A stretch of 37,299 nucleotides of DNA, taken from positions 1 through 37,299 of the IMG/VR virus record IMGVR_UViG_3300020465_000045, one strand, 5' to 3'. This stretch comes from a virus. This document shows positions 1 through 37,299 of this stretch, in pieces. How positions within the stretch are numbered: position 1 is the stretch's first letter; every line of letters starts with the position of its first letter. The notes under the pieces were generated by a model. That model searched no databases and was not told the DNA's origin. It saw only the letters and a program-made list of their open reading frames with translations. A program made the position numbers and the translations under genes.

Positions 1-1
1 A

Positions 2-781
2 GAACCCTTACAAAAAAGTGCTGGACTTTCTGTTTATGAAAAACCAATAAAGGATCACACATACTTTATTACTGCTGATGTAGCAAGAGGAACAAAAAAT
101 GACTCTAGTGCTTTTATTTGTTTTGATGTTACTACGGTACCATATAAAATTGTTGCAGTATTTAAAGACAACGAAATTAAACCTCTTTTATTTCCACAAA
201 AAATTAATCAAGTTGCACGAGCATATAATCATGCATATGTATTAACAGAAGTTAATGATATAGGACAACAAGTTGCTGATACTTTACATTTCGAATTAGA
301 ATATGATAATCTTGTTATGTGTTATATGCGTGGACGAGCAGGACAAATTATGGGTGGGGGTTTCTCAGGTACTAAAGGACAATTAGGAGTTAGAACAACA
401 AAGGCAGTTAAAAAAATTGGTTGTTCTAATATGAAACAAGTTATAGAAAACGATAAAATTATTGTACAAGACTTTGAGATAATAAATGAGTTATCAACAT
501 TTATTATAAAAGGAAATCAGTTTGAAGCTGAACAAGGTGCCAACGATGACTTAGTTATGTGTATAGTATTAATGTCGTGGGCAATGGATCAAAAATATTT
601 TAAAGAATTAACGGATGTTAATATAAGAGCAAACATGTTAAAGGAACAACAAAAACAAATTGACAATGAAATGACACCTTTTGGATTTGTAGATGATGGT
701 GTAAATGATCCGAATGATATAGATGAGTATGGTACTAAATGGTCACCAGTGAAGATTCGAGATTATGAATCAGATTGGTAA
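2..781 (+). CDS. 17: Terminase large subunit, C-terminal nuclease part (gp17-like, 5' end outside window)
   Basis: This is the C-terminal 259 residues of the large terminase, the motor that packages phage DNA into proheads and cuts the concatemer. The reading frame is open from the window edge. What remains is the RNase H-like nuclease domain. The first acidic motif is seen in ITADVARGTKNDS near visible residue 25, the second in the TEVNDIG stretch near 80, and the third in the late GANDDLVM segment near 180, matching the T4 gp17 nuclease layout. The ATPase half lies to the left of the window. The next + strand gene is the tail sheath, as in T4 (17-18-19-20), although an antisense HNH-like gene interrupts the gap. 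The family call is secure; only the missing N-terminus limits it. Confidence 0.95.
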   Translation, partial: EPLQKSAGLSVYEKPIKDHTYFITADVARGTKNDSSAFICFDVTTVPYKIVAVFKDNEIKPLLFPQKINQVARAYNHAYVLTEVNDIGQQVADTLHFELEYDNLVMCYMRGRAGQIMGGGFSGTKGQLGVRTTKAVKKIGCSNMKQVIENDKIIVQDFEIINELSTFIIKGNQFEAEQGANDDLVMCIVLMSWAMDQKYFKELTDVNIRANMLKEQQKQIDNEMTPFGFVDDGVNDPNDIDEYGTKWSPVKIRDYESDW

Positions 782-789
782 AATAACCC

Positions 790-819
790 TTGACATATAC
801 TACTTAAATGGTGTATATT
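790..819 (+). promoter_or_regulatory. Sigma70-type early promoter with spacer dyad (promoter A)
   Basis: TTGACA at 790-795 and TATATT at 814-819 are 18 bp apart. The -35 box sits in the extended context TAACCCTTGACA, shared with the promoters at 12494 and 25483. ATATAC (795-800) and GTATAT (813-818) form a dyad centred in the spacer. Odd point: the start site would lie near 826, so the transcript runs antisense through the HNH-like gene before reaching the tail sheath. Confidence 0.6.
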
Positions 820-822
820 TTC

Positions 823-1122
823 TTAAAGTAATTCAATTAGATCATTATCTAATTTGATCCAACAGTTATGACAGAGGATTTTAGAAGTCTCTATTAGTTT
901 TAGAATATCTTCTCTGCTTTCTGTATTGATACCCGTGATTTTAGATTTTTTACGGATATCTGCATCATGAGGATGAAACTTTAGACATATAGTCTCAGAC
1001 TCACCACATTGTTGACAAGAGGAGGTATCAAGATGTTTATTAACCCAAGAAACTCGTTTAGAGTAGTTTCTTCGAGCAACTTTCTTAATAGTTTCTTTAT
1101 ATTTCTGATAATGTGTCTGCAT
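823..1122 (-). CDS. Small HNH-like / zinc-ribbon protein, possibly a degenerate homing endonuclease
   Basis: This is a 99-residue protein and the only convincing minus-strand gene in the window. Two CxxC pairs (C36/C39 and C84/C87) flank a histidine-rich FHPHD segment (H50, H52). This is the spacing of small phage HNH proteins, in which a zinc ribbon holds the beta-beta-alpha-metal fold. In the usual C-terminal motif (CxNCHxxxH) the histidine after the second CxxC is conserved; here that position is W88 and no second histidine follows. Nuclease activity may therefore be lost, or the protein may only bind DNA. The N-terminal 30 residues are very basic. The gene lies between the terminase and tail sheath genes, where T4 has no gene, and is antisense to both, which fits a mobile insertion. 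A perfect late box is 6 bp from the start codon. Confidence 0.6.
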   Translation of the reverse strand: MQTHYQKYKETIKKVARRNYSKRVSWVNKHLDTSSCQQCGESETICLKFHPHDADIRKKSKITGINTESREDILKLIETSKILCHNCWIKLDNDLIELL

Positions 1123-1127
1123 ATGAA

Positions 1128-1135
1128 TATTTATA
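1128..1135 (-). promoter_or_regulatory. T4-type late promoter, minus strand (TATAAATA)
   Basis: A perfect TATAAATA on the minus strand lies just upstream of the HNH-like gene. With T4 geometry, where the start falls about 6 nt after the box, transcription would begin at or next to the ATG (1122), giving an essentially leaderless mRNA. Confidence 0.5.
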
Positions 1136-1178
1136 TATACTATAGCATATAAAAATAGGATGTAGAAATATATGTTTC

Positions 1179-1186
1179 TATAAATA
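1179..1186 (+). promoter_or_regulatory. T4-type late promoter of the tail sheath gene
   Basis: TATAAATA is a perfect match to the late promoter recognised by gp55-RNA polymerase in T4. It lies about 70 bp before the tail sheath start. The 60-70 nt leader is extremely AT-rich and ends in a good Shine-Dalgarno, AAGGAGAA. Confidence 0.7.
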
Positions 1187-1256
1187 CATGTATAAAAAGA
1201 ATTATTATTCGAATAATATTAAATATTTAATAAGATATTAAATAAGGAGAACAACG

Positions 1257-3257
1257 ATGCCATTTTTAGTTTCGCCTGGTGTACAGGTAAATGAAACCGA
1301 TTTAACGAATGTCGTTCCAGCAGTTGCAACATCTATTGGTGCAATCGCAGGTGCATTCGCAAAAGGCCCTGTTTCCAGCGTGACAACGATAACTTCCGAA
1401 GAAGACTTAGTAAAAACTTTCGGAAAACCAAATGCGAACAATTACGAAAACTGGTTTTGTGCTGCAAACTTCTTGCAATACGGAAACTCTTTAAGAGTTG
1501 TTAGAGCGGAAAGTGCAATCGTTAACGCAGGTGCAAACAGTGGTATATTAATTAGAGACGATGACCATTATTCAACATCGTTCTCAACAGGACAAGGCTC
1601 TCACGGTGAGTGGGCAGCTAGATCAGCAGGAACATGGGGAAATTCAATAGGAGTTTCTATCTGTGCTACTGCAACAGCATTTGAACAAGTATTATCTTCA
1701 GGCAACTTAACAGTTGGCGAAGACGCAGTTGGTGCTACAACAATTGCAGTTGATGACGCAGATTTATCAAACAACGCAATTAATGTTGGTGACATGATTT
1801 CTTTCTTTACAGATAGTGCTGGAACAACACCAGTTACTGGCGAGACAGGAAACGAATACGAAGTAACTGCAATATCAACAGATAATTTAACAATCAGACA
1901 AAAAGATAACCCAAATGGTGGTGGTGTACAAAACATTATACCTGATAACTCATACATCAAAAGAAAGTGGAGATTTCACGACCTTTTCGATAAAGCGCCA
2001 GGAACATCAACATGGGCCACTCAAAATTCAAGAGGTGGTGGAGATGAAATGCATGTAGTAGTTTATGATACTACTGGTGACATTACAGGGTTTGATGACG
2101 GAGTTGCTGGTAACAGAACAAAAGCAGTTATCGAAACTTTTGGATTTATGTCAAAAAACTCAAGTGCTAAAACACCTCAAGGTAATTCAAACTATTACCC
2201 AGATGTTATTTTTTCTCAATCAGCAAACATATATTGGACAGACCATATAAGTGCTGGTTCAAATTGGGGAACAGACACAACTTCAACATACACAGCTGTG
2301 GATGCACCAGTTGTTGATAATTTAACAGGTGGAACAGATGATTACTCTTTAACAAATGGAGAGATATCAATTGCATATAATAAATTTGACGATTCAGAAA
2401 TCAATGATGTTAACTTAATCATTGGTGGATCATCTTCAATTGCAGCTGATACTCAAGCAAACTATGATACACATGGTACTATGTTAATTACTCTTGCAGA
2501 AGCGAGATTAGATGCTATTGCATTTATATCACCTCACAGAGCTGCAACAGTTGGAGTAGCAACTACAGCAACACAAAAAACAAATGTAGTAAATGCAGCT
2601 GCAACATTACCAAGTTCTTCTTATGCAGTTCTTGATAGTGGATACAAATACATGTATGACAAATACGCAGATGTTTACAGATGGGTACCGTTAAACGGTG
2701 ATGTTGCTGGATTATGTGCTAGAAACGATCAGATTGCAGAAGTATTCTTCTCACCCGCTGGATTTAACAGAGGTGTGATGAGAGGTGCAATTAAAGTTTC
2801 CTTTAATCCTAACCAAGCAGAAAGAGACGATCTTTATCAAGCAAGAGTTAACCCAGTAGTTAACTTTCCTGGTCAAGGTGTTACACTATTTGGTGATAAG
2901 ACTGCTTTAACAACCCCTAGTGCGTTTGATAGAATAAATGTTCGAAGATTGTTTATAGTTTTAGAAAAAGCAATCTCAACTGCTTCTAAATTTCAATTAT
3001 TCGAAGTTAATGATGCATTCACTAGAGCAAGATTTAAAAACCTTGTGGAACCATTCCTAAGAGACATTCAAGGTCGAAGAGGAATAGAAGACTTCCAAGT
3101 TGTATGTGACGGAACAAACAATACAGGCGAAGTAGTAAATAGAAACGAGTTTGTTTCTGATATCTATGTTAAACCTAATCGTTCTATTAACTTCATAACA
3201 CTAAACTTTATAGCAACTCGTTCGGGTGTTGCGTTTAGTGAAGTAGGAGGCGTGTAA
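1257..3257 (+). CDS. 18: Tail sheath protein (gp18-like)
   Basis: This 666-residue protein is close in length to T4 gp18 (659). It polymerises around the tail tube and contracts at infection. The N-terminus has the conserved sheath opening (LVSPGVQVNETDLT, then a GAIAGAFAKGP segment). The middle (about 140-400) is a Gly/Thr/Asn-rich, variable, surface-exposed region. The C-terminal 200 residues are the conserved polymerising domain, with the R-N-P-V-V-N-F-P-G-G-type loop near residue 540 and an RGIEDFQVVCDGTNN segment near the end. A strong AAGGAGAA ribosome site precedes the ATG, and a perfect TATAAATA late promoter lies upstream. It is followed after one base by the tube gene, exactly as in T4. 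Confidence 0.96.
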   Translation: MPFLVSPGVQVNETDLTNVVPAVATSIGAIAGAFAKGPVSSVTTITSEEDLVKTFGKPNANNYENWFCAANFLQYGNSLRVVRAESAIVNAGANSGILIRDDDHYSTSFSTGQGSHGEWAARSAGTWGNSIGVSICATATAFEQVLSSGNLTVGEDAVGATTIAVDDADLSNNAINVGDMISFFTDSAGTTPVTGETGNEYEVTAISTDNLTIRQKDNPNGGGVQNIIPDNSYIKRKWRFHDLFDKAPGTSTWATQNSRGGGDEMHVVVYDTTGDITGFDDGVAGNRTKAVIETFGFMSKNSSAKTPQGNSNYYPDVIFSQSANIYWTDHISAGSNWGTDTTSTYTAVDAPVVDNLTGGTDDYSLTNGEISIAYNKFDDSEINDVNLIIGGSSSIAADTQANYDTHGTMLITLAEARLDAIAFISPHRAATVGVATTATQKTNVVNAAATLPSSSYAVLDSGYKYMYDKYADVYRWVPLNGDVAGLCARNDQIAEVFFSPAGFNRGVMRGAIKVSFNPNQAERDDLYQARVNPVVNFPGQGVTLFGDKTALTTPSAFDRINVRRLFIVLEKAISTASKFQLFEVNDAFTRARFKNLVEPFLRDIQGRRGIEDFQVVCDGTNNTGEVVNRNEFVSDIYVKPNRSINFITLNFIATRSGVAFSEVGGV

Positions 3258-3258
3258 G

Positions 3259-3789
3259 ATGGCTAGTATAGATGACTTTAAAGCACAATTGGCAGGTGGC
3301 GGAGCAAGACCCAATCAGTTTAGGGTAACTATCGTACCACCAATTGGTATAGTAACAGGACTAAATGTAGCAAACTCTTCATTCCTATGTAAAGCTTCAA
3401 AACTACCAGGTCAAACACTTGGTGAAATAGAAGTACCTTTTAGAGGTAGAAAAATTTATGTAGCAGGTGATAGGGAGTTCGAAACTTGGAACAGTACATT
3501 TTTAAATGATACAGATTTTAATGTAAGAAACGCAATCGAGCGTTGGATGAATGGCATTAATGATCTAGCAGACAATACAGGTACTATTGCTTCTGGCGAT
3601 TATCAATCAGACTTAACGGTTGAACAATTAGACAGAGATGGTACTACAATTAAATCGTATATATTCAGAAATGCGTATCCGTTGACATTAGCAGACATAG
3701 AGTTAGCTTATGAATCAACTAATACCATTGAAGAGTTTGAGGTGACTTGGAGATATCAACACTTTGAAGCGAGTGGCGTTAACTTCTAA
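3259..3789 (+). CDS. 19: Tail tube protein (gp19-like)
   Basis: At 176 residues it is slightly longer than T4 gp19 (163). It forms the stacked hexameric rings of the inner tail tube through which DNA passes. Family features are the NQFRVTI strand near residue 20, the KASKLPGQTLGEIEVPFRGR stretch near 50-70 and the E-x-W-N-x-T-F-L-N-D loop, followed by a helix with W-M-N-G. The ATG comes 1 nt after the sheath stop. Its ribosome site (AGGAGG) lies inside the sheath's last codons, so the two genes are translated together at high level. A second protein with a related pattern is encoded at 11662-12240. Confidence 0.93.
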   Translation: MASIDDFKAQLAGGGARPNQFRVTIVPPIGIVTGLNVANSSFLCKASKLPGQTLGEIEVPFRGRKIYVAGDREFETWNSTFLNDTDFNVRNAIERWMNGINDLADNTGTIASGDYQSDLTVEQLDRDGTTIKSYIFRNAYPLTLADIELAYESTNTIEEFEVTWRYQHFEASGVNF

Positions 3790-3835
3790 ACACCTACTAA
3801 ATAGTAATATACAAAGTATAAGGTAGGAGTACATT

Positions 3836-5440
3836 ATGGCAGAATTATTCGGATTTAAATTCGAACGAATAAAAGATACACAACCAGAAGACAAATTTGT
3901 CCAAAAGTCGCCTGATGACGGTACAGTCGAAATATCAGGCGGTGGACATTTTGCTCAAGTCTTGGATATCGATGGTAGAGATCGAAATGATCTAGACCTC
4001 ATTCGTAGATATAGAGACATTGCCCAACAACCAGAATGTGATAGTGCGGTAGAGGATATCGTAAACGAAGCAATTGTATCTGACGAAAGAGATAAGTCAG
4101 TAGAAATAGTTTTAGATAGTCTTAAATATAGTGCAAAGATTAAAAACAGCATGAGAGCTGCTTTTGATGATGTATTATCACTATTAGATTTTGATACTAA
4201 AGGACATGACATCTTTAGAAGATGGTATGTTGATGGTAGATTATTTTATCATAAAATAATTAATTCAAAAAACCCTAAACTAGGTATTCAAGAAGTAAGA
4301 TATATTGATCCTAGAAAAATCAGAAAAGTAAAAGCAGTTCAGAAAGTACCTGGCCCACAAGGATCAGTTATTGTTAAAGATGAACAAGACTATTACCTTT
4401 ACAATGAAAAGATGTTAAAGGGTATGATGAATCAAGGTATGAGAATTGCCGATGACGCAATAACTTATGTACCATCTGGTCTGATTGACGCAAACAAAAA
4501 TCAAGTATTATCTTATTTACATAAAGCAATTAAACCTGTTAATCAATTAAGAATGATTGAAGACAGTTTAGTTATTTACAGAATATCAAGAGCACCAGAA
4601 AGAAGAATATTTTATATTGATGTTGGTAACTTACCAAAACTAAAAGCAGAACAATATTTAAAAGATGTTATGAACAGGTATAGAAATAAACTTGTTTATG
4701 ATGCGAAGACAGGTGAGATAAGAGACGATAGAAATCACATGTCAATGTTAGAAGACTTCTGGTTACCTAGAAGAGAAGGTGGAAGAGGAACAGAAATTAC
4801 TACTCTACCAGGCGGATCAAACTTAGGTGAGATAGATGACATTACATACTTCCAAAGAAAACTATACAGAAGTTTGAATGTTCCTATTTCAAGATTAGAA
4901 GCAGAACAATCATTTTCATTAGGAAGATCAACAGAGATTACTAGAGACGAATTGAAGTTTACTAAATTTATTCAAAGAATAAGAAAGAAGTTTATACCTT
5001 TATTCTTAGATATGTTGAAGACACAACTTATCTTAAAAGGTATTATCAATATTGAAGAGTGGTCTCAAATAAAAGAACATATTCAATTTGACTTCTTAAA
5101 AGACGGACACTTTGCTGAGTTAAAAGCGCAAGAGTTATTAAATGAAAGAATTAATATGTTAGGATCAGTAGAAAATTACATTGGTACTTTCTTTAGTAAA
5201 GAGTTTGTTTACAAACAAGTATTGAAAATGAATGATTATGAAATAGCAGAGATACGAAAACAAATTAATAAAGAAGCAGGAGCCGACACCGAAGATGGCG
5301 GAGTGGATGTAGGAAGTAACGATGGTATTACTAGAGTACCTTCATTCGGTGGAGAGCCAATGGTCGACCCTGTTGATCCAAATAAAGAAGTTGACACCGA
5401 TAAACAAGATGGTGCTGACGATGATATAAATAATACATAA
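3836..5440 (+). CDS. 20: Portal protein (gp20-like)
   Basis: This 534-residue protein is close to T4 gp20 (524). It forms the dodecameric portal ring at one head vertex, nucleates prohead assembly and is the docking site for the terminase and the neck. Recognisable stretches include DIVNEAIV near residue 78, FRRWYVDGR near 130, the YRISRAPERRIFYIDVGNLP core near 250 and the LGRSTEITRDE motif near 365, all typical of T4-like portals. The last 50 residues are acidic and Asp/Gly-rich. Ribosome site: TAGGAG, 8 nt before the ATG. A late-promoter box for the next gene lies inside its final codons. Confidence 0.96.
   Translation: MAELFGFKFERIKDTQPEDKFVQKSPDDGTVEISGGGHFAQVLDIDGRDRNDLDLIRRYRDIAQQPECDSAVEDIVNEAIVSDERDKSVEIVLDSLKYSAKIKNSMRAAFDDVLSLLDFDTKGHDIFRRWYVDGRLFYHKIINSKNPKLGIQEVRYIDPRKIRKVKAVQKVPGPQGSVIVKDEQDYYLYNEKMLKGMMNQGMRIADDAITYVPSGLIDANKNQVLSYLHKAIKPVNQLRMIEDSLVIYRISRAPERRIFYIDVGNLPKLKAEQYLKDVMNRYRNKLVYDAKTGEIRDDRNHMSMLEDFWLPRREGGRGTEITTLPGGSNLGEIDDITYFQRKLYRSLNVPISRLEAEQSFSLGRSTEITRDELKFTKFIQRIRKKFIPLFLDMLKTQLILKGIINIEEWSQIKEHIQFDFLKDGHFAELKAQELLNERINMLGSVENYIGTFFSKEFVYKQVLKMNDYEIAEIRKQINKEAGADTEDGGVDVGSNDGITRVPSFGGEPMVDPVDPNKEVDTDKQDGADDDINNT
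5425..5432 (+). promoter_or_regulatory. T4-type late promoter inside the end of the portal gene
   Basis: A perfect TATAAATA overlaps the portal's last codons (Asp-Asp-Ile-Asn) and lies 23 bp before the prohead core gene. This is a sensible position for a late promoter driving the prohead core, protease and downstream genes. Confidence 0.6.
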
Positions 5441-5454
5441 GATAGGAGAATATT

Positions 5455-5664
5455 ATGCCAGATAAAATAGTAGATGCAATAGCAAAGGGATCAACTCTTG
5501 ATGCTGAAGATGCATTCAAAGGTGCTATGAAAGCGAAGATTGCTGACGCAATCGAGACTAAAAAAATGGAAGTTGCAAAAGGATTAGTTAATAATCATAT
5601 AGATGCAACTCCAGCGAAAGACGAAACGCCTGCAGAAGCACCAGCAGAAACATCGAAAGAGTAG
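5455..5664 (+). CDS. 67: Prohead core protein (gp67-like)
   Basis: At 69 residues it matches T4 gp67 (80) in size, place (right after the portal) and sequence style. An N-terminal amphipathic helix reads DAIAKGSTLDAEDAFKGAMK, then K-I-A-D-A-I-E-x-K-K-M-E-V-A-K, and the tail is acidic and Ala/Pro/Glu-rich. In T4, gp67 is part of the internal core that determines head shape and is cut by the gp21 protease. The start is supported by TAGGAGAA 6 nt upstream and by the late box in the portal's last codons. The call is good although the protein is short. Confidence 0.8.
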   Translation: MPDKIVDAIAKGSTLDAEDAFKGAMKAKIADAIETKKMEVAKGLVNNHIDATPAKDETPAEAPAETSKE

Positions 5665-5670
5665 TTTAAG

Positions 5671-5919
5671 ATGAAATGGAATGACCTGTATTCATCAATC
5701 TTTGAGAAAGATGAGCATAAGAAATCTAGAGAATATAGGAAACAATCGCCAAAAATGAAGAAAGCGATTGATGATTTATTCAAAAAAATGGATTCTAAGG
5801 GGTCAAATTTCCTAAATAACTTTGAGAAGACAATAACAGATGTTGCTAAGAAACATAGAGTACCCGAAAAGAAACTCTATGATTACTTTGAAAAAGAAGC
5901 AACGCAGTTTATGAATTAA
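5671..5919 (+). CDS. Small basic helical protein in the gp68 position
   Basis: This 82-residue, highly charged (Lys/Glu/Asp-rich) and probably all-helical protein starts 7 nt after the gp67-like stop. It occupies the place of T4 gp68, another prohead core component, but it is much shorter than T4 gp68 (141) and I see no certain sequence match. The N-terminal MKWNDLYSSIFEKDEH opening recalls small marine T4-like head-module proteins. The C-terminal half carries a conserved-looking KKHRVPEKKLYDYF helix. A weak ribosome site lies in the preceding stop region. A role in the prohead core is inferred from position only. Confidence 0.6.
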   Translation: MKWNDLYSSIFEKDEHKKSREYRKQSPKMKKAIDDLFKKMDSKGSNFLNNFEKTITDVAKKHRVPEKKLYDYFEKEATQFMN

Positions 5920-5928
5920 GGAAGAACA

Positions 5929-6312
5929 ATGGCAGTAGTACTACAAACACTAAAAGATTCAGATTTCGAACATGTTGTAAAAGTTACAACAACAGGCACT
6001 AATTCAGCGGCTTCAATTGTTGACGCTTCTGCATTAGCAGGTGCAGATACAAATCCAAGACTATCAATTGTATCTTGTACATGGTCAACAAGTTCACAAA
6101 CAGACATTTTATTTGACGCAACTTCAGATGTTGTTGCATTATCACTAAACGGAACTGGTAGTATTAACGGAGGTGGTCAACATGTTCCGTCTATTGCTAA
6201 CAATGCAGGTTCAGGTGTAACAGGCGATATTCAATTAACCAATTCATCAGCCTCAGTAGGAACAATAATTTTACATTGCAGAAAGGTATCGGGTTACGAT
6301 AACATTCAATAA
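5929..6312 (+). CDS. Beta-rich structural protein, candidate head decoration protein
   Basis: This 127-residue protein is dominated by Ser, Thr, Gly, Ala, Val and Asn, with short alternating hydrophobic strands. It has no long helices, few charged residues, no signal peptide and only two Cys. That composition suits a beta-sandwich virion protein. It has no counterpart in the T4 20-67-68-21 order and sits between the prohead core genes and the protease, where T4-like phages place head components. Its stop overlaps the protease start (TAATG), so it is translated with it. A decoration or head-fibre role is inference. I do not recognise a named family. Ribosome site AAGGAAGA precedes the ATG. Confidence 0.6.
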   Translation: MAVVLQTLKDSDFEHVVKVTTTGTNSAASIVDASALAGADTNPRLSIVSCTWSTSSQTDILFDATSDVVALSLNGTGSINGGGQHVPSIANNAGSGVTGDIQLTNSSASVGTIILHCRKVSGYDNIQ

Positions 6313-6971
6313 TGCAAACAGTTAAACTAATTACAGAAGGTAACGATTTCGATTCATCTAATTTCTTAATAGAAGAAAAAAACGGAAAAAAAGATTACAA
6401 GATTAGAGGAATCTTTATGCAGTCTAACATTAAGAACAGAAATGGTAGAGTGTATCCAAGAGAAGTTTTGGTGAAAGAAGTTAAATCTTATAACAAAGAA
6501 TTTATAAACAAAAATAGAGCGTTCGGTGAACTAGGACACCCAGATGGTCCAACAGTTAACCTTGATAGAGTATCACATATGATTACATCTTTAAAACAAG
6601 ATGGTGATAACTTTATAGGTGAAGCTAAAATTATGGACACACCAATGGGTAAGATTGTAAAAAATCTTATGGACGAAGGTGCAACTCTTGGAGTTTCATC
6701 TAGAGGAATGGGATCATTAGATTCTAGAGGCGCTGCAAATTATGTAAGATCAGATTTTAAATTAGCAACAGCAGGTGATATAGTATCAGACCCATCTGCT
6801 CCAAGTGCTTTCGTTGAAGGTATTATGGAAGGCAAAGAGTGGGTTTGGGATCATGGAAGTTTAATTGAAGCACATGTTGCAGAAGCAAAAGCAAGAATAG
6901 AAGCGAAAGCAAAAGCGAGAAAAAGTATTGAAGCTAGTTTAGAGTTTGCTAAGTTTTTAAAACAGTTATAA
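6312..6971 (+). CDS. 21: Prohead protease (gp21-like)
   Basis: This 219-residue protein is the serine protease of T4-like proheads (T4 gp21, 212 residues). It cleaves the scaffold and the capsid protein during head maturation. Visible family motifs are NIKNRNGRVYP near residues 39-49, the catalytic histidine in FGELGHP (H76), NLDRVSH near 83-89, and the catalytic serine in LGVSSRGMGS (S129/S130). The Ala/Lys/Glu-rich C-terminus is probably removed by self-cleavage. A matching cleavage site (Leu-Gly-Glu) is seen in the capsid protein at residue 52. The start codon overlaps the previous stop. Confidence 0.93.
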   Translation: MQTVKLITEGNDFDSSNFLIEEKNGKKDYKIRGIFMQSNIKNRNGRVYPREVLVKEVKSYNKEFINKNRAFGELGHPDGPTVNLDRVSHMITSLKQDGDNFIGEAKIMDTPMGKIVKNLMDEGATLGVSSRGMGSLDSRGAANYVRSDFKLATAGDIVSDPSAPSAFVEGIMEGKEWVWDHGSLIEAHVAEAKARIEAKAKARKSIEASLEFAKFLKQL

Positions 6972-6982
6972 TAGGAGAAATT

Positions 6983-7918
6983 ATGAGTATTAAAGTAAAT
7001 TGGTTGATTGCACACAAACCTGTAAATCTGTTCATTAGAACAGCTAAAGCGTTTCAAGAAGCAATCAAAGATGCAACAAAAGGAAAATACGAAATCGTAA
7101 TTCACGAAAAAGAAAGTGAAGAACATTTTGAAGCTGAAACAGGTAAGTTACCTGTAACTGCGTTATCGTGCAATGACTATCAAATGTCACAAACCGAAGT
7201 TTATAAAATCGGTCAAATGCATGATGGTGTAAAAGATTTTCTAGCATTAGATTTACCATTCTTATTTGAATCACACGATCATTGTTCAAAAGCAATGGAA
7301 GGTGATCTAGGTGATGAATTAAATTTTAAATTATCTCATCATCTAAATGTACAAGGATTAGCATACACATATTCAGGTGGATACAGAAACTTTGGGTCTA
7401 ATACTAAAATTTCAAATTTGGCTGATCTACAAAACTCTAATAAAATTAAAGTTGGTGGAAACCCTGTTTGCCAAGATTACATCAAAGAACTTGGTGTAGA
7501 AACTTCAAGACAAGTTATTCAATCAAATACAGAATGGTTGGAAATGTCAGACTTGGAAGCAGAGTCAGTTGAAAATACTTACACTAGATTTCCCGAAGCT
7601 AAATATTGGTTGAACACAAACCATAACATGTTTATTACAGACATCATGGTATCAAATGATTTCTGGTCAACTTTGTCAGATGAAGATCAAGAAATCTTTA
7701 GAAAGACAGCTATTAAAGTTGCAAGACTAGAAAGAAAATGGTCTGAGGAAGATCATGAAAACTATGAGTTAGAAGCAAAGAAACATGGTAAGACTATTAC
7801 AAGAATTAGTGAAGAAGACAAAATGAAGATGAAAGAAAAAGCAATTCCTATATATGAAAAATGGGAAAAGATATTTTCAGATTCATTGATTTCTAAAGTT
7901 AAGTCATACGCAGCTTAG
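6983..7918 (+). CDS. TRAP/DctP-like solute-binding protein without signal peptide
   Basis: This 311-residue protein resembles the periplasmic substrate-binding subunit of TRAP transporters (DctP/SiaP family). Seen: an N-terminal strand-helix that starts directly at the mature-domain position (IKVNWLIAHKP, then a helix TAKAFQEAIKDATKG); DLPFLFESHDHC near residue 90; an AYTYSGGYRNFGS strand near 127; the KVGGNPVCQDYIKELG hinge near 155; a VENTYTRF loop; and HNMFITDIMVSNDFWSTLSD near 215. There is no hydrophobic leader, so it should stay in the cytoplasm or enter virions. The carboxylate-binding Arg usually found in the R-V-P-G-like segment reads Lys here, so the ligand may differ. No membrane subunits are nearby. 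It lies between the protease and scaffold genes and has a strong AGGAGAAATT ribosome site. Function unknown. Confidence 0.75.
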   Translation: MSIKVNWLIAHKPVNLFIRTAKAFQEAIKDATKGKYEIVIHEKESEEHFEAETGKLPVTALSCNDYQMSQTEVYKIGQMHDGVKDFLALDLPFLFESHDHCSKAMEGDLGDELNFKLSHHLNVQGLAYTYSGGYRNFGSNTKISNLADLQNSNKIKVGGNPVCQDYIKELGVETSRQVIQSNTEWLEMSDLEAESVENTYTRFPEAKYWLNTNHNMFITDIMVSNDFWSTLSDEDQEIFRKTAIKVARLERKWSEEDHENYELEAKKHGKTITRISEEDKMKMKEKAIPIYEKWEKIFSDSLISKVKSYAA

Positions 7919-7924
7919 AAATCT

Positions 7925-7932
7925 TATAAATA
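7925..7932 (+). promoter_or_regulatory. T4-type late promoter
   Basis: A perfect TATAAATA lies 13 bp before the ATG at 7946, in the gap after the solute-binding-protein gene. The expected start site leaves a leader of only about 8 nt, AAGGTATATT, with a minimal AAGG ribosome site. Confidence 0.6.
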
Positions 7933-7945
7933 AATAAGGTATATT

Positions 7946-8584
7946 ATGTATAGTTGGTTTAACGAGTTGACTCGTATTCAAAAACCAAATCGTGAGAAAA
8001 AGGATTATTATCATTATGATCTTTACGAAGTGGAAATATTAAATAGTTTATTTCGTAATCATAATGTTAAGAGCGTGTTGAGTTTAGGTGGAATGAGTAA
8101 CTTAGATTTCTTCCTAGCACAATACGATAATGATGTCAAGACTGCAACGAACATTGATGAAGCAGAAACTTGGCGGCCTTCAAAAGGAGGTCATGGATTT
8201 AATCTTGAAGACAAACAACAAGAGTATATCCAAAGATTTAAATATAATGGGGAATACATCTTTACGAAACAAAGTATAGAACGGTATGATGTTGTTGATA
8301 GAAAGTATGATGTTGTCTTTTGTAATATAGACACACTTAAAGGGAAGATGAAGGTTTTGCCAGATATCTTTATCAAAATGTGGTCTTTTATGGGATTAGT
8401 TGACACTACAAGAGAAAGAATGACAACGGAATACGAAGAAGATTTTAGTAATGTGTTGGTAACAACGAACATGACTGTATTCTCTAATAAGAAGTTAGAT
8501 TATGAAGTCGATATCGTTCCAACCTCCACAAAACTAAGTGACAATAGAATTTTTGTTTATAAGGCGGAAGAATTACGGGTGTAA
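7946..8584 (+). CDS. Unknown protein, possible degenerate methyltransferase fold
   Basis: This 212-residue protein has no firm family. Around residue 40 a strand-turn reads VKSVLSLGGMSNLDFF. It resembles motif I of class I SAM-dependent methyltransferases but lacks the G-x-G-x-G pattern. A second strand, YDVVFCNI, near residue 130 resembles motif IV, and a helix plus two further strands follow. An SAM-binding role is therefore only suggested. It lies between the solute-binding-protein homologue and the scaffold, where T4 has nothing, and has its own perfect late promoter, so it is likely made late. It may be a head-module accessory protein or a modifier of host or virion components. Base composition is like its neighbours. 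Confidence 0.6.
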   Translation: MYSWFNELTRIQKPNREKKDYYHYDLYEVEILNSLFRNHNVKSVLSLGGMSNLDFFLAQYDNDVKTATNIDEAETWRPSKGGHGFNLEDKQQEYIQRFKYNGEYIFTKQSIERYDVVDRKYDVVFCNIDTLKGKMKVLPDIFIKMWSFMGLVDTTRERMTTEYEEDFSNVLVTTNMTVFSNKKLDYEVDIVPTSTKLSDNRIFVYKAEELRV

Positions 8585-8595
8585 TTCGATTGTTT

Positions 8596-8617
8596 TATAA
8601 ATAAAAGTATATAAATA
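8596..8617 (+). promoter_or_regulatory. Tandem T4-type late promoters of the scaffold gene
   Basis: Two perfect TATAAATA boxes (8596-8603 and 8610-8617) lie 14 bp apart, 40-60 bp before the scaffold ATG. They point to strong late expression of scaffold and, by read-through, major capsid protein. TTAAGGAGAAA forms the ribosome site. Confidence 0.7.
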
Positions 8618-8656
8618 TAATTATAATTAAATTTAACAAATTAAGGAGAAATCCCC

Positions 8657-10036
8657 ATGGCTAATGAATTAGACAAAACCATTGAGGAATTAGAAGCGGA
8701 AGTTTTGGCAGAATTAGAAGAAGCCAATGGTGCTGATGCTCCTAAGAGAGGCGCAATGAAAGCCGAACCAATGGATAAAGCTGATGTTGACGGCGCTAAG
8801 GGTGGAGACGAAGTTCAAGACACAGGTAAACCTGTAGTTGACGGAGAACAATCGGATGCACCTGTTAAGAAAGTCGTAGCTAAAGCTAAAGAAATTGCTG
8901 GTGATCCTGCTCAGAAAAAAGAAGGCAAACCAGACGCAACTCCTAAACTTAAAGAAGAAGAAGATAAAGATGACGAGAAATCTTTAGACACTAAATCTGA
9001 AGGTGATAAAGAAGTTGCAAAAGAAGAACAAAAAGAAGAAGTCGTTGACATTGAAGAAATGCAAGGTCAAATGATGAAGGCAATGAAGTCTATGAAAAAA
9101 GATGAAATGTCTGAGTTATATGCTTCTTACATGAAGGCTTCTATGAATAAGACTAAAGACGAAATGTTCAAAGAAATGCAAGATGGCATGAAAAAAATGA
9201 ATGCTGGAAAAATGCAAGAAATGATGAGCAAAGTGTCTAAGAACTCTGAAGCAAAAGAAGCTGAAGCATCTGCAAAAACTGAGGAAAGATTAAAATCAGT
9301 TGATGTTAAAGAACATGTTGATGCTCTTTTATCAAACGACTCAAATCTTTCAGAAGATTTCAAAAACAAAGCAGCTACAATTTTCGAAACTGCTGTTAAA
9401 TCTAAAATCAGAACTGAGATCGAAAGACTAGAAGGCGAATATGCTGACGAGTTAATTGAAGCTCAAACTGAAAACAGAAAATCGATAACTGAAAAAGTTG
9501 ATAACTATTTAAACTATGTTGTCGAAGAGTGGATGAAAGAAAACGAACTTGCTCTTGAAAGAGGACTAAAGGGTGAGATCGCTGAAGATTTTATAGGTGG
9601 TCTAAAAACATTGTTTGAAGATCATTATATCGATGTGCCTAACGACAAGTACAATGTACTTGAAGCACAGGCAGACAAAATCTCTACACTAGAAAAGAAA
9701 TTAGAAGAAACTATTCAACAAGTTGTTGAACAGAAAAAATCTAACTCTGATCTAATTAAAGAGAAGGTTATGTCAGAGGTCACTTCTGATCTAACTGAAA
9801 CAGAAATTGAGAAGTTCCAAACTTTGGCTCAGGATGTTGAGTACTCAAACGAAGCTGGTTATACTGAAAAGTTAAACACAGTTAAAGAGTCTTACTTCCC
9901 TAGACAAAAAGTTGAAACTTCAAGCGTTAATGATGAAGTAGAAACTGGCACCGCTGTACAGGACATTACAGAGGGTTCCCCTATGGATAGATATACAAAG
10001 GCCATAGGAAAAACTGCTGTAACACACGGCAATTAA
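8657..10036 (+). CDS. 22: Prohead core scaffold protein (gp22-like)
   Basis: At 459 residues it is much longer than T4 gp22 (269). The place (protease, scaffold, capsid) and build (highly charged, Lys/Glu-rich, coiled-coil) identify it as the main scaffold on which gp23 assembles before gp21 digests it. Layout: acidic, low-complexity residues 1-130; a striking methionine-rich helix at 135-194 with about 15 Met in 60 residues; then a gp22-like region from about 200 (VKEHVDALLSNDSNLSEDFK, then EAQTENRKSITEKVDNYLNYVVEEW). A C-terminal coiled coil (330-380) precedes a tail ending in MDRYTKAIGKTAVTHGN. There are two perfect late promoters upstream. The extra N-terminal length is the main difference from T4. 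Confidence 0.88.
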   Translation: MANELDKTIEELEAEVLAELEEANGADAPKRGAMKAEPMDKADVDGAKGGDEVQDTGKPVVDGEQSDAPVKKVVAKAKEIAGDPAQKKEGKPDATPKLKEEEDKDDEKSLDTKSEGDKEVAKEEQKEEVVDIEEMQGQMMKAMKSMKKDEMSELYASYMKASMNKTKDEMFKEMQDGMKKMNAGKMQEMMSKVSKNSEAKEAEASAKTEERLKSVDVKEHVDALLSNDSNLSEDFKNKAATIFETAVKSKIRTEIERLEGEYADELIEAQTENRKSITEKVDNYLNYVVEEWMKENELALERGLKGEIAEDFIGGLKTLFEDHYIDVPNDKYNVLEAQADKISTLEKKLEETIQQVVEQKKSNSDLIKEKVMSEVTSDLTETEIEKFQTLAQDVEYSNEAGYTEKLNTVKESYFPRQKVETSSVNDEVETGTAVQDITEGSPMDRYTKAIGKTAVTHGN

Positions 10037-10042
10037 TAAATA
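10035..10042 (+). promoter_or_regulatory. Possible weak late promoter before the capsid gene (AATAAATA)
   Basis: AATAAATA overlaps the scaffold stop codon and differs from TATAAATA at one base. T4 gene 23 has its own late promoter, so the position is meaningful, but AT-rich sequence makes chance matches likely. Confidence 0.35.
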
Positions 10043-10063
10043 TAGATAAAAAGGAGAAACAAA

Positions 10064-11383
10064 ATGTTTCAAACACAACATCTACAAGAAAAGTGGCAGC
10101 CAGTCCTAGAGCACCCTGAATTACCAAAAATTGAGGATGCATACAGACGAGCTGTGACTACTTTGATCTTGGAAAACCAAGAGAAGTCTTTGAAAGAAGA
10201 CAGAAGCTTCTTAGGTGAAGCTGCACCAACTAACGCAACTGGCGCTAATGTTGACAATTGGGACCCGATCCTAATTTCACTTGTTAGAAGAAGTATGCCT
10301 AACTTAATAGCCTATGACGTATGTGGCGTTCAACCGATGACTGGTCCAACAGGACTTATTTTTGCTATGAGAGCAAGAGCTGCATCAGGTGACGGCGCAG
10401 AGGCATTAGCTGACGAACAAATTCCATTCTTGTCAAACCAAGATGCTGCTGGTAATACTGGTGGTGGAGATCAATCTGGTACTAACCCTGCTGCATTGAA
10501 CGACTCACCAAGTGCTGGTACTTACTCAACTGCAACTGGTATGACTACAACTGAAGCTGAGACTTTGGGTGATGGCACAGACGAGTTCGCTGAAATGGCT
10601 TTCAGTATTGAAAAACATACTGTTACTGCTGTATCAAGAGCTCTTAAAGCTGAATACACAATGGAACTTGCTCAAGACCTTAAAGCAGTTCACGGCTTAG
10701 ACGCTGAGACTGAGTTAGCAAACATCCTATCTGCTGAAATCTTAACTGAGATCAACAGAGAAGTAGTTAGAAATATTTACTTTTCAGCTGTAAAAGGCGC
10801 GGCAGTAAATACAACAACTGCAGGTATCTTTGATTTAGATACAGACTCAAACGGAAGATGGTCTGTTGAGAAATTCAAAGGACTATTATTTGCTATCGAA
10901 AGAGATGCGAATGCTATAGGACAACAAACCAGAAGAGGAAAAGGTAACATCATCATAACAAGTGCTGACGTTGCATCTGCTCTTCAAATGGCTGGAGTAT
11001 TAGACTACACTCCTGCTCTTTCAACTAACCTAAATGTTGATGACACAAGCACAACTTTCGCTGGTGTACTTAACGGTAGATACAAAGTATATGTTGACCC
11101 GTATGCAGCTAATGTTGCAGCTAGTCAATACTATGTTTGTGGTTACAAAGGAACATCACCTTACGATGCTGGTATGTTCTATTGCCCATATGTACCTCTA
11201 CAAATGGTAAGAGCAGTTGGTGAAAATTCATTCCAACCTAAAATTGGTTTCAAAACTAGATATGGTATTGCGGCTAACCCGTTCCACACAGGAACAGTAG
11301 CAGCAGGCGCAAATGGAGCAATCTCTATTTCTGCAAATACTAACAAATATTACAGAAGAGTTAAAGTTACAAACTTAATGTAA
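10064..11383 (+). CDS. 23: Major capsid protein precursor (gp23-like)
   Basis: This 439-residue protein (T4 gp23: 521) is the HK97-fold shell protein. The N-terminal 52 residues form the delta domain (a helix including LEHPELPKIEDAYRRAVTTL). The likely gp21 cut follows L-G-E52, leaving AAPTNATGANVD as the mature end. Right after it comes the signature LVRRSMPNLIAYDVCGVQPM and GPTGLIFAMRARA. A glycine/threonine-rich stretch follows at about 125-165, then the VTAVSRALKAEYT and ETELANILSAEILTEINRE helices. The C-terminus has QPKIGFKTRYGIAANPF, conserved in T4-like shells. It has a strong AAAGGAGAAA ribosome site. A UUCG terminator follows the stop, as expected for a highly expressed late gene. 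No gp24 vertex paralogue is in the window. Confidence 0.97.
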   Translation: MFQTQHLQEKWQPVLEHPELPKIEDAYRRAVTTLILENQEKSLKEDRSFLGEAAPTNATGANVDNWDPILISLVRRSMPNLIAYDVCGVQPMTGPTGLIFAMRARAASGDGAEALADEQIPFLSNQDAAGNTGGGDQSGTNPAALNDSPSAGTYSTATGMTTTEAETLGDGTDEFAEMAFSIEKHTVTAVSRALKAEYTMELAQDLKAVHGLDAETELANILSAEILTEINREVVRNIYFSAVKGAAVNTTTAGIFDLDTDSNGRWSVEKFKGLLFAIERDANAIGQQTRRGKGNIIITSADVASALQMAGVLDYTPALSTNLNVDDTSTTFAGVLNGRYKVYVDPYAANVAASQYYVCGYKGTSPYDAGMFYCPYVPLQMVRAVGENSFQPKIGFKTRYGIAANPFHTGTVAAGANGAISISANTNKYYRRVKVTNLM

Positions 11384-11405
11384 TCCTAGTTGGATATCAA
11401 ATTCG

Positions 11406-11435
11406 AAAAAGGGCGCTTCGGCGCCCTTTTTTTTT
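11406..11435 (+). terminator. Strong intrinsic terminator after the capsid gene (UUCG tetraloop)
   Basis: The stem GGGCGC / GCGCCC is closed by a TTCG tetraloop and extended by A5/T5, then followed by a nine-T run. This is a textbook Rho-independent terminator. The A-run on the left could let it work in the reverse direction too. Confidence 0.93.
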
Positions 11436-11440
11436 AATCA

Positions 11441-11448
11441 TATAAATA
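11441..11448 (+). promoter_or_regulatory. T4-type late promoter of the lipoprotein gene
   Basis: A perfect TATAAATA lies directly after the capsid terminator. T4 geometry puts the start site about 6 nt downstream, at the A of the ATG (11454), which suggests a leaderless mRNA. No Shine-Dalgarno fits in the gap. Confidence 0.65.
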
Positions 11449-11453
11449 ACAAT

Positions 11454-11657
11454 ATGAAAACAATATTACTCACAATCAGTCTAGCAATACTTTTAACTTC
11501 TTGTTCATCAGAGATTAAATGGAAGTTTAAAGGATATAATGAAGCATTTTGGGATAAGGTTAACGCACAAATAGAAGCGTACAAAGACTTACCCGAAGAA
11601 GATAAAGAAATGATTCAGAAAGCTAATGAGAAAGAGTGGGAAGAGATAGATAAATAG
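11454..11657 (+). CDS. Small phage lipoprotein
   Basis: This 67-residue protein has a clear lipoprotein signal: K2, a hydrophobic stretch from residue 4 to 14, and a lipobox L-T-S-C with lipidated C17. The mature part (about 50 residues) is charged and Trp-containing (EIKWKFKGYNEAFWDKVN) with a Glu/Lys-rich helix. It would be exported by Sec, lipidated and anchored in a membrane. Serine at +2 predicts outer-membrane sorting under E. coli rules. In other phages small late lipoproteins act as outer-membrane spanins or in superinfection exclusion; neither is shown here. It has its own late promoter after a strong terminator, so it is regulated apart from the capsid gene. The next start is only 5 nt away. 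Confidence 0.72.
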   Translation: MKTILLTISLAILLTSCSSEIKWKFKGYNEAFWDKVNAQIEAYKDLPEEDKEMIQKANEKEWEEIDK

Positions 11658-11661
11658 TATT

Positions 11662-12240
11662 ATGGCTATAAGAGGACAACCATCAAATATCGATTATGCG
11701 TCACCAACGCAGTTTCAACTGGTTATTAATCAGTTACCAGAAGTAGAGTTTTTTATAACTAACTTAACATTACCTGGTATCAATCTTGGTGAAGCAGTTA
11801 TTCCAACACCTATGAAACAGATACCTGTTATGGGTGATGAAATTACATTCGAAAATCTTTCATTACAATTTTTAGTTAATGAAACATTCGAAAACTATAT
11901 GGAAATACACAATTGGTTAATTGCAATTGGTTTCCCACAATCACATACACAATTTTCTAATTGGCGATCAACTAATTCTGTTACACCAGAAGCATCTAGG
12001 GGTAAAGAAACAGACATAGGTGAAACAACTCTTAGAACATCGGCAAAGGGTATGTTCTCAGACGCAACAATAACATTACTTACAAATAAAAACAATCCTA
12101 TTGCAGAAGTAAAATTTCAAGACCTTCACCCTGTAGCATTAACAGCTTTAGAGTTTTCGCAAGAACAAACAAGTGTCGATTATCTTAAAGCAACTGCTGA
12201 GTTTCAATATAAATATTATACTATTAATAAATTTGTTTAG
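11662..12240 (+). CDS. Tail-tube-fold structural protein (gp19-like paralogue)
   Basis: This 192-residue protein shares the layout of gp19-type tube proteins. An opening strand near residue 17 (PTQFQLVINQLP) corresponds to the gp19 NQFRVTIVPP segment. Then come NLTLPGINLGEAVIPTP near 38-54 (compare KLPGQTLGEIEVP in gp19), the VMGDEITFENLSLQFLVNETFENY strands and a helix IHNWLIAIGFP. The match is by pattern rather than identity. It may be a tube-initiator, baseplate-hub or neck-associated protein of the tube fold. It lies outside the 18-19 tail block, after the capsid gene. The TATGGC start is preceded by GATAAATAG, one base off a late box. Confidence 0.65.
   Translation: MAIRGQPSNIDYASPTQFQLVINQLPEVEFFITNLTLPGINLGEAVIPTPMKQIPVMGDEITFENLSLQFLVNETFENYMEIHNWLIAIGFPQSHTQFSNWRSTNSVTPEASRGKETDIGETTLRTSAKGMFSDATITLLTNKNNPIAEVKFQDLHPVALTALEFSQEQTSVDYLKATAEFQYKYYTINKFV
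12208..12215 (+). promoter_or_regulatory. Possible T4-type late promoter inside the tube-like gene
   Basis: A perfect TATAAATA lies within the Gln-Tyr-Lys-Tyr codons, about 43 bp before the small SAP-like gene. It could serve that gene, but coding sequence this AT-rich can produce the motif by chance. Confidence 0.4.
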
Positions 12241-12250
12241 GAGAAATCTT

Positions 12251-12490
12251 ATGAATATGTTTAAGAGACTAGAAAAGAAGTTTAGTGCATGGCTTTTTAG
12301 TTGGCAAAAACCAATTAAGACATATAAATTTTCAGAAAATTTTGGTGGTAAGAAAAAAGTTGATGTAAAAGACTTAAAGAAAAAGTCTAAAAAAGATTTA
12401 GAAAAGATAGGTCGTAAAGTTGGAATCGAATTAGATAGAAGACTTACTAAAGATAAACTTATCAGAGCAATCAAAAAAGCAAGTAAATAA
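12251..12490 (+). CDS. Small basic SAP-like protein
   Basis: This 79-residue, very basic protein starts at the ATG 11 nt after the previous stop, with TAGGAGAAA as ribosome site; longer in-frame starts upstream would overlap the previous gene and lack such a site. The C-terminal 40 residues read as a helix-extended-helix: LKKKSKKDLEKIGRKVGIEL, then DRRLTKDKLIRAIKKA. This is the pattern of SAP/HeH or Rho-N-like nucleic-acid-binding motifs (leucine, glycine, then a lysine-rich second helix). The N-terminal half has an amphipathic, Trp-containing helix. DNA or RNA binding is inferred. It closes the late block, with an early promoter starting right after its stop. Confidence 0.65.
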   Translation: MNMFKRLEKKFSAWLFSWQKPIKTYKFSENFGGKKKVDVKDLKKKSKKDLEKIGRKVGIELDRRLTKDKLIRAIKKASK

Positions 12491-12493
12491 CCC

Positions 12494-12522
12494 TTGACAT
12501 TCTACACCAATTAGTGTAGTAT
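12494..12522 (+). promoter_or_regulatory. Early promoter of the UvsY-UvsW unit, with perfect spacer dyad (promoter B)
   Basis: TTGACA (12494-12499) and TAGTAT (12517-12522) are 17 bp apart, in the same ATAACCCTTGACAT context as promoter A. CTACAC (12502-12507) and GTGTAG (12514-12519) form a perfect 6-bp dyad centred in the spacer. The start site would be about 12529, three bases from the UvsY ATG, so the mRNA is nearly leaderless. The hairpin plus T-run could also end transcripts from the left. Confidence 0.75.
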
Positions 12523-12531
12523 ATTTTTATT

Positions 12532-12960
12532 ATGACTTTAGACGAATTAAAACAAATCGTATATAAAGAACTACCTGTAAACAAAGATCATTTAGATACA
12601 GAAGCTTTACGGAATCAAGAACTATACGCAAAATTTTTAGACTACAAAACCAATTTCGCTTTCTTACTTGCGAAAGCGAAAGGGGAATACAAAGTACTTT
12701 ACCGACAGAAATGGGAATACTATGGTGGAAAGGCTGATGCCAAAATATATGCTACCAAACCATTTGATTTAAAAGTACTTAAAACAGACCTTTCAGTTTA
12801 CATCGAATCCGATGAAGACATTATCAAATCCGAAAATAAAATAGTTTATCTAGATGAAACTTGTAAGTACATTGATGGTGCTTTAAAGTCTATTCAAGCT
12901 AGAGGGTGGGATATTAAGAATTGTTTGGAGGCTCAAAAATTTGAAGCAGGATTACAGTAA
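12532..12960 (+). CDS. uvsY: UvsY recombination mediator
   Basis: At 142 residues (T4 UvsY: 137) it is the mediator that loads UvsX recombinase onto gp32-coated single-stranded DNA. The pattern matches T4 UvsY along the length: an N-terminal LDELKQIVYKEL helix, a central YRQKWEYYGGKAD (T4: ALKARLDYYSGRGD), VLKTDLSVYIESDEDIIK (T4: MKTVLSADKDVLK), and a C-terminal CKYIDGALKSIQARGWDIKN ending FEAGLQ. It directly follows an early promoter with almost no leader. It overlaps the next start by 1 nt (TAATG). It is separated from its usual partner UvsW by one extra gene. Confidence 0.92.
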   Translation: MTLDELKQIVYKELPVNKDHLDTEALRNQELYAKFLDYKTNFAFLLAKAKGEYKVLYRQKWEYYGGKADAKIYATKPFDLKVLKTDLSVYIESDEDIIKSENKIVYLDETCKYIDGALKSIQARGWDIKNCLEAQKFEAGLQ

Positions 12961-13463
12961 TGCGACAAGATTTTTGGTTTACCAATATAAAACAAATGCG
13001 AAACGAAGAGTATTCGTTTCTAGAAGATTTTATTTCCAATAAAACTCAAGGTAATATATTAGAGATAGGTCAAGGTGGGTCTACGGTTATTATCTTAGAT
13101 GCAACAGCAGATACAGATAGAAAACTTACATCAATAGATTTAAAAGATAAATTAAAAGATGTTGTAAAATATCTTCCAAAAGATTATGTCGAAAGATTTA
13201 ATCATATTAAAGAAGACTCCCATAAAGTATCATTAAAAGAAAAGTTTGGTGTTATTCTTATTGATGGTGAACATTACGGAAACTCTATAAGAAAAGACAC
13301 AATGAATTTTTGGAATAATCTTGAAGATAATGGTTATTGTATTTTTCATGACTATAATTTATTTAATGATGTAACAAAGTTTGTTGATGATTGGGTAAAC
13401 AAATTTGACCAGGCAGAAATATATAAACAAAATCATAATTTGATTGTTGTAAAAAAGCGTTAA
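12960..13463 (+). CDS. Class I SAM-dependent methyltransferase-like protein
   Basis: This 167-residue protein has a clear SAM-binding motif I (NILEIGQGGSTVIIL, near residues 34-48). Motif II follows in the KLTSIDLKDKL strand (acidic residue near 61). VILIDGEHYGNSIRKD at about 98-113 looks like the Methyltransf_24 type (strand 4 with D-G-x-H-x-Y), and a GYCIFHDY strand comes near 127. Substrate unknown; this family acts on small molecules or sugars as often as on macromolecules. No DNA-methyltransferase signature (DPPY or PCQ) is present. It is inserted between uvsY and uvsW, coupled at both ends (1-nt overlap; 3-nt gap). Confidence 0.7.
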   Translation: MRQDFWFTNIKQMRNEEYSFLEDFISNKTQGNILEIGQGGSTVIILDATADTDRKLTSIDLKDKLKDVVKYLPKDYVERFNHIKEDSHKVSLKEKFGVILIDGEHYGNSIRKDTMNFWNNLEDNGYCIFHDYNLFNDVTKFVDDWVNKFDQAEIYKQNHNLIVVKKR

Positions 13464-13466
13464 GAT

Positions 13467-14933
13467 ATGTCAGAGATTGTTTGGATAAAGAAAATTAATG
13501 ATGTACATCTTTATGTTCATTGCGAGCCATCGGTAGCAAAAGAACTATCAACTTATTTTACTTTCGAAGTACCAGGTGCTAAGTTTATGCCCACGGTTAG
13601 AAATAGAATGTGGGATGGTAAGATAAGATTATTTTCTTTACGAAACAATACAATCTATGTAGGTCTACTTCCATATATAAAAGAATTTTTAAATCAGAAT
13701 GGTATAACATATACTATTGATGATAATCTTAAACACGATCCTAATGTTACAGAAAAAAATGTCATAGGATTTATCAAATCACTTAAAATCCCTTTAGAAT
13801 ATAGAGACTATCAATTACAATGTATTATTAGTGCATTGATGAAACAAAGAGGTTTGTTTGTATCACCAACTGCAAGTGGTAAGTCATATATCATTTATGT
13901 ATTAGTTAGATTTTATTACTTGGTGTTACTTAATGGAAAAAAGAAGATACTAATTATTGTACCAACAACATCTTTAGTAGAACAAATGGCAACAGACTTT
14001 GTATCATATGGTTGGTCACAAAAAAAGATACACAAAATATATTCTGGTTATGATAAAGAGACACATAAACCTGTGGTTATATCTACATGGCAATCACTAT
14101 ACAAAATGCCTAAAAAATTTTTTAAAGATTATAAAGTTATCTTTGGTGATGAAGCACATTTATTTAAAGCAAAGTCTTTAACAATGATTATGGAAAAATT
14201 AGAAGATTGTCCATATAGATTTGGATTTACAGGTACACTAGATGGTACACAAACAAATAGATTAGTATTAGAAGGTTTGTTTGGAGCTGCCGAACATGTA
14301 ACAACAACAAAAGAGCTTATGGATAAAGATACAATTGCCAAACTATCAATTGATTGTTTATTACTAAGACATGATGAAAAAGTAAGTAAACAAATGTGTA
14401 GTAAAGATTTTTCATACAACGATGAAATAGATTATTTAATATCTCATGATAAAAGAAATAAGTTTATTAGAGACTTATGTAAGAATGTAAAAGGAAATGT
14501 ATTATGTCTTTATACAAGAGTTGAAAAACATGGTGAAAGACTATTAGAGTTGTTTAAAGATATAGGTAAAGAAGTTTATTTCGTACATGGTGGAGTAGGA
14601 ACGGATGATAGAGAACAGATTAGGAACATCGCTGAAAAGAAAAATAATATTGTTATACTTGCATCTTACGGAGTTTTTTCTACTGGTATTAATATTCGCA
14701 ACTTACATAATGTTGTATTTGCATCACCATACAAATCTAGAATAAAAGTATTACAATCAATAGGTCGTGGTTTAAGGCGTACTGAACAAAAGAAAGGTGT
14801 TAAACTATTTGATATAGCAGACGATCTTTCATATAAAAATAAAAAGAACTTTACACTATTGCATTTTCAAGAACGAATAAATATCTATAATGAGGAACAA
14901 TTCGATTATAGAATTGATAGGGTCAACATATGA
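13467..14933 (+). CDS. uvsW: UvsW ATP-dependent helicase
   Basis: This 488-residue protein (T4 UvsW is about 500) unwinds branched DNA and RNA-DNA hybrids. In T4 it drives the switch from origin- to recombination-dependent replication. Layout: an N-terminal DNA-binding domain (VPGAKFMPTVRNRMWDGKIRLF near 35-57), Q-like LEYRDYQLQC near 110, Walker A SPTASGKS near 132, IVPTTSLVEQMATDF (motif Ia), DEAH near 228 (motif II), RFGFTGTLDGT (motif III), and the C-terminal helicase half with FVHGG, ASYGVFSTGIN (motif V) and QSIGRGLRRTE (motif VI). T4 UvsW is made late, whereas here the nearest recognised promoter is the early one before UvsY. Confidence 0.93.
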   Translation: MSEIVWIKKINDVHLYVHCEPSVAKELSTYFTFEVPGAKFMPTVRNRMWDGKIRLFSLRNNTIYVGLLPYIKEFLNQNGITYTIDDNLKHDPNVTEKNVIGFIKSLKIPLEYRDYQLQCIISALMKQRGLFVSPTASGKSYIIYVLVRFYYLVLLNGKKKILIIVPTTSLVEQMATDFVSYGWSQKKIHKIYSGYDKETHKPVVISTWQSLYKMPKKFFKDYKVIFGDEAHLFKAKSLTMIMEKLEDCPYRFGFTGTLDGTQTNRLVLEGLFGAAEHVTTTKELMDKDTIAKLSIDCLLLRHDEKVSKQMCSKDFSYNDEIDYLISHDKRNKFIRDLCKNVKGNVLCLYTRVEKHGERLLELFKDIGKEVYFVHGGVGTDDREQIRNIAEKKNNIVILASYGVFSTGINIRNLHNVVFASPYKSRIKVLQSIGRGLRRTEQKKGVKLFDIADDLSYKNKKNFTLLHFQERINIYNEEQFDYRIDRVNI

Positions 14934-14997
14934 TACACAATGAAACCCTTATCAGCGTGTCGCTAATTTCGTTTAAACCATACTTAAAAGGACATAT

Positions 14998-15456
14998 ATG
15001 TATTACATTAAATTAACTAATGGCGATGATCTTGTATGTGATATTCAATCATCTACTAAGGATGATTATACAACAATGATTAATCCAATGAAAATGAATA
15101 CGCATCCAGCGTTATCAGAGAGAGGTATTGTTGAGACTTTAACTTTGACTGCATGGTTACATCCATATTCAGATGACAGTAGCATTAAAGTAAAAAAATC
15201 ATCAATAGTTACAATAGCACCTGCGTCAGCAGGGTTAATAAGTTTTTACAGAAGACAACTTAAAGTATTTTTAAATAATGAGAAAGCCCTTTCTAAAAAA
15301 GAATGGGAAGTAAAAGAAAGAGGAGAACGAATTGGGCGTAGGTTACATACTAGACCTACAAGAGAACAATATGATGAAATCTTGGATCAGCTCGCTGATT
15401 TGGAAAGTGAAGACATGATGCATCGTCCACCTATCGATAAGAAAAAGTTACATTAA
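14998..15456 (+). CDS. Sm-like-fold protein of unknown function
   Basis: This 152-residue protein's N-terminal 80 residues look like a small beta-barrel of the Sm/LSm type. YYIKLTNGDDLVCDIQSS (Sm1-like: hydrophobic, N-G, hydrophobic-x-hydrophobic), DYTTMINPMKM and VTIAPASAGLISFYRRQL (Sm2-like) can be aligned by pattern. The C-terminal half is helical and charged, with a Glu/Asp-rich end. If the fold is right, RNA binding or a ring assembly is possible, but no function is known. It lies between uvsW and gp55, in the T4 region of small uvsW-downstream genes. Ribosome site: AAAAGGACAT. The call rests on strand pattern, not on a clear family match. Confidence 0.55.
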   Translation: MYYIKLTNGDDLVCDIQSSTKDDYTTMINPMKMNTHPALSERGIVETLTLTAWLHPYSDDSSIKVKKSSIVTIAPASAGLISFYRRQLKVFLNNEKALSKKEWEVKERGERIGRRLHTRPTREQYDEILDQLADLESEDMMHRPPIDKKKLH

Positions 15457-15470
15457 ATCCCAAAAAATCC

Positions 15471-15500
15471 TTGACAACATATAGTATTATATGTTAGTTT
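15471..15500 (+). promoter_or_regulatory. Early promoter of the gp55-gp47-gp46-accessory operon, with spacer dyad (promoter C)
   Basis: TTGACA (15471-15476) and TAGTTT (15495-15500) are 18 bp apart. A perfect 8-bp dyad, AACATATA / TATATGTT, with a 4-nt loop fills the spacer (15476-15495). The start is expected near 15507, leaving a 17-nt leader without a Shine-Dalgarno before the gp55 ATG. No other promoter is obvious until the terminator at 25450. Confidence 0.7.
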
Positions 15501-15523
15501 AACACAATATATAAAATGAATCA

Positions 15524-16072
15524 ATGGCTAAAGTAAAATCAAAAAAAGAACATTATGTAGATAATAAAAAACTCTTTGAAGAAATGAAAAAATTTAAAGA
15601 GCTTTGTAAGGATGCTTCAGAGTGTGGTGATGAAAGACCTGCTGTACCTCATTACATCGGTGAATGTTTTTTAAAGATCGCAAATGGATTATCATTCAGA
15701 CCTAACTTTGTAAACTATACTTACAAAGAAGAAATGGTATCAGATGGTATTGAAAACTGTTTGCAATATCTTTATAACTTTGACCCATCTAAATCCAATA
15801 ATCCTTTTGCATATTTCACACAAATAATCTATTATGCTTTTATTCGAAGAATACAAAAAGAAAAAAAGCAAACACATATCAAACACAAAATTATAGAAAA
15901 GTCAGCATATATGACTCATACACAATTACCTGGTGATAATACTGCTTATAGTATTCAAGGTTTTGATCCAACTATTATGTTACCAGATGAGCCTGTATAT
16001 AAAACAAAAGAAAAAGTGAAAGATCATGCGAATGAAGGTTTAGAAGTTTTTATGGAAGACGATAAAAAATGA
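15524..16072 (+). CDS. 55: Late-transcription sigma factor (gp55-like)
   Basis: At 182 residues (T4 gp55: 185) it is the specificity factor that directs host RNA polymerase to TATAAATA late promoters, together with gp33 and the gp45 clamp. Matching features: N-terminal YVDNKKLFEEM, LKIANGLSFRPNF near 50-62, the sigma region-2-like SDGIENCLQYLYNFDP near 72-87 followed by NPFAYFTQIIYYAFIRRIQKEKKQ (about 92-115), and an acidic C-terminal tail ending EVFMEDDKK, the expected place of the clamp-binding motif. At least seven perfect late boxes in the window fit its role. The start is the ATG at 15524; another ATG 8 nt upstream is out of frame. Its stop overlaps gp47. Confidence 0.93.
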   Translation: MAKVKSKKEHYVDNKKLFEEMKKFKELCKDASECGDERPAVPHYIGECFLKIANGLSFRPNFVNYTYKEEMVSDGIENCLQYLYNFDPSKSNNPFAYFTQIIYYAFIRRIQKEKKQTHIKHKIIEKSAYMTHTQLPGDNTAYSIQGFDPTIMLPDEPVYKTKEKVKDHANEGLEVFMEDDKK

Positions 16073-17130
16073 AAGTAGCAATTATAACAGATACACACTT
16101 TGGTGCTAGAAATGATAATGATAACTTCTCAGAATATTTTTATAATTTCTATGAGGGAATATTCTTTCCTTATTTACAACAACATGGTATAACAACAGTT
16201 TTACATTTAGGCGATCTTATGGATCGTAGAAAATATGTTTCATATAAAACTGCTAAAGAGTTTAGAGAAAGATTTATATTACCATTAAAACATTTAAAAA
16301 TAGACTTTCATTGTTTAGTAGGTAATCATGATATCTATTTTAAAAATACAAATGATGTAAACTCATTACAAGAATTAATAGGTGAATCAAATAAGAAGTT
16401 TCATTTATATGCAGATGCAACAGAAGTTAATATAGGTGGACTAGACATTTTGTTTATGCCATGGATTAATCAACAAAATTATATTTATTCTATGGGTATG
16501 ATTGATGAAACTAAAGCACAAATTTGTATGGGGCATTTAGAGATTAAAGGTTTCCAAATGCATAAAGGACAGATAAACGAACAAGGATATGAAAAAGAAT
16601 TATTTAAAAAGTTTCATACAGTATTCACAGGTCACTTCCACCACAAATCAGATGACGGACATATCTATTATCTAGGTAATCCTTATGAGATTTATTGGAA
16701 TGATTATAATGACAAAAAAGGATTCCATATATTTGATACAGAATCTTTAGAATTAAAAAGAATAGTTAATCCATTAAGGATACATGAAAAAATTTATTAT
16801 GATGATTCGCAAGAAGATTATGACAAACATGATGTATCACAATATCAAAGAAAATATGTTAAAGTTATTGTTGTAAATAAAAAAGACTTATACAAATTTG
16901 ATATGTTCATGGAACGATTATTAAAAGCAAATGCACATGAAGTTAAGATTATAGAAGACTTTTCAGATACAAATGCTGACAATGTGTCAGATGATATTGT
17001 TAAGTATGCTGAAGATACTACAACATTATTAGACAAATACATTGATGAATTAGAAATTGATTTAGATAAAGATAGACTTAAAAGTACTATGCGAGGATTA
17101 TATAATGAAGCTCAAGACTTGGAACTCTAA
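16069..17130 (+). CDS. 47: Recombination nuclease subunit (gp47-like, Mre11/SbcD family)
   Basis: At 353 residues (T4 gp47: 339) it is the nuclease half of the gp46/gp47 complex that resects DNA ends for recombination and degrades host DNA. All metallophosphoesterase motifs are present: DTHFGARND (residues 8-16), HLGDLMDRR near 46, LVGNHDIY near 83, GHLEIKG near 160 and TGHFHHKS near 188. The C-terminal 100 residues form the helical cap/gp46-binding part. It overlaps the gp55 stop by 4 nt and the MT-A70 gene by 26 nt, so these genes are co-translated. It is separated from gp46 by two accessory genes. Confidence 0.94.
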   Translation: MKVAIITDTHFGARNDNDNFSEYFYNFYEGIFFPYLQQHGITTVLHLGDLMDRRKYVSYKTAKEFRERFILPLKHLKIDFHCLVGNHDIYFKNTNDVNSLQELIGESNKKFHLYADATEVNIGGLDILFMPWINQQNYIYSMGMIDETKAQICMGHLEIKGFQMHKGQINEQGYEKELFKKFHTVFTGHFHHKSDDGHIYYLGNPYEIYWNDYNDKKGFHIFDTESLELKRIVNPLRIHEKIYYDDSQEDYDKHDVSQYQRKYVKVIVVNKKDLYKFDMFMERLLKANAHEVKIIEDFSDTNADNVSDDIVKYAEDTTTLLDKYIDELEIDLDKDRLKSTMRGLYNEAQDLEL

Positions 17131-17644
17131 GTATAAAGTAATATACGCAGACCCGCCATGGGCTTTCAAGACCTATTCAGATAAAGGAAAAGATAGAAGT
17201 CCTGAGCAACATTATGATTGTATGAATATGAAAGACATATGTAATTTACCTGTTGAAAAATTAGCAGACAAAGATTGTGTTTTATTAATGTGGATGATTG
17301 ATAGTATGATGCCACAGGCATTAGAAGTTATTAAGTCATGGGGTTTTGATTACAAGACAGTTGGATTCACATGGGCGAAAACAAATAAAAACAAATTAGG
17401 ATTTTTTACAGGTCTAGGTTATTGGACTAGATGTAATCCTGAGCAATGTTTGTTAGCAACAAAAGGCAAACCACAAAGAATTTCAAAATCAATCCCACAA
17501 TTAGTTGTAGATAAACGACAAGAACATAGTCGTAAACCAGAGATCATTTATTCTCATATAGAAAATTTATTAGAAGGTCCATATGTAGAATTATTTGCTA
17601 GAAGAGAACGAGCAGGTTGGGATAGTTGGGGTAATGAATTATGA
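17105..17644 (+). CDS. MT-A70 family adenine methyltransferase
   Basis: This 179-residue protein of the MT-A70 family makes N6-methyladenine, in phages usually in DNA. The catalytic motif DPPW (residues 16-19) follows the short VIYAD strand. Then come a C-VLLMWM strand near 60, GFDYKTVGFTWAKT near 79-92, GYWTRCNPEQCLLATKG near 102-118 (the family's G-x-x-x-R-x-x-x-E region), and HSRKPEIIY near 140, where SAM ribose contacts lie. It has no target-recognition domain, as usual for the family. It is embedded between the gp47 and gp46 genes, with a 26-nt overlap on the left and 4 nt on the right. Self-protection or regulation of phage DNA is likely but unproven. Confidence 0.9.
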   Translation: MKLKTWNSKYKVIYADPPWAFKTYSDKGKDRSPEQHYDCMNMKDICNLPVEKLADKDCVLLMWMIDSMMPQALEVIKSWGFDYKTVGFTWAKTNKNKLGFFTGLGYWTRCNPEQCLLATKGKPQRISKSIPQLVVDKRQEHSRKPEIIYSHIENLLEGPYVELFARRERAGWDSWGNEL

Positions 17645-18111
17645 AAAAATGGAAAGACAATATAGAAGATTTTTTTAAATGGGTTAAAGGAACTGAGTTA
17701 GTTGAACTTGATAATATCGATGTATCAGAGGACCCAGTAAGACCTGAGTTAACTTTAGGTTTTAGAATTACACATGGTAGAAAAATCTTTGGGTTAAAAT
17801 ACAATGATGAGATTGAAGCAATTATCTGTGTTGCATTTTGCCCAGAGGTTCCTTTTACTGTTAGAGAAATGGATTACATGTCTAGAGTTAAAGACGGTAA
17901 AGTTGGAGTTGCATATACAGTATGGTCTAGAAAAAGAGGTGCAGGTAAAGAGATAGTTAAGAAACTTGGTAAATGGGTAAAAGAAAATAAGTATGAAAGA
18001 CTAGTCACACTATCACCATTGACACCTATGGCAACACACTTCCATATTAGGAATGGTGCCAAACAGGTACACATAAATGAGGAAACACAAAATTTTGAAT
18101 ATAAATTATGA
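17641..18111 (+). CDS. GNAT-like acetyltransferase-fold protein
   Basis: This 156-residue protein ends like a GCN5-related N-acetyltransferase. GVAYTVWSRKRGAGKEIVKKL (about 97-117) contains the acetyl-CoA loop R-x-x-G-x-G and its following helix. Then YERLVTLSPLTPMATHFHIRNGAKQV fits motif B: strand, helix, then F-x-x-x-G. The N-terminal half has the matching early strands (IFGLKYNDEIEAIICVAFCP). The acetylated substrate is unknown. It starts at an ATGA overlap with the MT-A70 stop and ends with an ATGA overlap with gp46, so it is fully coupled to the recombination-nuclease operon. In hypermodification loci GNAT proteins can act on bases; here that is only a possibility. Confidence 0.7.
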   Translation: MKKWKDNIEDFFKWVKGTELVELDNIDVSEDPVRPELTLGFRITHGRKIFGLKYNDEIEAIICVAFCPEVPFTVREMDYMSRVKDGKVGVAYTVWSRKRGAGKEIVKKLGKWVKENKYERLVTLSPLTPMATHFHIRNGAKQVHINEETQNFEYKL

Positions 18112-19814
18112 TACATTTTAAACATATTCGTTGGAAAAACTTTTTAAGTACAGGTAATCAATTTACTGATATACAATTAGATAGACAAAAATCTACATTG
18201 ATTGTTGGTGAAAATGGTAGTGGTAAATCTACTATTCTTGATGCATTATGTTTTTCTTTATTTGGTAAACCATTTAGAGTAATATCTAAATCACAATTAG
18301 TTAATACAGTTAACAATACAGATTGCATTGTTGAAATAGAATTTAGAGTTGGTACTAAAGAATGGAAGATTGTTAGAGGTATTAAACCTAACAAGTTTGA
18401 AATTTATTGTGATGATGTTATGATAAATCAAGAGGCAAATGCTAGAGACTATCAAAAGTTTTTAGAACAACAAGTATTAAAATTAAACTATCGATCATTT
18501 ACGCAAGTTGTTATTTTAGGTAATGCTTCGTTTGTTCCTTTTATGCAATTGAAAGCTGTACATAGAAGAGAAGTTGTTGAAGAGATATTAGATATTAAAA
18601 TATTTTCTTTAATGAATTTAATACTTAAAACAAAACTTAAAGACTTAACAGATGAAGTTAAAGATTTAGATTATCAATTTAATATGGCAGTTGAAAAGAT
18701 TGCATTACAAGAAAATTTTATTAGTGATATTAAAGAAGATAAAGATGAGATAATAAAAGATAAACAAAAAACATTATCAGATAACGAAGATATATTAAGT
18801 GAAAGAACAGACGAAAGTAAAATACTTGAAGAACAAATAGAAAGTTTAAAATCTAAAATTAAAGATGAAGCTAAGTATGATGAGAAGTTAAGAAAGTTAA
18901 GAGATATTAGATCAACACTAACAGAGAAACATAAACAATTAACAAAAGAATTAGTATTTTTTGCTGACAATGAAAATTGTCCAACATGTTTACAAGATAT
19001 ACAATCAGATCACAAAGATGAAATGGTTAAAGAAAGAAAAACTAAAGTAACTGAATTGTCTGAGGGTGCAACTAAATTAAAAACAGAAATAACAGATGTT
19101 CAAAAACAAGTAGATGAGATTGATAATGCATTACAAGTTATTAGAGGTGCAGAAGCTCAAAGAGCAGGATTACTTTCATCAATTATAGAATTAGAAAAAT
19201 ATAATACAAAATTAAAATCAGATATAGAGAAATTTAAATCAGGTAAGATATCTGATAAGGATGAAGAAAATCTTAGATTAGAAAAAGATAAATGTAAAGG
19301 TGTTGAAGCAACTAGACTAAAAGTAAAAGAAGAAATAACATATGTTAATACTGCTAGAGAAATATTAAATGATACAGGTATTAAGACTAAGATAATTAAA
19401 CAGTATCTACCTATCATGAATCAATTGATTAATAAGTATCTTATGAGTATGGACTTCTATGTTAACTTTCAATTAGACGAAAACTTTACTGAAACAATTA
19501 AGTCAAGATTTAGAGATACATTTAATTATGCTTCTTTTAGTGAAGGTGAAAAGATGAGAATAGATTTAGCATTATTATTTACTTGGAGAGCAGTAGCGAA
19601 AATGAAAAACTCTACAAACACAAACTTGCTAATATTAGATGAGATATTTGATTCAAGTTTAGATGGTCAAGGTACAGATGAGTTTTTAAGGATACTTAAT
19701 ACACTAGAAGGTGAAAACACTTTTGTTATATCACACAAAGGTGACCAACTTGCTGATAAGTTTAGAAATAGTATTCGTTTTGAAAAGGTACAAAACTTTA
19801 GTAGGATAATGTAA
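18108..19814 (+). CDS. 46: Recombination nuclease ATPase subunit (gp46-like, Rad50/SbcC family)
   Basis: This 568-residue protein (T4 gp46: 560) is the ABC-type ATPase of the gp46/gp47 end-processing complex. Walker A GENGSGKST is at residues 34-42. The Q-loop region is near 140 (FTQVVILGNASF). A long coiled coil spans about 180-420 and is interrupted by the Rad50 zinc hook C291-P-T-C294. The ABC signature FSEGEKMR lies near 476 and Walker B LLILDEIFDSSLD near 507. The FVISHKG H-loop follows near 545. It overlaps the GNAT-like gene by 4 nt and a following 46-codon frame by 1 nt. Confidence 0.95.
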   Translation: MIHFKHIRWKNFLSTGNQFTDIQLDRQKSTLIVGENGSGKSTILDALCFSLFGKPFRVISKSQLVNTVNNTDCIVEIEFRVGTKEWKIVRGIKPNKFEIYCDDVMINQEANARDYQKFLEQQVLKLNYRSFTQVVILGNASFVPFMQLKAVHRREVVEEILDIKIFSLMNLILKTKLKDLTDEVKDLDYQFNMAVEKIALQENFISDIKEDKDEIIKDKQKTLSDNEDILSERTDESKILEEQIESLKSKIKDEAKYDEKLRKLRDIRSTLTEKHKQLTKELVFFADNENCPTCLQDIQSDHKDEMVKERKTKVTELSEGATKLKTEITDVQKQVDEIDNALQVIRGAEAQRAGLLSSIIELEKYNTKLKSDIEKFKSGKISDKDEENLRLEKDKCKGVEATRLKVKEEITYVNTAREILNDTGIKTKIIKQYLPIMNQLINKYLMSMDFYVNFQLDENFTETIKSRFRDTFNYASFSEGEKMRIDLALLFTWRAVAKMKNSTNTNLLILDEIFDSSLDGQGTDEFLRILNTLEGENTFVISHKGDQLADKFRNSIRFEKVQNFSRIM

Positions 19815-19954
19815 TGAAAAGAAAATTTAAAATGTTTATGTTATACTTTAGATTTTACTTAAATAGATTTAAATCAATCTTTGTATTTAAAAAAGAAGAA
19901 GAAGAGCCTGTTAGATTTATCTATGAAGATTACAGAGACGATGATGATAAATGA
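19814..19954 (+). CDS. Very small basic/acidic protein (46 residues)
   Basis: This 46-codon frame begins at the TAATG junction with the gp46 stop and ends 11-14 nt inside the next gene. The predicted protein has a basic, aromatic N-terminal half (MKRKFKMFMLYFRFYLNRFK), which could be an amphipathic or membrane-associated helix. The C-terminus is strongly acidic (EEEE, then EDYRDDDDK). Without it, this would be the only sizeable gap in a tightly coupled operon. The junction style and charge segregation make it a believable gene. No family recognised. Confidence 0.5.
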   Translation: MKRKFKMFMLYFRFYLNRFKSIFVFKKEEEEPVRFIYEDYRDDDDK

Positions 19955-20615
19955 TAAATTTTTTTCATTATCTAAAACTGTTGATATAGCAATTACAAAT
20001 AGATGTAATGCTAGATGCCCACAATGTCATAGAACAGATTCAAATGGTTTAGGTGATGTTGATTGGTTGCCAATAATATCTTGGTCGTTAGACGACTTTA
20101 TTAAAATGTTTCCTAGAGAAACTTTAGACGATATAGAGGAATATAGTTTTTGTGGAACTTGGGGCGATCCTATGATGGCTAAAGATATAGAAAAAATATG
20201 TCATTATATTATTGACAATTCAAAAGCAAAAGTATTAATTACTACAAATGGTAGTATTAGAAACGAAGAGTTTTATTGGAACTTAGGTATTAGATGTGGA
20301 ACTAGACTTTCTATTGTATTTGATATTGATGGTATTACAGAAGAAATGCATCAAAAATATAGAAGAGGTGCATCATTAAAAAAAGTATTAAATAATATGA
20401 ATACACTATCTCAAACACCAGCAACAGTATTATCTCAATCTATTATTTTTAAACATAATCAAGATTACAAAAAAGAAATATCAAAACTTGCAAAAGATAA
20501 TGGATCAGAAAATCATGAGTTTTGTAATTCTAATAGATTTTATTTTGGTGGAACTAAATTTAATTTTATTAATGAACAAGGACAAGAAGAATATTTAGAA
20601 AAGGCAGATGACTAA
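19941..20615 (+). CDS. Radical SAM protein (catalytic domain only)
   Basis: The cluster motif C22-x3-C26-x2-C29 (in NRCNARCPQC) follows a DIAITN strand and binds the 4Fe-4S cluster that cleaves SAM. FCGTWGDPMMA near 68 is the 'GGEP'-like SAM-contact segment, and VLITTNGS near 97 and SIVFDIDGI near 120 are further barrel strands. The ATG at 19941 (or 19944) is chosen because longer in-frame starts give a lysine-rich extension overlapping the preceding small gene. At 224 residues it lacks the C-terminal auxiliary-cluster domain, which is encoded separately and immediately downstream in another frame. Substrate unknown: SPASM-type partners often act on peptides, sugars or alcohols. It is the first enzyme of the accessory cluster. 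Confidence 0.82.
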   Translation: MMINDKFFSLSKTVDIAITNRCNARCPQCHRTDSNGLGDVDWLPIISWSLDDFIKMFPRETLDDIEEYSFCGTWGDPMMAKDIEKICHYIIDNSKAKVLITTNGSIRNEEFYWNLGIRCGTRLSIVFDIDGITEEMHQKYRRGASLKKVLNNMNTLSQTPATVLSQSIIFKHNQDYKKEISKLAKDNGSENHEFCNSNRFYFGGTKFNFINEQGQEEYLEKADD

Positions 20616-20922
20616 AATTGTATGTAAATTTATGAACGGTACAACTTCGACAGTAGTAAACCCAGATGGTCAAGTTTGGCCTTGTTGTTATTTGTGTAAT
20701 CAACATTATGAAGTAGAAGGTAACCCTTTAGCAAAACAAGAGAATGACCATGATGTATTAAAAGATTATCAAAAGAATAAAGACAAATATAATTTAAAGA
20801 ATGATACATTAAAAAATATATTAAACAAGGATTGGTTTACAAAAGATTTACCTAATAGTTTTAAAGACCCAAATAAAGCACCAGATGAGTGTCAACATAT
20901 ATGTAAGGAAGAAAATGATTAG
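20608..20922 (+). CDS. SPASM-like auxiliary Fe-S domain encoded as a separate gene
   Basis: This 104-residue protein resembles the C-terminal SPASM/twitch domain that normally follows a radical SAM barrel in one chain. It has C6 in IVCKF, a GTTSTVVNPDGQVWPCCYLC segment (C26, C27, C30), and C95/C99 in ECQHIC at the end. Seven or so cysteines in this order fit one or two auxiliary 4Fe-4S clusters. The ATG overlaps the radical SAM stop by 8 nt in the +1 frame. This could be a natural two-subunit enzyme, a programmed or real frameshift, or an assembly error that splits one gene. No strong ribosome site is visible, so coupling to the upstream gene is likely. Confidence 0.7.
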   Translation: MTKIVCKFMNGTTSTVVNPDGQVWPCCYLCNQHYEVEGNPLAKQENDHDVLKDYQKNKDKYNLKNDTLKNILNKDWFTKDLPNSFKDPNKAPDECQHICKEEND

Positions 20923-22249
20923 TGTAGGAATATCAGAAGGTTTTCATGATGCTTCAATGACAGTAATTAAAGATCAAGAAATACTTTATGCAGGTCATAG
21001 TGAAAGATACTCTCAAACAAAAAATGATAGATGGGTACATGACGATCAATGGAATAATGTTGATTGGTATGACAATCTTGCTTTCTATGAAAACTATTTT
21101 TGGAAGAATACTAGAAATTTTTGGAGTTTACAACCTAAAGTAAAATATAAAAGAGAATACACACATATATTCAGACACCATGAAACACATGCGGCCGCAG
21201 GTTATTATACATCACCTTTTAATGAATGTAATGTTATTGTAATTGATTCAATAGGTGAGTGGGATACAATATCAATATGGGAATGTAAAGATAATGAAAT
21301 GAAAAAAATTAAATCATGGAAGTATCCATATTCACTAGGATTGTTTTATTCAGCAATTACAGAAAGAATAGGATTTAAACCTAATGAAGAAGAATATATT
21401 ACAATGGGTATGGCTGCATACGGAGAGCCAAAACATGATTTAGAAGATATGTTATATAGAAATAATCATAGAGGCGTACATGGATTATTACCACATGCAC
21501 ACCCTTTTGATCTGGCTGCGTCAGCACAAAATTTATATGAAACAAAACTATTAGAGTTATTAAGATATTGTGAATACAGTAATCTTGTTCTTATGGGTGG
21601 ATGTGCTTTGAATTGTGTAGCAAATAGTAAGATACCAGATAGATTTAATATTTGGATCATGCCAAATCCTGGCGATGCTGGATCAAGTTTAGGTGCAGTT
21701 GCATTAATAGAAAAGAAAAAATTAAATTGGAAACACCCATATCTAGGTGAGGAAATAAAACAAGAAGTAAATCCAAAAGAGGTTGTATATCATATATTGC
21801 AACATGGATATTGTGGAGTTGCAAATGGTAAAGCAGAGTTTGGCCCAAGAGCATTAGGCAATAGATCATTACTTGCTGATCCTAGATTAGATATTAAAGA
21901 TACTGTTAATGAAATAAAACAGAGAGAAAAATTTAGACCTTTCGCACCAACAATACTTGAAGAATATGCTGACGAATATTTTGAAGGTCGTAAGAATAGA
22001 TATATGCAATTTACATCAAGGGCAATGCATGATTATAAATCGGTTACACATGTTGACGGAACTGCAAGAGTACAAACAGTTGAAATAGGTTGTGTCTCTA
22101 TACTTAGAGATATACTAGAAGAATTTTATAATCAAACAGGTTGTCCTATGTTATTAAATACAAGTTTAAATATAAAAGGTAAACCAATGGTTAATACATG
22201 GGAAGATGCTTTAGAATTTGAAAGGAAATATAATGTCAAAGTTTTCTAG
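20915..22249 (+). CDS. Carbamoyltransferase (NodU/CmcH/TobZ family)
   Basis: This 444-residue enzyme transfers a carbamoyl group from carbamoyl phosphate via carbamoyl-AMP to a hydroxyl. The N-terminal ASKHA/Kae1-like fold begins with SVGISEGFHDASMTVI and an ILYAGHSERYSQ strand. The metal-binding HHETHAAAGYY motif is near residue 88, IDSIGEWDT near 109 and MGGCALNC near 228. The C-terminal carbamoyltransferase domain shows CGVANGKAEFGPRALGNRS near 300, FRPFAPTIL near 342 and LLNTSLNIKGKP near 412. It is shorter than bacterial relatives (about 550). The ATG at 20915 has AAGGAAGA in front and overlaps the SPASM-like stop; a longer in-frame start lacks this. Possible targets: modified bases, glycans or a small molecule. 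Confidence 0.92.
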   Translation: MISVGISEGFHDASMTVIKDQEILYAGHSERYSQTKNDRWVHDDQWNNVDWYDNLAFYENYFWKNTRNFWSLQPKVKYKREYTHIFRHHETHAAAGYYTSPFNECNVIVIDSIGEWDTISIWECKDNEMKKIKSWKYPYSLGLFYSAITERIGFKPNEEEYITMGMAAYGEPKHDLEDMLYRNNHRGVHGLLPHAHPFDLAASAQNLYETKLLELLRYCEYSNLVLMGGCALNCVANSKIPDRFNIWIMPNPGDAGSSLGAVALIEKKKLNWKHPYLGEEIKQEVNPKEVVYHILQHGYCGVANGKAEFGPRALGNRSLLADPRLDIKDTVNEIKQREKFRPFAPTILEEYADEYFEGRKNRYMQFTSRAMHDYKSVTHVDGTARVQTVEIGCVSILRDILEEFYNQTGCPMLLNTSLNIKGKPMVNTWEDALEFERKYNVKVF

Positions 22250-22844
22250 ACTATATGCGTTTGGTTGTAGTTTTACAAATTACAATAACAAACAATTATG
22301 TTGGCCTGAATACTTAGGAAAGAAATTAGATTTAGAAGTTGTAAATTGGGGATGGTCTGGTTATTCAAACAATTCTATTTTTTTGAAAACAGTTGAAACT
22401 ATGTTTGGTAAAACAGTTGAAGGCATACAAAGAAAAGATGCAAATGGTTTAGTTGTTATTGGATTGACAGATATGGCAAGACAAAAATTATTTCAAGCAG
22501 ATATAACAGGTCATGATCCAAATCCAATAAAACATATGAATAGATATCTTTCAGATATAATTATGATGCAATCATTTTTAGAAAAACATAATGTAGAGTA
22601 TAGAATGTTTAGTGCATTAGCACCATCACCACAACAAGAGAATTATTATCAAAATTATTTTTTAAAAACTATTCAAAATAATATAGATTACGAAAAAATT
22701 ATTGGATGGCCATTTTTTAAAGAGTTAGGTGGATATAGTATGTGGCATTATCTACAAGAAGATAAAAGTAGGATGACAAAAGATTTTCATCCAACAGAAA
22801 AAGCACATAAAGAATGGGCGGAGTATTTGTATAATGAAATATAA
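22233..22844 (+). CDS. SGNH-hydrolase-like protein (GCSF type), first copy
   Basis: This 203-residue protein has the SGNH/GDSL layout. Block I is G-C-S-F near residue 10 (serine nucleophile), N-W-G-W-S-G-Y-S-N near 40 is block II, LVVIGLTD near 75 stands in for block III, and a C-terminal DFHPTEKAH supplies the Asp-x-His of block V. These proteins are esterases or acyltransferases on glycans and lipids, and a GCSF form is frequent in marine T4-like phages. The ATG at 22233 is preceded by AAAGGAAA and lies inside the carbamoyltransferase's last codons, so the genes are coupled. A second relative is encoded at 24607-25467. Confidence 0.72.
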   Translation: MSKFSRLYAFGCSFTNYNNKQLCWPEYLGKKLDLEVVNWGWSGYSNNSIFLKTVETMFGKTVEGIQRKDANGLVVIGLTDMARQKLFQADITGHDPNPIKHMNRYLSDIIMMQSFLEKHNVEYRMFSALAPSPQQENYYQNYFLKTIQNNIDYEKIIGWPFFKELGGYSMWHYLQEDKSRMTKDFHPTEKAHKEWAEYLYNEI

Positions 22845-24054
22845 TAAACCTAACAGTTGGACTCATTTCGATCCATTAAAACAAGTTGTAATAGGTAATG
22901 TTTATGATCCTAGTTTTTTTGATGATCTAGAAGATGAAAGTCTTAGAGACAGTATTCAAAAAGTTTTACGAGAGACAAAAGAAGATTTAAATGTTATAAT
23001 TAAAACCCTTGTAGATTTAGGAGTTGAAGTTATACAGACTGCACCACAATGGACTCAAGACGGTACACTATTAAAATATTCATCTTTTGGAGAATGGCGA
23101 GAACATAATCCAAATGGATCATTACCTAAACCTATGATTAATCCTAGAGATAATTATATAACTCTTGGTGATGAAATATTTTGTACAATAGGAATATCAT
23201 CAAAAGATGAAGATCATCATCCTTTAAGTTTTTTTGATAATGTTAATATAGAATTATGTAAACAGTTTGATCCAAATAAACTTGGACCATTTCAAGTTAC
23301 ACTAGAAGGTCAGCATGATATAGGGGCACCTAAGACTTGGGAGCCATCTTGGGATGATCTAAAATATTTTGAAACAAATAGAAAAAAACATCCTATTGAT
23401 TTTAGTAAATATGTATGGCAAACTTGGCAGTATGCAGCCATGTCTTTGACTAGAGTTGGTGATAGACTTATTGTTGATGAATGCGATAGAATAGGTTTTT
23501 ATGATTGGTACACTAAAATGAAACCAAATCATAAACATAAAAAAAGTACAATTGCAATTGGTGGACATAATGATGGTAGTATGTGTTTGGTTAAACCTGG
23601 TTTAGTTATAGGATCGCCATGGATGAAACAAGATTTTTTTAATAAAACTTTTCCTGGCTGGGATTGTTTGATTATTAAAGACCCAAAAGATTCTGTTAAA
23701 CTACCAACCTCAATTCCTAGTGGTATACATGGAAGAAGACAAAAAAAGATTGATAGAATGAAATGGTTTATAAAAGATAAAATGCAAGATCATAAGTTTG
23801 TTAAATTTGTAGATCAATGGTTATACGATTGGGTTGGAATGCAAGATGAAACATTTTTTGAAGTTAATATGTTAAGTATAGATGAAAAAAATATATTAAC
23901 AATGAATTATCAAAAAGAGATTCATGATAAATTAAAATCAATAGGAGTAAATCCTATCTATGTACCATTTAGACACAAAAGGTTTTGGGATAGTGGTTTG
24001 CATTGTTTAACACTAGATACATACAGAGAAGGTGAGTGTCGTGAGATTAATTGA
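22834..24054 (+). CDS. Amidinotransferase (arginine:glycine amidinotransferase-like)
   Basis: This 406-residue enzyme of the guanidino-group-modifying superfamily matches the glycine/inosamine amidinotransferase branch. It shows WTHFDPLKQVVIGN near residue 8, the NPRDNYITLGDEIF segment near 107, GGHNDGSMCLVKPGLVIG near 248 (His-x-Asp of the active site), and a near-C-terminal GLHCLTLDTYREGE with the likely nucleophile C391. Family members move an amidino group from arginine to an amine, making a guanidino product. The length fits (human enzyme about 420 with leader). It overlaps the SGNH gene by 11 nt and the oxygenase gene at its 3' end. The acceptor amine is unknown. This is an unusual gene for a phage. 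Confidence 0.88.
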   Translation: MKYNKPNSWTHFDPLKQVVIGNVYDPSFFDDLEDESLRDSIQKVLRETKEDLNVIIKTLVDLGVEVIQTAPQWTQDGTLLKYSSFGEWREHNPNGSLPKPMINPRDNYITLGDEIFCTIGISSKDEDHHPLSFFDNVNIELCKQFDPNKLGPFQVTLEGQHDIGAPKTWEPSWDDLKYFETNRKKHPIDFSKYVWQTWQYAAMSLTRVGDRLIVDECDRIGFYDWYTKMKPNHKHKKSTIAIGGHNDGSMCLVKPGLVIGSPWMKQDFFNKTFPGWDCLIIKDPKDSVKLPTSIPSGIHGRRQKKIDRMKWFIKDKMQDHKFVKFVDQWLYDWVGMQDETFFEVNMLSIDEKNILTMNYQKEIHDKLKSIGVNPIYVPFRHKRFWDSGLHCLTLDTYREGECREIN

Positions 24055-24607
24055 GTTTTGTAAAGTATATCCAAATGCAGCTTCAAATGAATTATGTCAA
24101 GAGATAATTGATTGGTTTGAATTAGCAGATGCAAAAACAATAAAAGCAGATAGAGATACAAGAAGAGATATTCAAAAATGGATAGACCCAACAGATGATA
24201 AAGAACTATACAATAAAGTAGAAACAATAAAAAGACAGACTTTAAATTATTATTTAAAAGATTTTCCTTTAGTATATAGAGGACAAAGAAAATTAATTTC
24301 AGAAGAAACTAAAGTACAAAGAACTGACCCACATGGGGGTGGATTTCATAACTTTCATGCCGAGGTATCTCATTGGAAAAATATTAGAAGATGTTTAGCA
24401 TGGACAATTTATTTAAATGATATAGAAGATCAAGAAGGTGAAACAGAATTTTTGTATGACAAGATTAGAATACAACCACAAAAAGGTATGATGTGTATAT
24501 TCCCAGCATCTTTCGCTTGGGCCCACAGAGGTAACCCTATACATAGTGGATCAAAATATATATCAACAGGTTGGTGGTTATACCCAAAGGAAGGTAAACA
24601 AGATTAA
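24041..24607 (+). CDS. 2-oxoglutarate/Fe(II)-dependent oxygenase (prolyl-hydroxylase-like)
   Basis: This 188-residue protein has the double-stranded beta-helix pattern of P4H/PiuC-type oxygenases. GGGFHNFHAEVSHW near residue 100 gives the first iron ligand(s), His-x-Glu instead of the usual His-x-Asp. LAWTIYLND, then GETEFLYDKIRIQPQKGMMCIFPAS form the core strands, and FAWAHRGNPIHSGSKYISTGWW supplies the distal His and the 2-oxoglutarate-binding basic residue. GTG at 24041 is taken as start because AGAAGGTGAG lies 8 nt upstream; GTG at 24032 is the alternative. The start overlaps the amidinotransferase stop. The substrate may be the product of its neighbours. Confidence 0.82.
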   Translation: MRLIEFCKVYPNAASNELCQEIIDWFELADAKTIKADRDTRRDIQKWIDPTDDKELYNKVETIKRQTLNYYLKDFPLVYRGQRKLISEETKVQRTDPHGGGFHNFHAEVSHWKNIRRCLAWTIYLNDIEDQEGETEFLYDKIRIQPQKGMMCIFPASFAWAHRGNPIHSGSKYISTGWWLYPKEGKQD

Positions 24608-25467
24608 TGAAAAAGATTATAATTGGTGGATGTTCGTTTACAGATAAAGATATGCCTAAGAAAGTTGTACCTAATCCTATGGATTTTAAAATGTGGCCTG
24701 AGATATTAGGTGAGATTACTAATTATGAAGTTATCAATACTGCAAGATGTGGTGCAGGTAATAGAAAGATATTTTCTGAGATAACAAATGAAGTTGTAAA
24801 ACATGAGCCTAAAGATATAGCATATGTTATAGTTGCTTGGTCTGAATGGACTAGACAAGATGTTTTATCAGATAATACACCTTTTACTGATTCAGCATGG
24901 CGAACGATTGTACCGCATATGAGTGATGAGAGAGATAAAATATTAGAAGAGAAAAAACTAGAAACAAGATTCTTTCCACACCATGAGGAAAATGTAGATA
25001 AAATTTATAAAGGAATACAAGCAAGATTTCCTAGAGATAAAGATATAATAAATGAACAAATACAAACTATGTTTCATTTTCAATCATTATGCGAATCTTT
25101 ACATATAGATTATAGACAAATGCAAATGTTGAGTCCATTTCCGTGGTGGCGAAAAAAAGAACTATATGATAACTATCATGATTCAAAAATTAAATACGAT
25201 CAGACAAAAGAGGAAAAGAGAACATTTCAAGAACATCAAAAAAAGACTAGAACTCTCACACTTATGGAGAATCCTATAACAACAATATTAGATGATAGTA
25301 AATTTATTGGATTTCCTATATTTGATAGTTTAGGGGGTTATACAATAATAGAACTATTACAGAAAAGATTCGGGTATGGATATAGAATCAATGATATAGA
25401 CGCCCATCCAAATGAAGAATCACAACGATTTATCGCAGAAGTTGTATCTAAAGCCCTTGATTTATAA
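24607..25467 (+). CDS. SGNH-hydrolase-like protein (GCSF type), second copy
   Basis: At 286 residues it is longer than the first copy. Block I is GGCSFTD near residue 8, NTARCGAGNRKIF near 41-53 is block II, YVIVAWSEWTR near 75 replaces block III, and IDAHPNEESQRF near 268 gives the catalytic Asp-x-His. The extra middle part (about 100-220) is charged and helical (KTRTL, EEKRTFQEHQKK). It starts at a TAATG junction with the oxygenase gene and is the last gene of the unit: its stop codon lies inside the terminator hairpin. Two GCSF proteins in one cluster suggest successive acylation or deacylation steps, or paralogues for two substrates. Confidence 0.7.
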   Translation: MKKIIIGGCSFTDKDMPKKVVPNPMDFKMWPEILGEITNYEVINTARCGAGNRKIFSEITNEVVKHEPKDIAYVIVAWSEWTRQDVLSDNTPFTDSAWRTIVPHMSDERDKILEEKKLETRFFPHHEENVDKIYKGIQARFPRDKDIINEQIQTMFHFQSLCESLHIDYRQMQMLSPFPWWRKKELYDNYHDSKIKYDQTKEEKRTFQEHQKKTRTLTLMENPITTILDDSKFIGFPIFDSLGGYTIIELLQKRFGYGYRINDIDAHPNEESQRFIAEVVSKALDL

Positions 25468-25477
25468 GGGCTTTTTT
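25450..25477 (+). terminator. Intrinsic terminator ending the gp55-to-SGNH operon
   Basis: AAAGCCCTT and AAGGGCTTT form a 9-bp stem with a 7-nt loop, followed by T's (six in a row, partly in the stem). The stop codon of the second SGNH gene lies in the loop/right arm, so termination and translation end are closely linked. Confidence 0.88.
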
Positions 25478-25482
25478 AACCC

Positions 25483-25511
25483 TTGACAATAAACGGGTAA
25501 CCTGTCATTAT
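25483..25511 (+). promoter_or_regulatory. Early promoter of the zincin/VWA gene, with spacer dyad (promoter D)
   Basis: TTGACA (25483-25488) and CATTAT (25506-25511) are 17 bp apart, in the TTAACCCTTGACA context. ACGGGT-A-ACCTGT (25493-25505) is a 6-bp dyad with one G-T pair centred in the spacer. The start is expected near 25518, 2 nt from the ATG, so the mRNA is nearly leaderless. Confidence 0.7.
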
Positions 25512-25519
25512 AGTGATAT

Positions 25520-27793
25520 ATGATGAATGAGGTTAAAGTGAAGAAGATAGATCAAGATAAAAAATCAACTATATCAAAATTACTTGCTACTGAAAATGTT
25601 CATGTAGTACATAGAAAAACTCAGACCGCATCTTTCAATGTTGCGACAAGAGAATTAACTCTTCCTATTTTTAAAAAAGAAATTTCTAATGATGTTTATG
25701 ACATGTTTGTATGTCATGAAGTCGGTCATGCCCTTTGGACTCCCTTAGATATGTTAGATAAAGTTAAAGAATTAGGAATTGATAAATCTGTTGTTAATGT
25801 TATTGAAGATGCTAGGATTGAAAAAATGATTCAGAAAAAATACCCTGGGTCTGTATCTAACTTTAAAAATGGATATAAAGAATTATTAAAATCAAATTTC
25901 TTTGGAATTAAAGATAAAGATTTATCTCAAATGAATATTATTGATAAAATTAATATTTATTTTAAAACAGGTCTTGATGTAGGATTTACACCTGAAGAAT
26001 TATTACTTGCAAAATTAGTTGACAAATGTAAAACACCTGAAGATGTTCTAGAACTTGCTGGAAAAATTTCAGGTTATCATAAAAAGAAAAAGAAAAAAGA
26101 AGACGAAAAAAAACAATCAATGCCGATTGATAGTAAAGACGGTAAAGATAATATTGAATCTTCTGATAGTCAAGACGATTCAGATAAAATATCAGATAAA
26201 GATAATAGAGAGAATGAAGAAAATGATAATGACGGTGATGAAGATTCTAAAGATAATCAAAAAAGAGATAGTAAAGTTGCTGAAAGTATGGCAGAGGGTG
26301 GTGGAAAAACTGAAACTGATTTAGAAAGTGCCACTGATAGACAATTAGAATCTGAAACTGATAAATTTATTAATAGTCTTGAAGAAGGTATTGCAAAACA
26401 AATCGATTCAAATGCTCTAGATAATAATTATGTTAATGTACCTTCTAAAATTAATTTAAATAAACTGATAGTATCTGCAAAAGATATTTTAAAAGATTTA
26501 AATGGTGACCTTTATTGGAATGCCAAAAGTAATACTGACTCTGAGGAAATATGGAAAACAAATTTAGATAAAGAAATAGTTACTTTGTTTAATGAAAATA
26601 AAAAAATTGTTTCATATATGGTTAAAGAATTTGAAATGAAAAAATCTGCCGATCAATATAAGAGAGCGACAGTTTCTAAAACTGGTATGTTAGATATGAA
26701 TAAAGTACACACATACAAATTTAATGATGACCTATTTGCTAAAATGACTACTATACCTGGGGCGACTAATCATGGAATGATTATGTACTTAGATTGGTCT
26801 GGGTCTATGGCGTGGAACATGAAAGAAACTTTAAAACAATTATATAATTTAATTTGGTTTTGTCAAAGAACTAAAATACCTTATCAAGTACTTGCGTTTT
26901 CAGATCATCATGATACCGACGGTGATAGATCATGGTTTGATAGAAAAGAAAATACTGATCTTAAAAGACTTGTACAAATACCTGTACACAATGAAATTAA
27001 TATTGATCCTTTAAGATTATTAGAATTTTTTAATTCTGATATGAATAAAGGTGATACAATGAAGATGATGAAATATCTTTTAGGATTTGCTGATTATTGG
27101 GATAGATATGGTGATTTAAAAGAAGGTAGTTGTATATACATCCCTAGTAAATATAATTTAGGTGGAACACCTTTAGATGCCGCAATATTAACTATACCAA
27201 CTATTGAAAATGCGTTTGTTCAAAAACATAAAATACAAAAATCAAATATCGTTATTTTAACTGATGGTGATAGTCATAATTGTGGTCACAAATTTACACT
27301 TTCAGATAAAGGTTGGAATGTAAGAGGTGAGAATGATTATTATTCAAATACAACTCTAACAGATAAAAAAACTAATAAGTCTGTTAAATGGGGATACGAT
27401 CATAGAGTTGATACTACTACAAAACTTTTAGAATTAATTAAACTGATAAAACCTAGTATGTCACTTACAGGTTTCTTTCTTGCAGGTACAGGTAAAGCTG
27501 GAAGAGTTTCATTAAGAACTATTGAACATAAATTTGGTATCTCTTCTTATAGAGATAAAGAAAAAGTTATTAAAGTACAAAAAGAATTAAGAAAAAATAA
27601 AGTTGCCGTATGTAAGAGTCAAGGATATGATGAGTATTACATATTGCCTACACTTAGAAATATAGAATCAGAAGATTTAATAATAAAACCTAATGCAAAA
27701 ACATCAGGTATAAAATCTGCATTCATCAAATCAATGAATGCGAAAACTGTAAATAGACAGTTATTAAATAAATTTATCGGAGTGATCGCCTAA
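25520..27793 (+). CDS. Zincin-motif / von Willebrand A domain protein (CobT-like partner of AAA+ ATPase)
   Basis: This 757-residue protein has three parts. The N-terminal part carries the zinc-metallopeptidase motif H66-E-V-G-H70 and a downstream NVIEDARIEK, which would give the third ligand. A middle acidic/lysine-rich low-complexity linker (about 185-270) follows. The C-terminal VWA domain has the MIDAS motif D425-W-S-G-S429, LTDGDSH near 585 and GGTPLDAAI near 550. It pairs with the AAA+ ATPase encoded next, like MoxR-VWA or CobS-CobT pairs. In cobaltochelatase the third subunit CobN is needed, and it is absent here, so a cobalt role is doubtful. More likely it is a protein remodelling or proteolysis device. 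It has its own early promoter and almost no leader. Confidence 0.85.
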   Translation: MMNEVKVKKIDQDKKSTISKLLATENVHVVHRKTQTASFNVATRELTLPIFKKEISNDVYDMFVCHEVGHALWTPLDMLDKVKELGIDKSVVNVIEDARIEKMIQKKYPGSVSNFKNGYKELLKSNFFGIKDKDLSQMNIIDKINIYFKTGLDVGFTPEELLLAKLVDKCKTPEDVLELAGKISGYHKKKKKKEDEKKQSMPIDSKDGKDNIESSDSQDDSDKISDKDNRENEENDNDGDEDSKDNQKRDSKVAESMAEGGGKTETDLESATDRQLESETDKFINSLEEGIAKQIDSNALDNNYVNVPSKINLNKLIVSAKDILKDLNGDLYWNAKSNTDSEEIWKTNLDKEIVTLFNENKKIVSYMVKEFEMKKSADQYKRATVSKTGMLDMNKVHTYKFNDDLFAKMTTIPGATNHGMIMYLDWSGSMAWNMKETLKQLYNLIWFCQRTKIPYQVLAFSDHHDTDGDRSWFDRKENTDLKRLVQIPVHNEINIDPLRLLEFFNSDMNKGDTMKMMKYLLGFADYWDRYGDLKEGSCIYIPSKYNLGGTPLDAAILTIPTIENAFVQKHKIQKSNIVILTDGDSHNCGHKFTLSDKGWNVRGENDYYSNTTLTDKKTNKSVKWGYDHRVDTTTKLLELIKLIKPSMSLTGFFLAGTGKAGRVSLRTIEHKFGISSYRDKEKVIKVQKELRKNKVAVCKSQGYDEYYILPTLRNIESEDLIIKPNAKTSGIKSAFIKSMNAKTVNRQLLNKFIGVIA

Positions 27794-27823
27794 AGATGTT
27801 GATATACAACGATAATTTAACTA

Positions 27824-27853
27824 TTGACAATAACATAGGAATCATGTTATTAT
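27824..27853 (+). promoter_or_regulatory. Early promoter of the AAA+ gene, with perfect spacer dyad (promoter E)
   Basis: TTGACA (27824-27829) and TATTAT (27848-27853, 5 of 6 to consensus) are 18 bp apart. AATAACAT (27829-27836) and ATGTTATT (27844-27851) form a perfect 8-bp dyad that overlaps both boxes. A leader of about 30 nt carries AGAGAGGA as ribosome site. Confidence 0.78.
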
Positions 27854-27891
27854 TAATAATAAACAATTGATGATAAAAGAGAGGATATATT

Positions 27892-29094
27892 ATGACACAA
27901 TTGATAAACAATAAAGAGAAGTTTATTAATGCGATCTCTAAAGAATTTGGACAAGGTGCCGTTCTTAGTAGATCAGACATTAATAACTTTGCAACTAAGA
28001 ATGGATATTCGAATCCGTCTTGGTTAAAGAAACCTGAGTATAAAGTAGGTCATGGTCAATACAAATTGCCTACTGAGGAAGTTGCTCAAGTTGGTAAACT
28101 AGTTTCAAATGAAACTGTTGATGTTCCAAAATCTATACCTGAGAGTATGGAAGTGAACTTGTTTGCCACTCACATGGAAAAAGAAAACTTGATCCCTAGT
28201 AAATTTAAAGGATTTGTACCTTGGGGTCATTACTCTACAATTAAAAAAGTTGTTCAAAGTGGAATGTTCTACCCAGTTTTCATTACTGGTCTATCTGGTA
28301 ATGGTAAAACTTTAATGGTTGAACAGTTACACGCCGAGAATAAAAAAGAATTGATTAGAGTTAATATCACAATCGAAACTGATGAAGATGATCTTCTTGG
28401 TGGATTCAGATTAGTATCTGGTGAAACTAAGTTTGTTCCTGGCCCAGTTATTGAGGCAATGGAAAAAGGTTGTACTCTTCTATTAGACGAGTGTGATTTA
28501 GGATCAAATAAATTAATGTGTTTACAACCTGTTCTAGAGGGAAAAGGTGTTTACTTGAAAAAAGTAAATAAATGGATTACCCCTAAGAAAGGTTTTAACA
28601 TTATCGCAACTGCCAACACCAAAGGTAAAGGATCAGAAGACGGTAGATTTATCGGAACTAATATTCTGAACGAGGCATTTCTTGAAAGATTTGCCGTGAC
28701 TATCGAACAACCTTACCCTGCAAAAGCGGTTGAAAAGAAAATCGTTGTTGGATCAATGGATAAGTACGGTAAGAAAGATGCTAAGTTTGCTGAGAACTTA
28801 TGTACTTGGGCAGAGGTTATTAGAAAAACATTTTACGAGGGTGGAGTTGATGAGATCATATCGACTAGAAGACTTGACCACATCGCAAAAGCGTATTCAA
28901 TCTTTGCTGATAAACTTAAATCTGTTGAGTTATGTGTGAATAGATTTGATGATGATACTAAAGAATCATTCTTAAATCTTTATACTAAGATAGATGCGGG
29001 TGTTAAAGTTGAAGACTTAAACAAAGAAGAACAAACCGAAGTCGAGCAGGATGAAAAAACTGACGAAGACGAAAGTACTGATGCTTCTATCTAA
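27892..29094 (+). CDS. MoxR/CobS-like AAA+ ATPase
   Basis: This 400-residue protein belongs to the phage 'CobS' group. An N-terminal HTH-like domain (VLSRSDINNFATKNGYSNPSWLKK, then YKVGHGQYKLP, residues 25-60) precedes the AAA+ module: Walker A GLSGNGKT near 134-141, the DDLLGGFRL pore/insert near 166, Walker B LLLDEC near 197, sensor 1 ATANTKG near 240, and Arg finger NEAFLERF near 262. The C-terminal tail is acidic. It lies 99 bp after the zincin/VWA gene and has its own early promoter, so the two are probably made in different amounts, as AAA+ hexamer and adaptor. In marine phages it is often listed as a cobalamin gene, but nothing in this window supports that. Confidence 0.88.
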   Translation: MTQLINNKEKFINAISKEFGQGAVLSRSDINNFATKNGYSNPSWLKKPEYKVGHGQYKLPTEEVAQVGKLVSNETVDVPKSIPESMEVNLFATHMEKENLIPSKFKGFVPWGHYSTIKKVVQSGMFYPVFITGLSGNGKTLMVEQLHAENKKELIRVNITIETDEDDLLGGFRLVSGETKFVPGPVIEAMEKGCTLLLDECDLGSNKLMCLQPVLEGKGVYLKKVNKWITPKKGFNIIATANTKGKGSEDGRFIGTNILNEAFLERFAVTIEQPYPAKAVEKKIVVGSMDKYGKKDAKFAENLCTWAEVIRKTFYEGGVDEIISTRRLDHIAKAYSIFADKLKSVELCVNRFDDDTKESFLNLYTKIDAGVKVEDLNKEEQTEVEQDEKTDEDESTDASI

Positions 29095-29107
29095 AAATAA
29101 AATTTTT

Positions 29108-29147
29108 ATGGGGGTTGACTTTTTAGAGGTCAATTCCCATATAAATA
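29108..29147 (+). promoter_or_regulatory. Composite promoter of the Hsp20 gene: early -35, late box and long dyad (promoter F)
   Basis: TTGACT (29115-29120) is followed 17-19 bp on by CATATAAATA. The last eight bases (29140-29147) are a perfect T4 late box, TATAAATA, which doubles as a sigma70 -10. ATGGGGGTTGAC (29108-29119) and GTCAATTCCCAT (29129-29140) form a 12-bp hairpin with two G-T pairs that encloses the -35. Confidence 0.6.
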
Positions 29148-29207
29148 GAAGTGGTATGCTCATTAGAGGTACCCAAATTAAACTTTGCTTAAAATAAGGA
29201 GGTTACA

Positions 29208-29657
29208 ATGACCAGACTAAGCATATTTCAACAATTACAACCATTCTCAATAGGATTCGATGACATGTTTAATCGATTCGATTCTTTCTTTGATTCAGAT
29301 ATGAGAATGATTAATCAAACAAACTATCCACCATATAATATCGTGAAGACAGGTAAGAACAAGTACGACATAGAAGTTGCACTTGCAGGGTTTTCTAAAA
29401 AAGATATTAAAGTGGAAGTTGAATCAGGCAAGTTAACTATCGAGTCTGTTACAAAAGACAAATCTGATAATATAAAATCAGATGAAGATAATGATATCTT
29501 GCATAAAGGAATTTCAAAGAGATCGTTTAAAAGGGTTTGGACTATATCAGAAGATGTAAAAGTCTCTGGTGCAGAACTCAAAGATGGTCTATTGAAAGTG
29601 TCAATGGAAAAGATTGTACCAGAAAAAGATAAACTGAGAACTATTTCCATTAAATAA
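29208..29657 (+). CDS. Small heat-shock protein Hsp20 (IbpA-like)
   Basis: This 149-residue small chaperone has an alpha-crystallin domain from about residue 42 to 135. It shows PPYNIVKTGKNKYDIEVALAGF, DIKVEVESGKLTIE, GISKRSFKRVWTI, and the hallmark A-x-L-K-D-G-L-L-K-V (the A-x-x-x-n-G-x-L box). The Asp/Phe-rich N-terminus resembles the polymerising arm of IbpA. It prevents aggregation of unfolded proteins and is common in marine T4-like phages. AAGGAGG precedes the ATG; the long leader and composite promoter suggest expression both early and late. A 13-bp hairpin that also holds the next promoter follows the stop. Confidence 0.92.
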   Translation: MTRLSIFQQLQPFSIGFDDMFNRFDSFFDSDMRMINQTNYPPYNIVKTGKNKYDIEVALAGFSKKDIKVEVESGKLTIESVTKDKSDNIKSDEDNDILHKGISKRSFKRVWTISEDVKVSGAELKDGLLKVSMEKIVPEKDKLRTISIK

Positions 29658-29671
29658 TATATCAAAAAACA

Positions 29672-29709
29672 TAAAAGGGGGTTGACAATCGACCCCCTTT
29701 TAGTATAAG
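29672..29709 (+). promoter_or_regulatory. Terminator hairpin overlapping an early promoter of the replication operon (promoter G)
   Basis: TAAAAGGGGGT and ACCCCCTTTTA, plus three inner pairs, form a long stem with TTTTAG at its right end. This is a plausible intrinsic terminator for Hsp20. The TTGACA (29682-29687) sits in its loop side, and TATAAG (29704-29709) follows 16 bp later. Terminator and promoter therefore share the same bases. The downstream genes run to the window edge. Confidence 0.72.
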
Positions 29710-29735
29710 ATGAATAAAATTATGAGGATTAAATT

Positions 29736-30311
29736 ATGAAAGCATTTGACAAAATAGGTGATAGTGTTAAACCTGATGAAGAGTTTAATAAAAAAGCAGA
29801 AGTTATCGATAAAAAATTAGTCGATCAAAAACAATCCATAGAAAAAGAACAAGAAGACATTAACAAAGGTTTGAAAATCGAAATGAGGAATCAAACTATG
29901 TGTCCTATTATGCGTGTTGAATTTCCTAGTGAGATTGTTGAAGAGATAAAAAATACACCTGACGAAGATGCGTTAGATGCTATCCTACAAAAAATTACAA
30001 AAACATATTTGAAAAAAGCATACAATCTAGAAAAGAAAATTGAAATAACAAAAGTTTCTGATTATGACCCTGGTATTAATACTATGAATCATTATAGTGA
30101 TAAAATTAAAATCGTTATGTTCTTAGATGATATCGGTGATGCAAGTATCACATGGGGGTCTGCTGAAAATTTTGGATACGGACATGATCTATATCCACCA
30201 ATACATGAAACTATTAAATCAGAAAAGGGTGTAATGTTAGTTATACCTTCTTATGCAGATACAAACTTCATGCGATTAAAAGATTATAAAGTATGGGGGG
30301 CGAAATGGTAA
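29736..30311 (+). CDS. Unknown protein, possibly a degenerate jelly-roll
   Basis: This is a 191-residue protein with no firm family. The first 50 residues are a charged coiled helix rich in Lys, Glu and Gln. The centre has a helical region, EIVEEIKNTPDEDALDAIL. The last 80 residues carry several strands, including IKIVMFLDDIGDASITWG and GVMLVIPSYADTNFMRL. These recall the double-stranded beta-helix of 2OG oxygenases or cupins, but the HxD and distal His iron ligands are not in place. It is the first gene of the replication operon, just after a hairpin-embedded promoter, with TGAGGA as ribosome site. Its stop overlaps the next start (TAATG). Confidence 0.6.
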   Translation: MKAFDKIGDSVKPDEEFNKKAEVIDKKLVDQKQSIEKEQEDINKGLKIEMRNQTMCPIMRVEFPSEIVEEIKNTPDEDALDAILQKITKTYLKKAYNLEKKIEITKVSDYDPGINTMNHYSDKIKIVMFLDDIGDASITWGSAENFGYGHDLYPPIHETIKSEKGVMLVIPSYADTNFMRLKDYKVWGAKW

Positions 30312-30607
30312 TGAAATACGGTGAAGAAAAAATAATAAAAGAAATATCAGATTATATATCGTCAACATATAATCAACATTATAGTGTTGACAAAAACGGA
30401 TTTCAAGTACAAGATATGTTAAGACATCTTGGAATTGATAAAGATTTTTGCCAGGCCAATGCAATTAAATATCTTGCAAGGTATGGTAAAAAAAATGGTA
30501 GAAATAGAAAAGACTTATTGAAGGCAATACATTATGTTATTCTATTGATGTCAAGTGAAGAAAATAAAAAAGTTAGTGGAGTTAAAATTAACTTTTTAAG
30601 TAAATAA
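30311..30607 (+). CDS. DUF3310-family protein
   Basis: This 98-residue protein fits the small phage family DUF3310, sometimes called SaV-like. FQVQDMLRHLGIDKDFCQANAIKYLARYGKK is followed by a basic N-G-R-N-R and KDLLKAIHYVILLM. The helical N-x-I-K-Y-x-x-R-x-x-K core is characteristic. Its biochemical role is unknown, although a link to nucleotide metabolism has been proposed for relatives. I take the ATG that overlaps the preceding stop (TAATG). In-frame starts at 30305 and 30293 are possible, and a GGGGGGC ribosome site lies before them. It precedes the sliding clamp gene by 15 nt. Confidence 0.8.
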   Translation: MKYGEEKIIKEISDYISSTYNQHYSVDKNGFQVQDMLRHLGIDKDFCQANAIKYLARYGKKNGRNRKDLLKAIHYVILLMSSEENKKVSGVKINFLSK

Positions 30608-30622
30608 TGGAGCAAGTGAAAT

Positions 30623-31300
30623 ATGAAACTTAATGAAAATACAGTTAATGTATTAAAAAACTTTTCTACAATCAATCCTAATCTATTGGTTAAGGAAGGC
30701 AGTACAATAACTACAATGTCAGCAATGAAAAACATTGTTGCCAAATCAGATGTTGAGGAAACATTTCCACAACAATTTGCTATATACGATTTAAATGAAT
30801 TTTTGTCTAGTACAAGTTTATTTAAAACACCTGTAATTGATTTCAAAGATCAATTCTTAACAATCAAAGAAGAAACAAGTAAAGGTACTAAACTTAAATA
30901 CTTTTATTCAGACCCATCAGTTGTAACGAGTCCTAGTAAGATGATTACTATGCCGTCTATTGATGTAACTTTTGAAATGACAAGTGATACACTTAATCAA
31001 TTAAAAAGAGCTGCGTCTGTAATACAAGCACCAGATTTATGTTTACAGAAAAAAGATGGTAAGACTACTATGACGGTATCAGATAAAAAGAATGATACTG
31101 CCAATGATTACTCAATCGAAGTATCTACTAAAGATAGTGCTAAGTCTTTTAACTTTTTCTATAAAGTAGAAAATCTAAAATTATTACCTGGTACTTATGA
31201 TGTATCTGTTTCTTCAAAAAATATTAGTCACTTTAAATCTAAGACTAATAATGTGGAGTATTGGATCGCATTAGAGCCTGAATCAACTTACGAGGCTTAA
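30623..31300 (+). CDS. 45: Sliding clamp / polymerase accessory protein (gp45-like)
   Basis: At 225 residues (T4 gp45: 228) it is the trimeric ring that tethers DNA polymerase and, in T4, also activates late transcription by contact with gp55 and gp33. The N-terminus is typical of the family: MKLNENTVNVLKNFSTINPN, then EGSTITTMSAMKNIVAKSDVEE and FAIYDLNEFLSSTSL. The C-terminal half has the repeated beta-alpha-beta clamp strands (SIDVTFEMTSDTLNQLKRAA, then VSSKNISHFKSKT). Ribosome site: GGAGCAAG. It is followed after 2 nt by the clamp loader, as in T4 (45-44-62). Together with gp55 in this window it makes the replication-coupled late switch plausible. Confidence 0.94.
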   Translation: MKLNENTVNVLKNFSTINPNLLVKEGSTITTMSAMKNIVAKSDVEETFPQQFAIYDLNEFLSSTSLFKTPVIDFKDQFLTIKEETSKGTKLKYFYSDPSVVTSPSKMITMPSIDVTFEMTSDTLNQLKRAASVIQAPDLCLQKKDGKTTMTVSDKKNDTANDYSIEVSTKDSAKSFNFFYKVENLKLLPGTYDVSVSSKNISHFKSKTNNVEYWIALEPESTYEA

Positions 31301-31302
31301 TA

Positions 31303-32241
31303 ATGTCAGAAATATTTTTATGGGTCGAAAAGTATCGACCTTCTAAGGTCAAGGATTGTATCCTACCTAAAAAACTAAAAGAGAGTTTCTCAGAGTTTGT
31401 TTCTAACGGACATATCCCTAATATAATATTATCTGGTAGTGCTGGAACTGGTAAGACTACTATTGCAAAAGCAATGGTGGAAGAGATCGGTAGTACTTGG
31501 ATGATGATAAATGGATCAGAAGAATCTGGTATTGATGTATTAAGAACTAAGATTAAAAACTTTGCATCAACAGTTTCATTGGAAGGTGGACGAAAGTATA
31601 TTATTCTAGATGAGGCAGATTATCTTAATCCACAATCTACACAACCTGCGTTGCGTGGATTCATGGAAGAGTTTCATAAGAACTGTGGTTTTATTTTAAC
31701 TTGTAATTATAAAAATAGGTTAATCGAACCTTTACAATCAAGATGTTCAGTTATTGATTTTCAAATTAAGAATGGTGAACGAATAACACTTGCAAAAGAA
31801 TTTTTTCAAAGAACACAACAAATCCTTACAGAAGAGAATATTAAGTTTGAGCCTAAGGCAGTTGCAGAATTAATCAATTCATATTTTCCCGATTGGCGTA
31901 GAGTTTTAAATGAACTTCAAAGGTATGGAGCATCTGGTCAAATAGATGCAGGTATTCTTTTAAACATTGGAAACGAAAACATTAAGGAGTTAATCACCTT
32001 TTTAAAGAAAAAAGAATTTACCAATGTTCGTAAATGGATAGTAAACAACCTCGACAACGATCCTAGCAGGGTGTACAGAACGATTTATGATAGTCTGTAT
32101 GAAAACCTTGATCCTAGTACAATACCCCATGCAGTCGTTATATTATCCGATTATCAATACAAATCAGCATTCGTAGCAGATCAAGAAATTAATATGCTTG
32201 CATGTATGACTGAAATTATGAGTCAGGTGAAATTTAAATGA
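31303..32241 (+). CDS. 44: Clamp loader large subunit (gp44-like)
   Basis: At 312 residues (T4 gp44: 319) it is the AAA+ ATPase of the loader that opens gp45 and places it at primer ends. Visible: WVEKYRPSKVKDCILP (7-22), Walker A GSAGTGKT (45-52), Walker B LDEADYL (102-108), sensor 1 ILTCNYKNR, the arginine-finger SRC near residue 146, and a C-terminal FPDWRRVLNELQRYG collar-side segment near 205. GAGG lies 7 nt before the ATG. The last codons overlap a 2OG oxygenase gene by 4 nt; in T4 the gp62 gene follows directly. Confidence 0.95.
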   Translation: MSEIFLWVEKYRPSKVKDCILPKKLKESFSEFVSNGHIPNIILSGSAGTGKTTIAKAMVEEIGSTWMMINGSEESGIDVLRTKIKNFASTVSLEGGRKYIILDEADYLNPQSTQPALRGFMEEFHKNCGFILTCNYKNRLIEPLQSRCSVIDFQIKNGERITLAKEFFQRTQQILTEENIKFEPKAVAELINSYFPDWRRVLNELQRYGASGQIDAGILLNIGNENIKELITFLKKKEFTNVRKWIVNNLDNDPSRVYRTIYDSLYENLDPSTIPHAVVILSDYQYKSAFVADQEINMLACMTEIMSQVKFK

Positions 32242-32759
32242 TTATAGTAAAAGATAATTTTTTAGAAGAGCATATTGCTCAACTAATTGACCAGTGTGTT
32301 CACAATACAGATTTTAATTGGCATTGGCATTATAAGGCAAATAAGAATGAGCCAGATAGACATTGGCATACTTTGGCAGGTCATGATATAGAAGAAATGA
32401 CTACAAATGGTTTTGATTATCTAATTCCTTTATGGGAAGGTATTGAAAACTTGTCAGATGTTCCTAAGACAAAAATTATAAGAGCATATTTTAATGCACA
32501 CACCCCAGGTGTAGAGCCATCTATGCATCAAGATGATGGTGAATTAACTTATATTTACTATCCTAATATGAATTGGAATATTAACTATGGTGGTGGAACT
32601 ACAATTTATGACGATGATTTAGTAAAAGGTACTTTAGTTAATTATAAAGGTAATAGATTAATTGGATTTACTGCTAGAAATCATCATCAAGCAATGCCAG
32701 TAAGTAAGAAATGTTTTATGTTAAGAACTTGCGTGGTGTTCAAAACAGAAAAGGTTTAA
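32238..32759 (+). CDS. 2-oxoglutarate/Fe(II)-dependent oxygenase inserted in the clamp-loader operon
   Basis: This 173-residue oxygenase has its ligands in order. PSMHQDDGELTYIYYPN (about 92-108) holds His-x-Asp, W-N-I-N-Y-GGGTTIYDDD gives the central strands, and GFTARNHHQAMPV near 147 the distal His. Then KKCFMLRTCVVF holds the Arg that binds 2-oxoglutarate. The N-terminus, IIVKDNFLEEHIAQLID, is a common phage-oxygenase opening. It joins gp44 through an ATGA overlap and is followed after 2 nt by gp62, so it is co-translated with replication proteins. The substrate could be a modified base, a nucleotide or a protein side chain. It is different in sequence from the oxygenase at 24041. Confidence 0.85.
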   Translation: MIIVKDNFLEEHIAQLIDQCVHNTDFNWHWHYKANKNEPDRHWHTLAGHDIEEMTTNGFDYLIPLWEGIENLSDVPKTKIIRAYFNAHTPGVEPSMHQDDGELTYIYYPNMNWNINYGGGTTIYDDDLVKGTLVNYKGNRLIGFTARNHHQAMPVSKKCFMLRTCVVFKTEKV

Positions 32760-32761
32760 TT

Positions 32762-33157
32762 ATGTACGAATTGAAAGAATATTTAAACTCCATTAATTAT
32801 ACAAAAAAAAATTTAATGGATAGTGAGGATGTTATGTGGGAGAAGAAATATCCAGCATATATTGTAAATAAATGTTTAGCACCCTTTAGCGATACAGTTT
32901 CATTGGTTAATGAAATGAATCGTATGCACCATATCGACAATAAGCTTCAATATGATTTTTTACTAAATAGTGTAAGAAGTAGAAAACGATTTGCACCTTT
33001 TTTAAGGGCAAGCAAATTAAAGAATTTAGAGTATGTAAAAGAGTACTTTGGTTACAGTAATGAGAAGGCCAAATCTGCTCTTAATATACTTAATGATGAA
33101 CAAATTATAGAGATAAAAAAAAGATTGAATAAAGGTGGTAAGTATGGAAAACATTAA
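32762..33157 (+). CDS. 62: Clamp loader small subunit (gp62-like)
   Basis: This 131-residue protein is shorter than T4 gp62 (187). gp62 joins four gp44 subunits in the clamp loader. The N-terminus, YELKEYLNSINYTKKNLMDSEDVMWEKKYPAYIVNKCLAP, and the following SLVNEMNRMHHIDNKLQYDFLLNSVRSRKRFAPF are typical of the family. The start is the ATG 2 nt after the oxygenase stop; an upstream in-frame start would sit inside that gene. The C-terminal helices present in T4 appear to be shorter. The RegA gene overlaps its last 14 nt, a junction also seen in T4. Confidence 0.9.
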   Translation: MYELKEYLNSINYTKKNLMDSEDVMWEKKYPAYIVNKCLAPFSDTVSLVNEMNRMHHIDNKLQYDFLLNSVRSRKRFAPFLRASKLKNLEYVKEYFGYSNEKAKSALNILNDEQIIEIKKRLNKGGKYGKH

Positions 33158-33563
33158 TTGGTCTAAAGAGCAAATGCTCGAAGTGACTTTGAAAGAGCCA
33201 GATGACTTTCTAAAAGTCAGAGAAACTCTTTCTCGTATTGGTGTCGCATCTAGAAAAGAAAAAATCTTATATCAGAGTTGTCATATCCTACACAAACAAG
33301 GCAAGTACTACATTGTACACTTTAAAGAACTATTTGCTTTGGATGGTAAAGAAACAAACCTAACAGAAAACGATATTGGTCGTAGAAACAGAATTGCTAA
33401 TCTATTAAAAGATTGGGGTCTTGTTACTATTGCAGGTAGTGAACAAACAAACATGTCACCACTAAGTCAGATCAAAATCATTTCTTTTAAGGAAAAAAAA
33501 GAATGGGAATTGAAAACAAAGTATAATATTGGTAAGAATATAAAAGAAGCAGACAAAAAATAG
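33144..33563 (+). CDS. regA: Translational repressor RegA
   Basis: This 139-residue protein (T4 RegA: 122) binds the start regions of several early mRNAs and blocks ribosomes. It matches T4 RegA along the length: MLEVTLKEPDDFLKVRETLSRIGVAS, YQSCHILHKQGKYYIVHFKE, NDIGRRNRIANLLKDWGLV, and KIISFKEKKEWELKTKYNIG near the end. The ATG at 33144 is preferred over an in-frame GTG at 33135, since it has GGTGG 5-9 nt upstream. The N-terminus has a few more residues than T4. Likely targets are the neighbouring gp45, gp44 and gp62 messages, as in T4; no binding site was identified here. Confidence 0.93.
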   Translation: MENINWSKEQMLEVTLKEPDDFLKVRETLSRIGVASRKEKILYQSCHILHKQGKYYIVHFKELFALDGKETNLTENDIGRRNRIANLLKDWGLVTIAGSEQTNMSPLSQIKIISFKEKKEWELKTKYNIGKNIKEADKK

Positions 33564-33589
33564 TACACTAATACATTGAAGGTTATATT

Positions 33590-36061
33590 ATGAGGTTTTA
33601 CACAAACATTGTGCCGTGGGGTAATTCATTACTCTTGCGTGAAGTAGTCGATGGTCAAAGAGTTGCCAGACGAATAAAATACTCTCCTACCCTTTATTGC
33701 CCCGTTATGCGTGAGACTAAGTTTAAAACGCTTGACGGAAGATATGTAACTCCAATAAAACATCAAACAATTAAAGAAGCCAAACAATGGGTTGAATCAT
33801 ATAAGAATCAACCTCATTTAGTTTATGGTAATACTCAGTTTCAATATTCATTTTTAAATGAAGAGTATAATAATGATTTTGATAAAGACAAAATTTTAAT
33901 TACTACAATAGATATTGAAGTTGCTTGTGAAAATGGTTTTCCAAACCCAGATATTGCAGATGAAGAGTTATTATCAATCACATTAAAAAATCAACAGAAC
34001 AAAGAAATAATTGTATTTGGTTTACATGAATATAAAAGTACAAGAAAAGATGTAACATATATTAAATGTAATAATGAAAAAGATTTACTATATGAATTTT
34101 TAAATTTCTGGTCTTCTAATTACCCCGATATTATTACAGGTTGGAATACTGAGTTTTTTGATATTCCTTATCTAGTAAACAGAATTAAAAATGTATTAGG
34201 TGAAGATGATGCTAAAAGATTATCGCCATGGAAGTCTGTACATTCAAAAGAGGTTTATCAAATGGGTAGAACTCAAATGGTATATGACATTCAAGGTATT
34301 GCAGCTTTGGATTATTTTGATTTGTATAGAAAGTTTACATACACCAATCAAGAAAGTTATAGATTAGATCATATCGCAGAAATAGAACTTGGTGAAACAA
34401 AATCTGATAATCCACATGATACATTTAGAGATTGGTATACAAAAGACTATCAATCATTTATTGATTATAATATTAAAGATGTGGAACTTGTTGATGCATT
34501 AGAAGACAAGATGAAACTAATTGAACTATGTTTAACTATGGCATATGAAGCAAAAGTAAATTATGTTGATGTATTAGGATCAGTAAGATATTGGGATGTT
34601 CTTATTCACAATTATTTAATGAGTAAAGGTATTGTAATACCTCAAAAGAAAACTTCAAACAAAGATAGTAAGTACATGGGTGCATATGTTAAAGACCCAC
34701 AGGTCGGTATGCATAAGTGGGTATTGTCTTTTGATTTGAACTCACTATATCCACATTTAATTATGCAGTATAACATATCACCAGAGACTATGAAATCTGA
34801 AAAGACTGTACCTGGTATGAATGTTGATAAACTGCTAAATAAAGAAGTTGATACAAAACCATTAGACAATGTTACTATGACTCCTAACGGTGCATTATTC
34901 AAAACTAACAGACAAGGTTTCTTACCAGAGATCATGGCAAAGATGTATAATGATAGAGTTAAGTATAAGCGTTATATGTTAGATGCAAAACAAGAGTATG
35001 TAAACACTAAAGATAAAAAACTTATTAAACAAATATCTAAGTTTAATAATATTCAAATGGCAAAAAAGATATCTCTTAATTCAGCTTATGGTGCGATTGG
35101 AAACAATTGGTTTAGATATTATTCAAATACAATGGCAGAAGCAATTACTTCTTCTGGTCAGTTGTCTATTCGTTGGATTGAAAAAAAGATTAATCAGTTT
35201 ATGAATGATTTACTTAAAACAGAAAATAAAGATTATGTAATTGCGTCTGATACAGATTCAATTTATATTACTTTTGATAAACTAATTGATAAATTTAAAC
35301 CTAAAAACCCAGTTGACTTTCTTGATACAATTGCAAAGGATAAGATTGAGCCTTTTATTGATAAGTCATATAAAGAACTTGCAGATTATTTAAATGCATA
35401 CGATCAAAAAATGCAGATGAAGAGAGAAGTAATCGCAGACAAAGGTGTATGGACGGCAAAGAAAAGATATATTTTAAATGCTTGGGATGTAGAAGGTGTA
35501 AGATATAAAGAGCCTGAATTAAAAATTATGGGAATTGAAGCAGTTAAGTCATCAACTCCAGCTGCATGTAGAGAAAAAATTAAAGAGGCATTAAAGATAT
35601 TAATGTCAGGTAGTGAAAAAGAAATGAATGACTTCATACAAAATTTCAGAAAAGAATTTATGAACTTACCACCTGAACTAGTTGCATATCCTAGAAGTGT
35701 AAATGGTTTATCTAAGTGGACAGAATCACATTCACTATTTAAGAAAGGTGCTCCTATTCATGTTAAAGGTGCAATCTTATATAATCATTTAATTAAAAAA
35801 AATAATTTAGGAAATAGGTATCCTAATATTCAAGAGGGTGATAAGATTAAATTTCTTTATATGACATTACCAAACATATATCAATCTTCTGCTATTGCAT
35901 TTATTACAAAACTACCAAAACAATTAAACTTTAATATTGATTATGAAACTCAATTCGAAAAATCTTTTGTTGAGCCATTGAATTATATTATTGAAAAAAT
36001 TAATTGGAATGTAGATAGATCATATGGTACTCAAGGTACACTAGAAAGTTTTTTCGCATGA
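33590..36061 (+). CDS. 43: DNA polymerase (gp43-like, family B)
   Basis: At 823 residues (T4 gp43: 898) it is the replicative polymerase with 3'-5' proofreading. Exo I: TTIDIEVACE near 107; Exo II: GWNTEFFDIPY near 183; Exo III: YNIKDVELVDAL near 300. Polymerase motifs: A SFDLNSLYPHLI near 380, B KKISLNSAYGAIGN near 492, and C ASDTDSIYI near 552. A KKRYILNAWDVEG thumb segment follows near 623. The C-terminus ends GTLESFFA, resembling the clamp-binding tail of T4 gp43 (ending SLDFLFG). The ATG follows a short gap after RegA with TTGAAGG upstream. Its stop overlaps the next gene by 4 nt. Confidence 0.97.
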   Translation: MRFYTNIVPWGNSLLLREVVDGQRVARRIKYSPTLYCPVMRETKFKTLDGRYVTPIKHQTIKEAKQWVESYKNQPHLVYGNTQFQYSFLNEEYNNDFDKDKILITTIDIEVACENGFPNPDIADEELLSITLKNQQNKEIIVFGLHEYKSTRKDVTYIKCNNEKDLLYEFLNFWSSNYPDIITGWNTEFFDIPYLVNRIKNVLGEDDAKRLSPWKSVHSKEVYQMGRTQMVYDIQGIAALDYFDLYRKFTYTNQESYRLDHIAEIELGETKSDNPHDTFRDWYTKDYQSFIDYNIKDVELVDALEDKMKLIELCLTMAYEAKVNYVDVLGSVRYWDVLIHNYLMSKGIVIPQKKTSNKDSKYMGAYVKDPQVGMHKWVLSFDLNSLYPHLIMQYNISPETMKSEKTVPGMNVDKLLNKEVDTKPLDNVTMTPNGALFKTNRQGFLPEIMAKMYNDRVKYKRYMLDAKQEYVNTKDKKLIKQISKFNNIQMAKKISLNSAYGAIGNNWFRYYSNTMAEAITSSGQLSIRWIEKKINQFMNDLLKTENKDYVIASDTDSIYITFDKLIDKFKPKNPVDFLDTIAKDKIEPFIDKSYKELADYLNAYDQKMQMKREVIADKGVWTAKKRYILNAWDVEGVRYKEPELKIMGIEAVKSSTPAACREKIKEALKILMSGSEKEMNDFIQNFRKEFMNLPPELVAYPRSVNGLSKWTESHSLFKKGAPIHVKGAILYNHLIKKNNLGNRYPNIQEGDKIKFLYMTLPNIYQSSAIAFITKLPKQLNFNIDYETQFEKSFVEPLNYIIEKINWNVDRSYGTQGTLESFFA

Positions 36062-36879
36062 TAGACAAAATATTAAAAGAGATTGTAGAGAAACAAATAC
36101 CTGGTGATGATGTTGCAATATTAATGGGAGGTGGAGCTGATAGTGCAACTTTATTATTTACATGTTTAAGATTAGGTAAAAAGCCACATGGATATTCTTT
36201 TTTTATGGAAGGTAAAACAACATATGATTCTATAAAGGCAAAAGAGATTTGCGAAACTTTTAATGTTCCATTTACACCTGTTCCATTACCAGAGAGTAAT
36301 CTAGTTGAAGATTTTAAAATACTTGCATCAAAATATAAGTGTAAAAAGAAAACCCACTTTGAATGTATATTTCCTTTCTTATATACATTTCCTTTAATAA
36401 AAGAAAAGTATGTATTGACAGGCGTTGGAGCAGATAGTCATTATGTATTAAGTAAAAAAGGTATGATGCATTTTAAACATACAGTTGAATTAATGAATAA
36501 ATTTAGATACAATTATTTTTATGGAACTGTTAACCCTGGTGCATTAGAACAGTTGCGACAATTTTGTACCGAGTATAATAAAGAGTTATGTGTTCCTTAT
36601 TTTGAAAAAGAAGTATATGACTACTTCTATGATAGATCATGGGAAGAAATAAACAAACCATACCAAAAGGCTTTGATAAAAGATAGGTTTGAAGAGTTTA
36701 AAAAGATCAAAGTAAAGCCACATATCAATTATCAATTGAATGCAGAAATAGACAAATCGTTTGAAAAACTTCTTGACAATAAAGAGATAAATGTTTATAA
36801 TAGAAAACGAGTCATGGACATATGTAGAGATTGGTGGAAGATGAATAATAGTAAAGCAAACTTAGAGAAATTTATATAA
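36058..36879 (+). CDS. PP-loop ATPase / asparagine-synthase-like protein
   Basis: This 273-residue protein has the PP-loop pyrophosphatase motif LMGGGADSATLL (G24-S29), as in the adenylating domains of asparagine synthase, QueC and tRNA-modifying enzymes. A second conserved segment, LTGVGADSHYVLSKKG near residue 121, resembles the 'SGEGADE' element of asparagine synthases. No glutaminase domain is present, so ammonia or another amine donor must come from elsewhere. The C-terminal half is helical with many aromatic and basic residues. It overlaps the polymerase stop (ATGA) and shares one base with the C5-methyltransferase start. It may adenylate and amidate a carboxylate, perhaps on a nucleobase or metabolite. 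Substrate unknown. Confidence 0.75.
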   Translation: MIDKILKEIVEKQIPGDDVAILMGGGADSATLLFTCLRLGKKPHGYSFFMEGKTTYDSIKAKEICETFNVPFTPVPLPESNLVEDFKILASKYKCKKKTHFECIFPFLYTFPLIKEKYVLTGVGADSHYVLSKKGMMHFKHTVELMNKFRYNYFYGTVNPGALEQLRQFCTEYNKELCVPYFEKEVYDYFYDRSWEEINKPYQKALIKDRFEEFKKIKVKPHINYQLNAEIDKSFEKLLDNKEINVYNRKRVMDICRDWWKMNNSKANLEKFI

Positions 36880-37299
36880 TGAAATACAAACCTTATTTAA
36901 TGAAAGATGTACATGCTGGAGAAGCATTAAACAAATTTAGAGTTATATCTACTTTCGCTGGAGGTGGTGGATCATCGACAGGGTATAGACTTGCTGGAGG
37001 CAAGATACTTGCGATTAATGAATTTGTAGAAGAGGCAAGAAATACTTACAGAGATAATTATCCCAACACACCAATAATGGACGGTGATATAAAAGAATTA
37101 AAAGGTAAAGACTTTTTAGATATTACAAAATTAAAAGAAGGTGAACTAGACTTATTAGATGGCAGTCCACCTTGTTCAGCATTTAGTATGTGTGGTACTC
37201 TTGCAAGAGAGGGTACAGTACACTCAGACGGATTTGGTAAAACTAAATCTTATTCAGATGGTAAGATAGTTACTAACATAGAAGATTTATTTTTTGAAT
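36879..37299 (+). CDS. C5-cytosine DNA methyltransferase (N-terminal part; continues beyond window)
   Basis: The first 140 codons are visible and the frame is open at the window edge. It belongs to the DNA cytosine-5 methyltransferase family. Motif I is VISTFAGGGGSSTGYRLAGG near residue 28 (F-A-G-x-G), motif II AINEFVEEARNTYRDNYP near 49, motif III DGDIKEL near 70, and motif IV with the catalytic cysteine is LLDGSPPCSAFSMCG near 94. The target-recognition domain and motifs VIII-X lie outside. It is coupled by a 1-nt overlap to the PP-loop gene. Besides protection from host nucleases, the 5-methyl group could be a substrate for the 2OG oxygenases encoded upstream; this is inference. Confidence 0.93.
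   Translation, partial: MKYKPYLMKDVHAGEALNKFRVISTFAGGGGSSTGYRLAGGKILAINEFVEEARNTYRDNYPNTPIMDGDIKELKGKDFLDITKLKEGELDLLDGSPPCSAFSMCGTLAREGTVHSDGFGKTKSYSDGKIVTNIEDLFFE

Follow-up and report, generated by a model that had tools for sequence, protein, structure and literature searches.

DctP-fold proteins without export signals form a phage-specific clade and may serve as intracellular metabolic cargo

We have found that a gene in the head region of a marine T4-like phage encodes a DctP-type solute-binding protein without an export signal, and sequence comparison assigns it to a large, phage-specific clade of signal-less DctPs. Solute-binding proteins are normally exported, and those of the DctP type serve bacteria in capturing organic acids. 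The clade is new; the DctP fold and family were known before, as were two named UniProt fragments from phages. The reading that we favor, with slightly less than even confidence, is that the protein is a cytoplasmic, carboxylate-binding member of a phage metabolic cargo module and not a head protein. Of the rival explanations we rank an enzyme highest, followed by a sponge or sensor, then a virion protein and lastly a receptor exported in an unusual way.

The gene occupies positions 6983-7918 (plus strand) of the window, which is the whole 37,299-nucleotide stretch of viral DNA that was analysed, and encodes 311 amino acids (the coordinates include the stop codon). It begins 11 bp after the gp21 prohead protease gene (6312-6971, plus strand; PF03420, E = 1.5e-33), and the gp22 scaffold gene (8657-10036, plus strand; PF25623, E = 1.9e-63) flanks it on the right. 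The gp20 portal and gp23 capsid genes were found by Pfam scan to flank this block in turn, in agreement with an earlier note on this DNA that had described head-gene surroundings and a strong ribosome site; the latter, an AGGAG-bearing region just 5' of the ATG (6974-6982, plus strand), was read from the sequence. The same note had placed the gene between protease and scaffold, which is correct for the flanks but leaves out a second extra gene of the interval (7946-8584, plus strand; 212 amino acids). This gene appears Rossmann- or methyltransferase-like by eye, and its product had no match in Pfam, PHROG or phage records. The label 'pelagiphage' is not established, the nearest isolates by portal protein being Methylophilales phage Melnitz (70%) and then Pelagibacter phage Mosig (60%).

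In sequence and in fold, the window protein is a full-length DctP (type II TRAP binding protein). It matched PF03480 with E = 1.3e-34 and 120 bits, against a cut-off of 23.4 bits, residues 19-296 aligning to positions 13-285 of the 286-position profile. Its sequence matches in the PDB were TRAP DctP chains (best 4p47, 6e-19). A structure model built from only 7 close relatives had a pLDDT of 48; repeated with 50 relatives, the prediction reached a mean pLDDT of 94.6 and a pTM of 0.91. All 50 matches listed by Foldseek were TRAP binding proteins, as were the best structural matches in the PDB (Z about 31-33), and comparison with 7bbr using VIA-align 2 gave a Z of 32.9 and an rmsd of 2.5 over 294 residues. 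The earlier note had recognized a TRAP-type solute-binding protein and proposed comparing a predicted structure with DctP and SiaP, an unlike fold being taken to count against it; the fold that was found is the TRAP fold. The protein nonetheless lacks three features of a TRAP P subunit, namely the signal peptide, the partner genes and the selectivity arginine, and for this reason we do not class it as a component of a TRAP transporter. It may still resemble a P subunit in one limited respect, by closing around an organic acid.

A signal peptide is ruled out by the reading frame, which continues for 10 more codons 5' of the ATG and then meets a stop codon. The first strand begins at residue 3 in the structure model, and close relatives (98, 83, 72, 63 and 61% identity) have a start position identical to that of the window protein, which bears out the mature-domain start without export signal described previously. 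Across the family, the tryptophan of the first strand lay 4-8 residues from the start codon in all 89 ORFs measured, and a further set agreed. Assessed by hydropathy and position rather than with a trained predictor, the N-terminal hydrophobic segments scored 1.9-3.3 on the Kyte-Doolittle scale in 11 bacterial-type DctPs (10 from plasmids and one from a gut contig, L036), compared to 1.1-1.5 in the phage family. Wherever a control was annotated or its operon could be read, DctQ and DctM adjoined the DctP. On the contigs that carry the phage DctPs, intact TctC-type receptors have clear signal peptides. Since both these receptors and the DctP controls possess leaders, the absence of a leader is specific to the phage DctP clade and is not a property of phage genomes generally.

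These observations bear on whether the protein could be an ordinary periplasmic receptor that is exported by an unusual route and feeds TRAP membrane parts of the host. Its DctP fold is complete and its pocket resembles that of a receptor, and one phage (L096) does encode TRAP membrane parts; a PP-loop ATPase, DctQ, DctM, a signal-bearing DctP and a signal-less DctP lie there in a row (838-5951), on a contig that carries a T4-type neck protein. The L096 transporter, however, has that separate, signal-bearing DctP of its own, and no examined member of the clade has a signal peptide even though TctC receptors nearby have them. Among 32 records of relatives, TctC was found in 16, TctA in 3 and DctM in only 1. 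We consider export the least probable of the explanations. The earlier note would have been contradicted by relatives bearing signal peptides together with membrane subunits, which did not appear. Its statement that DctQ and DctM genes are not nearby also holds, as none was present among the window ORFs scanned with Pfam; DctM was likewise absent from a 51 kb record of a relative.

Searches of viral contigs (IMG/VR) returned 141, and later 466, stretches encoding DctP relatives. In a maximum-likelihood tree, 50 phage proteins were split from 11 bacterial-type DctPs by a long branch (support 96/90), and the best plasmid DctP matches were ~31% identical. Two scans of bacteria and archaea (84,980 species), made with short exact patterns tuned to the close subfamily, found no relative; the wider clade may still have cellular members. 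Among 50,697 phage records there were only weak matches (20-30% identity), mostly on Salmonella scaffolds and on fecal or assembly contigs without annotation. The tblastn matches in the phage collection were rejected as prior members of the clade; the inspected case, L036, turned out to carry a bacterial TRAP operon, in which the DctP is a lipoprotein and is accompanied by DctQ and DctM. UniProt/BFVD holds two DctP/TeaA-named fragments from uncultured Caudovirales phages, A0A6J7WI33 and A0A6J7WKL0. Like the window protein they are phage-borne, and they are 27-32% identical to it over about half of the protein; they differ in being ~160-aa fragments with an automatic name, for which we found no description of location or function. 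Because these two were already named, phage DctP genes are not unseen, yet they are undescribed as far as our searches went. No description of signal-less phage DctPs was found in the literature, a weak absence given that open papers only were covered, and many literature matches to 'DctP' are probably the nucleotide dCTP. Within the clade, two tandem, diverged signal-less copies occur side by side in L065 (4926-6842) and L087 (3963-5873). DctP is split over two open frames in G021 (139033-139828; record of L164) and G024 (38045-38804; record of L173), possibly as decayed genes or through sequencing errors.

Residence between head genes invites the reading, put forward in the earlier note, that this is a head or virion protein carrying a ligand. 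The gene does share its orientation with gp21 and gp22 on either side, and structural genes often surround its relatives. The comparison of the 21-22 interval that the note had suggested nevertheless argues against a head-module protein, as Melnitz, Mosig and S-CREM1 have no gene between 21 and 22. Relatives are found at unrelated places. Those with 83% identity (L006-L009) are near baseplate genes, named by eye; a gp41-like helicase adjoins the 72% relative (L010); Asp/Asn hydroxylase-like and methyltransferase-like genes adjoin the 61-63% relatives (L020, L021), in metabolic stretches; and others lie among tail-fibre or prohead-like genes. Synonymous divergence between the window and L002 was 0.03 for DctP, unlike the 0.60 of gp21, 0.36 of the next gene and 0.42 of gp23. 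Positions 6972-8250 (plus strand) form a recombination island that is near-identical to relatives within diverged flanks, ending at ~8250 against L003 and at ~8000 against L005. These edges, and the divergence of 0.03 against 0.42-0.60 in the head genes, show the DctP gene being exchanged independently, as mobile cargo would be. T4-type head proteins have a conserved place and a history shared with the other head genes, neither of which was found for the DctP gene. With the interval empty in related phages, relatives placed elsewhere and recombination independent of the head genes, a role in head assembly or in the virion is improbable.

The 212-aa gene at 7946-8584 is in the exchange island together with DctP. 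The Asp/Asn hydroxylase-like and methyltransferase-like pair is kept with DctP in two diverged phages in differing arrangements (L010 6962-8181; L020 4878-6119; L021 1129-2367). A Gram-negative porin gene (L010 8287-9303, minus strand; PF00267, E = 3e-8) lies close to the DctP cassette on a phage contig.

The placement of late-promoter motifs suggests that the DctP gene is expressed late. A match to the T4-type late promoter motif TATAAATA, by consensus only, lies 3' of the gene (7925-7932, plus strand). Motifs of the TATAAATA type are no more numerous in the window than expected by chance; 6 of the 8 plus-strand copies are directly upstream of genes, in a genome whose spacers are A+T-richer. 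The gene would then be mobile metabolic cargo among late genes, likely with late expression itself.

The ligand pocket was examined by family comparison. In SiaP, Arg147 selects carboxylates; it is found in 96.8% of DctPs, and high-affinity binding is lost on its replacement by Lys (PMC4646407). The window protein has Lys156 at this place (codon 7448-7450, plus strand), a change that, by analogy with SiaP, we count against its being a carboxylate binder. Lys is shared with L006, and 48 of 50 relatives, including L010 and L020, have Arg at position 156; the K-V-G-G that the earlier note read in place of an R-V-P-G-like site is thus true of the window and not of the family. Glu197 and His214 are invariant in 50 of 50 phage proteins and common to bacterial DctPs. 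Trp7, His11, His100, Tyr130-Ser131-Gly132 and Arg202 are also invariant in the 50 phage proteins and mostly different in bacteria. The dN/dS of the window DctP against L006 is 0.10. Together, the conserved Arg, the invariant residues and this ratio point to one particular ligand or reaction for the entire phage clade, and the invariant residues in common suggest that the ligand would be the same acid in all members, or a similar one.

A conserved pocket could also belong to a binding protein turned enzyme, one that acts catalytically on a carboxylate within the cytoplasm. Across the 50 phage proteins, diverse as they are, six residues (His11, Tyr130, Ser131, Glu197, Arg202 and His214) never vary; several of the six are not shared by bacterial DctPs, and the neighbors of DctP are enzymes. 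Glu197, His214 and Arg156, however, are conserved in ordinary bacterial DctPs too, and we know of no enzyme in the DctP family. Other lineages of solute-binding proteins have become enzymes, cyclohexadienyl dehydratase being an example (PMC7683729). We judge catalysis unlikely, while placing it first among the rivals.

The company that the gene keeps is largely metabolic. A protein with a PP-loop motif lies within two genes of DctP in 52 of 79 loci, many of which are near-duplicates. Across 17 records, chosen as representatives, PP-loop genes were nearer to DctP than expected by chance (Fisher, 5e-4). Since this linkage was first noticed in loci already in hand, hold-out records were picked by DctP alone; they repeated the PP-loop linkage (combined p of 8e-4) and showed linkage of TctC receptors to DctP (p of 6e-3). 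Other neighbors of DctP include radical SAM, ATP-grasp-like, BKACE and 2OG oxygenase genes. Similarity of the PP-loop proteins to solved structures (LarE, nitrile synthetase and GMP synthase) is confined to the region of the ATP motif. Known relatives of these proteins activate carboxyl or carbonyl groups. PP-loop genes are not beside DctP in G002, G004, G006, G018 and G019, nor beside the window gene, and this counts against a hand-on of the ligand to such enzymes. The PP-loop gene of the window (36058-36876) has a GGGADS motif and a weak QueC match (E = 0.006) and adjoins a DNA polymerase gene. TctC-like receptors occur at L038 3962-4852 and at 15 other loci, often near signal-less DctP. Genes that are IscU-like, IscA-like and glutaredoxin-like by eye are found near the DctP and PP-loop pair on the phage contigs L041 and L047.

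Neighbors of this kind also bear on a role as sponge or sensor, akin to the decoy and sensor ideas of the earlier note, in which the protein would capture a signalling or defence molecule of the host, or sense a metabolite, during infection. Sequestration would be a fitting task for a cytoplasmic binder that has a single domain and a closed cleft, and the gene moves between phages like accessory genes. Its neighbors, as far as identified, are nevertheless metabolic enzymes and organic-acid receptors, not recognized counter-defence genes, and the protein has no output domain; this role seems to us somewhat less likely still than catalysis.

Under the favored reading of a cytoplasmic carboxylate binder, the DctP-fold protein would be made without an export signal, as its sequence indicates, and would stay in the cytoplasm of the infected cell. 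Its venus-flytrap pocket, to judge from its conservation, would bind one small organic acid. Linkage to receptors, transporters and ATP-using enzymes suggests that this acid may be buffered, withheld or handed on for use by enzymes of the phage, PP-loop ATPases or ATP-grasp ligases for example. Of the reuse in cytoplasm or virion proposed in the earlier note, the cytoplasmic part has gained from the clade-wide loss of the signal and the conserved pocket, and the head part has been lost. It is also conceivable, if doubtful, that the aquatic phage DctP clade stays cytoplasmic as a catalyst, or as an intracellular partner in a pathway of organic-acid uptake and activation that leads from a TRAP or TTT receptor through cytoplasmic DctP to a PP-loop or ATP-grasp enzyme. 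To our knowledge, an intracellular small-acid relay of this kind has no cellular counterpart.

The window contains other cargo-like genes. An island at 19881-25467 encodes radical SAM, SPASM, carbamoyltransferase and 2OG-Fe(II) oxygenase proteins as well as, by eye, amidinotransferase-like and SGNH-like ones, and represents tailoring-type chemistry in a T4-like phage. A Methyltransf_24 gene (12960-13463) is inserted between UvsY and UvsW, and MT-A70 (17105-17644) and Hsp20 (29208-29657) genes are also present.

Compared to known DctP-type TRAP binding proteins (PF03480; 4p47, IseP 8t9t, DctPAm 7bbr and SiaP 3b50), the phage proteins share the whole-length fold, the core motifs and, in most members, the Arg. 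They differ in that the window protein has neither a signal peptide nor a DctQ/DctM partner in the window, and in that the phage family has its own invariants and forms a separate clade, with at most ~31% identity to the DctPs found on plasmids. In one survey (PMC9602780), about 1% of automatically retrieved proteins were cytosolic ones that match profiles of solute-binding proteins. They likewise place a binding-protein fold inside the cell, but are cellular and heterogeneous, and the passages concerned mention no phage or DctP clade. TctA has been reported on a SUP05 phage contig (PMC4164917), which is similar in being an organic-acid transport gene on viral contigs; it is a membrane subunit with a domain hit only, and no binding protein is described in the passage concerned.

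If our reading is true, a large virus clade that lacks the signal and retains the pocket would show plainly that a transport protein had been given a new, intracellular task, and one could then test which organic acid is required or eliminated by aquatic phages in infection. Annotation gives genes of this kind the name 'TRAP transporter receptor' and places them among uptake genes, which is probably wrong for both their location and their function.
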